Part shown: positions 1-64,000 of the stretch, piece after piece | Position numbering within the stretch: the stretch's first letter is position 1 | Layout: the number at the start of each line of letters is the position of its first letter | From: Acanthosoma haemorrhoidale | Taxonomy: Eukaryota; Arthropoda; Insecta; Hemiptera; Acanthosomatidae | DNA: 64,000 bases | Assembly: GCA_930367205.1 (NCBI GenBank) | Contig: OV884013.1 | Location: 119,761,827 to 119,825,826 of the forward strand | Direction: 5' to 3' | Program-made: the position numbers and the translations under genes | The notes under the pieces: generated by a model | The model's input: the letters and a program-made list of their open reading frames with translations, nothing else | What the model was told of the DNA's origin: nothing | The model's database searches: none

Positions 1-104
1 GGCTACATTTTACAACAAATTCTAGTATACAAAATAGTGATCTGCATTGTACAAAAGTATAATGATGTACATTATACACTAATGGACTGAATTTATTAAA
101 AGTG

Positions 105-420
105 ATGGGGCTCGCCTTATTTATCATAAACTAATTTTACCGACAGTCTGTTGCCATCGATGCGGGAATGGTGGTGGGGTCATAGAGTTAAACACTGGGT
201 TTGTCAGGTGCTGCAACGAGTCAAAAAGCTTGATGTGTCTCCGGCGGATGAACTCATCCACCGACGGCACACCAAGCAACGGGTGCAGACGTTCTTTAAC
301 CTCTCAAGAGAGGTATGTCTGACCACTTTTCTCATGATCTAATTCTGGAATTGCTGGAGACTTTTAGCTGTATGGTCAGTAAAGTAGGTAAATAGCGGGG
401 CCAAGTTGTATTATTAAATT
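105..420 (-). mobile_element. Non-LTR retrotransposon fragment
   Basis: GATGGGGCTC near 107, then on the minus strand the decayed FIQRRHxxxF and LQRxxNPVFN region of the same RT C-terminus. Stops and indels throughout. Confidence 0.65.
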
Positions 421-1484
421 AAAACGTATAAGTGGCTTAGAGCTTACAAGAATGGATTTCTTTTTCGTATTTAAATTAAATTAAGTTTATTATGTTAGGC
501 TCATGAGCTGATTTGGTCCAAATCGTTTCGGATTTTTAGGGAAGCAGCTTCAAGGAGCCCAAAAGAATCGAAAGAAAATCAGTTCTCGAAACTTTTGTTT
601 GTTCTTGAACAGAAGCGCTTACTAATGATTAATATGTTTAAATATTGTCGACAATGCATCCCTAGTATATTATCCTGGAAAACGTTAGGTCACGAAATAG
701 TCTCTCTTCAATATCTATACTTTTATTATTGTAACAAGTTGTCCTGACAGAAGAAGTTTTTACGATTAATTAACGATCAATTTAATTTGATCCAATCAAA
801 GGGTCTTTGAATGTGGACAAAAATAGTAAGAAAATTGTAAGGTGTTCAATTGTAATTGACAATGCGCATGCCCTCTTAATCGCATTTTTCTTTTTTTAAA
901 TATCTCGCGCCAATCCGCGCATATTTCTTGAACTATTGAAAAACCGGAAACATGGAACGTATTGAATACAATATTTCTACTGTTGACTCTGGACGATTAA
1001 ATTATATTTTGCCACATCTCTGAATTACGTTCCGAATGACTGATAATATGTAATTAAGACTTGGAAGAAAGACGTTGTCCAGGCAAAGCTATGATCTGGA
1101 TGTTCTGTGATAGGGGATGCCACTCTACTCGTTACTAGCTGGAAGTTTGGTCCTGGGCAAACGATCTCTGCAGTTTTAGAAAAAAAAAATAAATGTATTA
1201 GTGATTGAGAAACAAAAACTTAAAATGTCCCCTTATCCTCTTCTTTTGATGTAACATTGATAGGGAATAGCTCTTTGGCTTCAAATCAAATCAGGCACTT
1301 ATAAAAACAAAAATCCGGGAACTAAAAGTACCCGGTTGTTAGAAAAATTAGCCTCAGAACACCAATGACACATTGGGTTGACTTGCCTGAAAACAGCTTG
1401 CTTGAATTGCTAACGGCTCAAAGACACCTAACGCTGTCTAGCTCAAATGTGGTAAATTAAGTCTCGATGCCTCCTGTAATGACT

Positions 1485-1715
1485 ATTTACCATGTGGTCC
1501 AACACAGTTCATTCCAGCAGCGGAGAAATTTTGAACTGTTCCACTGAACTTGAACAAAATATCCCCTCCTCCGTTCCCTCATCGATGGGAGCAGGCAGTC
1601 GAAGAACACTATAGGTTAGTCAGTGTAAATTAGCTAGCTGTAAGTTAGTTTTAGGTCCTTCTTCTCTCCGAAGGTGAGCCCCATCACCTCGACATGGTGC
1701 ATTGTAAAGATTCTT
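1485..1715 (+). mobile_element. Non-LTR retrotransposon 3' fragment
   Basis: TTCCAGCAGCGGAG, CCCTCATCGATGGGAGCAGG and GGTGAGCCCCATCACC match the 3' part of the family at 26619-27395. No open frame remains. Confidence 0.65.
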
Positions 1716-1779
1716 TTAACCATAATCCCATTTTTGTTAGTATTACAAGACCTACTTAAAATGTAGTATAAATAGCCTA

Positions 1780-2440
1780 CTTAACCAAAGAGAAAGTGAG
1801 AGCTGTCCGAACAACTAGGCCTGCTCAGACACCAGCAACAACGCATGGGACATTCCACTTATTGAGCTGGACTAAGAAAGACTCTAGTATGGATGCAACG
1901 ATTGCAACAATCCTCCAGAAACAATTCGTCTAGAAAAGGCATCTACCACCCACCTCTCCTAGAAACGGATCAGAACTACATATTTGTATCTTCGAAGCAG
2001 TTTAACTATGACACGGCAGGATACAAATGCCGAAAATAAAGCTAGTACAACTGGCCAATCTGGAAAATTCTTGTATCAAGTTGAGGTACTTTCCTGATAG
2101 ATGGTAGCAAGACATATTGTTCCCATTCCTCTGGCCAGAAGCGGAGATCAGCCTCCTACCACACTCGGGGAAGTTCTCCTGAATTACCTCAGAGTACAGA
2201 GTGTGAACATCATCCCTCAGGAGCAGACAGTATTATGGGCCTGCCTCAGCACAGAACTTTCCCGGAATTTCATTTAGGGTTTCGAGAGGGGACCTGAGCC
2301 AATTGTAATTTGGATTTCTCCACATTCAATTGAAGATTGTGGAGAGTAGCCCAGGCCGCAATTCTGTCTAGGTATTCCTGAATCAATAGGGAGGCGAATT
2401 GGAGTTCACTAAGACGAATCGATAGATAAATTAAGGTTTT
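1780..2440 (-). mobile_element. Old non-LTR retrotransposon remnant
   Basis: AATCAATAGGGAGG near 2385 with a GTGGAGAG...CCGCA block before it is repeated at 45265-45320, on the same strand as the RT-like frame at 44636-45014. No intact frame survives here. Confidence 0.45.
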
Positions 2441-2965
2441 GTCTACAAATAGGTGTTATGGCTAGATGTATGGAGGTTGTTGATGTAGAAACAGAAAAGT
2501 AATGACGTAATTGCTTTGAATTTTTAAGTTTTCCATCAAGTTTACCATCTTGGTACATTGTTCAAAATTATTAACAAATTTATTTTTCTTATATTTCAAT
2601 TTATTTTACCATTGCGACTATTATTCTTAATAAATTACTTAAGTATCATGCAATGTACCAGTTATGTTTGGTAAATTTTCTGGTTGTATGAAGATGACAA
2701 TTCATTGTCGAAAGTGCTCGGATAGAAAAAATAAATAAATAACTTCATGTGGGCTAAGAAAATTTTAAATGATTAGTGCTGGTTTAGCAAGGATACCATA
2801 TTGTGACGATAGATTTATTATTTAATTTACCCAAAAGTTGTTGTTTATCCTTAAAAAAAAAACAACTGACGGAAAAATAAAAATAATAATATGAAATAGT
2901 TTTGTGATATAATGAAATGGGTCCAGTTATAATGAATGTACTAATTATTATTATTTTTTTTAAAG

Positions 2966-5921
2966 GAACGTAACTATTCCGGAAGCAGCTACATAGCTGA
3001 GCCAGAGGTGTACATGCTTCATGTCGAGTCGAGCATCAAGTTCAGATACGCTCATACGAGGGTCACTTCCAGGGTGGCCAACCCTGCCAACACCTCCCAG
3101 GAGATCGTCTTTATGATGCTTCTACCCGAGACTGCTTTTATAACTTCTTTTGTCATGTAAGCAGCGTATTGTATCTAGTGCATTGATCCTTATAATAAGA
3201 AATATCCACGAATAAACAGATAATTAGGGTTATATTATAAGAATGTACTGTCTGGAATAATCATCTGTGCAGCTTGATATTAAGATAACTTGAGATGACC
3301 GACTAACTATTTAAAAATTTTGAATTTAAAATATTTTAAGTATAAGGCGATCTTTGGCCAGAGGGTGTAAGACATAAATATATTAGATTTATAGCTATGT
3401 GTTATAATAAATTATAATGTGCTTAGAAGTGGGAAGATTGAAAGGAAAGGCTCTACATTAAAACAATCACGGGTATCGTGATGTAAAATCAGTTTTTTAC
3501 TGAAATTTTAAATGTGCATTCCAAAACCACCCTGGATTATACTGATAATTAATTCTGTCAATTTTTAAAGATAATTAAAATTACAAATATAAAAATTAAG
3601 CGATTGTATCTTTGCCCTCCCTTTCTATTTGACTACTAAAACCAAAACATATACGGCATAATTAAATACAAATTTGACTAAAAGCATGATGCTAAGTTAC
3701 AGATAAATTATATTATTTTTACAATATTGCATATCAAACATAAATAACCCCAGCATAATTTTAACCAATACTATTGCAAGAGTAGATTTATTCAAAGTTA
3801 GCGCTGATTAACATAAATTAGAGGAATAGATGAGTTGGATATATAAATTACCTATTTTTAAAGCTTAAAACATTTTTAAGAAAATATTTATCACAATACT
3901 TCTGATCTTTTCAATTAATGACGCTTCTTGGAAATTCACTTGATTAAACTGTATAAGTCACTTTTCCTTTCAACCCTTTGATAAAACTCTTTTAATTTAT
4001 AAATAATATTTATTCAGGGACGGATGTAATGCATTTATTTTGAAAATAATTCCTCAAAGCTTTTACTTTTATTTTCAATATATGGAACCATAGAACTCAA
4101 TACAGAAAATCAAGTTTAAATCACTAAGACATATCACCTAGTATAAACTTATAATATATAGGTATTTATTAAAATATCAAACACCAAGGTATGTTTGTAA
4201 TTACTTGAAACATTTTTACTTAGTTGATACAAATTTAAGTAGAACTAAAACTTTTATAATAAAATCATTTATCTGAAATTGTAATGAAAATGTTTACATA
4301 AAATTTGTTACGTACTTAACGTTTTTTTACACCATCATTCTGTAGTATATATGATAATTTATTGACATTTTTTTTTCCTTTTCTTAGGGAAGTGGAAGGG
4401 AAACAGTATCGAGCATACGTGCGTGAGAAAGAAGCAGCGAAGAAGGAATATGACGAAGCAGTTTCTTCAGGTTTGGCAGCAGCTCACGTCCAAGCTAGGT
4501 AAGTCTACATTCTGCAAATCCGATGCCTTCATGATGTAGGGAGTATGACTTCTGACAAAATTTACTCAGTGTTGGATAAGGGAGGTAACTTATAGGACAT
4601 GCCTGGCGGTGTTGAATACAGATGTTACGAGCTCTTTGTAATTGGCGAAAATTAGTTTTTCAAAAAAAAAAAAGCTTGATAACTCTCCCAAAATATTTTT
4701 TATTATTGATACTACATCAACAGTTGACATTTCGCCTATTCAGGCTTCAATCCAGGCAAAAACATAAATTTATATACATAGAAAATAATTATATACTGAA
4801 CACTCAACATAATAAATAATAAGTTTGGAAACAATCCAAAGAATAAAACAACACACCTGTGAATGATATTTTCTTTAAATGTACATAGTTGTAGAAGGAA
4901 TTGGTAATCTTCCTGGAAAAACAAAATACAATTTCTAAAATGTAATACATTGAAATGTTACCCTGTCAATACAAAACAATTTATGATACAAAACTATGAA
5001 AAACTTATTCAAATGATTTAGAATGGAAAACATTTTTTGTATACTTCATAAGAAAAACAACTTTAATTTGTTGGAGGAGGTTATATAAACATGGGCTGAA
5101 ATACTATCCACTAGCCCCCAAAAATTAGACAACAAAGTACACTTATCACAAATATCATAATTAGAAAAAATCAGAAATCACTAAAAAAATGTCTACAAAT
5201 ATATTTTATAAAAAAAATATACATATTAAAAAAAGTAGGTTATAGTGACTATACTATATTTGCTTGTTTGACTGCTTGTCTTCAGCATATGATAGCTGTT
5301 TTTCTAAATATTACTACTACTAAAAATATGTGGTGGGCAGCCAACCATCTTCCTGGCATCCTCTAACCATCTTACACTAGGACCTGATAGTAGTAATAAT
5401 AGTTTCTTCTTATGTTAACCATAAATAAATTTTGATGAAATTCTATCATCTTTCTTTCAACAACCAAAGCGGATATCTGAACCAATAATCCACACATATC
5501 TAAATTCATGGCTAACTATAAACACACTGAAGATAGTAGCGACTTATAAAGTTTATAACTTATAAACAAGCTAAAATGTTGTATATTTTTTATAAGAATT
5601 TTGGTGGGGATATATTCGGGTGAATATGGTAAGGGCTTACAATGCCCCTGTTCATACCACCAAGCAGTGTAATCTAATTATAAAGTATAGTTTTAAATTA
5701 GCAGGTATTATTTTATTGCATGTATCTCTTACATTGTTGCATTAAGTATAAAGCTGCAACTAATTTGCTGATATTTTTTTAGTGCTAGGAACTCTAACAG
5801 ATTCATGATCTCCGTGAACGTGGAGAGGAGCTCTAAGGCTCTCTTTGTCCTCACCTATGAAGAACTACTCACTAGAACTCTCGGGCTGTACCATCACGTC
5901 ATTAACCTCAACCCTGGCCAG
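2966..5921 (+). CDS. Exons 1-3 of the ITIH-like gene: VIT domain
   Basis: Exons 2966-3156, 4388-4498 and 5783-5921 encode the VIT (vault protein / inter-alpha-trypsin) fold. Typical strings are the start EPEVYMLHVESSIKFRYAHT, the middle FVMEVEGKQYRAYVREKE, then KKEYDEAVSSGLAAAHVQA and the strand RFMISVNVERSSKALFVLTY. These match the family pattern of a Met-x-Ile/Val-x-Gly turn followed by Lys-rich, Tyr-Asp-x-Ala-Val and a Gly-rich loop. Exon 1 begins in phase 0 after an acceptor TTTAAAG, so the upstream exon must end on a whole codon. Exons 4 and 5 (6773-6884, 8360-8511) carry the VIT-to-vWA connection. Confidence 0.92.
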
Positions 5922-8900
5922 GTTAGTAACTAGGGCTAAACACTATTACCTACTCGAGACTAACAGGGGAGGATTATCATATACAAGGTAACAGCTATGG
6001 TGGGATCTCTTGAGTATATTCCACGATCGAAGTTATCTTTCTGATACTTGGAGAAATTGCCACCCCATATGGCTCCGATTATCAGAAACAGATCATTAGT
6101 ATCTGAGAGTACAGGAGTAATTGTATGTATTTCTTGAAATTATCATTGCAACTTAGTATTAAATTATGTCGAGACGACCTATTATTTCAGTAGGTTAAAT
6201 TTATAACATTTTATTAATAAAAAGATATTTGCCCCATATTGGTTATAGAGAGTCATGAGCTGTAAAAACCTAAGTTTATGGAATATAAAATATGCCTTAA
6301 TCATAATTGGTGAACAATTTTACATTGAAACAGCTACACTCATTTTTTTTTTTTACTTCTGTCTGAATCTAAAGCTATATAGTTTGTATAGACAGTTTGT
6401 GAACATTGTAATCCAGAACCTATATTACGATCTTCTGATAAATGTTAATTATTAAGATTAGATTAGTTTTACATAATTTCTATTGAACTAATAAATGTTA
6501 AACTATCGAATAACTTAAAACAGCTTTACTAAACTGTAATTTAAAATATAAATGGAGGCCAGAGTAACTGATTGTTAGCTATTCACATCTAAGAGAACTA
6601 TGTGATTCTCGCCAGCGAGATCTAGAATACATTTCGTAGTAACCGCATGGAATAAATTAAACATCCTTAGCTGTCTCGGACTGGGTTGTACACTGTACCT
6701 ATATAAATGTAATCATAGATTTCTTTTGGTTTGTAATAAATGCATATAATCGTAACATGATTTCAAATATAGGTTGTACGAGACTTACTTGTGGACGTAT
6801 TTATAGCTGAACCGACCAATATAATAGAGCTTCATGTTCCAAAAATCAGACCGTCGAATGAAGTTAACAATGAGCCCGAAGAAGGTACACATACTATTCT
6901 TTTTACTTGTATTATAAATAGTTCTGTTATATTATTACTATTTCATTATATTTATTACTGACTACAGTAATACAAATGGATGCAATTAAATTAGAGCTAA
7001 GAAAACAATTATAATTACTAGTGCAGAGATCCTCAAATTGAAAACCTCAGAGTAGGTTATAAGTATTTGAACATCACCATTTTGGAATAATGTCCAAGCA
7101 ATTCATTTTTGTATATTTTTTTTACTTATGAATAATAGTTTAAAAATCAAAAAATTTCTTTCATAATTCTAATGCTTTTGATTGTACAAAAAAAAAAAAA
7201 AATCTTTGAAATTGAGAACACAAGATTTATCTTTTGAAAGAGGTTGCAATCAAATTTGATTCTGAGTTCAAAGTTTTTATATTTGAAGAATAGTAAATAT
7301 AAATGGAATAAGAAGTATAAATGGAAAAATAGTAAATACAATAATATACATGATTAAATAATGTAATTAAATTTGGTCAGTTTTGAGACTAAGTGACTTA
7401 ATTACTATTTCTTAAGGCATCAAGTGTAAAATAATTTTGTTATCTATGAACGTGTTTACATGTTTTAAACCAGGAGTTTGCCGTAATATATCACATATTT
7501 CTACATCAAATTAATAAAAAGTAATAAAATTATTCACATAAGTTAATCTGTTACTTATAGCCGAGGAAGACAAATTTATCCTGATAATCTTCAATAACGA
7601 CCAATCCTTTATTTTTTTCCCCTTCTGCTTTATTACTAGCTAACACTTACAAATTAGTGTAATAAAACAATAATAATATATAAATATATATGAAAATTAA
7701 TTTTTAAAACTGTAAAGCGTTTTTTCAATCTTTAATTTGTATGAAATTTAAACAATAGCTGGGCCTAAAATCCATCATGTATTTTATTGTATCCAAATCT
7801 TTATCGCCTACTCACTATTGCATATATAAGTATTTATTGTTAACGGAGTGTAAAGATATTGAAATAATCTATGAGCATTTAAAAAAAAGTAAACTTGGTT
7901 ATAAACCATTAATTACACCTAGAGTAAATATATTACTCTAGTAATTAATTACATCTCACACTTGCCTTCAGTCCCATCTTTAATATCTACACTCTTCCAG
8001 TACCTTCTTTACTCTCAATGAGAGCTGTTTATTTTATCTTATTGTAGTATTTTATTTTACCCAAATATCATTATTATCCTCCTAAACTAAATGTATGTTT
8101 TTTTTATTTTAATTAAGGATACCAAGATAGAGAATATTATTCTTCAAAACAAAAAAAAAATATATAACCTCAATTAATAATAAATGTAAAGTAACATTAA
8201 GTTAGCTAGCTAGACGATTTCAAAATTCCACTTCTGATATTTGAAGGGGACTATGTCCCAGAATACAGATATCTTTCATTCATTCATATATTTTAAAATA
8301 ATTATTTTTTTAAATGTTATATTATGTACAATATACTAATCTATAATATTCCTTAACAGAAAACCGAATCGTTGAGATAAGAAGACCTAGCCCGCAGAAG
8401 GCCCACATCAGATACAAACCAAGCACCGAAGAACAGGCCAAGAATATTGGTGGCCAATTGATTGTCAAATATGATGTGCAAAGATCGTCAGAACAAGGAG
8501 GCCAAATATTAGTAAGTTAGACTTTGCTTCGTAAGTATAATTCATAAAATATCAAATCAAAATATCTTATATTCTTTTAGTAATTCTTCAAGATCAATAA
8601 ATTAGTAATGCGAAGAGTTGACTTTTTATTTATTTCATTGAAGCACTACAAATCCGGCCTTAAGCATTGAAAATATTTGTTCTATAAATTTGTTTTTATT
8701 AGTCCATTGTTTCATTCTTGTATATTCACAAAAGCATTTTTTAAAACAATGCAATAATTTGATCTTATTCTTCACAGTACAGACCGTAATCAACAACTTG
8801 TAAGTATTATAAAATCGAGGATATTTTCAGTCAAAACTCAATAAATACAAGTTGACCACATTTTCTGTTGGCATTATCTATATGTGAAGTGAAATTCCTC

Positions 8901-11900
8901 ATCTTAAAAAAAACAAAAACAGACAAATCAAATAAATATAAATTGCCCTCCCTTCAACTTCGACTCAAGTTTTAGCCAAATATTGAATACAATAAGTTAT
9001 AATAATGCCTGTAGAAAAAGTTAAGCTCTATGTTCAAATGAAAGAATAGAAGCCTTGTATAACTGGAGGAACATAACGGTCAATTAAAAACACTTAATTA
9101 AATAGTTATAATGTTTTTAATTGATTGAAATTATCAACAATGATAAATGAAAGTATTTTACATTATTTTTAGGTAAATGATGGATATTTTGTCCATTTCT
9201 TTTCGCCGGAAGGACTGCCACCTTTAAGAAAGTTAGCTGTATTTGTTTTGGATTTATCTGGTTCAATGGAGGGCCGCAAAGTTGAACAATTGAAGACAGC
9301 GATGGGAACCATCCTTGATGATCTTGGACCACGGGATCATTTCAATATCATCGATTTCTCTTATTCAGTGACGGTAATAATACACTAAAAATATTAATTG
9401 ACATTCTTTAGATTGGACTTATGGGTCCAACTAATGTGTTAACCGAAGGATCAATAGAATTGAAACTTTCATTGGACTTTTTTTTTATTTTTTATACAAC
9501 CGCTAGGCTCATTGATGCCTGCATATATACGATCATTTTCTTGATTTTGGTTTTATATTCCATTACAGTGCTTGGAAAGAAATTTATAATTAAAAATATT
9601 ACTGCCGGATTGTGGAATGGTATAATTATAGAACAGCTTTAATCTTGTTTATGTGTATAAATAGAAAATAAATAATTAAATAAGCAAGCATTTTAGAATA
9701 CTAGTATGTAATACCAAAAATACATAACTCACTCCAATAAGTAACTAAACAATAATAAATTTTCAAAGACTGAAGCTATGACACTTATTATTAAAAAAAA
9801 AATTATTCACATGATTCAAAAATTTAATTAAAAAAATGGCACTGTAGCATAGTTCTGCTGTAGACGTTGAGCTACACACATAAATAAATGTTCGTTTTTT
9901 TTAATATTAGTAAGTTTTGAAATTTTCGCTACAACTTATAATACGAGGTGTTATAGGGATAGTTATGAGCGTTATATTTCATGATTTTGACATCATTCTT
10001 CTTTCCAATGGTACGTATGTCATTAATGAAACTATTTTAGATATTGTGCTTTAAGTATTTAAAATTTGTCTACTTTTCAAAACATTTCAAACTCTTTACA
10101 TAATTTACATTACCCTGGGAAAGGTTTATTATTAAGGATAAACATTTGCACAATTATTGTTTTCAGGTACACAACTTGGACTCTGCGACAGGAAGCGTAG
10201 TCCTACCCCCTGATACATCGATTGGAAAGAGAACAGAGATCCCGCCTCCGTACCCAACTAGCAAGGAGTACATCGGGAAAGCCAAACAGGTCATAAGCAA
10301 GATGTCTTCAGGCGGCGGTAAGCAGGGCGCAGCATATGTTTAACATTAGTCCTAACTCATGTAAGAGACTTATTGAGATAGTCGTAGGCATGTTCACCAT
10401 AAGTCTTCTCCTATCTTGTTCGAGAGTTTTAATAGTTTTATCATTGACAGGTACTAATATTTATGATGCCTTGAAGAACGCGCTTGTTGTCGCTCAGTCC
10501 GGAGTGGGCAGGATAAAGAAAGAAGAAAGCAACACTGATACAGATACTTTGGAGCCAATTGTCATCTTCCTCACTGATGGAGATCCCACCGTAGGGATCA
10601 CGAAGCACAACAAAATACTCACCATGGTCAAGGAATATAACAATCCAAGGTCATTAAATAACTTACAATACAATCTTCAATTGAATTAATCAAGGCAATG
10701 CGTTACAGAATTAATAGTAGTTAGATAGATGAATAATTTTATTTACAAAATAATGTCTTGAGAAACAAAGTTAGAACCAACAAAACACAATGACTATAGA
10801 CTGGAATGTCTGATTATTTTAACGATAATATAATAGTTTGATATATCTTCCATCTTCCATTTAAACAAAAGAAAAAAAGAAAAAATAATGATGACATTAT
10901 AATAAACAGAAAATACAAAAAAAATCCTGATTCTTATTTGTTTAAAAAAAAAATATATATATCTCACAAAACAAAATATTAGGGGGACCAGAAATGTCGT
11001 TTTTTTTTACATTGAATTCAAAAAGATAAATTTTTAACAAGTTTTTGTTTTTGATCAATGATGTAATCACCCTCGTTATCAGCAACCTTTTGCCGTCTAG
11101 TGTGCAAATTTTTAATGCCTGATCGATCAAAATCAATTGGTTTTTGAGCAAAATATCTGCAGATGGTATTTTGGACATCAACCCAAATTTTGAAATTTTT
11201 TGCCACTTAGAAAATGTAGCGATCGGAATAAATGGAAATCCGATTTTGGGCGAGTATGGTGGTTGAGGCAATACCTCCCACCACAATTCATAAATTTTTT
11301 CCAGGGTTCTTGCAGAAAAAATAGGCGCAGTGGGGTCTTGCATTATTGTGTTGCAGAATATCGCCTTTTTTTATTGACAATCGCTGGGCAATTTTCAATT
11401 AAAGATTGATTTACTCGATCTAATTGTTCACTGTAAAGATCTGCATTCACAGTTTTTCCAGGTATCAGCGATGAACGACCCCGCAAATACTCCACCAAAC
11501 ACACAAAAGCACCTTTTTGGAGTGTAAACCTGGCTTAGCTGTACTTCGTGCCGATTCATGCGGAGAGAGATTTTCGGATTATCATAGAGGACCCATTTTT
11601 CATCTCCAGCCTCACCCGCCATACTCGCCCGATATTGCGGCATTGGATATCCATTAATTCTGATCGCTAAAAATTTGAAAATTTGGATGATGTCAAAATG
11701 CCATCTCCAGATATTTTGCTCAAAAACCAATTGATTTTGATCGGTCAGGCATTGAAAATTTGCACACTAGATGGCAAAAGGTTTCTGATAATGAGGGTGA
11801 TTATAGCATTGATTAAAAACAGAAACTTGTTAAAAAATTATCTGTTTGAATTTAGTGTAAAAAAAAAAACGACATTACTTTCCAGTCCCCCTATTATATA

Positions 11901-14900
11901 ATAAAACTTTAAAACATGAAAACTCAGCTGTCATAATTGCAATGATCCTATGCCCATAATGATTCTTCAAGAATCTCTGTATAATTAGTAAATAAATACA
12001 GACACACATTATATTGAATGCCATTAATTTTTCTATTACATATATTAATGTAATAGTAAAAGCATATAGAAATACGGGTAGTTGCAGCTTATTGTTATTT
12101 TTTTTTTATAAAACAATTAAGGCAATAAATGTACATTCACCCAAAAACATTTAAATTTTTCAAAATATATACAAACATATTAATAATTATTAGTTGTGTT
12201 CTGTAGTCCTTATGGTTTAGTAATTGATAGTCAAAGAAAAAATATAGCGTCAAAGTCGAGATTCGAACCCCAGAGTTCATGAATTCTCGCTATCTGATCT
12301 TCCATCTGATTATCAGGGATCAAAGGGCTTCCTGGAGATCAGGAGTTCTTGAGTTTAAATATTGGTCCTGACAATATTTTTTTTGTTAAACTGATAATCA
12401 TACAAACATCCTTTCAGACATGTGTTATTAAATTCTAAATTGTTTGCATTATCAAATTGAATTCTCATATTAAATAACCACTTATAAGTATTTATATTTC
12501 AAATATAAATAAAAATATTAAAGATTATATTTATTTATTATGTTACATAATTAATAAATTACTATGATTACAGGTGTTCAATATTTTCACTTGGCTTTGG
12601 TAATGGTGCCGACATGAGATTTCTGAGGAAACTTTCCCTTAGTAATGCGGGCTTTGCACGAAGCATTTACGAAGCATCTGATGCCGCACTTCAACTTAGC
12701 AATTTTTACAAAGAAGTTGCGTCTCCACTATTGTCCAATGTTTCTTTCACCTATCTTCCAGGACAGGTAACCACTTTCTTTCTATGTGTGCGAGGGAGGT
12801 CTCTTGAGTGTATTTATTTGTGAATGAATGATTGAAGTTGGAACTGTGAACACGGCTTTTCACTTTCGTTTATAATGATAGTAATACAATAAGGTATATA
12901 TTAATTATTTTTTTGTGCTTTTCAGTAAATAATAACTATGTTTTATTGTGTAGGTATTGCCAGGTTCCTTAACCAAAGATAATTTTCCGTCATTATTTCT
13001 TGGTTCAGAGCTCGTTGTTGCCGGCCGATTGACTGATTCTAGTCAAGTCAAAACAACAGTCGAAGGAACTTCAGTAAATGGAACTACCATGTTCCAAGCA
13101 GAGGTAATGATTAATTTAAAATATGCAATCACTTTCAAGTTTCCCAAATTTCAAATAAATAATTATCCCGGCTCAATTCTACTAATTCCTCTTAGGCAGT
13201 TTTTCACGTAGCACTAGACTATCTCATTCATATTACAATGATATCTCGTCTTTGCTGAAATTTGACTTGCTTATTTATAAGGAGTAAAAGGGCATAAAGT
13301 AAAAGGGGATATAAAAAATTCATAAAGTTTATTTAATTATGTTTCATTTAATATGATATCAAGTTCCATATGGTTTCAGGGCATAATTGTTTCTACTTCA
13401 AATATTTCATATTAACATAAATGACTTTAGGAATACATATATAATTTAAATATTAGTTACCTAAAATAATCAATAACTCCCCTATTGCAGGGTAGCTCAG
13501 TTGGTAGTGCTCCCGACCAGATATTGAGGAGGTCCCATGTTCGAATTGTGATCTTGCCAATCATTTTTTCTTTGGCTGTTAATTATTAATAGTCGGAACA
13601 GAAAGGATCTATTATATTAAGATCCTATAAATTATTGACGTTCAAGTCATTTCTTATTTGTCATAGGCGATGAGGGACATCCCTGATGATATTTCAACTA
13701 TTGAATACACCGAAACAAATAAAACAAGCAGTGAACTCGAAGAAGAGCTTAAAGGCGATGGGAAAAAGAAAAAGAAGAAGAAGATTTTAATGACCAGCCT
13801 TGAGAGAGTATGGGCTTATCTGAGCATACAGCAGTACGCCGACAAGTTGGAAGCGGTCGAAGGAAACCAAGAAGCTGAAAAGGAAATTCGCAAACAAGCC
13901 GTTAACTTAGCTTTAAAGGTAAATATAAATATTATGATAATTTTTCTGACAGATGAAATATATTAACTTGAAAAAAAAAATTGGCTTAAAATCCTTTACC
14001 GTTTTTATCTATTCTACATCATTTCAAACAAAGTATTTATCTTTCAGTAACACTTAAAATCATGTTTTTTCCCCATAACAAGAAAGAATGAGCATTTATT
14101 CAAAACATTGCAGAATAAAGAAGGATTTTAAGCAAAAAATCTTTTCTATTTTTAAACAAAAAGTTTTAAGCCATCCTAACAAATGATGAAATGCATCAAT
14201 GATAATGATTGATTTACTTTTTTTTTCAGTACAAATTTGTAACTCCTTTTACATCACTTGTTGTCGTAAAACCAAATAAAACCGAGGAATTAAATAATGA
14301 TAAAATGAAACCTGGTAAGTTAATATTTTTCTTTCATTATATTTACTTACAAGATTAGTTAACATTTATTTTCATTTTTTTAATGTTAAAGTGTTTAAAA
14401 TATTTCATTCACTTTTACTTGTTTGTATATTTCTTTTTTAATTTTTCAACCCAGTCTACCCCATTTTCAGGGTTTGATTTTTTTTTTTTCAAAACCAGAA
14501 AGTTTTCACCCTTGTCTCTGTCTTGTACCCTATCAATTGAAAATTACAAAGTCTTAATTAATAATATGTGTTGAGAGTTGTAATAATAATGTGAGAATCA
14601 TGTATCCAAATGAATACCAAGCTTGAACGTGTTAACACTTATTAACTACTTACTAGCTATTTAGCTACTAGTTATTATTTTGATATGGAACAGCTTTACC
14701 TGAGACAAGAGGGGGGGGGGAGTGTCCATTCAAAGAAGAAAAAATGGCAAAATTAAACTTTATAATAGCAATAATTATTGGATAACTAACATCAAAAGAA
14801 AACATTACTGGCAAGATCAGGACCTAGTCAATATGCAGTTGTGGGCTTAATCAAATGGAAGTCCTGCTCTCTTGGTAGTAATGTTTTCTTTGGGTGTCAA

Positions 14901-17900
14901 TTATTAATTATTATAAATAATAGAGGGACCAATATCACAATAATAAAATTTCTCTTTGTTCAATTTTATAGTTTGATCATTATAAAAAAATATTATTGGG
15001 CCTTCCCTGTAGCCAAGTGGTCAGCATACCTCGGAGACCCGGTTTCGATTCATAGCTCTCCTTAGGATTTTTAGTGGTTCGAGCCTGACCTGGGTTCACT
15101 CAGCCTCCTGAGGATAAATGAGTAGCTACTTGAATAAAACATTATCCTATCCACTTTAAAAAACATAAATTATGGATGATTTAATTGAAATATAAATTAA
15201 GCACCAACCACACCAGTATCTCAGCCCAACCTAGCATCAACAGCCACAACCTTCGGTTGGCCCTACCTCCCTACCATGGATTTGTTTTTAAAATACTGAC
15301 AATTTTAAATAATTATCATAGACCATATCTTTTCTCTTTAATCAATAATTATTAAAATTCACACCAGTAGTATTTCATTCCTTAACTAATAATTATTTAT
15401 GAGTAATCAATTCCTTAATAACAAATGTTTTACTTTTTGTCCCCTAGGTGATCAGTCACTTAAAAATAAGGTAGCATATTTACAAGGAAGCATACATGGT
15501 TTTACAAGCGCTTATGGCCGTAAGTTCAATAAAACTATATTCTCCTGATGTTCACATTTAAGTCAAATTGTACCAAATCTTTTTATAAGTTAGTTTATTT
15601 AAAGCTAATTAATTTCCGGCAATTAAATCTTAACATATCTGGAGTGTTTGGTAAACTAAAAAATATTAGATCAAAATACTACTAGTCTTGTAACCCTTAA
15701 AATATTGAACATTTAATCAATTTGGTTATTAATAACAATAATTGTTAGATAATCATTAAATTAAAGTTTTATTTAAAAAAAATTAGAATCATGAAAATGT
15801 ATATAGTGAAAATTTTGCATTTATGACTTATACTATTTTTGCCAAACACTCCAGATATGTAAATAAAGGCTCTGACACGATTTTGTGCTTGTTTCGCTGA
15901 TTCGAAATATGAAAGAATATGGTTCTAATACGAAAATGAAAAGTTGATTTACTTTCTTTCACCTGTAGACTTCGTATTGAAAAGCAGGTATACTAATCTG
16001 TACAGCTTTTAACAGCTATAATGTGCAAGATTATGACTTTGCTCATTATACAAAGTAAATTACCTATAATTAAATTGTTAGTTGTAAAAAGTAATTTCTT
16101 TAGGTTTCTACGGCCAATCTTGTTAAGTTTATAGTCCTCCCGATGCTATCCTGCTAAGACAATTGTCATGAAGCACAAGGTGACTGAAATAGTCTGTTGA
16201 AAACTTAAAAAAAAAAAATATGTATATAAGATACTGAATTATTGGTTCCTTTATGTAATAAAATGACATAAACAAACTCTAATAATCATACTGTTTAAGA
16301 AAAAGTTATGTTTACAAATAATTAAAAACAAACAAACACTAAATACTAATATAATAAATGAATTTAATTGCTCAGGGGTTTTTAGATAGTAGTAATAGTG
16401 TTTTTGTAATTACTATTAATAATCAATAGCCGAACAAAAAATATATTATTTTAGTAGTACGATTTAATAATAGTGGGATTTGTACTACAACTAGCTTCTA
16501 CTTAATGTAACATTAACAAATTATAAAAGTATTAACTTAATAATGCTACAGTTTATGCTGTTTCCACCGATTACTTCTCGTAATGTATACATACTAACTA
16601 AAACTGTTCCGTGAAACAATTCCGCTGTAAACTGGGCGATTAATAACATGTGCCTAGACCAAACACTTTCTCCCACGTCAAATGCACTTAACGTGTTCTT
16701 ATTTCCAGTGGTAATTCTACAGGTTTGTCCTGATTACACTGAGGGCCTTGACTTCCCTGCTTTCCCGTGCAGGGTCTCAGCACTTCGATTCGCTGACATA
16801 ATTATGAAATATTTGATTTCTTTTGTAATTCACTACCCTTAATAATAACAAATAATTACTTTTATGATATTTATTTTATTTGTTATTTATTCTCTCGGGT
16901 TACAAATGTTTGTATTTTGAACAGATTTAACATCTAATACCTGACATTGTTGGTGTGCTTTGTATCAGATGGTAGATGTGTTCAACTTCTCTCCTACTAA
17001 TTATATTTGAAACACTAATTACTATAATTATTACTTGAGATATTAACAAAAATAAAAAATGAATCAACCTTAAGATTTAAATTACTATTTTAGACTAAAA
17101 TTTCACATGTTATAGATAGAAACTAAAATATATCATCATATATAATGTTATATACCTCTCTATGATTTATTACAAGAAGTTTACAAAGATTTGCATTTAT
17201 ATTATACTACATTATGCACCAGAGTAGGTAATTTACATATGTGGTTGGCAATCGCTACAATGTTTAAAACTTTTATGTTATTTAATTAAATAAGCATATT
17301 TCAATTAATAATTATTGTTGTTATAGCCTCACGAGTTGATGTAATGGCAACCCAGCCAATAGTTCCTAATTATTCGACAACGACAATCGACAGAATCGAT
17401 GCAGGTATACAACTATATTTACTCAATAAGAATTTTTCACTTTGTATTTATAAGTAATGCGTAAAATTTATAGATTTAAGAAACTAACATGCACTAAAAT
17501 TTTAGGAGAAGAGGGCAGTGAGGAAAATGTGTATCCCGATATAAGCGTAGACGATTATGCGATGTATTCCCCGAGTAGATTATATCTAGAAGATATTATA
17601 TGGTTGAAAGATGTTTATTCTTGGGAAAACAATACCATTTCTATCGAGAAAAACAATTCATCTGAAACATATCACTTCCTAAACACAACGGTAAGCTTCG
17701 ATATGGAATGTCTCATTAAACATATCACTTCCTAAACACAACGGTACGTTTCGATATGGAATGTCTCATTAAACATATCACTTCCTAAACACAACGGTAA
17801 GCTTCGATATGGAATGTCTCATTAAACATATCACTTCCTAAACTCAACGGTACGCTTCGATATGGAATGTCTCATTAAACATATCACTTCCTAAACACAA

Positions 17901-20133
17901 CGGTAAGCTTCGATATGGAATGTCTCATTAAACATATCACTTCCTAAACACAACGGTAAGCTTCGATATGGAATGTCTCATTAAACATATCACTTCCTAA
18001 ACACAACGGTAAGCTTCGATGTTTGGATTTGTCTGATGTTTTCTACAGTTCAAGCGCATATTTCCAGTTTTAATAACTGTTTTCATAAATGCGGTTTGCT
18101 TTCAAGAGCGAGGTTACAGTTTGTATTTAGCTGATACTAGAGCTTAAATCTGATCACAAAACTATCCTTTCGCCTAAATCCTACAATTCCAACTCCTTAT
18201 ACAGTTACGAGCATTTTTTGCAATCTATTAAAAAAGTGTTGGTAGCCTCACAGTCCTAAAAGGCAAAATATTGAATGAATAAAAAAATGTAATTTATTCA
18301 AGAATCCCAAAAAATAGAATAAAAATGTACAAATGATAGCCTAAGGAATTTAAATAAACATAGAACAGGATAACATAAAATAGAAAGGAATAACCCAATA
18401 CAGTAATGTAAAAACAAAATTAAAGCACTGTTATAGAACAAATAATTTATTTAACTAATGGTTTTTAAGGATTTATCAGTTTGTTTTTAATTCTTTTTTC
18501 TGAATCTGAGGAAGTCATAAATGAAGTTTTTTTCCCGCAAGTTTTAGTGAGTAGTTCATTTACTATCATTTTATAAAAACTCTTGGGCACCAGGCTTGTT
18601 CCTGCCTCACATTCTGACCACCCGTAGATATTTTTTTCTTTACATCCTTTAATTTGTCAACAAACATATATATTATTCAAATATTTATTATTTATATATA
18701 TTTTAATTATATATTTTTTCATATAATTTATTACTTTATATTTAAATTTTACGTTATCTCAAGGTTCTGTTAATAAAAATTAGGAAACTTCTGGAAAAGG
18801 AATAATTGTTTATTACACATATGTTCATTAAAATTAATATACAAATTAAATATGTACGTAATAAAAGAATACTAATAAATCTGACATTAAAATGGTACCT
18901 TATAATTATTCGTGGCTGGCCAGCGTTTCTTGGTTGACTCTTCGTGGTGCGTTCTTTGTTCTAAACTGAAGCGTGTGGTCTCATACGTCTCGTTGTCGGC
19001 TTGGCTGGTGTCAAGCGTGGCCCTCTTCCGGTAGCGTCTCCTCCTCGTGTAGGTCAAAATAGAATGAGTGCCCGCTTTCGTCCTCTGGCGGATCATATAT
19101 CTGCATCTCTCCGCTGCCTTACTGATCTTTAAACTGCATTTAATGCCAGTTGTTTCGGATATTTATACTTTGCTTAATTTTGAAGTTTATATAATAAATG
19201 TTTGTATTAGTTATGATATTATTTTTATTATAAATATTACTAATTAATATGACGACAATAAAACCGTTCATACTTTCATAGGCATGAACCACGGATCGTT
19301 ATTACGTTCTTCAACGCTCACTAATTCCGAGTTTAATTCAAAAACACAATTAAAAATAATAACATTAAAATATCATAACAATATGCATGTATTTACAACT
19401 ATAGAAATATAAATAAAATTTAATTTAATTCAGTTCATTACTTATTTTATTTTTTGTTCCGATAGACCGGCAAAGAAGAACCAGGAGGGATATGTGTACT
19501 AAATGATGGCATTGAAGGTCTTTGCAGGCACGTCACTGATTGTATATTGCCGCAGTTTGCTTCCTCGTTGCCGGAGTATGTTTCTAATTACTTCTGCGTG
19601 ATAGAGAAAAGGTAAGATTGAATAAGAGGTATATAATGTAACATATTATCATCAATGAATGATCGGGATTTGTTTTTAAATTTACAAGGAGCTCTAATGA
19701 ATTTAAACTTTTCATTCATGAACTTGATTTTTTATTATTCTATTATAAATTTTTTCCCCATCAGAAGGATGATAATAAAATAAAGTTTGTCATATTTTTT
19801 TTTTGGGGGGGGGGAGGAATTCAGAGCATTTAGAATATTTAAATTTATTTGTTCTGTTCTTTGTTTAAGTTCTTTTTAAAATGTTTATTTGTTCTGACCA
19901 TCTGTTGGATTTTTAAAATTTCAATTTGTAAAGACTAAAACACATACTACAATTTTTGTTCTTACGGTACCATGTCTCAGAACAATAAATAAACTATTCT
20001 ATATTTCAGTTATGCTGGTGCCTGCTGCCCGGAGCTGACAGACTCATCTGCAGACAGCTTTTACTCGACAACAGAGATACTGGACGCTGACTACGGAACA
20101 ACACCTTTAATCACAACGCCTGCAGCTACCTGA
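2966..20133 (+). CDS. ITIH-like heavy chain (VIT-vWA) with C-terminal clip domain, 5' incomplete
   Basis: Seventeen exons join in frame to 846 residues plus TGA: 2966-3156, 4388-4498, 5783-5921, 6773-6884, 8360-8511, 9173-9373, 10167-10317, 10451-10649, 12574-12766, 12954-13103, 13667-13918, 14230-14314, 15448-15519, 17327-17404, 17506-17690, 19466-19611, 20010-20133. Every intron has GT/AG borders and every phase matches; the weakest donor is GTCATT at 10650. Domain order: VIT about 12-150, vWA about 255-440, ITIH-type C-terminal strands to about 650, an acidic linker, then a clip domain at 767-812. ITIH proteins are secreted; in vertebrates they bind hyaluronan and are matrix or plasma proteins. 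The insect role is unclear, probably haemolymph or extracellular matrix. No signal peptide precedes the first exon found, so one or more 5' exons are missing, most likely beyond position 1. I saw no AATAAA in the first few hundred bases after the stop. Confidence 0.9.
3157..9172. other. Introns 1-5 of the ITIH-like gene
   Basis: The introns at 3157-4387, 4499-5782, 5922-6772, 6885-8359 and 8512-9172 are AT-rich. I see no further gene, repeat array or clear transposon in them. Confidence 0.5.
9173..12766 (+). CDS. Exons 6-9 of the ITIH-like gene: vWA domain with complete MIDAS
   Basis: Exons 9173-9373, 10167-10317, 10451-10649 and 12574-12766 encode a von Willebrand A domain. The metal-ion-dependent adhesion site is complete: DLSGS at about residue 262, the Thr of GTNIYDAL at about 354 and the Asp of FLTDGD at about 395. 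The last exon gives SIFSLGFG, then ARSIYEASDAALQLSNFYKE, a signature of ITIH proteins just after vWA. The domain should therefore still bind a divalent cation and a ligand, unlike degenerate vWA copies. An unused frame reads through the short intron 10318-10450, but the spliced form fits the family better. Confidence 0.92.
10982..11891 (-). mobile_element. Fold-back mariner derivative, TA-flanked
   Basis: A 910-bp element bounded by TA (10980-10981 and 11892-11893), with ends GGGGGACCAGAAATG and the complement of GGGGGACTGGAAAGT. Read on the minus strand, the middle and lower part carry a mariner transposase from GDEKWVLYDNP through to the C-terminus, with frameshifts and stops. The upper 280 bases or so are an inverted, diverged copy of the lower end, including the C-terminal coding part (CSDRNK, SDFHLF region excluded). 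The N-terminal half has thus been replaced by a second, inverted 3' end. It cannot encode transposase. Confidence 0.8.
12230..12385 (-). mobile_element. tRNA-like SINE(s)
   Basis: The minus strand has TAATCAGATGG and GGGGTTCGAATCTCG spaced as A and B boxes; a second, weaker B-box-like GAGTTTAAATATTGG lies on the plus strand at about 12350. Confidence 0.4.
12954..17690 (+). CDS. Exons 10-15 of the ITIH-like gene: C-terminal strands and acidic linker
   Basis: Exons 12954-13103 and 13667-13918 give LFLGSELVVAGRL and RVWAYLSIQQYADKL, and 14230-14314 gives YKFVTPFTSLVVVKP, all close to ITIH hallmarks after vWA. Exon 11 contains seven consecutive lysines (about residue 566) encoded by an A/G-rich run. 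Exons 15448-15519, 17327-17404 and 17506-17690 encode a less conserved, acidic, Ser/Thr/Asn-rich linker with several N-x-S/T sites. I do not see the DPH processing site or the ITI_HC_C domain that vertebrate heavy chains carry. The last exon ends LNTT in phase 0, inside the first unit of a tandem repeat. Confidence 0.85.
13488..13610 (+). mobile_element. tRNA-like SINE
   Basis: GGTAGCTCAGTTGGTAGTGC (A box) and GTTCGAATTG (B box) are about 45 bases apart. The tail TTAATTATTAATAGTCGG resembles that of the copies at 20575 and 21048. The tRNA cloverleaf is not intact, so it is not a tRNA gene. Confidence 0.55.
14990..15140 (+). mobile_element. tRNA-derived SINE
   Basis: CTGTAGCCAAGTGGTCAGCA resembles an RNA polymerase III A box, and GGTTTCGATTC, about 40 bases on, a B box. 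A SINE-like body ending CTGAGGATAAATGAGTAGCT follows; a related tail in complement occurs near 41525. Confidence 0.55.
15520..17326. other. Intron 13 of the ITIH-like gene
   Basis: AT-rich, with a SINE-tail-like stretch near 16390-16445 (TTACTATTAATAATCAATAG). Nothing else recognised. Confidence 0.45.
17668..18020 (+). repeat. 53-bp tandem repeat carrying a splice donor, 6.6 copies
   Basis: Units begin at 17668, 17721, 17774, 17827, 17880, 17933 and 17986 (partial). Each holds the last 23 bases of exon 15 (ending CTAAACACAACG), a donor and 24 further intron bases. Donors read GTAAGC in units 1, 3, 5, 6 and 7, GTACGT in unit 2 and GTACGC in unit 4. Units differ at only a few positions, so the expansion is young. 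Only the donor of unit 1 keeps the reading frame open, because a TAA follows at 17733 in unit 2. Confidence 0.95.
18887..19136 (-). CDS. Candidate minus-strand exon nested in intron 15 of the ITIH-like gene
   Basis: A block much richer in G+C than its surroundings, open in two minus-strand frames. One frame, open from an acceptor-like AAATGCAG, gives a very basic stretch ending ATNNYKVPF and TAA. The other gives MQIYDPPEDESGHSFYFD and an acidic tail ending EEGHA and TGA. A minus-strand AATAAA lies near 18810, downstream of the stops. Which frame is used, if either, is undecided; it could be the last exon of a nested gene or a retrocopied tail. Confidence 0.3.
19466..20133 (+). CDS. Exons 16-17 of the ITIH-like gene: clip domain and stop
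   Basis: Exons 19466-19611 and 20010-20133 encode Cys767-x9-Cys777-x5-Cys783-x17-Cys801-x9-CysCys811-812, with strings ICVLNDGIEGLC, RHVTDC, YFCVIEK and YAGACCPE. This is the disulfide-knotted clip pattern of arthropod clip proteases, most like the CLIPD type. A Ser/Thr-rich tail ends LITTPAAT and TGA. Exon 16 enters in phase 0, matching exon 15, so the domain reads as part of the ITIH protein. No usable GT donor lies before the stop, so it cannot simply continue into the downstream protease. It could instead be a separate short gene whose start I did not see. Confidence 0.8.
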
Positions 20134-20574
20134 TCTTCCTAACGAGGATTACAACTTTGTCATAGATTCCTATTTTATGTAAAATGATTGTGTATATATT
20201 TCTGAACATATGTGAACTTAGTCTGATAGATATTGTAATTTATACTGTAAGTAAACAATTAAGTTTTTATTTTATTAATTGATTTAAGTATTTTTTTACT
20301 AACTATCATCCTTTATCCGTGCGAGATAACTTACTCTGGTTCTAAATCTACCCAAGAATCATGATGTTGAGAACTTTAAGAAGAATTTCATACCCTACTA
20401 AAAATTATAGAAACAAAAATGTATTTAATGTCAATTAATTAATGACTTATTCATATTTTATATATTTATGGTTATTGATTTTATTTTATAATTGAATCAA
20501 ATCGGACCTTCCCGTAAACTATCATATCTGTAGCCTGAACAGAGGGGACTCACAAAGTGTAGAACATTAGGCTT

Positions 20575-20700
20575 TCTGATTGTTAATAATTACTACCCGA
20601 AGAAAAAATTTACTTATCTGTGTGGGACTCGAACCTGGGACCTACCCAATGTCTTTTCAGGGTAGTTTCTGTAGTAGTTTCAGTCATTAACTGAGTATGC
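20575..20700 (-). mobile_element. tRNA-like SINE
   Basis: The minus strand has GGTAGGTCCCAGGTTCGAGT as a B box; the tail on the plus-strand left side is TAATAATTACTACCCGAAGA, shared with the other copies. Confidence 0.45.
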
Positions 20701-20724
20701 CTATGTGTTAAATGCACACCACCA

Positions 20725-20880
20725 AATATTAAATTTTTTTTTTTTCAATCTCCTTAAAAATGACAAAATTATTATTTACTATAGATTCTCAGGTGAATCT
20801 AACATATCACATTTTATATGTCCTGTACTATCGGTACATTCTATACAAGGTCTGAATTTGGTATAGAAGTTATATAATCA
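20725..20880 (+). repeat. Dispersed repeat, uninterrupted copy
   Basis: TTCAATCTCCTTAAAAATGA, ATAGATTCTC and ACATTCTATACAAGGTCTGA match 40645-40716 joined to 41439-41510, where a DDE transposon has inserted. Confidence 0.75.
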
Positions 20881-20914
20881 ATACAAGCACAATGATACCC
20901 AATGTAACAAGACT

Positions 20915-20965
20915 CTACAAGGTGATGGGGCTCATCTTTTTGATTCGTGTTAAATTAGGAGTTAC
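20915..20965 (-). mobile_element. Short remnant of the same non-LTR family
   Basis: AAGGTGATGGGGCTCATC matches the conserved 3' motif in complement. Nothing else of the element is visible. Confidence 0.35.
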
Positions 20966-21047
20966 ATTCTGTTAGTTCCGTGCCAGGGCTTATAGTCACT
21001 GCGAGAACCAAAGAAGATTGATATCAGATTTAAGTAGATCATCCACT

Positions 21048-21140
21048 TGTACAGGCTCGCTCAGCTGGCAGAGCCCCTATTCAAGCCTGACAGTATGTTT
21101 TTCTCTAGTTAGTAATTATTAATAATACCTAATAATATTC
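21048..21140 (+). mobile_element. tRNA-like SINE, diverged
   Basis: GGCTCGCTCAGCTGGCAGAG (A box) and TATTCAAGCCTG (degenerate B box) followed by the TAGTAATTATTAATAAT-type tail. Confidence 0.45.
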
Positions 21141-21146
21141 CCATAA

Positions 21147-22312
21147 TGTCGATATCATCAAAACACCTATGCCAGGAGCTGGACAGTGCAGTTTACGATA
21201 GAGCCCTTTTTATATCTGATTCTCTGAACACTTTCTCTTGTACAAGATTAAAGATTGGTCATGCCAAGGCACCAAGGCAAATAAGTTTACTTGGGATGTT
21301 TGAATCTTCAAAATCCTTGCACGGCTTCAATCTATTGGTCAGATGGGACATCCATTACATCCCTACAATATCAAAACTTGTTATTACACAGAAGAAAAAT
21401 ATATTCTCTCTTTCTATTAAGCTTTTTTGAGTCACTGCATTGGAAGCTATTTAAGATTTAATGTTATGATTTTTTCCCGAGGCTGAAAATGGTAATACAA
21501 AAAAAAATTATACAATATTCCAGAAAATAGTCTTCAATGCTGCCAAAGGTTATTCAATAGTTTGTTTTTTTTGAGGGGGAGGATATGTTAGCTATTTACA
21601 TTTTTTAAATTTGTTTGAAAGGTGATTTTCAATCGAGTTGGCATAATAAATGAAATTAAGCCAAAAATGATGAGTAGCTTATTCTCATAGATAAAAACAT
21701 AAGAGTTTCTGCTAAAAACTATTAGTTACGGTACGTGATAATGTAATATTACTAATGTAATAATTATTAGCTACAGTACCAGGACCTCCTTCTCTCAACT
21801 ATTCCCATCGAGCACGAGACCTAGCCAACGACAAATTTCTTTAAATTTGCTCTGGGGAACCTCAAAAAAACAAAACAAAACTCTAAAAAAAAGGAATGAA
21901 TGCTTTCCTTTGGTTAGGTTGGTAGTTCTTGTTTAAAGTTCAAAAGGTTACAGTACCATACATTCTGATTCTATTCAAACACAGTTGTCAAGTAAGCAAA
22001 CTCTCTAGACAATTTCTCATCAACAGTGCAGCTTTCGAAGAGAGAAACCTGCCTTGGTTCAAATATTCTCCCTGGGGAAAAATCTTTGAGAGTATCAGAA
22101 ATGGATGTCCCATCTGACCAATAGATTGAAGCCGTGCAAGGATTTTGAAGATTCAAACATCCCAAGTAAACTTATTTGCCTTGGTGCCTTGGCATGACCA
22201 ATCTTTAATCTTGTACAAGAGAAAGTGTTCAGAGAATCAGATATAAAAAGGGCTCTATCGTAAACTGCACTATCCAGCTCCTGGCATAGGTGTTTTGATG
22301 ATATCGACAACA
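21147..22312. repeat. Inverted repeat with 208-bp arms
   Basis: 21147-21354 is nearly identical to the reverse complement of 22103-22312 (for example CAAAACACCTATGCCAGGAG against CTCCTGGCATAGGTGTTTTG), with about 750 bases between. The open frames in both arms are mirror images and not evidence for genes. Confidence 0.9.
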
Positions 22313-22930
22313 TGGGAAGATACTTTCAAGCTGTCAATAGAAGACTTGAAATAAATGACAGGCCCGGAGGTTGACACGGTGGAACAGCTCACCATAGGAA
22401 CTTACGCTGTTGAAAAGGTTGGAGAATTCGTCTATCTCCGTTCACAGGTTAACGTATTGGTTAGAATAATAATAATATTAGCAAACAGGAACTTATTTGG
22501 GCTGGGACATTCTTTATAAGTCGCCTTTTATGGTGGATAACAAAGCTTAAACTATAATAAAATCCTGACCCCACCCTTTTTTAATTTAAAGCTCTGAGAA
22601 AAGGATAATCTCAAAATCTATTGTGCGAAAACTCGTGAAAATATTTTAGATCTCTCAGTGGAAAGTAAAAGGAGAGGCTTTTTGAGAAGTCACCGGAGTG
22701 GCTGGCATGCGACAAAGGTTAGCGAATGGGATATTCCTAGGTCGGTGTTGGGTCAGCTCTTGGATGGAGTATTGTTGGAAGGCAGAGCTGTGTGGACAGT
22801 TTAGGGAATGATGGCAGAAATCTGTTTGAAGTGCACAAATGGATTGCAATTGCGCAAAACAGGAAAAATATGGTGAAAGCTGATAGGTGGAGGAGGACAT
22901 CAACAAGCGTTGATCATCTTTAATTTGTTA
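22090..22930 (+). mobile_element. Decayed non-LTR retrotransposon (RTE-like RT C-terminus)
   Basis: Plus-strand pieces read TVEQLTIGTYAVEKVGEFVY and ANRNLFGL, then further on WHATKVSEWDIPRSVLGQLL, similar in pattern to the end of RTE/craniofacial-protein-like RT ORFs (FEVV.. F.YLGS .. AANRA.FGL). Several stops and frameshifts. Confidence 0.5.
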
Positions 22931-23139
22931 ATGAGTTTTTTATGTATTTAAAAATGTAAATAATTTTTGGTTAGTTTGGTTTCTTCAATTGTAAAACTCC
23001 AGGTTGTCAATGGCGTTGTTTTTGTTCATTTTAAATCATCTGTACAGCCTAGCCATGCGAGCTCGAGAAAATACAAAGACGAGTGCAGGAGGCACCCCAG
23101 TCCCAGATGTCAGATGGTAGTTAATAATAGTGCTTTTTA

Positions 23140-23963
23140 GAGGGTGTCCCAGATTTAACGTAACATTTGAATTTGTCGCCATTTGTCGCCACAACTCTAA
23201 AAAAAAATTTTGACAGCTGACAGTTTAGAGTTAGTAAAAATGGAGCGTTGCACGATAGAACAACGTGTCTTTATTGTTGAACATTATCTCAAAAATAATG
23301 AAAGTTTGGCGGCCGCAGTTCGAAAACTTCATACAAAATATGGTCGGAATAGTGTTTTGACTTCATCAACTGTGAAGAGATTAATTGAAAAATTTAGGGA
23401 GACTGGATCAGTTGGAGACACTGAACACACTGGTCGTCCAAAAACAAGCCGTTCAAATGTCAATATCGAAGCAGTGCGTGAGAGTGTTGTTGAAAATCCA
23501 TAACACAGTTCTTTGTGCCGATATTGGATGATATTGATGTGGCCAATATGTGGTTTCAACAAGATGGTGCCACGTGCCATACAGCCCATGAAACAATTCA
23601 AATACTGCATGAGACATTTCCAGGTCGTGTACTCTCTCGTTTCGGTGATCAGAATTAGCCCCCTATATCGTGTGATTTAACACCTTTAGATCTCTTTTTA
23701 TGGGGTTATTTGAAGTCAAAGGGGTATGTCAACAAGCTCACATCCACCCGTGCATTAAAAGAGGATATTCAACCACATTTATGCCAAATGGTCATGGAAA
23801 ATTTTGACAAAAGAGTGCGTTTGTGCCAGCAAAGTCGTGGAGGCCATTTGCCCGATGTGTTATTCCATAAATAAGCCTATCCTATTTACTTTATAATTCA
23901 ATAAAAAAATAACAACAAAAATACAAAAACTGTCAAATCTTGCGTTAATTCTGGGACACCCTT
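23140..23963 (+). mobile_element. DDE transposon of the GGGTGTCCC family, copy 1
   Basis: An 824-bp element with ends GAGGGTGTCCC and complement AAGGGTGTCCC, flanked by TA. The ORF at 23210-23503 gives the N-terminal HTH ([35 protein letters not shown]). It is then joined out of frame to the C-terminal DDE part ([34 protein letters not shown]). The middle of the transposase is deleted. It sits just 280 bases upstream of the protease start codon. Confidence 0.85.
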
Positions 23964-24243
23964 TATATGACATGAGGGTGGGTGTAGAAACCAGTAAATA
24001 ACCTATCTAATAACAACATTTTATTCATTAATTAAGTAAAACGATAAATAAAATTAATATTTTCATTGGAAACAAAAAATCGATGGAACCAATCTGGGGG
24101 TGTAAGCAGAACGTTCATGTCAAATTTTCTGTCTCTGGGTCAAACAGAGAAATGCCCATCAGAAGCCGACCGTTGCCGACAAAAGCCGAGTGTTTACGAT
24201 TCAAGGAGCTGTCGTTCGAGTCTTCGGCAGTCCTTGCTCTACC
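23964..24243 (+). promoter_or_regulatory. Probable promoter and 5' leader of the serine protease
   Basis: The 280 bases between the right end of a DDE transposon copy (23963) and the protease ATG are the only upstream single-copy-looking DNA. The last 140 or so are noticeably richer in G+C than the flanks, as a 5' leader often is. A TATA-like run (ATAAATAAAA) lies near 24045. No start site can be fixed from sequence alone. Confidence 0.3.
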
Positions 24244-24310
24244 ATGAAGTTTTCAGGACCTGTCTTCTGCACCCTCTGCCTCTTCGTCATCCGGGCCAGG
24301 TCTCAGGCAG
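24244..24310 (+). CDS. Exon 1 of the serine protease: signal peptide
   Basis: The ATG at 24244 sits in a good context (CTACCATGAAG) and opens a signal peptide: MKFSGPVF, a hydrophobic core CTLCLFVI, then RARSQA. The exon ends GCA G before donor GTCAGT. Exon 2 at 44081 begins with AT, which completes Asp, and continues SGNSISQ. The phase agreement and the need for a secretion signal support the join over 19.8 kb. The alternative is a lone fortuitous exon, with the true first exon elsewhere in the transposon-filled intron. Confidence 0.72.
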
Positions 24311-27300
24311 GTCAGTCGTTTATCCTTCGGTGATTGTGCTCAATATTCCACGCTCCGTCGTAGGTACACTCCACCTAAATTATCCGAGTCGAGAGTAGTC
24401 GGAGGTGTGCAGTGTAAACATTTAACCACTAACCGAGATTTACGAAACGTATTTACACTGAGAAAAAAAAAAGCGATCATAATTTTAGGTGAAAAACATA
24501 AATATTCCTTGTTGAAAACAATTTTTTTTCAAATCAGTATGTCTCGTCGAGTTTCTTGGGATAGTTTGACGAGGGACAGATAATATGTAGGAGGGTTGTG
24601 AGGGAAGAAACTGTGATCCACAGAATTCCTCAAAGTGACCGAGGGTCTCGTAAAGATGCAAAGATCTGCCCCATCATGATTTTTTTAATTTGTTTTATGA
24701 ACATTGTTCTATTATATATAAATTATGTTTTGTTTTTTTAAATACGCACAAGTAAAGGAACTGTTTCCAAAGACAGTCTATTTTTGGTCGGAGCGATTTT
24801 AAAAATCATTAAATCTAATTAGAAAAAAAAAAACTATATTTGTGACAGAAAATTTTCCATTTATATTGATGAACCGTTTTAGTCACTGAAATAACGTTTT
24901 AAATAAATTAAAAAAAATTATCTAAATTACCGACGGAAAGAAATAAGGGGAAACAAGAATTGTTTAAATACAGACTACAGACAGACAGAGTGGATCATCT
25001 TTAGACAGCTATGGTGGAACGTAAGGATGGGAGGCAATCGCCCCGGTACTTGTTTGAAAGTAGATCTTCTTCTTTCGGGTTCGCTAATCGAATAAGCAAT
25101 GCGTTTTTAATTCTTCTGTAATGAATCCATGGAGGTAGAAGAACCTACCTTTCGAAGTGCAGTTAATCAAGTTACTGACGCCCAAGATAAATTAAATAAT
25201 TGCGAAGTAAAAACACTTGACAGATTTAGTACCGTATATATATATTATTAATTAGTAATTATATTTTCTTGTGAAAATTGTTTCATTAACGAAATAGTTA
25301 AGTAAAGACTGACATTAATGAAGATTTAGCAAAGATTAAAATAAGTAAGATTACTCGTTCAATAATTATGACAGCATGTCATTCCCATGACCATTTGGCA
25401 TAAATGTGGTTGAATTTTGTCGATGCAGCGCTGAATTTCCTCTTTTAATGCACCGGTGGATGTGAGCTTGTTGACATACCCCTTTGACTTCAAATAACAC
25501 CATAAAAAGAAACCTAAAGCTGATAAATCACACGATCTAGGGGGCCAATTTTGATCACCAAAACGAGAGAGTACACGACCTGGAAACGTCTCATGCAGTA
25601 TTTGAATTGTTTCATGGGCTGTATGGCATGTGGCACCATCTTGTTGAAACCACATATTGGCCACATCAATATCATCCAATATCGGCACAAAGAACTGTGT
25701 TATGGATTTTCAACAACACTCTCACGCACTGCTACGATATTGGCATTTGAACAGCTTGTTTTTGGACGACCAGTGTGTTTAGTGCCTCCAACTGATCCAC
25801 TCTCCCTAAATTTTTCAATTAATCTCTTCACAGTTGATGAAGTCAAAACACTATTCCGACCATATTTTGTATGAAATTTTCGAACTGTGGCTGCCAAACT
25901 TTCATTATTTTTGAGATAATGTTCAACAATAAAGACACGTTGTTCTATCGTGTAACGCTCCATTTTTACTAGCCCTAAACTGTCAGCTGTCAAATTGTTT
26001 TTTTTTTAGGGTGTTCAGCACTTTACTGCACAAATGGTGGCAAGTTCAAATCTTGCGTTAATTCTGGGACACCCTATATATTAAAAAAAAAAAATTGCAA
26101 TCTAACTTATAATTTCGTTTAATTAAAACATTGAAACAATGAAACAAATATGACTAATGTGTGTGAGCAGCCTGTGATATATGACCCTGATGACGTAGGA
26201 TCAGTCGGATTCGGCAAAGATCAGGAGGTCGGAGGTTATCCCCTCAGAGGACCTCGACTCAAGGATACTTGTGTTCCAGGTCTCGGCACACGGGAGTAGC
26301 TACCGGTTTTCTCAAGGTCTGGCTGTTGCAGCTCATCCTTAAATAATCACAATTTGGATAATTGCATAATTATCTACAGGGTTTCTCTACTGTTGCAGCA
26401 TATGGCAGTTTTGCGGCATCCGGCGATTGTGTAATAGAGTCGGCTACAATAAAGCACAATACACTGTTGCACTAGCTAGTCGGTCACCATGGATCAGCTA
26501 CCTCGTCATTTTCCGTATAAGGTACAGGAGACTCCTAAACGGGTCACAGGCCCACAATAAACCACCCTAAACGCTTAAATACACTCTAATAATAAAAACA
26601 GCTGTCAATATAACGGCAATGTTTAAGACTGAATGCGTAATTTTTTCCTTCCAAAAGGAAAAAAGTCCGCTACCTACTAGTTACACAGTAGGAACGCAGC
26701 AAAACTCACTAGCCAACAACCTAGTATATTTGGTGATTAAAATGGACAGACACCTCCATTTTAGTAACCATTTTACGAAGAAGTTGAAGCAAACTCGCAC
26801 GAAGTCTTATCGGCTTACGCATTTATTCACTTCCCCCAATCTATCACTGCGTCTCAAGCTATTGATCTGCAAGAGTGTACTCAGGCCTACTCTGCTGTAT
26901 GGTGTACCACTTTTTCGTCATCTGACGTATACGACAGCTCGGCGACTCCAACAATTCCAAAACGGTATACTGATGAAAGTGGTCAGGCATACTTCATTCG
27001 AGCAGCGGAGCAACAGTGAGCTTCACAAGATCTTTGAGCTGCCTACGGTGGATGAATTCATCCAACGTAGACATATCAAATTTTTCGACTCCCTTCAGTA
27101 CTTGACAAACCCGGTGTTTAACACTATAACCCCCGCTCCGTTCCCCTATCGATGGCAGGACGCTGTCGAGGCAGGAACGCTTTAGTCTTAGGTTCTAGTT
27201 TTAGGTTTAGTTTGTAAGTTTCCCACATTGTAATCTGAAGGTGAGCCCCATCACCTAGTTGTACCCAGGACTTACCTTCAAATAGAATATTGTTATTGTA

Positions 27301-30300
27301 ATTCTACCCTCCTTCGAATGCATCTGCGCATGGAGTAAGAGAAATATGTAAATCGAAAATTTGTAAATTGTATAAATTTTAATCAATAAAGGGGTTTTGA
27401 AATAAAAAGCAAAAACAACTAAAACGCGATGTTTACAGTAAACACTATCAATACAGGACTGCGGAAGATGGTCAATGGTAAAGGTGTGAGGTGTGAAAAT
27501 GAGCCTCAGATCAGTTTTCTGCCGAGTATTTCTAGTGTCCATTGGTCCTAGCTCAAGTACAGAGGTTTGTTTGTTCTTTAGTCGGTATTTGGAAGACTGC
27601 AGGACTCAACTGAAATATAATTAGTGCGGGTTGCGTCTCCTGTTAGATACTTTCCTTAGGGTAAGCATTGCCACTTGCAAGTGTACAATATTTACACTAT
27701 TGTTTATTATTGTTACACTATTATTATTAAAATATTGTTATTGTACAATATTTACTTCTTTGCTTTATGCCAAGCCGTCTTTAGTAGTGTACAGGTTGAG
27801 TCGTTTCGGCAGTTTGATCGACAACTGGACCGTTCCCGGTAGCGACCCGGTCTAAAACCAGTCTCGTGGACCAGTTTTTGTCTCGTGGAGGTCGACGACT
27901 GTCTTTAAAATTGGCCGGACCTTTCTCCGGCCTATAATAGACCACCAAGTCAGAAATTGAGTACCATTCAAAATAGTGATAAATTAAATTTTCTAGTAAA
28001 AAATATTATATAAGGGCAGGCAGAACAGGCTTCATATTTACACCAAAAACTGCATTGCACATTAGACCGAGTAGACCACAGGTCTAGACCACGTGACCTG
28101 ATGTGGCTGAAATACGAAATTACCTGTATTGAACCCTAAGGATATACTCTGTAAATTTTTAAGAAATTCTGTTGACTTGACATCACTAAATAGTAGATTC
28201 TTAAAAGTGAACTATTTTTTTTTAAGGAATGGCTCCTTTTACACCACTTTTCTTAGCTTTTGGCGTAATTTCGGTTGTAGGTTGTCTTATTTTAGCGTTG
28301 GGGCTGTTGATTTTTTTGGCTTGTTCTCTTCTTCAAAATTATCGTTCAACAAAACACACAGCTGTGAGTATCGCTGTTTTCTCTGTTATCATATTCGGTG
28401 GACTCTTTGTCTGTACTTGGTACAGCAACATGTAGTTACACCTAGAGAAGAAATAGCGAAAGACATATCTTTTATAAAAGGTCATTTTATTTTCAATTTT
28501 TCACACGAAAAATCATAGTTGTTTGTTTTAGCAACTGATCTGTAGTTTGTACTGTAGTTATTTATAGTTTTAATTTTATTTTGTTTGAAATAAAAAAAAA
28601 TTAACTTAATAATTACCTTTGGATAGAAAGTTCCAATTTATTTAGGACATAAGTAACTTCCGTTTTTTTATCAAACATTTACTTTGCTCTCATTAAATAA
28701 CAAAATTATATTAATTTTGACGAGTGGAGGACGCTTTTCATGGAGTTTCCCTTGCACTCGTTGCAACTGCTGAACGTATCTATCTGCAGTAATTGTTAAA
28801 TTTGACTTCAACAACTCGTGGTGAATTATTCCTTGACAATCCCGCCATACACACAATAAAATCTTTTTGCCATGGATTTTTGCTTTCGGATCTGGTAGGG
28901 GTGGTTGATCCTTATCAAGCTACTGTCTTTTGCGGACTATATTGTCATAGGTAACCCATTTCTCATCGCCTGTTACAATCCTGTTTAAAAAAGGCTCAAT
29001 TTTTACCCGTGAGAGCAGACTTGTGGCGATTGACATGTGATCTTCTTTATTCCGTTCACTGAGATTGTGAGGTACCCACACTCCTAACTTGCTGACTTTC
29101 CCTAATTTCTCCAGGTGGCGGTTAACAGTTCATTGTGATGTATTCAACCCTTCTGCTATACCTATTTGTTGATTGACGTGGATTTTGTTCCAATATTGCC
29201 TTTAAAAGGTTGTCGTCAAAGTCGGAAGGACGTCTCGCCCTCGGTTCGCCTTTTAAGGTCGTACCTCCAGAACGGAATTTTATAAACCAATATCTAACTG
29301 CCCGATCAGTTATTAGTGCTTTACCATATACACTGCATATTTGTTCAGCTGTCGCTCTAGCACTATTGCCTTGTTTAAATTCCCAAAGCATTACATGACG
29401 AATATGTACTTTTTGACTCTCCATTTCAGAGGTTTAAAAAAAACAGTTGACAAAAGACTAACTGAAGCCTCGTCTAAATAGTGAAAACAAAAACTTGTCA
29501 TGGTAACTCATAGCGGATAGATGCGAGCAATAGTTTCTACTTACCTGCATCGGAAGTTACTTATGACTCGATCTGATAGCTTTGGTCTAAATTATAATTT
29601 CTATGTAATTTTGTTATATAAATATTTCTCTAGCATTTATACGAATGTCAAAATTTGAAATTATATTATGTTGTTAGATTTAAAAAAATGTGCCAATGAA
29701 CTAAATGATGTTTTATTTTTTTGTTTTTACGCAAATATTTGGTTTGAAGGATTTTTAAAAACATTTTCTTGTCATTCCAGTGTAATCAAACTGACCTAAT
29801 GCGAAACAAATGACTAATCTAATAGAAACTAAAAAATAAATGAAAATAGAACCAAGTGTGATGGATGCTTAATGACTTTGTCGAGGCTGCGAAAATCATT
29901 TTCGCTATTATATTCTACTAAAGTCCTAAAATCTCTTACATATTATTGATCAGCACATTGAAATTTCGAAATAGGAAAACATTTATTGTCTAATTAATAG
30001 TTTGTTACACCATCAGGAAATGTTTCTGCAATGAAAAATGTCATTGGCTAAAAAAAACATATGTTGTGTCATAGTTGCAAACACTTTGTTAATGACTACC
30101 ATTGACCATCTTCCGCAGTCCTGTATTGATAGTGTTTACTGTAAACATTGGGGCTCACCTTTAGATTACAATGAGGGAACTACAAACTAGAACCTAAGAC
30201 TAAAGCGTTCCTGCCGCGACAGCGTCCTGCCATCGATGGGGGAACGGAGCGGTGGTTATCGTGTTAAACACCGGGTTTGTCAGGTATTGCAGGTAGTTGA

Positions 30301-33300
30301 AAAATTTGATATGTCTACGTTGAATGAATTCATCCACCGTAGGCAGCTCAAAGATCTCGTGAAGCTCACTGCTGCTCCGATGCTCGAATGAAGTATTTCT
30401 GACCACTTTCATCAGTACACCATTTTGGAATTGTTGGAGTCGCCGAGCTGTCGTATACGTCAGATAACGAAAAAGCGGTGTACCATACAGCAAAGTAGGC
30501 CTGCGTACACTCTTATATATCATGAGCTTGAGGCTCAGTGGTAGATTAAATATGGTAGAATAAAACCGAAAAATTCCTAAAAAGAAGAATGTTTTTTAAG
30601 TCGTCCGTTTTTTAGTTATGCATTTCTAAATCGTTGTATGAAATGCGCCTTTAGTCTAAAGGGGCTAATGAACCTCGATATTTGATATAGATTTCTTGTT
30701 AATAGGATCGATTTACTAATCGATAGATTGGCGATAAGACTTCCTCTGAGGTCGCCATGGCAACGTTGGAATTATCACTGAGCTAACATTACAGCATGGA
30801 TGTTTCGTTTATTTCACTGGAAATATAACTGATATTTGTCCGTTCACTTCGATTCCAGGCGACGAGAGAAAAAAAAATGTTTGTGTAACAATAGAATAAC
30901 AACTTACTATTCCTTCTTCACTGGTTCGATACTTTGCCGGACATAATTGGCTCTTAAGTGTCCGTTGTAGTGTTCGCAAATGCTTTCATATTGGAAAATC
31001 TTACTTTGGGGATCTCTAAGGGGAAACAGATAAACCAGAAAATAGTTAGGTGCTCGAAATAGAAACCCAGCAATGCAATGGGGTTCGAGCTATTTAAAAC
31101 ATTTTTTTTCTGTTCTGCTATATACGCGTAATCAGTATCACTCCGCACACTCGGGCCCCATTTATCAATAGACATTCTAAGCTTCATACCCAGAATAAAC
31201 TACTCATTTAAAATTTGTTATAGTAAAAAGCATATATTAACTTACATTAGTACCTATTTGGAGGTTAGTCAGTCATAATAATATCAACAAAATTCAAATT
31301 AACAATAATAAATTTCTAAGAATTATATTTGATAAACCAAAAAGTACTCCATAATAGTTACGTTCCAGGTATAGATGAAGTACACAATTCAATGAAGGCT
31401 TCATGTATTCATATATATAAAGGGTGTCCCAGAATTGACAGAAGATTTAATTTAAATAGAAAATACAGTTTTTAGTATTTTTGTTGTTATTTTTTGATTG
31501 AATTATAAAGTAAATAGGATAGGTTTATTTATGGAATAACACATGAGGCAAATGGCCTCCACGACTTTGCTGGCACATACACACGCTTTTGTCGAAGTTT
31601 TCCATGACCATTTGGCATAAATGTGGTTGAATTTCGTTTATGCAGCGTTGAATTTCCTCTTTTAATGCACGGGTGGATGTGGGCTTGTTGACATAAACCT
31701 TCTACTTCAAATAACCCCATAAAAACTGGTTTACGACGCCGAATTGATGTTCCTGGATTTTCAACAACATTCTCACGCACTGCTTCGATATTGACATTTG
31801 AACGGCTTGATTTTGGACGACCAGTGTGTTTAGTGTCTCCAACTGATCCAGTCTCCCTAAATTTTTCACTTAATCTCTTCACAGTTGATGAAGTCAAAAC
31901 ACTATTCCGACCAGATTTTGTATGAAATTTTCAAACTGCGGCCGCCAAACTTTCATTATTTTTGAGATAATGTTCAATAATAAAGACACGTTGTTCTATC
32001 GTGTAACGCTCCATTTTTACTAACCCTAAACTGTCAGCTGTCAAATTGTTTTTTTTTTAGAGTTGCCAGCACTTTACTGCACAAATGGCGGCAAATTCGA
32101 ATCTTGTGCTAATTCTGGGACAGCCTTTACTAGATATATTGCATATATCATTAAGTTTATTTTTATTACGTAAATATTGGAAATAAATTGATTTAAAATT
32201 TATTTTGTAGGTTTAGATCGGTAGTGCTCAACCATTTTTTGGCCCTTGGCTCACTTTCAGACACTTAACATAGCTGTCCTTTCAGTAGTGATCAGCTGAT
32301 ATCCGTTTCTCCGACAGTTTGTTCTGGTTTTATTAATTATCACTTTTGGGCGATATTTTTTATTTTATTTGTTACTAGTTTTTTTCACCAACCACTCAAT
32401 AGCCCCCCCCCCCTGTGAATAATCAAATCACTTCCCCAGGTGATGAAACAAGGGTTCGGATGACCATTGAACTTCATGTTTCGTAACCGACATTTTTCTA
32501 TTAGAAATGACGCACTGCCTACTATATTATTAACTCTGAGAACTAAATAACCTCCAAGCACAACAGCAATTTACTGCACTCGGCTGTTAGCCAGAGTAAC
32601 AATTGCGTGCCTATTCCGTTTTCTCTAGCCTCCGGATCTCTGTCAGAGATTTAAAATATAAAATGGATATTGGTCCAAGATTAGCAGCTGGTTTGATGGT
32701 TGAATGCAGTGCAACAGAAAGGTCGGGGCCACCTTCAATTATAGCTGGGCAGATTACACAGTGATTGTGTTATTGTCGACTCCGAAAGGTCACAGGTATG
32801 GGGAAATCACCTGTACGTGTACTTCACGATCTACCACAGCGGCTGTAAATAAATCTCAATTGAAATTTTCAAGTAATATATATATCAGTTTATTCTTTGA
32901 ATTTCTCTCAATAGAAAATAAATTACTTATGTACAAAGTTATACTTAAGCCAATCTGGACATACGGAATAGAGCTATGGGGGACAGCAAAAAAGTCGATC
33001 AAGCGTATCCAATCCTTTCAATTAAAAGTCCTGAGAACGATATTTACGTCAGCAACAAAACCCTTCATAACGATCTTAATATACCCTACATTCTCGAACT
33101 CATCCCTTCCAAGTTCACAAAATTCCATAGTAACCTATCCAACCGCCCTAATCCCGTAGCACAGCCATTACACTCCGCCACTCATCCTCACAATCCTTCT
33201 CGGAGACTAAATGCGTTTATTCAATCATGTCCTGAGCGTCTGTGGCTCTTGGTCAGCGTCCAGTGGCTAGTATCAGGTGAACGCGGCTGACGGAGGAACG

Positions 33301-36300
33301 TGGGGGACTTGCCAAGACTCCACTTCCTCTTTCGCATGCCAGGGAGGTGACAACCATGTGGGTTTCGGAGGCCTCTGGGCTGTTTGTAAATACTGTATGA
33401 ATGAGCGAGTGAATGAAAATTGTAAATATGGTATGAATGAGAACATTTATCACAATTACTTATTGCCCAATTAGGCAGATTGTAATTTTAGCACAATAAA
33501 GAAGTTTGAATGTATTAAAAATAAATTCTCAAGTGCCTGCAATAGAACACATCTTGCAAATATTCCTTTTCTTTATGACGTTTAATTGTTGTTTATAAAT
33601 ACAATTTTCAAAATCTATCTCACAATATTTTACGGCAAACGTTACAAAGCAGTCGAACCTCAGAGAAACTAGTTTGAATATTCGAAGGGAATACTCAGCC
33701 GAATCTCAGGCAAAGTTCAAGAGGCTATCAGTATTGTTTTTGATGAACGTGCAAAGTTTTTATCATTCCCTACTCCGTTAGAGATAATGATATACTAAAT
33801 AGAATTAGATAGTTATGTCCTTTGTGTCACCTATACCTGACATTCCAGGAGACTGAAGGACCACGGGGACAGGATACCCCAGCACAAGGACATCCTGCCA
33901 ACAAGGACCGTCCTTCCAAGCCAGTTATCAGAGCAACCTCATTAGATTTTATACTTTCAGTTCCTGCTATTGTTGTTAGAAGTTAACACTCTTTAAATTC
34001 ACTATATATTAGGTTGGTTTTTTGTATTTGTATTAGGCTATATATTGGCTTTTGTTTTTGACATAACCTGGTTTATAGTCGTACTGTCATTGCCAGAGTC
34101 ACATTTTAGCAAAGAAGATTTTCTCAAAAGTGTTCCCTTTTGTTATTTGCTTTGAATTTTCCACCGATATGAATTCAACCGATATTCGTGTAATTTTCTT
34201 ACATGAGTATAAACCAGGCGTTTGGGGAGAATACTGTGAACGATGGAAAAGTGCAGCGTTGGTTTGAAAAATTTCGGTCTAGTGATTTTTCCCTGCAAAA
34301 TGAACCGCGTGGTAGACCCGAAACGTCTGTGAAAAATGATGCTCTGAAAGTATTGGTGGAAACGAATCCAACTGTTGTCTTCAAGGGAACTTGCTGCCAG
34401 GATGGAAGTTGGCCATACAACAATATTGCGACATCTTTCTGAAATTGGCAAGGTGAAAATAAATGGATAAGTGGATACCGCACGAACTAACCGAGCGAAA
34501 TAAGCTGGATCGCTTTAACGTATGCTCTTTTTTTTTCTTATTGTTTTTACGGGCTAAACAGTACGAAAATGATATGCCATATCAGAGTTCATTTATACTA
34601 AAGATCAGAATTTCTTCAAGGCAGGCATCTATGCATTAAAATCTCGTTGGGAAAAGTGTATTGAAGTAAATGGAGCATATTTTGATTAAATAAACAGCTT
34701 TTGGAAAAAGATATGCAGTTTAATATATTCACTTAAGAATCCGACATTTCATTCGCACCAACCTAATATATACTATATATATATATATATTGAATTGTAA
34801 AACAGTCACCAGATTTTATGTGACTATTATTGCTTTAAGGACTGCTGGAAATTAGTCTTTTAGCTGTAGGTTTTTAATTTCTGTTTTCCTACATATAAAT
34901 AAGCGGGCATTTACATTTTAGTCTTACGTATTAATAAATTAATTAAAGCTAAATAGTTATAATAAAAATAAAGTTCCAAAAAAAATTCGTTGGATGAAAT
35001 CCGGAGCAATGTCGCTCTTTAATTGTATCGCGAAATATAAAATTATCTCCTATTGAGGTACTCGAACCCTGAATGTACCGGCGCGAGAATCGGGCTCTCT
35101 ACCTTAATGCCACACGAGTTTTGTATTAAAAATTGTTCTAATTGTGAATCAGCAGAGATTGTGAGTGCAGTTTCACATGGCATGTCCTTCGGAACGGCCT
35201 TTCGTGTCATGTATTGTGTAATCTCTATCGTTGTTAGTTTTATAAATAGAAAATTGTTATTTGTTTAGGCATTCGTTATTTCTATGTGAGAGGTAACGCC
35301 CCTCGTGTAATCTTATCAGTATTAACTTTTAGCTTATTGTGCTACACAAGTGAAAGATAAGTTCATTTTCCTACTCTTCATATGTATGTACTTTTAACCA
35401 ATAGACCACCGGAGAGAAGCTATGTGTTTTTAATTTGTAATATTACAGTTTTCTTATCCGACATTAATAATTGTGATCGCTCATTCCTACTTTATGAAAG
35501 ATTACACTCGCTCAATATGTACAGTCCACACTCATATTTGCATTGATACGATATGTGCATACAAAATATACAAAGGAGCATCCCATGTCCTTGGGGGACC
35601 CCTAGTGAGCTGGGACAACGAAGCTTCCCACCCCCCTTCCCCCGACTCTTTGACCGTGGTCAAGACGAGAGAGAGAGTGAGAGAGGAGGAGGGGAAGGGG
35701 GAGAGAGCCGCAGACGCTCAGAGTGTGAATAGTAAACAGTGCCAGGACCCATGACATACTTAACTATTTACATTAAATCGCGAGTCCCTATAGGTCCCCC
35801 AATTGTAAGTAGGAGTGTTACTGCATAAGAAAGCTTAGGTTGTAAGGATAGGTTTTCTCGGAATTTAGTAAATGTTGATGTTGTGACCACCTCTTAATTA
35901 AGAATAATTAGAAGTTCCCCTCTTTTCGATCAGAAAATATCTATCTATGTTTCCATATGTTTAATAAAGCTTATGACGTATGGCGGAGAGGGGATAGAAG
36001 CTAGTGGGGGAAACAGTCGCAGGTGGGGAGCCATCCCCAACACGGCTGGCCTGCCTATATAAACTCCGTGTCTTGTCCGGGAAAATAATCATCCAACGTA
36101 GACATATCAAATTTTTCGACTCCCTGCAGTACTTGACAAACCCGGTGTTTGACATGATAACCCCCCACTCCGTTCCCATATCGATGGCAGGACGTTGTCG
36201 CGTCAGGAAAGCTTTAGTCTTAGGTTCTAGTTTTTAGTTCTCAATCTGTAAATCGAAGGTGAGCCCCATCACCTAATCATGTACTCAGTAAATTGTAAAT

Positions 36301-39300
36301 TTTAACTTCAAAAAGATAAAGTTTTATATTTATGCACTCCTTCGAATGCATCTGCGTATGCAGCACGAGGAGAAAAATGTAAATAGAAAAATTTGTTTAC
36401 TGTAAAACTTTTAAATCAATCAATAAAGGAGGTTTTGAAATAAAAAAACGGGGAAACAGAACTTACTAAACAGGCACCTAGAACACTTCTCTCCCTCTCT
36501 CTGCACTGGCGCCTGCTGCTCTACTCAAAACCAGGGTCTTCTCATTAAACTACCACTGCATCTCTCTCTCCTAGCCTCGCTATGTTTTAGTCCGGCGTTG
36601 TCAGACCCCACATTCTCCTAGTGGGAATCTCTGCCTTCGCCTCGCTAAAACTAGCAGCTCCTTGGGAGAGACCTCCCCTCGCGGTCAGCGGTTGTCGTAG
36701 CCCTACAAATTTACCTAGTAGCGTCTTCCACGGCAATCCAGTCTGCTTCTCTCCGGTTCACACTCGCCTTTGGGATCCGGACGGATTTCGCCTACCCTCA
36801 GATACCGAGTGTGAATTCGTGGTCATTCCAAGACCACATAAACTACTTATAAACCTACCCTGTTCCTCTTATCCTGAACATAGTGCTTTGTCGGGGGACA
36901 CCTTCTGAGTCAGATCAAAACGAATTAGGCTGCTCGCCGACTAGGCCGACAGCCAGGGTGAAAGACCACAGGTCCACCCATTTTATATCTTTCTTGGCGC
37001 TCGCCGGACGGCGGCTAGAGGTTGTAGCGACCCTAGCCCACGGCGGGCGTCTCCCCCCCCCCCCCCCTTGGGGACTCACATATCTGTGCCTGACAGTTGA
37101 TATTATAATATTAAGCACTAGATGATAAAAATATAAAATTTAATGTCACTCTACCAATATAAAATTATGTAGAAACAAATGTGTCACACTTTTATGAAAT
37201 GCGTTTATTTTAAATTCTTCATAATTGTGTTTAGCATTATTCTCCTCAGGGTTTATCCATCTTTAATATGCGTTTTATAATTATACATTAAAAATTACAT
37301 TTTATTCATAGTTATTAATTTTATTATTTTCGCTTTATTACATACCTAAAGTGCTCTGCCTCCTGGGTATTTTCCATAGTATTTATTATATAAAAGCTTC
37401 CCGAATCATTCTGATTTACCTTTTTCATCCACCGGAGACACATCTAGTTTTTTTGACTCGTTGCAGCATCTAAAAAACCCAGTGTTTAACACTATGACCC
37501 CACCACCATTCCCGCATCGATGGCAACAGACTGTCAGGGAAAAATCAGATTAAGAATTAGTATGTAAGTTAGTTTTAAGTTTGATCAAAAAGATGAGCCC
37601 CATCACCTTTTATTAGAGTCAGTTTAGTCCAGTCACGTTTAATTTGTATCATTATACTTGTTTATTCGTTATGTAATTTTTATAAAATAACAAAACCTGT
37701 ATATAATGTAGCGACGCTACAGGAAATACAAAAATAATTTGTAAATAGATTCGCCTGATAATCTATAATTGAATATAATTATCTGTAAATTTACAGGGGC
37801 TATGAGGGGGGAAAAATAACCTTTGTTTAATATACAATTATTAATTCTTAAATTATTGAATTTTTGAAGAAGAAAAAAAATGAATGGTATGAAAAATTGG
37901 TCCTAGGTTTCCAATTCACGTGCTTTCTCAATTATTAGCTCAGAAGCTATTGAACATTGAAAGTACCTAATATTTTTCATATGGATTTTACTCGATATTT
38001 TGTTCTTGGCTAAAAGACTTGACCCCAATTATTAATTGTTTAGATTGTAAAATGAAAATAAAACATTTTAAAATAAAATCTAATAAGTTAGGCAATTAAG
38101 ATAAAGATTAAGATAAATGACGAAAATAAAAGAAGTAATAAAACCATATTTTTGATGATAATCACAATTGGAAAATGTCTATTAGCACTCAACAAAATTT
38201 GTATGAAATTTTCCCAGTACCTATTTAATTAAAACGAATTATTAAATAATGTAAATAGCCTTTCAAATATATTTAAAAAGAAGTCTTTGTTTGCCGGGAG
38301 GTTTTACTGCGACCAACCTTTACTGAATGGATTGATTGTTTTTTATTCGTGTTTGTTCATATTTAAACTGAATGAAATTTAGTTCATAATTTGCCATAAA
38401 CTCACAAGTCATAAAATATTTAAAAATAAATAAAACTATTCTTAGATATAATGAAAAAAAAAAAAGTTCCAGATCGATATATCATACAATCTTTAATTTA
38501 ATGCCTTCATATTATATATATAAAAATATTCACTTTTTAATTACTAATTGACTGATTACAGGCCCATCGTTCTAAAATTCATGGAGTTTATTTCCATCCA
38601 TTTCGCAATTATTTCCAGGACCGTCTGGTAATCAAATTAAAATATCTTGCTTTTACAAACAAAAAAAAACTTCGATGGAGTTTGAGTTGCGAACACGATT
38701 TTAATGACTTTTTGTGGTTTTATTAAGAAACTGAAATTATATATTATTATAACCCTATTATTATAAACTGAAGAACGTCAAACTAATCCAAACATTCCAA
38801 TCCGAAGGCCTCAGAACTGTAGTCAATGCACCCCTTCACAGAAATCTCCATGTGCCAACTGTCCTTGACTTTAAACCATCAAGATTTTTTACTCCACAAA
38901 AACTTTTCCGCTCATCAAAATCCTATTGTTAACTCCTTATCTAGTAACAGCCATCCTTACAATTCTCCTCGTCACCTAGAAAGGCTGTCCTCGCGTTATA
39001 TGGTATCTCTATATATATATCATATATATATAGGTTGTCCCAGAATAACCGCAAGGTTTGCCGCCATTTGTGCAGTAAAGCGCTGGCAACCCTAAAAGAA
39101 ACCATTTGACAGCTGACAGTTTAGGGTTGGTAAAAATGGAGCGTTACACGATAGAACAACGTGTCTTTATTGTAGAACATTATCTCAAAAATAATGAAAG
39201 TTATTTGTGCCGAAATTGGATGATATTGATGTGGCCAATATGTGGTTTCAACAAGATGGTGCCACATGCCATACAGACCATGAAACAATTCGAATACTGC

Positions 39301-42300
39301 ATGAGACATTTCCAGGTCGTGTACTCTCTCGTTTCGGTGATCAGAATTGGCCCCCTATATCGTGTGATTTAACACCTTTAGATTTCTTTTTATGGGGTTA
39401 TTTGAAGTCAAAGGTGTATGTCAACAAGCCCACATCCACCCGTGCATTAAAAGAGGAAATTCGACCACATTTATGCCAAATGGCCATGGAAAATTTCGAC
39501 AAAAGAGTGCATATGTGCCAGCAAAGTCGTGGAGGCCATTTGCCCGATGTGTTATTACATAAATAACCCTATCCTATTTACTTTATTATTCAATAAAAAA
39601 ATAACAACAAAAATACTAAAAACTGTGTTTTCTATTTAAATCAAATATTGTGTTAATTCTGGGGCACCCTTTATATATATAAAATATATATGCAAGCCAT
39701 ATGGGGTCCTTGCACTAGTAATCACCCCCACCATGTCCTGAGCGTCTGTGGCTCTCTCTCTTCTTCTCCAGATGGCAAAACTTTTGGAGAGACAGGCGCG
39801 GGGGAGCTCCGTCAGAGCTTCCTGGGGGAATCACCTTGGGGCTTTGGGAGCGGGGCGGGGGGTTCCCCTGGAAGAATTGGTATGTATATATTGTATGAAT
39901 GTCATTGTAAATAGGTATGAATGAATCCTTACATCACAAAAATCTTCTGCTGAATTAAGATCTTCAATTCGGTAGCCTATTAAAATTACAGATCAATATT
40001 TGAATTTTATCCCAAGTAAACAATTTACTAATAAAAGTTAATCGTGTGTTTAGGGTAGACCTTAGCCTGTGAAAAAGGGTTTCTGGTTTTGAAAAAAAAA
40101 AAAGTCAACTGATGTTTGATACTACTCATAATGAAGAGGGAGAAAAATTTAGCGTAATAAATAATTTTAATATTGCTTTTACTCGGTTTTGACAATAATT
40201 ATTGTTTTTCGTAGTATCTTTTGAAGGTAATTATTCTGTTTTTGTTATTGGTGTGTTATGATCGTAAATGATCGGGTGATGTATGATGACCAAATGATCC
40301 AACATCGTTAAAAAGCCGTCGTGTCATTCCAGACTCGAGATCATTTGGGGTTTCCAGTCGATCCAGACAATCACACAAAATAGACAGACATCGTTAGCTC
40401 TTTCGTACTTAAGACTGTGTTCCTGGAATCCCCGCCCCTGGAATTCCCAAAGAGAAAATAACAGTTCATTCCATTTAACCGTTCCATTTTTTTTTTTTGT
40501 CTCTCCCGGATGAGTATCTATAAATAGATAAATTTAAGTACTTTGTTTAGGCGTTCAGTTGCGTACATCCCTTTCCCTAAGGGCCAACTAAGGTTGCTGC
40601 CGTAATTGGTGCCAAATAACCTTAATTTTGGTTCTCCATTTTTTTGTCGTTTTTTTTTCAATTTCCTTAAAAATTGCAAAATGATTATTTTCATTATAGA
40701 TTCTCACTCGAATCGATAGGGTATCCCAGAATTAACGCAAGATTTGATTTAAATAGAAAACACAATTTTGAGTATTTTTGTTGTTATTTTTTTATTGAAT
40801 TATAAAGTAAATAGGATAGGGTTTTTTATGGACTAACACATCGGGCAAATGGCCTCCACGACTTTGCTGGCACATACGCACGCTTTTGTCGAAGTTTTCC
40901 ATGACCATTTGGCATAAATGTGGTTGAATTTCGTTGATGCAGCGTTGAATTTCCTCTTTTAATGCACGGGTGGATGTGGGCTTGTTGACATACACCTTTG
41001 ACTTCAAGTAACCCCGTAAAAAGAAATCTAAAGGTGTTAAATCACACGATCTAGGGGCCAATTCTGATCACCGAAACGAGAGAGTGCACGACCTGAGAGA
41101 ACTGTGTTAACGACGCCGAATTGACGTTCCTGGATTTTCAACAACACTCTCACGCACTGCTTCGATATTGACATTTGAACGGCTTGTTTTTGGACGACCA
41201 GTGTGTTTAGTGTCTCAAACTGATCCAGTCAAAACACTATTCCGACAATATTTTGTATGAAATTTTCGAACTGCGGCCGCCAAACTTTCATTATTTTTGA
41301 GATGATGTCCAACAGTAAAGACGCGTTGTTCTATCGTTTAACGCTCCATTTTTACTAACCCTAAACTGTCAGCTGTCAAATTGTTTGTTTTAAATGGCGG
41401 CAAATTCAAATTTTGCGTTAATTCTGGGACACCCTTTATTTACCTATTAGTTTTATAAGTCCTGTATCGTCGCTACATTCTATACAAGGTCTGAATTCCA
41501 TAAAATTTGGTTCTCTATAGAGAGTATCTACTCATTTATCCCCATGAGGACGAGTGACCCTCATGTGCGGAAAGTGTTGCGTAATGGATTTATTTCCGTT
41601 TATCCTTGACCAGGCGATGTGTGGTAAAAATCTAATCTAAGCCTTTTACGCAATCGCAGGCTTATATAAATCTATTTCTGAATATTTATTCATCATGCGG
41701 TAGAATTCGAAGAATGATCAAATGATAGATAGTTTAATAGAAAAATAAACAGTTATTTTCTTTTGGGAATCCCGACAAAAGGGGGATCTGCAAACTTAAT
41801 TATTTGAAATAGCATGGCTTGCCTCACTGACTTCATGTATGTTTTATTATAATGCCTTCTAAGTCGCAGCTACCTTGACTGTATTTACGGCCAGTTAGTA
41901 ACTTGCTATTATACAATACTCGACAGAAAATTGACCGTCACTGTATATTTACCGAACAACAACTGACTGATACGAAATGTCAGTTCCTAGGGTATGAGAC
42001 AAATCAAACGAAAAAAACAAACTTCAACATTATTATTTTCATTTTAGCCCAACAAGGTTTTTATCCCTTGTTCAAAGAAAGTTTTTGGTTTTGAATAAAA
42101 AAATTAGAGAAATGAAAATTTGACTTCGTTTTAATTATTTAATTTTTTTTTTTTTAAATGCGTTAAACTCTTTGAAAAAGTGATAGTCAGTTGTCGATAA
42201 ATCAGCTGATTATGGTAGATGTGGTAATACTTCTATTTTCAGATCACGTATTTTTTTAAAAGTTTACTGACAAAGTTTCTGGTGGTTAGTGAGAAAATTT

Positions 42301-45300
42301 GTCACCCACTGGCTGATTTTCTTTGTTTCCCCCAATAGCATGAAGGTGTATATATATAACAGAAGTATGGCTGAAATTTAAGTATTTTAAAAGTTGTCTA
42401 CTTGTCTGATGTGGATTGGCCTCTACCAAAGACTTTAATTCATCGTCATCCAGCTTTGTTTCTTTGTCTTCCACGAGATTCATTCTCCAGACTTGTATTG
42501 TCGGTATACAGTTCTTTCATTCACTGTACCAACAAGCCATATTGATGTTTCGGAAGGCTTCGCAAACATTATGCCCAAGTTTAAATTCATGAAGCAATAT
42601 AACGAACGTTTTGCCTCTGACTCAATGAATTCGAGAAATTAAAATTTGACCTCGTTTTCAAGTTTAAATAATTTTTTTTTTTTTAAATGCGTCAAACCCC
42701 CTGAAAAATGTTAGTTGGCGAAAAGTTAGCTGAGTATGGTGGACCGGATAAAACTTATTTTTTAGATCATGTATTTTTTTTAAAGTTTAACTTTTAAGTT
42801 TCATTGAGATCATATGGCACTCACTGGTCCATTTTCTTTGTTTTCCCAATAGCATGGTTTTTGGTATAGGTGTATGTATAACAGAAGTATGGCTGAAATT
42901 TAAGTATTTTAAAAGTTCTCTACTTGTCTGATGTGGATTGGCCTCTACTAAAGCCTTTAATTCATCATCCAGCTTTGTTTCTTTGCCTTCCACGAGATTC
43001 ATTCTCCAGACTTGTATTGCCGGTATACAGTTCTTTCATCCACTGTGCCATCAAGCCATACTGATGCTTCGAAAGGCTTCGAGAGCTTTATGACCAAGTT
43101 TAAATTCATACGAGAATATAACTAAGAAATTACACAAACACTTGAACAGTTAACAATAAACTGAAAGATATGTCATGAAAATGAATGCGAAATGTCTACG
43201 GATTAGTTTAATAGCCATTGTGTTAGAGTTTATAAACAATAGATGGATTCTTAGTTTAATGATTTCATACAAATAAATAAATATGACATTTCAACATTAT
43301 TTATTAACTATGAACCCAAATATGACTACTTTTAATTTACTTTGATTTAAAATAAAAAACACAATATAGTCCGTAATTAATGGGATTTTTTTTTTTTTTT
43401 TTGTCCTAAGCTCTCTAGTTAGAAATTCAGGATGAGGGAAAATATAGAATATTTAGTTTGATCGGATCCTTATACTAGGAGTACCTGCTTGAAGGTGGCG
43501 TGAGAGGATTAAGGAGTGTTGGAAGCCTCGGTGGAGGTTGGTTGTTTCGGTACAGTGGTGAGAGTCCACTGGTGGCTGGGCCTAGAGTCTCTCTAGGCAT
43601 GTAGTGTAGTCATATTTAGTCTGATTTCAGTGATGGGTGCCCGTTAGAGGCTTGTTGTTGGCGGGCCTAGTGCCGTGATGTCCACCATTTCCTCTGCTTT
43701 ACTCGATCTTGTGAGTTGCCATCGTGCCGGTAGCGGTGGTGGTGTCATGTCACACCACCGCTACCGTAATTAATGGGAAATAACTTAGGTAGGTTAAATA
43801 TTGGAAAATATATAATAATATTTGATTTTATGAGTGAGAGAAAAAAAGAATCGACTAGTGTTAAACGTCTTTCTTATAAATTAACCTTATCTAACATTGG
43901 TATCTTTATCTTTTGACATTAAGTGAACTTACGCGTTACTGATTGTTCTATTGGTTTTATTTGTTTAACGGCCACAATTAGGACCATTCGACCTGTACTT
44001 TATTATTACGAATAATTTAAATGTATAATAAACAATAAGTAAAATAAATATTAATGTTTTTTTTTGTTTGTTTTTTTCAGATTCTGGAAATTCCATCTCA
44101 CAGGTAGGTACTGTATCTATTTCATACATTTTTTAAAACCATGCATGTATTAAGTGTTAAATTAAATACAATTTTACGTAGTAATATTCAGTCCTAGAAT
44201 TTAATTCGTTGTCTTCTATTCTGATCTTACTAAAATAGTTTCATGTATGAACACAAGTTATATATAATATATTATAATATAATAAACAAATTTAGTTGAT
44301 CGCTAATGAGCGAATTCAATGAATTAGTAGTTTATATCACACTAATTACCAGATGTGTTCCATTAATCATGGGGAAATAGAATATTGCTTCTGAGCTAAA
44401 CCTTGAGAAAGTTTAAAATTAAGATATTTCTTCTATGTGACGAATAGATATGTTGAAATGAAACTAAACAACGCTATATTCTCGGACATTGCCCAATGTT
44501 TGCATAAAGAAAACATGAATTATTACAAGGAGGAAAATAGTGTAGATGGTTGCTGGGGTGTATTAAAATAAGCAATCAACTATATTAATAAAAAATAAAT
44601 AATAAAAAAAAGTAATAATGTCGAATTACGAATTGTTAGATTGAAGGGAGATAAGGAACTGGTCTGGATTTAAAGAGAGGGAGAGTTGATGAACGATGAA
44701 TGTCGATGGGAAAACTGTTCCAGAGAATTGTGCCAGAGATAAAAAGAGAACGGAAATACAAGTAAGAAAGTGTGGAATCCAATATTATCGGATTTGAAAT
44801 GGAGGAAGACCTAAGGCTTTTTAGTCCTGATAGTATTGAAGAGGAGGTATCCAAGGAAGTATTGGCCACGGGGGGATGTACACAGCCATCCTAATTGGGA
44901 ATAGTACCGGGAAATGCTAAAGTATCTGGGGACGCGAAGTACATATCTGAGGAAACAATTCATCAGCCGATTTAACAGACCCTGAAGACCCTCAGAGAAG
45001 CCGCCAATCATCACACAACCGAAGTCAAATGGGGGAAGACAAGAGAGGAATCAAGGAGATGGCGCCTATGTAATGGGAAGAGATGTGTAAAATGTTATCT
45101 TTCAAGAATAAAGTTTGTTGGAGGACCAAATCTAGATTTTTGAAGAAAGTAGAGGATTGGAGAGGTCATTTAGGATGCTGAGGATCCAATGATGATGTGA
45201 TGAGCCATGAGGGCGTGAACCAGTGATGATCGCTTTGCTTTTCTCCCCATTCATTTGACTATAGTGGAGAGAGGCCCGCATGGTCCAGATATTCTTAAAT

Positions 45301-48300
45301 CAATAGGGAGGTGGATTTGAACTGACTAGGAGGAAAGAATTGGTCGATGGCAAATTATGGAATGCAAACGACTCAACCGAAGCACTATGACCCCTTCTAC
45401 CTGCTCAGGGCGGGTCGATCTCCCGGCCGATAGGACGACACAGTGCAGCCCCCTTCAGGGGCGGGGCCAGGTATGACCTGGCCGACTACAAACCAATGCC
45501 TAGTACCCCTAGGCTCCACCATAGGTAGACTCTCACTACCTTCCCGAACCCACCAGCCTCCTTTAGGCATCCCACACCCCAAATCCTTCTCATACATCCT
45601 TCAAATAGGACTCCCCTTAGTGAAAGGCACCCATCAATCCAAAATAGTTTTCCTTTTATTTTTCCCACATCCTATTTTTTATAAGTTTGAGAGCTATGAA
45701 AAAAACAAAAAAAAAAAACATTAATAATTTTATTTACTTCAGTTTCACTCGAATTATTAATAGGTAAGCTGAGCGTTTAATACGCCAATTTCCACGTTCT
45801 ATGAAAAAAGTTACACCGCCTCCTTCGGTCTCGGCAAAATGTGCTGTTTACTCACTGATCGAACCTATTCCTGGTAGAAGAAAAGACTGGATGGAATAAG
45901 CTAAAAGAAGAAAATAGCTGGGATGTCCTTTGATGGAGTTGACCAGTTGCCAAACCACCACCGGGACGGCAGCGGCAACGGCGAAGGAATTTTAATGAAA
46001 CAAAGCTTACTTCAACACCCAGTATAACTTTACTAACCCTAAATCGTCAGCTGTCAAATTGTTTGTTTTAAATGGCGGCAAATTCAAATCTTGCGTTATT
46101 CATCCAGCGTAGACATATCAAATTTTTCGACTCATTACAATATCTAACAAACCCGGTGTTTAACACAATAACCCCCGCTTTAGTCCTAGGTTCTAGGTAG
46201 AGATTTAGTTTGTTTTGTTTAGTTTTGTTTTGTTTTGATCCTAGTGTTTAGTGTTTGGTGCGGTGACAAACAGAAGGTGAGCCTCATCACCTAGTGTTGT
46301 ATAAGAACGATTAACTTTTAACAACAATAAAAATTTGTATTATATTATGCACTCCTCCAAATGCATTTAAATGCAGGAAGAGGAGAAATTTGTAAGTTCG
46401 ATTATTTTGTTATTTTTCTTTTTGTACATTGTATTTTGTTCGAGGTTTTGAAAAAAAAAAAAAATCTTGTGTTAATTCTGGGACACCCTTTACAAAGTCA
46501 AATTCCTCAAAACAAACTTTGTGTCCCAACTTGGTCTAGCATTGCATAACTACAGCCAATTATGTGATGCACCCCTCTTGATTTTGATGTTTTCTTTACG
46601 ATTTCTTCCTCTTCCCCAAAAACCATTCCTTATTATGCTCCTAACCCTGGTTTCTATTTTTAAAAAAACCTAATTTTATGAAACTGTTGAATGGTCCTAA
46701 CCAGTATAGGATCAGATACTAGTTATCTAAAGAATTAGATGTGTTAAAAATGTCGTCATGAGAAATAGAATAAATTATGTATGAAAGACTTAATTGACAT
46801 AAAATCAATTCAAAAATTAGTTTTCAACATCTATTAATTGGGACTTATATGCCTATTTAAGTAGCTTAAATTGTTATTTATGTTGATAACATTGAGTAAT
46901 ATTTTATTTTTATCGGTGATATAGTAAAAATATACAAAATATGCTGTACTTATTAAAAAAATAAACCTGATATTTTAAGCTAACCAAGTACTGAAGACCT
47001 AAAATGATAATTTAACTTATAACTTTGTATTCATGCTTTTTATTGTTGTTTAATTGTCTTCTAGGAGTATCCCAGAGTTGGGATCGAGGATCCGGACGTA
47101 GGTGTTCCTGAAATAGACTATGCTCTACTTGGAGACCCAAAAAGTAAATGCTTTATTAAAATCAATTTATCTTTATTGAATACAATATATTTATTTTTAT
47201 AGTACAGACAATTCATATAGGCCTGATAACAGCTTATTGATTCATTGCTGAAAGTTTATTTGTATATAAATACCACAATAATAAGTGTTCAAAAATGTAG
47301 CGGTATTTAGCCATTTTGTATATGAGGTTTCCAAATTTGAATCCCGACAGTTACCTTTAAGTTTTTATGTTCATATGTTAAATGTAACTGCTCATATTCC
47401 ATTCTTCATTGACAAAAAGTATACTGATTGATCCAATGCTCATTTATTTTTCTTGTTTGTATATTTGTTTACTGAAAAAAAATGTTGTTGTTTCCACAAG
47501 GAACAGAGAATAACAGGCTAAAACTAAAAGCTATTATTTAATACATTATAATCTTTGATATTTCCAAATCGGCAGACTGAACCCTTATGAATCTTCAAAT
47601 TTTAATAATTCATTGAAATATTTCAATAAACTGTCCCACGAAATGATCATGGGGGCATGCTAAACATTATTTATTGTGCTACATAATCATTAACAAGGGC
47701 AATTAAAAGTCTAAACATAAAAATTGAAAAAGACAACAACAAAAACGTATATAGTGTTTTCTACCAATTTCTTGACTTCTGGAGTAACCCTTTGAAAACT
47801 AGAATTTTTAGATGTTTTGAAATTCACCGCATTGTGGAGTTGTATTTATTAGTGATTGATACAGTAAGATAGAGAAGTCAAAAACGTTTGTTCTCCCACG
47901 AATTATTAAATCTATTTCAGTGTTTTCGATCATTTACTACATATCTGCTTTACTTATATTTATACATATCTCTAATGATGAATCCCAAATACAATTACTA
48001 GTTAAAAATTTCTAAAGAAATTCAAGCCAAATGAAACAACACAGTATGTCCAACATTATGGTACAGCTAAATATTACCAATGAAATTTCATTTGTTTTAT
48101 TCAAAATGGGCGTACAATATCACTGAAACGTATAGTTGTTTATTTTAGTCTGGCTGATGTTATGTAAGTCTAAATCAATAGTTTTGTAATAAACTAGACA
48201 ATGTCCAGTTGACACTCAAATTTGTTATCATAAAAGAATAATATTATAGATAATAGATGTGCATTTTTCTAATTTTTGGTTTGTAGTCTGTGGTTATTCC

Positions 48301-51300
48301 AGTAAAAATGTGGATAGCATAAAAAGGAGCGGAGGTGGAGCTGCAACGATGAGGGATTGGCCGTGGGTCGCAGTTGTCATCAGGAAATTAGACGATTTCC
48401 ATTTCTGTGGAGGAGCACTCATCACTCAAAGGCACATCCTAACTGCAGCGCATTGTTGGGCAAGGTACGTTTTTTTCCCTATCTAATGAAACCTTTTTCA
48501 AATTTAAAATGTTTTAAACTACAATATTTTTGTATTATTCAAATTAAAATAATAGGAAGTAGATCAAAATTCATATGATTTTTTTTTAAAAAGAAAATTA
48601 TGTTTCTAAAAATTACCAAGCACAAATGGTACATTCAGTTATTAACGGTTTTTCTGGTTATATTTCTGTAATTAATAATAACTAAATATTAATAAACCCT
48701 GAGTAATTTTACAATTGACAGAATATTTTTTTTAGCCACAATGTTATTTTTTATGGAATTGTTGAAAGCGTTTAGAACAATGAGAAATAACATTGTTGAT
48801 AGGCAACAAACTAGGAGATCTGGTGTCAGAAAATTTACATGGCTGACTCTCATGCCAGCATTGTGGTTTTAAGTTTAGCCTTAGGAAGTTATATTATTTG
48901 TGTTAAAATTATTTCTTAGCGGAATGGGTGTTAGAAAAGGGTGGCAATCTGTAAACTGCCAACGCCATATAAGTAAAAAGGTTTTCCCAAATGGTGCCAA
49001 TTTCAAAAATAATTGTTTATTCGCACAGACTACAGAATAGGACACATTAAGGATCTTATGTTTTAATAACAAAGTAATACTCAATTTTGTCTTCCCGCTA
49101 GTTTTTATTTGTAGTTCGCAAGCGCTTTCAGCACTACACTGCCATTCCCTCAGAATTTCACCATTCATGGTGTCTGACTTGCTACTTGTGATTGTGTTTC
49201 CTTCTCAACGGTCCTGGGATCAACACTGGCTTGTTGACGATTTCGACAAAGTTGCTCTATGTAAAGTCCTAAAGGATTACATAGCAATGTTTTTGTTTCC
49301 TTGATGCCATCAATCATTGCCCATGTACCTTAGTGTAAAAGGGATATTTCTCTATGTGTTCTCCCATCTTATCATCGCGGGTCATCGTGGTGGATTGATT
49401 GACTTTACATCTTATATGAGTACTTAAAAAAATTACTGGGAACTAACTCAAAAAAGAGTTCTATTTTCTTACTTTTTCTTTTATAAATTGCAAAAACATT
49501 TCTCAATTTTAGTATTAACTCAAAAGCCAAATAAAAATGTTTTTTTAAATTAGTGAAGAAGATTTACTAGCCAGTGCTTTCTGGTCTCCCCTTCACGAAT
49601 GAATGCATCAATCCCTCTCTCGCTTCTTCGGGTAACTATTATTCCTAAAAGACAGGGGTAAAAGGGAATGACTAAACTTTCCCTATTCCGAATTCACACT
49701 GTACTTTAAAATAAATACAAAAATTATTACAATTATACTAATAAATAAATTATTTTTTATTTTATTAAAATACTGCTTCAATGTTTTCTTCAAAATCATT
49801 TTATTTACATTGGATCGTCATTTAATAGTAATTGTATATTTTATTATTTTATAGTATAGAGCCTAAAGATGTTATCATCAGGCTTGGAGAATATGATTTC
49901 ACAAAGGATAATGACACAGTAAAGAATGACTTTGCTGTGAAGGAGATTCGCACTCACCAAGACTATGACGCTAGTACTTATGAAAATGACATTGCGATTG
50001 TTCTTCTTGAAAAAGATGCGGAATATTCCATTTATGCTCAACCGATTTGTTTACCAATGCCTTTAGAAGATTTCACCAACACCACTGTAGTCGTTGCAGG
50101 TAAAAATGGTAGAACTAGAGGTTTCTCTATTTGTACAAATTGAATTTTATAAATCATTAGGTTATTGACAAGTTATTTATAATTGTTATTATTGACAATG
50201 AAATTACTGATGGACAGATATCCCCTCTTAAAATCTTGAACCCATTCTCGCTTCCCATGTGTTGCTGACTCAAAGCCCTGAGTACTCTCATGTCACCTTG
50301 ACGACCGGTAATTCTGTTCGCCAATTTTGTTTTTCCACTAACCCATTCCTACTAAATCCCTGACCACCTATCTTCGACTTATACTTTAGACAAGGGGCTC
50401 ACTTGGGGCTCCCACATCACGTTCAAACAACTTCTTTCCTTCATGGGGAAATTTATTGTGAATTACACATATTGAGTAATTTAAATACGCAAAACTTATG
50501 TTGAAGTCATATTGAATTAGGTGTAACAAAAGAGGCGTTAACTTAACCGATTTCCAGCGGTTATCAGATCTGTAAAAGAGGAAGGGTGGGGGTTGATCTC
50601 AATCATTGCAGATTAATTAATTTCCTCTTTCTTGAGCTCACAAAGACTAATTTTAGTACTATGCTTTCAAGTTTGTTGGTTCATCTGTTTCCTTCCTCTT
50701 CTAAATAAAATATTTTGTTTCTAGTGGTGTGAGGAGGAGGGGGGAGGGTGAATTTACTCCGATATTTTCTTTTTTACTTCTTAAGGGTTTAAGCACTATT
50801 CAAAATTGAGTGCTATATTTTCATGTTGAAACAAAAAACTGATAATTTTCCTTTGTCTCTATTATAAAATTTAGTATTTTATAGTTGGGCCACTTTTTTT
50901 GTGGGTATAACATATTAGTGATGCCTAGTACTTCTATACGGGTCAAATATTTTAAAACTTGTATAAGTAAAGGATTTTGTGCTTTACACGAGCGGAGAGT
51001 GGGCTGGTCACGGGACAGAAAATACGAAGGGCCTAGACCGAGTAGTCAGCTTACAGTATGTCTTCCTCAATGAGAAAGAACTACAAGAATGTCACCAGTT
51101 CCCCATATGGAGTAATTAAGTTAACATTACTGGCTTCCTTTACAATGCAGGCTACTGTTTATAATTGTGTTTCTAATTATGCTGAAAATTGATAGCGAAA
51201 CGCCACTTGAAATGCCATAATAATTAGTTACTACTGTACACATGATTAAATACCATAATATGTTTAAATTTAAATCATATTTTTTATCTACTGTTTTATT

Positions 51301-54055
51301 AGTAGCATTTTTTAAAATAATAGGTTGGCAAAAAAGTTCGTTCGGTTTTTTAAGGGAAAATAAGACACAACTTTTAAACACAAAGCGATTAATCAATCAA
51401 TGATACAATTGCCGTTTTGTTCCAGTATCTTCTGCCATCTCATGGGCACAGTCATAATTCCATGCTCAAAGAATTTCCTGTCTTTACTGGCAAAAAAATT
51501 TTCCAAGTGGATTTTTACATCTTCAGAGTTGAAGGTCTGTCCATTCAATGAATTTTGAAGAGACCGAAACAGGTGGAAACCTGAAGGTGCAAGGTCGGGC
51601 GAATATGGAGGGTGCGGCAAAACTTCCCAGCCAAGCTCCAGTAACTTCTGCCACGTCTGCAAAGAAGTGTGCGGTCTGGCATTGTCGTGATGGAAGACAA
51701 TCCCCTTACGGTTGGCTAGTTCTGAACGCTTCTGGTGGATCGCTGCATTTAATTTGCCCGGCTGGTCACAGTACACATCCGAATTGATGGTCCTGTTCGT
51801 GGGAAGAAGTTCATAAAAGACAACACACCTCCAATCCCACCAAATCGAGAGCATAACCTTCTTTGGGTGAAGTCCTGCTTTGGGGGTTGTTTGTGGTAAT
51901 TCGCCGCGCTTCCCCCATGAGCGTTTGTGCTCCACATTGTTATAGACGATCCACTTTTCGTCCCCTGTCATCATTCTCTTCAAAAAAGGATCGTTTTCTT
52001 CACGTTTCCGCAACAAATCGCAGATGGAAATCCTTTGGGTGAGATTAGCCTCAGTAAGTTGATAGGGAACCCAAACATCGAGCCTGCTCACGTAGCCAAG
52101 TTGATGCAGATGGTTTCCAACACTCGATTTGGCTATTTTGAGGATAACTGCGATCTCCCTAGTTGTATAACGGGGATTGGTGTCGACTAATTCCTTCACT
52201 TTGTCGCTGTTAATCTCAGTTAGCCGGCCAGAGCGTGGTGCGTCTTGAACCGAAAAATTTCCCGATCGAAATCTTGAAAACCACTTCTGGCACACATGTT
52301 CTGTAACAGCATCCTCGCCGTATACAGCGCATATCTTCCTGCAAGTTTCCACTGCTTTCTTTGCCTTTTTTAAAATAAAAAAGCATGAGGTGTCGATAAT
52401 GTTCGTTTTGGTTTTACATTTTCAGGATGATCCTTAACACACAAAATACAATCTGTCTCGTCGGAATTTCGCGTCAAACTACGTTGAAGTGTCTAGTATC
52501 TGACGAGAGCGCACTCGCAAGGGACTGAAGTTAGCTACATATTAGACTGCTTCGTGACGACAATAACCGAACTGACTTTTTGGCCAACCTCATACATTTA
52601 AGAAAATGCACATTTCCAATTAGTAGGGATTAATACAATATTATTACGATGAATTTTTTTTTCAATCTGGTGATGGAAACTGAAATGTTTGCCGAGCTAG
52701 TTAGGAAGCTTCGGATATCTTTTATGACCTGTCTATTCTATTAACCACAGATGGAAATGTCATATTTTTCAGGGTGGGGGACTACGCTGTTTGGAGGCCC
52801 AATGTCAGATGTTCTACTTGAAGTCCCAGTACCAGTCTGGGATCAACGAAGATGCTCTGAAAGCTTCAGTCAAACCGTCTTTGATACCGCACAATGTGCA
52901 GCTGGATATGATGGTGGCAAAGACTCATGCCAAGTAAGTTTTATTAGACTCAGAACTTAAATATATTTTCCGACTACCCAAGCTCATTTTAGTTTTTATG
53001 TATTATTAGGGTTCTTCTTCCCTTTCTCACATATAAAATCTCTTATTTTATTACAACCATTTACTAATTGTCCTTTTAACTCTTGACAATGTACAAAATT
53101 TCTCAATGGTTTATAAAACTGTAAATCGTAGTAAGAGACATTACATTAGGCTATTATTATGAAAATCGAATCAATCCATAATTTTTTTCTGCGGCCCTGA
53201 ATGGGTTTTATCCTGTAAAACTTTGTGGATGGTTCCAATTTATGGCTCAAAAAAATTGTTCTAAACTTTTGTAATAGCAATAAAATCACCTCATTTTAGG
53301 TAAAATTAATGATAATCGCTACAGATATGTTTACTTAAGATGGCTTGAGTCTAGAAGAATTTCCTTAAAAGTTACCTACAGAAATAAACATTTCAATGTT
53401 CAAGTATTTTTTCTTAGTTTACGACTACGTCTAGTTGATTTGATTATCTTATACCGGATATCAAAATTTTACAAAAAGAATGTTATATATAATTTTTATT
53501 TCCTTGCCAGTAAAAATGTAAAATAAGGCAGTTTTATTACTAATAGTTTCTTATGTAGTCATGAATTGTGTGATTTTTAGCCAACCAGCTACCCAGAAAG
53601 AAAAGATAGGTAGGAGGCGACCTACAAGCTTATAAATAAATGTAATTTACTTTGAGACAATAGTATTGTGTGAATGAGAATATTTTTTTTTGACGTTAAA
53701 TTATACTCTATATATAATAAAATAAACTCACCATCTCACATTATTTGTGTCAGTTTTCCATAAAAAACATTTATAACTAGATTTAAGGTTCAATTGCATA
53801 ACTCAATTTAAGTTGTTGATATGATTGCCTAATGACATTGAATTGTGTTAGTTTTGTTTGTATGGTTTAATTTGATGAATTGTTCCTTAACCACAGGGAG
53901 ATTCAGGTGGGCCCCTAATGAGCCAGCGGAAGGATGGCAGGTGGATTACCATCGGAATAGTGTCTTGGGGAATAGGTTGCGGAGAGAAGGGACAACCAGG
54001 CGTGTATACCAGGGTCAACAGGTACTTGGACTGGATCGCAGAGAAAATACAATAA
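24244..54055 (+). CDS. Secreted trypsin-like serine protease, seven exons, no clip domain
   Basis: Exons 24244-24310, 44081-44103, 47065-47143, 48287-48464, 49855-50099, 52773-52933 and 53897-54055 join in phase to 303 residues plus TAA. It is an S1 (chymotrypsin-fold) protease. His112 lies in LTAAHC, Asp161 in YENDIAIV and Ser254 in GDSGGP. Asp248, six residues before the catalytic Ser, plus Gly in SWG and GQPG predict cleavage after Arg/Lys. Cys58 of ICG probably pairs with the Cys of PICLP, as in two-chain clotting and CLIP proteases, so this resembles a CLIPD or proclotting-enzyme relative that lacks the clip. The prodomain (residues 23-57) is short and acidic. Residues 70-73 read RSGG where relatives have IVGG. 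An AATAAA at 54182 fits the 3' end. Confidence 0.9.
25380..26074 (-). mobile_element. DDE transposon of the GGGTGTCCC family, copy 2, truncated
   Basis: The right end carries AGGGTGTCCCAGAATTAACG in complement next to TA at 26075. The minus strand encodes [16 protein letters not shown] (25993-25700) and, separately, [14 protein letters not shown] to HLCQMVMG (25688-25380). The last transposase residues and the left terminal repeat are missing. Confidence 0.8.
26619..27395 (+). mobile_element. Non-LTR retrotransposon 3' fragment (largest copy)
   Basis: ORF 26619-27185 encodes the C-terminal end of a reverse-transcriptase [60 protein letters not shown]. After the stop come GTGAGCCCCATCACC and a 3' UTR ending CAATAAAGGGGTTTTGAAA. 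Shorter copies lie at 105-420, 1485-1715, 30145-30540, 36088-36445, 37425-37615 and 46099-46461. Confidence 0.85.
28229..28435 (+). CDS. Small two-helix membrane protein ORF (68 aa), candidate
   Basis: Starts [18 protein letters not shown] and ends [13 protein letters not shown]. It has two strongly hydrophobic segments (about residues 8-34 and 44-64) separated by a polar loop, QNYRSTKHT. The ATG follows an acceptor-like pyrimidine tract and AAG, so an untranslated first exon upstream is possible. An AATAAA followed by A residues lies near 28590. It sits alone in the 19.8-kb intron of the serine protease, on the same strand, so it could be a nested gene or a retrocopy. I do not recognise the family. 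Hydrophobic ORFs can arise by chance in T-rich DNA, but this one has balanced composition and a clean loop. Confidence 0.4.
   Translation: MAPFTPLFLAFGVISVVGCLILALGLLIFLACSLLQNYRSTKHTAVSIAVFSVIIFGGLFVCTWYSNM
28652..29561 (-). mobile_element. Internally deleted mariner element
   Basis: Ends AGTAACTTCCG and its complement, flanked by TA (28650-28651 and 29562-29563), 910 bp. On the minus strand, 29424 downward encodes the HTH half ([41 protein letters not shown]). A second frame near 28690-28860 encodes [15 protein letters not shown]. The segment with the second and third catalytic Asp is gone. Confidence 0.85.
30145..30540 (-). mobile_element. Non-LTR retrotransposon fragment, minus strand
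   Basis: Encodes [20 protein letters not shown] to [18 protein letters not shown] on the minus strand and GGTGATG-type 3' sequence (GGGGCTCACC at 30150). Its 3' UTR is missing, and it adjoins the same unique-looking flank that follows the copy at 26619-27395, in inverse orientation. Confidence 0.8.
31420..32127 (-). mobile_element. DDE transposon of the GGGTGTCCC family, copy 3
   Basis: A 708-bp element with both terminal repeats and TA flanks. The minus strand keeps the HTH part, including [15 protein letters not shown] and [13 protein letters not shown], then jumps directly to the end of the transposase in another frame. Its internal deletion starts later than in copies 1 and 2. Confidence 0.8.
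32880..33500 (+). mobile_element. Second non-LTR family (jockey-like) 3' fragment
   Basis: Reads [20 protein letters not shown] and LWGTAKKS with [13 protein letters not shown], the typical RT C-terminus of jockey-like elements. CATGTCCTGAGCGTCTGTGG and a tail of repeated TATGAATGA follow. Confidence 0.75.
34009..34766 (+). mobile_element. Internally deleted mariner (Hsmar/irritans-like)
   Basis: TTAGGTTGGT at both ends in inverted orientation, with TA flanks at 34007-34008 and 34767-34768; 758 bp. The plus strand holds FLHEYKPG, then [30 protein letters not shown] and [10 protein letters not shown], and after a deletion the typical end [20 protein letters not shown]. The catalytic middle is absent and the frame shifts several times. 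Confidence 0.85.
35045..35125 (-). mobile_element. tRNA-like SINE head
   Basis: In complement, GTGTGGCATTAAGGTAGAGA and GGGTTCGAGTACC are spaced as pol III boxes. No intact cloverleaf. Confidence 0.4.
35560..36087. other. GC-rich and GA-rich segment before a LINE fragment
   Basis: Contains a purine-rich run (GAGAGAGAGTGAGAGAGGAG) near 35670 and, close to the LINE, TATATAAACTCC. No gene recognised. Possibly part of a retroelement. Confidence 0.3.
36088..36445 (+). mobile_element. Non-LTR retrotransposon 3' end with A tail
   Basis: Starts abruptly at ATCCAACGTAGACATATC, reads [18 protein letters not shown], has GTGAGCCCCATCACC at 36260 and ends GGAGGTTTTGAAATAAAAA. A short 5'-truncated insertion. 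Confidence 0.8.
36460..37105. other. GC-rich segment of unknown origin
   Basis: Directly after a LINE A tail, about 650 bases are strongly GC-rich against the AT-rich intron and end in a run of 16 C. Open frames exist on both strands but none has recognisable motifs, and they look like products of composition. It may be the body of another retroelement. Confidence 0.4.
37425..37615 (+). mobile_element. Non-LTR retrotransposon 3' fragment, diverged
   Basis: CATCCACCGGAGACACAT, CATCGATGGCAACAGACTGT and GATGAGCCCCATCACC identify the same family, with the copy most like that at 105-420. Confidence 0.6.
38775..39950 (+). mobile_element. Jockey-like LINE fragment interrupted by a DDE transposon
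   Basis: 38775-39000 reads [20 protein letters not shown] and VLDFKPS. After the transposon (39033-39671), 39690-39950 continues with CATGTCCTGAGCGTCTGTGG and a TATGAATG-rich tail as in the copy at 32880-33500. Confidence 0.7.
39033..39671 (+). mobile_element. DDE transposon of the GGGTGTCCC family, copy 4, nested in a LINE
   Basis: A 639-bp element between TA dinucleotides in an AT microsatellite. It has only the first 30 or so residues of the HTH ([20 protein letters not shown]), then a C-terminal DDE part open from 39207 to 39566 ([19 protein letters not shown] to GGHLPDVL). LINE sequence continues on both sides (38815-39000 and 39690-39950). Confidence 0.85.
40719..41436 (-). mobile_element. 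DDE transposon of the GGGTGTCCC family, copy 5, nested in a repeat
   Basis: A 718-bp element with ends GGGTATCCCAGAATTAACGC and the matching complement, TA flanks at 40717-40718 and 41437-41438. The minus strand retains the C-terminal DDE end ([18 protein letters not shown], 41061-40792) and HTH remnants. The flanking repeat has an uninterrupted relative at 20730-20870. Confidence 0.85.
42107..43125 (-). mobile_element. Tandemly duplicated mariner-like fragment, two units of about 527 bp
   Basis: Two direct copies (about 42107-42633 and 42634-43125) each encode on the minus strand [16 protein letters not shown] and [13 protein letters not shown], a mariner HTH-type segment, followed by A/T-rich remains. 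The copies differ by many substitutions and small indels, so the duplication is old. Catalytic residues are not present. Confidence 0.65.
43386..43763 (-). mobile_element. Complete retroposon with A tail and 15-bp target duplication
   Basis: CCGTAATTAATGGGA at 43371-43385 and 43764-43778 flanks 378 bases. The left end is a run of T (an A tail on the minus strand). The right, 5', end has complementary CGGTAGCGGTGGTG and CACCACCGCTACCG. G+C is well above the flanks. I see no tRNA-type A and B boxes and no ORF, so the class is unknown. Confidence 0.75.
44636..45330 (-). mobile_element. Non-LTR retrotransposon fragment just after protease exon 2
   Basis: The minus strand reads [40 protein letters not shown] and, in another frame, [12 protein letters not shown], an RT-ORF C-terminus. 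Broken by frameshifts. Confidence 0.65.
45385..45722 (+). mobile_element. GC-rich retroposon-like insert with A-rich end
   Basis: An abrupt GC-rich block beginning near CCCCTTCTACCTGCTCAGGG, with a hairpin GCCCCCTTCAGGGGC, ending in A-rich sequence near 45720. Direct repeats at the borders were not found, so it is only suggestive of a SINE or a 5'-truncated LINE. Confidence 0.35.
46029..46492 (+). mobile_element. DDE transposon fragment (copy 6) split by a LINE insertion
   Basis: 46029-46098 and 46475-46492 together are the terminal part of the GGGTGTCCC family (ACTAACCCTAAA, then TTGCGTTA, then ATTCTGGGACACCC). A LINE 3' end lies between. AAATCTTGCGTTA at 46086-46098 and AAATCTTGTGTTA at 46462-46474 form a 13-bp target duplication with one later mutation. 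Confidence 0.8.
46099..46461 (+). mobile_element. Non-LTR retrotransposon 3' end with A tail, complete 3' junction
   Basis: 5'-truncated copy: reads [20 protein letters not shown] of the RT-ORF C-terminus, then GTGAGCCTCATCACC, CACTCCTCCAAATGCAT, and ends GAGGTTTTGAAAAAA. Flanked by the 13-bp duplication described for the surrounding transposon. Confidence 0.8.
47144..49854. other. Introns 3 and 4 of the serine protease
   Basis: 47144-48286 is plain AT-rich sequence. 48465-49854 contains a less AT-rich block at 48880-49700 with an A-rich end, possibly an old retroelement, not identified. Confidence 0.4.
48287..54055 (+). CDS. Exons 4-7 of the serine protease: catalytic domain
   Basis: Exon 48287-48464 starts with ICGYSSKN, passes the activation region IKRSGGG and WPWVAVV, and ends with the His motif. 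Exon 49855-50099 carries RLGEYDF, the catalytic Asp and PICLP. Exon 52773-52933 carries WGTTLFGG, two of the cysteines and the Asp of the specificity pocket. Exon 53897-54055 carries [26 protein letters not shown] and the terminal helix. Cysteines for the 42-58, 168-182 and 191-220 disulfides (chymotrypsin numbering) are all present. A mariner relic sits inside the intron between exons 5 and 6. Confidence 0.93.
51320..52592 (-). mobile_element. Near full-length mariner element, inactive
   Basis: A 1273-bp element with terminal inverted repeats AGGTTGGCAAAAAAGTTCGT and the complement AGGTTGGCCAAAAAGTCAGT, flanked by TA at 51318-51319 and 52593-52594. The minus-strand frame 51393-52352 (319 residues) carries the HTH region, VPYQL, the first Asp in MTGDEKW and the second in HDNARPH. 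The third D of the D,D34D triad is Gly (PSGFHLF), so catalysis should be lost. The N-terminus is also broken: a frameshift lies at an A-rich run near 52365 and a stop follows the likely first Met. Confidence 0.9.
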
Positions 54056-54181
54056 ATTAACTGATTACCCTATCACATTTTATATTTGTTTTCTAACATC
54101 ATCAAGCTGTATTTTTAAGTATTGAAAATTAAATGTTTCTTTTAAATTTGTTTTTGTCCTATCAACATAATATAGTCATTA

Positions 54182-54187
54182 AATAAA
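54182..54187 (+). terminator. Poly(A) signal of the serine protease gene
   Basis: An AATAAA about 127 bases after the TAA of the protease, in AT-rich DNA before the next GC-richer segment. It is the first canonical signal after the stop. Confidence 0.6.
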
Positions 54188-54469
54188 GCAGTTTGGTATT
54201 AGAGAAATGAGAGAACACCGTTCGGCCGTGTAGTCAGCTCTCTCTTTCAGAGAGACTAAATGGTCGTTGCAGCGGTTTGTTGGCTCCGCTTTGAAAGTTT
54301 TAATAACAAGAACAATCGCAATGTATAACGTGAATTAGGTAAGGGTTACAAATTTATTATTTATTTATAGGCACCAACCCTCCTGTTTCATTGCCCATAC
54401 AAGGTCTTGAAGAAAAGGTAAGACATAATAAAAGACAAAATTTAAAAAAATAATATTTATTTAGTATAA

Positions 54470-54900
54470 AAAAACAATAGAAGCAGCTGTGCCTTCTTTC
54501 AGCTCTCTTGAATTTGAACATTTTGGATTGAAATCCTCCACGATCTGATAGTTTCTGAGACCTCCAGTAGGTAGGGGAGACCAATTTCCCCTATAGCCTA
54601 TCGCTTCATCAGAAGACAAGTACTCTCCTTTGATCCGCTTGTCCACCTGGTATTCCATACCTCAGAGGTTCTTCCATCGTCAGCATTGAAATCCGTCTGG
54701 ACATCTAAGCTGCTTTTCCTCTGTCTGCCATTCCGAGTGCCGGACCTTGACATTGCAGACAGAGGGTGAACCTTGACATGGCTGTTCCTCGCAGCAGCTG
54801 ATTTACTGCTGTGGTGGTTACTTCGAGATGCTCGAGCCTGTTCCTAGGAGTTCCCAGGTTTGGTGTTGGGAGCAATAGCTTTCGTGACTGCAAAAGTCAC
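54470..54900 (-). pseudogene. Decayed coding-like tract
   Basis: On the minus strand the bases about 54620-54840 read as a Ser/Arg-rich peptide including NHHSSKSAAARNSHVKVHP and SRSGTRNGRQRKSS, then SLDVQTDFNADDGRTSE. In-frame stops occur on both sides. G+C is higher than the flanks and there is an AATAAA-like run at the lower end. It looks like an old retrocopy or a lost exon; the source gene is not recognised. Confidence 0.25.
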
Positions 54901-55520
54901 AAGACAAAACGCACCAACAGGAAAAATAATTCGTCCCGACTGATCTCAGACGTTTGATTGTCAAATATAAAGTTGTATTCAACTACTGCACCTAATCGAA
55001 CTGTTGCTTATTGTGAATGCACTAGTAATGTTGTGCCTTTTTATATTTTAACTACAATGGCCTACTTCTTTCAACGATCCAGGGTAAAACATGTATATAC
55101 ATATATACTCTTAGATTCACCCGATGATCATGCGTAGCACAATATTGGAAACAATTTGCATTTTCTTCTCCACCAATACAGAGGTTTAGTTTGACAAAAT
55201 CGGAAACGTACAAATTAGACCACTCACTTAAGTTGTGTAAAGCTTCTTATAAATAAATTTTTTTTAAAGTAGGATTCCAATTTCTAAGAAACACTATGAA
55301 AGAAAGACACTGGAATTATCATTGTGAACTTTGTTAAGATATTAGAAATTCGCAAATACAATATATTTTATGTCCGGAACTGGAAACAATTAGTAGGTTA
55401 CTGTAGTGTATCATAGACTAATAATATCAGAGGTTTTTCTAGATAGTGTAATTGTATAATGTTTATTTGTTAATCTTCTTCATGCAAGGTACTGTTGGCT
55501 ATTGGTCTGATCATTTGCAG

Positions 55521-55793
55521 GTGCTGGCGAAAACTTAGCCTCTGGCTGACAAATATCTCAAGTCCGACTTTTTTGGGGGGATAAGAACGACATTCAATAT
55601 GATGTATTTTATCAGATCAGTGTTCAATGTTATTGCTAATCGGCCCAGAAGGGAAGAAATCAATTTTTGGTGCCCTTTCGGTGGGACGTCAGCAAGCTCT
55701 TTAGTGCCGTTCAGCATTCAAGGACTTGCTGATGTTCCAGCGAAAGAACATCAAAAAATGATTTCTGCCCTTGGGGGTCGATTCGAAAAATAA
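55521..55793 (+). pseudogene. Inverted copy of the unknown terminal exon, with stop
   Basis: On the plus strand, acceptor-like ATTTGCAG is followed by VLAKT, an in-frame TAG at 55536, then PLADKYLKSDFFGG and FIRSVFNVI. It is collinear with the minus-strand exon at 55711-55902 in the other arm of the palindrome. Differences are mostly amino-acid substitutions without indels over the first 40 codons. The TAG makes this copy non-coding unless it is skipped. Confidence 0.4.
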
Positions 55794-55902
55794 CATTGAA
55801 CAGGGATCTCTTAAAATCCCTCATAGTGAATGCCGCTCTACTCCCCCCAAAAAAAGCAAACTTCAGAAATTTGTCAGCCAGACCATAAGTTTCCGCCTGC
55901 AC
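55711..55902 (-). CDS. Paralogous terminal exon of the same unknown family, inside a palindrome
   Basis: A 64-codon open stretch follows an acceptor-like TATTTGAAG on the minus strand: VQAETYGLADKFLKFAFFGG, then the RSLFNVIF core, and ends at TGA after LEHQQVLEC. Its LAD...FF...RSLFNVI core aligns with LAE...FF...RRSVFNVI of the exon at 56496-56695. It therefore looks like a duplicated terminal exon, either an alternative last exon of that gene or part of a broken second copy. No other exon of this copy was found between 55902 and 56496. Confidence 0.35.
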   Translation of the reverse strand: MQAETYGLADKFLKFAFFGGSRAAFTMRDFKRSLFNVIFRIDPQGQKSFFDVLSLEHQQVLEC

Positions 55903-56295
55903 CTTCAAATAAAAAGACTAACAGCCAATAGTGTCTTGCATGGAGAAGATTAACAAATAAACATTATACAATTACACTATCTAGAAAAACATTTAATATT
56001 ATTAGTCTATGATACGTTACAGTAACCTACTAATTGTTTCCAGTTCCGGACATAAAATATATTGTATTTGCAAATTTCTAATATCTTAACAAAGTCCACA
56101 ATGATAATTCCAGTGTCTTTCTTTCATAGCATATCTTAAAAATTACAACCTTATTTTATTTAAAAAAAAAATTAAAGCAATTTAAGTGAGTGGTGTAAAA
56201 TGTAAGGATCCAGATTTTTATAAGTTCTGCACTGTTGGAGAAGAATAAGCAAAAAGTGTCCAATAATAATCTGCTACGCGTGGTCGTATATACAT

Positions 56296-56396
56296 ATACA
56301 TAAATTTGTTTACATTTTACACCTACATACACACAAACACACATATATATATATTTGTGTGTGTGTGTATATGTAGGTGTAAAATGTAAGCAAATT
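56296..56396. repeat. Short palindrome with GT/TA core
   Basis: Arms containing ACATTTTACACCTACATACA and its complement flank an AT/GT dinucleotide run, forming a hairpin of about 40-bp arms. The GGTGTAAAATGTAA end also occurs at 56192, next to the large palindrome. Confidence 0.7.
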
Positions 56397-56495
56397 ATAC
56401 ACTATATATAATACGCATCGAAAACATATCTTACAATAATGCTAGACAATCACAATACTCAACTGTGTCACTTCCGATTAGATGCCTAGCTGAGG

Positions 56496-56898
56496 TCACC
56501 CGCAAAGAAAACGAAAGTTTCTTACTGCTATAATGGGTGGATGAGCAATAATAACATTGAACACCGATCTTCTAATATAGCTCAATGTGGCTCTCATCCA
56601 CCAAAAAAAGTTAGAAGCTACCTCAGCCAGTGCGTTTGCTGTATTTGCCATGCCTTGCCCGGAGCTTGACGCTGCCTGGGGATCAAGGGGTTGAGCTGCG
56701 GACAGAAGAAAGAAGAAGAATTTATTAGAAAATTAATAAATAAAATATTTAAATACAACCAAACAAAGAAAACTTCACTAATATAGATTTAAAAACTAAA
56801 TTTTAACACTCACCGTTTAACTGCAGAGTTGGGTCTGCGATCACTCGGCCAGCAGCATAGGCAGAACTCCTTTGGGTTTGCATGTTCTGCTGTATGTG
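56496..56898 (-). CDS. C-terminal two exons of an unidentified minus-strand gene
   Basis: On the minus strand, exon 56814-56898 (acceptor TGTTTCAG, donor GTGAGTG) reads from HIQQNMQTQRSSAYAAG to PTLQLN and ends in phase 1. Exon 56496-56695 (acceptor CTGTCCGCAG) completes Ala and reads QPLDPQAASSSGQGMAN, then ALAEVASNFFWWMRATL, and stops at TGA, 66 codons including the stop. Both exons are open throughout with consensus splice sites. The upstream exon(s), including the start, would lie above 56900 and were not identified. I do not recognise the family: the middle is Ala/Gln/Ser-rich, and the end is aromatic and basic with RRSVFNVI. The same terminal-exon sequence recurs, diverged, in the palindrome at 55215-56200, so this is a locally duplicated gene. 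Confidence 0.55.
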
Positions 56899-56899
56899 C

Positions 56900-59189
56900 T
56901 GAAACATACAAATAATACAATTAACATTTTTCAAAGCTCCTTACTCTCCTTACCTACCCCATGCGGCTCACTCTTACAATTTAAAAATGTATTAAAATAA
57001 TTAACTAACCTAATACCTTTTTTATTTTTATTATAATCAACACCAGCTTAAGTACATATCTGGCATATTGGACATGGCATTAGTTCATAGCTCTCTATAT
57101 TATGACACTATTAATGGCTTGAACTCTGACCACCTCCCATTTCTATGCACATTCAGGGGACGACCACAAACACAGCATTACCCAGACTGATTGGTAAAGT
57201 CAACTGGGACTTATTTGCTTCAGAAATGAATATCAACATTACAATTTAAGTTCACATACAATTTCCCTCATAACATTGATACAACATTTCATAAACACCT
57301 TTGTTCTTATATCCCTTTAAATAATTATGTTTTATATGTGATAATGTAGTTTAGTACTCGTGAATTTGATTGAATTAAAAAGTTAGGGGTTAACTGGGAG
57401 ACCTCCCCAGTTGGTACAAGTTCTAATGCTATTTTTTTTTTTTTTATGCTACATCAATCTATAAATTGGAAATTAATGACATGAAACCAAGGGGATTAAA
57501 ACTTCTCTCTGATCTGCTGACTTTTCTGAATGTTATGCCTGAAAACGTGCAGTGCATTGCATGTCTTACAGTTGGCATTTCAATTCTATGCATCCCTTAT
57601 TTGTATATACTGGTACTTCAAGCACATAAATATATCCACAGCTCAGATGTTCAATAAAATCATAGTTATCATAAGGAGTCCTATGGTTTAGTTATTAAAT
57701 CATCATCGCTGTATTACAATACTAAAGTAATAACAACTGAATAAATAATAAAAAAAGTTATCATTACGAGTATATTGTTAGTTGTGAATACATAAGGTTT
57801 TTTTGGAAGATCAGCTTGGTTTGGTTTTTTTTTTTTTCAAATTGGACTTGTCACTTTTAGAACCAGTATATGCTATAAAATTTATGATATATATATATAA
57901 TAAACTGTGTTTGTAAAAAATGATCTTGCTTAGTTACGATAAGGATTAATTAGATTTATTGAATTTTTTTTTACCCTTAATTATATTAAATTTATTATTA
58001 AAACTGGAAAGTCAACTGTGATGGATGGTTTAAAGATCATAACCAGTTTTTATATTCTATTAATTAATACAAAAAACTATTGTATGGCTGAGTTGAAAAA
58101 TTGAATTATTTTAAAGAAAATATTAATTTGAAATATTTTTAACAGAAAATTAATCCTACCCGGATTTATTTATAAGAGGTTTCCAACTGGACATCGAAAA
58201 GGTGTATATACCCATGTCTTTTTCCAGGTATTATTAATACCTAATAGGTGATAATTTATTACTCATTGTATTAGGTATTTTTTTCCCTATGTGCAACGGA
58301 CAATAACAGAAATAAAATTCAAACTAGTGGCTCTTTTTAATAATTATAATCTTTAATTTTTATACTTTTCCAATTGACGAAAACTTTACAAAGTGTTTAA
58401 TGACTATACCTACAGTCCGCAATTACTCACACAGTACAATTTAGTTCTATTTTGTTGTAGAAAAGCACTGGCAAACAAAAACAAAAAGAAGGTTGGGCAT
58501 ACATGCTATAGACCCTCCCCCCCCCATGCAAAATTGGTTACTACCTGAACCACTTCAGGTATCAATGACCCCAATGGAACCGTTAGGTATCAGGTAGACA
58601 CTTTCTGGAAAAAGATTTAACAATTGACCATTTATCACAAATTTCAGCTCTTAAGACTTTCAAAACAAAAACACATAATGAAATTGAAAGGGGTTCCTTT
58701 CGCTGCACACTAGGGTCCTAGTATACCTGCCTCCTTTTCCCGTTAGAACAATAGTATAATGTTATAAACAATAGTAGACCTAGAAAGTTAAAGAACAATG
58801 CAAAAGAATTTATTTTGTTGTCTTTACATACTTTACATAACGAAATAATTTAAACACAAAGCAAATAAAACCACTTATTTACACGTTTCAAGTCGTGATT
58901 ATTAATGACTGCAGTACCTAAATTTTTATTTATTTATTATTGCTAAATTGTTGAAATAAAATTACAAAATTAAATAAACACAATTATTTATCTATAATAA
59001 TTATCACGGCAGCGAGACCTTTCTTTCGTACGCCACATTGTTCGTAACAAAATATTGTTTTGTGTATAAAGAGCCACAAACGTGGAAAGAAATATTTAAT
59101 CAAGAATTCAAGTTCAAATGGATCAATAAAGAAAATAAAATAGCTATAGTAACCAAGAGAAACTAAAATTTAAAATATAAATTATGAAA
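56900..59189. other. AT-rich sequence upstream of the minus-strand gene
   Basis: No exon recognised. A 37-base stretch near 58613 (GATTTAACAATTGACCAT...) recurs near 62332. Confidence 0.4.
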
Positions 59190-61345
59190 CTCGTAGATAG
59201 AACAAGTTAAATTTTAACTAATTTACCGGTAACTATTTTAAACTTAACAATATATATCTATATATACATAACATGTTATGCATATATAGATATATATTTT
59301 ATCTGAAACATTGTTAATTTCATACATTCGTGAAGATTATTACACATTGTAAACAACTCATTGTTTTTTTTCTCTATTAAACCACGTGTTTTGCCATAAA
59401 AACACAACTATAGAACAAGTGAAATTTTAACTAATTTACCGGTAACTATTTCAAACTTAACAATATATATCTATATATACATAACATGTTTTGTATATAT
59501 AAATATATATATTCTATCTGAAACATTTGTGTATGAAATTAACATTCGTGAAGATTATTACACATTGTAAACAACTCATTGTTTTTTTCTCTATTAAACC
59601 ACGTGTTTTGCCATAAAAACTCACAACTATAGAACAACTGAAATTTTAACTAATCTACCGGTAACTATGTTTAACTTAATATGTTATGTATATAAAGATA
59701 TACATTTTATCTATAGAAACATTGTTAATTTCATACATTCGTGAAGATTATTACACATTGTAAACAACTCATTGTTTTTTTTCTCTATTAAACCACGTGT
59801 TTTGCCATAAATTCACAACTATAGAACAACTGAAATTTCAACTAATTTACCGGTAACTATTTTTATTTTAATATGTTATGTATATATAGATATATATTCT
59901 ATCTATAGAAACATTTGTGTATGAAATTAACATTCGTGAAGATTATTACACATTGTAAACAACTCATTGTTCTTTTTCTCTATTAAACCACGTGTTTTGC
60001 CGTAAAAACACAACTATAGAACAAGTGAAATTTTAACTAATTTAGCGGTAACTATTTTTAACTTAATATGTTATGCATATAAAGATATATATTTTATCTA
60101 TAGAAACATTGTTAATTTCATACATTCGTGAAGATTATTACACATTGTAAACAACTCATTGTTCTTTTTCTCTATTAAAGCACGTGTTTTGCCATAAAAA
60201 CACAACTATAGAACAAGTGAAATTTTAACTAATTTACCGGTAACTATTTTTAACTTAATATGTTATGTAAATATAGATATATATTCTATCTATAGAAACA
60301 TTTGTGTATGAAATTAACATTCGTGAAGATTATTACACATTGTAAACAACTCATTGTTCTTTTTCTCTATTAAAGCACGTGTTTTGCCATAAAAACACAA
60401 CTATAGAACAACTGAAATTTTAACTAATTTACCGGTAACTATTTTAAACCTAATATGTTATGTAAATATAGATATATATTCTATCTATAGAAACATTTGT
60501 GTATGAAATTAACATTCGTGAAGATTATTACACATTGTAAACAACTCATTGTTCTTTTTCTCTATTAAACCACGTGTTTTGCCATAAAAACACAACTATA
60601 GAACAAGTGAAATTTTAACTAATTTACCGGTAACTATTTTTAACTTAATATGTTATGTATATAAAGATATATATTTTATCTATAGAAACATTGTTAATTT
60701 CATACATTCGTGAAGATTATTACACATTGTAAACAACTCATTGTTCTTTTTCTCTATTAAAGCACGTGTTTTGCCATAAAAACACAACTATAGAACAACT
60801 GAAATTTTAACTAATTTACCGGTAACTATTTTTAACTTAATATGTTATGTAAATATAGATATATATTCTATCTATAGAAACATTTGTGTATGAAATTAAC
60901 ATTCGTGAAGATTATTACACATTGTAAACAACTCATTGTTCTTTTTCTCTATTAAAGCACTTGTTTTGCCATAAAAACACAACTATAGAACAACTGAAAT
61001 TTTAACTAATTTACCGGTAACTATTTTAAACCTAATATGTTATGTGAATATAGATATATATTCTATCTATAGAAACATTTGTGTATGAAATTAACATTCG
61101 TGAAGATTATTACACATTGTAAACAACTCATTGTTCTTTTTCTCTATTAAACCACGTGTTTTGCCATAAAAACACAACTATAGAACAAGTGAAATTTTAA
61201 CTAATTTACCGGTAACTATTTTTAACTTAATATGTTATGTATATAAAGATATATATTTTATCTATAGAAACATTGTTAATTTCATACATTCGTGAATATT
61301 ATTACACATTGTAAACAACTCACAACTATAGAACTACCGGTTCCT
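59190..61345. repeat. Satellite-like tandem array, 192-195-bp unit, 11 copies
   Basis: The landmark CGTGAAGATTATTACACATT recurs at 59329, 59547, 59740, 59935, 60127, 60322, 60517, 60709, 60904, 61099 and, slightly changed, 61291. Each unit also holds CCACGTGTTTTGCC or a one-base variant of it, and nearly all hold ACCGGTAACTA. Two unit types occur. Type A has TGTTAATTTCATACA before the landmark and type B has TGTATGAAATTAACA, the reverse complement, at the same place. Order is A B A B A B B A B B A. Units are highly similar, indicating recent homogenisation. Confidence 0.95.
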
Positions 61346-63011
61346 AAATTGTTAGGAAAAAGTTTATTATTATTATTATTCAAATACGTGCTCTCCGCTG
61401 AGCATATTGTTTAAATCAAAGAGGGCAGAAGAGAAGTTTCTTGTGCCCTATGTGTAGCACTTTACCCATGTGCTTCACGAAACAGAAAGAAGTGGTTCCT
61501 TGAAAGTGCTATAGAATATTTTAATATTTCACAGCTTACCGAATTGAGGGAAAACTCATAGGGTCTATTTAAATATCAGATTTCTGCACAAAAATAGCTA
61601 TATGTTTCTATAGAGCAACAAAGAATTTCCTTTAATTAAAACAATATGACAACCACGCGCATTCGCAGTCAGGACATGTGAGCTTCGAAAATTATATATT
61701 ATTTTTATATTACCTGTATATAAATTTATATAATATGTGCAATACGTTCCCAAAAATGTTTTGTAAGTAATTATTTAAACTGTGTAAAATTTTTAGCTAT
61801 GAAACTTCATTTTAGTAGGTGATTTTAATATATCTTTAACCTTGCCAGTAAAATTATACCTTCAACTTAATAAATAGTCTCTACCTAATTAATAGACTTA
61901 AAAAGTTAGCTTTAAATTTCTGAAACACGTGGTTTAGTTTAAAGATATTGTGAACAGACTTATTAAATTGTTGCGTGTTACCGTTACTATCAACAAGTAA
62001 AATATTTAAATATAATCAAACAAAGAAAAACAATACCAATATATAAATTAAAATAAAATTCTTACTTTTCAAATAAAGTGTTGAGATGATCTTGCGAACA
62101 ATCTGCAGCAATCTAGCCTGGAGTGCGAAGGAGCAAGAGGTCTGTCTGTAGGGGCTGGTATGGTGGTACCACCGTTGCAGTCTCTACAGGTAGAATGCCC
62201 AAAATGTGCGAACTTCTAGCTTAAATAATAGCCACCCCACTCCATCCCCCACCCGTTCCTATTCCAGCGACCTCTAACAAACTGGAAATATACTAAGGCT
62301 TAACTTATGAAATCTCACCTCCAAACAAAACAAGATTTAACAATTGACCATTCATCCCAAATTTCAGCTCTAGACCTAAATTTTAATTACCTCTAAAAGC
62401 CTTATGGGTGATCCAATTTTTACCACTTAACAATAATATTCATGGAAATCCCATTTTCGAAAGACTTCAAAGGGCCGTAAAAGTATTTTGGCGCTTAAAA
62501 AATGGGGGGGGGGAACAGATTACAGCCAGGTGCCAATTTATAAATTATTTTTATTTTTTTATTTAAAAAAAAAAATCACACTTTTGGAATCAGTAAATTC
62601 TTTGATTAACTCACCTAAGAAAGAAAAAACTGCATTATGCGTGAGTGTGTCAAATAAAAAATAATAAAATAAAACCGTCTTTATGATAAGATTTCAAATT
62701 ATGAGACGGTCCATCGGCGTCATTAAAAGCGACATGTTTCCTTGGCATGATGCATGATACATGTTATTTTGTAAGATATTCACTCCTTAAAATGCATATA
62801 TTATGCAGTTAAAGGTGCCAGCTAATTTATATTGATGTATATAATTTTTATTTTTAAAACACATACGATTATAAAATCATAGGGGTTAGGAAAAAAGTGG
62901 GCATGACTTTCCAGCGGAGCAAAGAAATGCATAAAGAGCACATTGTAATCTGGGATGGTGACTTAAGAAATATTGGAAATAGAAAATTAAAAAATCAACT
63001 ATACCAATATC
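61346..63011. other. Sequence between the two tandem arrays
   Basis: Mostly AT-rich. A more balanced block at 62080-62170 ends, on the minus strand, at a GTAAGAA donor-like site, and could be an untranslated first exon of the minus-strand gene at 56496-56898. This is weak evidence. Confidence 0.25.
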
Positions 63012-63570
63012 AAACCATTTTACTTAAGGCAAAATATCTCCTCAAAATGGTGTAGACTAAACCATTTTACTTAAGGCAAAATATCTCCTCAAAATGGTGT
63101 GGACTAAACCATTTTAGTTAAGGCAAAATATCTCCTCAAAATGGTGTGGACTAAACCATTTTACTTAAGGCAAAATATCTCCTCAAAATGGTGTGGAATA
63201 AACCATTTTAGTTAAGGCAAAATATCTCCTCAAAATGGTGTAGACTAAACCATTTTACTTAAGGCAAAATATCTCCTCAAAATGGTGTAGACTAAACCAT
63301 TTTAGTTAAGGCAAAATATCTCCTCAAAATGGTGTGGAGTAAACCATTTTAGTTAAGGCAAAATATCTCCTCAAAATGGTGTAGACTAAACCATTTTACT
63401 TAAGGCAAAATATCTCCCCAAAATGGTGTGTACTAAACCATTTTACTTAAGGCAAAATATCTCCTCAAAATGGTGTGGACTAAACCATTTTAGTTAAGGC
63501 AAAATATCTCCTCAAAATGGTGTGGACTAAACCATTTTAGTTAAGGCAAAATATCTCCTCAAAATGGTGT
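63012..63570. repeat. 47-bp minisatellite, about 12 copies
   Basis: The unit starts AAACCATTTTACTTAAGGCA and ends CTCAAAATGGTGTAGACT, with few substitutions. ACCATTTT and AAAATGGT within each unit are complementary, so every copy can form a small hairpin. The array ends at GTTGTTGGGG. Confidence 0.95.
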
Positions 63571-64000
63571 TGTTGGGGTCCAATGTGCACAAAATTAAAA
63601 AAAAAAAATAATAAAAGTGAAATCCCCGAGCACCCTAGTAAAATATGCCGATTCCGTTACCTCTTTCTTATTGTGGTACAACTCGAGCTGAAAGCAATAT
63701 TGAACAATATTCAGAAAATTATGAATATCAAAAATAAGATGATTTTGAAGTCAAGATTCTGAAAATAATTATTCTAATAATTGAATTGAAAGTGCATCTG
63801 AAAATTGAATTGTAACAATGCAACTTCATCTAATAAATGCTGTCATAAACCTGATATTAATGAATTGGGAAAGAAAATAATAATAATAACACAGAAAATT
63901 AAATCACAAAAAAAATCAAATTTGGTTACTGCTGAACAATAAATTTATTTGAAAATAAGGTATACATGTATAATACTAAACCACATGAATTCCAATTTTT
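63571..64000. other. Window end, nothing recognised
   Basis: AT-rich with an A run near 63600; no gene or repeat seen. Confidence 0.4.

Follow-up and report, generated by a model that had tools for sequence, protein, structure and literature searches.

Structure of the ITIH-like locus

The window analysed here, a stretch of 64,000 nucleotides from Acanthosoma haemorrhoidale, carries an ITIH-like gene on the forward strand. Seventeen exons of this gene were found between 2966 and 20133, with GT/AG splice sites, and they encode 846 residues in a single open frame; the other two frames of the 17-exon product contain stops. The main features are listed below.

2966..20133, + strand: ITIH-like gene (17 exons found), in the order VIT, vWA, disordered linker, Trp/beta-hairpin, clip
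2966..3156, + strand: first ITIH-like exon found, start of VIT, placed by splice sites, frame and tblastn
17506..17690, + strand: exon for the end of the linker and most of the Trp/beta-hairpin, directly before the clip
17665..18020, + strand: 53-bp minisatellite, 6.7 copies, 97% matches
19466..19611, + strand: clip exon 1, Cys1 to Cys4 (acceptor side ...tccgatag, exon ACCGGC...GAAAAG, donor side gtaaga)
20010..20133, + strand: clip exon 2, adjacent Cys5-Cys6, short Ser/Thr-rich tail and stop (acceptor side tttcag, exon TTATGC...ACC TGA)

The first of these exons is 88% identical to residues 39-95 of P0001, an annotated protein of Halyomorpha halys (tblastn), while residues 1-38 of P0001 had no match in the window and the 5' exon(s) for the signal peptide were not found there. 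At the other end, the two clip exons encode CVLNDGIEGLCRHVTDCILPQFASSLPEYVSNYFCVIEKSYAGACC, followed by the short Ser/Thr-rich tail and a TGA stop at 20131-20133, and the codons of the first and last clip cysteines lie at 19493-19495 and 20026-20028. The original prediction that the ITIH-like exon chain continues in phase into these two exons was confirmed, since the frame stays open, and the six-cysteine domain with adjacent Cys5 and Cys6 that it described is present at the C-terminus, directly ahead of the tail and stop. The minisatellite starts inside the last bases of exon 17506..17690 and repeats the exon end together with its GT splice donor. Only from the first of these donors does the reading frame run on into the clip, and read-through stops at 17733-17735; judged from the sequence, splicing at a later donor would yield a truncated, clip-less ITIH.

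Downstream of the gene, a long inverted repeat was seen by eye, in which the sequence at about 21160-21340 recurs on the other strand at about 22080-22330; the two copies may be the termini of a DNA transposon. Two inverted copies of a candidate mariner-type element, judged by eye from its motifs, lie at 23200-23880 (+) and 25359-26005 (-). A serine protease gene lies further downstream on the same strand as the ITIH-like gene (window about 47065-54055, TAAHC at 48442 and GDSGG at 53897), and one of its introns holds another mariner look-alike, a 342-aa ORF on the minus strand (51393-52421). The protease may begin at a signal-peptide-like ATG near 24244, in which case its introns would be very long. 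As had been stated, no clip was seen for this protease in a limited scan, which covered plus-strand ORFs of at least 25 codons between 24 and 56 kb.

Support for the exon junctions

The window product was compared with its closest homologues. P0001 (873 aa) is 87% identical to it over 99%, and an annotated Nezara viridula protein, P0002 (863 aa), also shows 87% identity with 99% aligned. Junctions 17690/19466 and 19611/20010, for which RNA-seq or RT-PCR had been suggested, are matched residue for residue in P0001, where HFLNTT runs into TGKEEP at the former and CVIEK into SYAGACC at the latter; this is a comparison with a protein model, not with reads. The source of a third homologue, P0003 (878 aa, 76% identity), is a set of three contigs, none longer than 2,944 bases. 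Since the window gene spans more than 17 kb, these contigs are most simply explained as cDNA.

Identity of the C-terminal module

Three homologue lists were used, each consisting of the best 120 rows: list 1 with the window protein as query, list 2 with a protein of the beetle Nicrophorus (117 new rows), and list 3, an outgroup control, with only the VIT-vWA region of a protein of the clam Tegillarca (102 new rows). The suggested Pfam search of the spliced protein for VIT, VWA and CLIP bore out the first two domains (VIT 6.6e-28, VWA 9.9e-14) and not the third. No C-terminal domain and no trypsin domain was called by Pfam in the window protein, in which PF12032 (CLIP) stayed below its curated cut-off, and the C-terminal tail by itself gave only a sub-threshold Peptidase_S10 match (0.015). 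Precomputed Pfam annotations, read by eye, likewise contained no CLIP in the 120 rows of list 1 or the 120 rows of list 2. When the CLIP profile was run against 38 C-terminal slices at E values up to 10, 13 of them matched, the window slice not being among them; the best E-value was 0.095, and P0184 of T. castaneum scored 13.8 bits against a cut-off of 20. A phmmer search of PDB with the window clip alone returned just two irrelevant matches. A fold search of the module gave a low fold Z, and full-length fold searches were uninformative about this module, their match lists being taken up by the core.

The six cysteines of CLIP domains pair 1-5, 2-4 and 3-6; in the window module they are spaced C-x9-C-x5-C-x17-C-x9-CC over 46 residues. 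According to passages of PMC1761132, a CLIP domain has 30-70 residues in all, five of them between Cys2 and Cys3, and the window domain agrees with this description in both its size and its five-residue gap. Among the matches listed, the strict clip pattern was present in 104 of the 120 proteins of list 1, and 107 of 120 carried it when a looser Cys1-Cys2 spacing was allowed. Across the first two lists, 204 of the 237 listed homologues had the loose pattern, each of them a single time. In all but three of these 204 (P0038, P0043 and P0121), that is in 201, no more than 60 residues separate the end of the pattern from the C-terminus, and the Cys2-Cys3 gap was five residues in every one of the 204 listed, with a search pattern that permitted 4-7. 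All six cysteines were invariant in 38/38 aligned slices, the homologues among which had been preselected by that pattern. The strict pattern was absent from all six-frame ORFs of the unspliced window. Its recurrence, its C-terminal placement, the fixed Cys2-Cys3 gap and the absence of the strict form from the window ORFs together place the pattern above chance.

The module could instead be a convergent disulphide knot which caps the C-terminus and has no homology to CLIP, a reading with which the lacking Pfam call, the low fold Z and a best profile E-value of 0.095 would agree. We consider it improbable. Common descent of the C-terminal module with CLIP is very probable.

Distribution and age of the architecture

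The 339 homologues were sorted by hand from their table names into 247 hexapod or unnamed proteins and 92 that are not hexapod. The latter are mostly from molluscs and chordates, with some unplaceable rows, and all belong to the Tegillarca list except P0030 and P0215. Among the matches listed, the loose clip pattern was found in 211/247 of the hexapod or unnamed proteins versus 0/92 of the non-hexapod ones, and the DPHF motif in 0/247 versus 53/92. The window protein has no DPHF either. Of the 120 rows in the Tegillarca list, 57 showed PF06668 (ITI_HC_C), none of these being named as hexapod (precomputed Pfam column, read by eye), and the domain was absent from the window protein (E up to 1) and from P0001, P0057, P0031 and P0011. 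A candidate ester site in the cockroach protein P0080, picked up by the loose regex D[PL]HF, was dropped as it is a DLHF within the vWA of a fused gene model. In the lists examined, a clear module swap, DPHF and ITI_HC_C versus clip, sets insect ITIHs apart from those of molluscs and chordates.

A look for the VIT-vWA-clip order in related insects had been suggested, and it was recovered in ITIH-like proteins of ten orders: Hemiptera, Thysanoptera, Psocodea, Blattodea, Phasmatodea, Orthoptera, Coleoptera, Lepidoptera, Trichoptera and Siphonaptera (the order was looked up for three of the species). Hexapod or unnamed proteins lacking the pattern include models that stop within the clip (P0026, P0218, P0337), fused models, short fragments and clip-less long weevil isoforms. 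Long clip-less ITIHs of 1176-1270 aa were observed in Sitophilus, Rhynchophorus and one other source (P0131-P0133, P0135, P0136, P0199, P0200, P0202, P0204); P0136 has two VIT stretches, and Sitophilus has a clip-bearing form as well (P0173), listed on an equally long contig. The ITIH model of the springtail Orchesella (P0320) stops in the linker, ahead of the clip position. Among the best 120 rows shown for each of the three lists, none bore the name of a crustacean, chelicerate, dipteran or hymenopteran.

A maximum-likelihood tree was built from the VIT-vWA core of 67 proteins, all picked as clip bearers, with the clip columns excluded. It came from a quick search with a midpoint root and no bootstrap; it dates the clip and gives no count of losses. 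The tree separated 30 proteins from the other 37 (SH-aLRT 100), and both groups hold Hemiptera as well as Polyneoptera (cockroach, stick insect, locust, katydid). The simplest reading would be one duplication preceding the split of the polyneopteran and hemipteran lineages, with the clip already there. VIT-vWA-clip is almost certainly an old, insect-wide architecture.

Such an age leaves the idea of a local exchange unsupported. It had been proposed that the clip exons passed, in one direction or the other, between the ITIH-like gene and the neighbouring protease gene within this lineage, and the two genes do lie on the same strand, with no clip seen for the protease in the limited scan. However, the same C-terminal domain is found in ten orders and in both deep clades of the ITIH tree, and with 93.5% identity to its H. 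halys counterpart, against 89.5% for the core, it is no less conserved than the remainder of the gene. The clip is far older than this gene neighbourhood, so a clip-less neighbour is no evidence of donation, and the probability of an exchange here is practically negligible.

Identity between the window protein and its homologues varied along the chain. Towards H. halys it was 93.8% in the Trp/hairpin, 75.3% in the linker and 73.5% in the tail, and towards P0003 it was 83.9% in the core, 50.6% in the disordered linker, 62.0% in the Trp/hairpin, 73.9% in the clip and 34.3% in the tail. An alignment of 41 C-terminal modules shows no variation in the six Cys or in a Trp upstream of them, so the Trp/beta-hairpin plus clip is the conserved unit. 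AF2 gave the Trp/beta-hairpin (P0001 residues 751-780) a block-mean pLDDT of 91-93. In the vWA, D293, S295, S297, T385 and D425, which we take to be the metal-site residues, are invariant in the 67 aligned proteins.

Possible function of the C-terminal clip

The C-terminal part of vertebrate ITIHs forms an ester bond to chondroitin sulphate or hyaluronan. In the neopteran insect ancestor or earlier, a clip may have taken the place of this part, which would have tied insect ITIH to the network of clip-domain serine proteases, protease homologues and prophenoloxidase and not to glycosaminoglycan. The vWA core could bind a surface or partner, and the long disordered linker could serve as a tether, possibly also as a bait cleaved by proteases in the manner of human ITIH4. 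The clip might then dock on clip-SPs, clip-SPHs or prophenoloxidase, and so localise or restrain the proteolysis of melanisation, Toll or clotting after injury. As a whole, this ancestral replacement with docking on the clip-protease network is a proposal that we hold to be evenly balanced between right and wrong. Immune-cascade docking as the main role falls slightly short of that. Somewhat more tentative again is the view that the swap of glycosaminoglycan tail for clip made ITIH a dedicated regulator or scaffold of clip-protease immune cascades, a counterpart of human ITIH4 acting on MASP proteases, which would have been overlooked as Pfam misses the domain.

Insect ITIH might instead be mainly a protease inhibitor like ITIH4: cascade proteases would cut its linker, and the cut protein, targeted by its clip, would remain bound to the enzyme. 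By analogy, the mechanism of human ITIH4 points this way, as do a linker predicted to be disordered (P0001 residues 664-747, pLDDT below 50), the presence of Arg in every parsed linker (68/68) and SR sites that the window protein shares with P0001, P0002 and P0003. However, 39 of the 107 clip bearers in list 1 had a linker that was not parsable, an Arg is expected by chance when the median linker length is 113 residues, and the SR comparison is limited to the window protein and its three closest homologues; we regard this inhibitor role as unlikely. A structural or reproductive protein of the extracellular matrix or egg, in which the clip serves self-assembly and has no immune link, seems a little less likely still. 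ITIH is abundant in silkworm serum and the Tribolium ITIH is induced by LPS challenge, both of which argue against it, although passages of PMC8951764 report that RNAi of Nilaparvata lugens ITIH4 lowers survival, egg production and hatching and that its expression peaks in fat body. A clip on an abundant, challenge-induced plasma protein that has no protease domain would bring a component other than a protease into the melanisation, Toll and clotting cascades.

Comparison with known systems

The nearest described protein is NlITIH4 of N. lugens, an insect ITIH4 of 907 aa with signal peptide, VIT and vWA according to its description (PMC8951764). Likened by that description, it probably belongs to the same family as the window protein; no clip is described in the parts of the paper available, and the word 'clip' is absent from the main text seen. 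In the portions of the literature retrieved, clip domains are placed at the N-terminus of serine proteases and of protease homologues, and the one paper with the phrase 'C-terminal clip domain' applies it to Spaetzle. A description of a clip on an ITIH was not found in the accessible text of open-licence PMC literature, to which the search was confined. The order VIT-vWA-clip, noted at the outset as unfamiliar, is real, and no prior account of it turned up in that literature. Because NlITIH4 was described without a clip, no account was found and Pfam contained no CLIP in lists 1 and 2, we rate it, within the literature searched, as a new architecture made from two known families.

Clip serine proteases and their homologues, such as PAP-2, Grass and PPAF-II, carry the clip at the N-terminus, whereas the window protein has it at the C-terminus and showed no S1 protease domain; the arrangement by which clip-SPs and clip-SPHs are recognised, a clip N-terminal to an S1 protease-like domain, was not seen there by Pfam. 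Standard domain annotation misses the swap of DPHF and ITI_HC_C for a clip. Vertebrate ITIH1-4 possess both the DPHF site and ITI_HC_C, while the window protein has neither and carries a C-terminal clip in their place.
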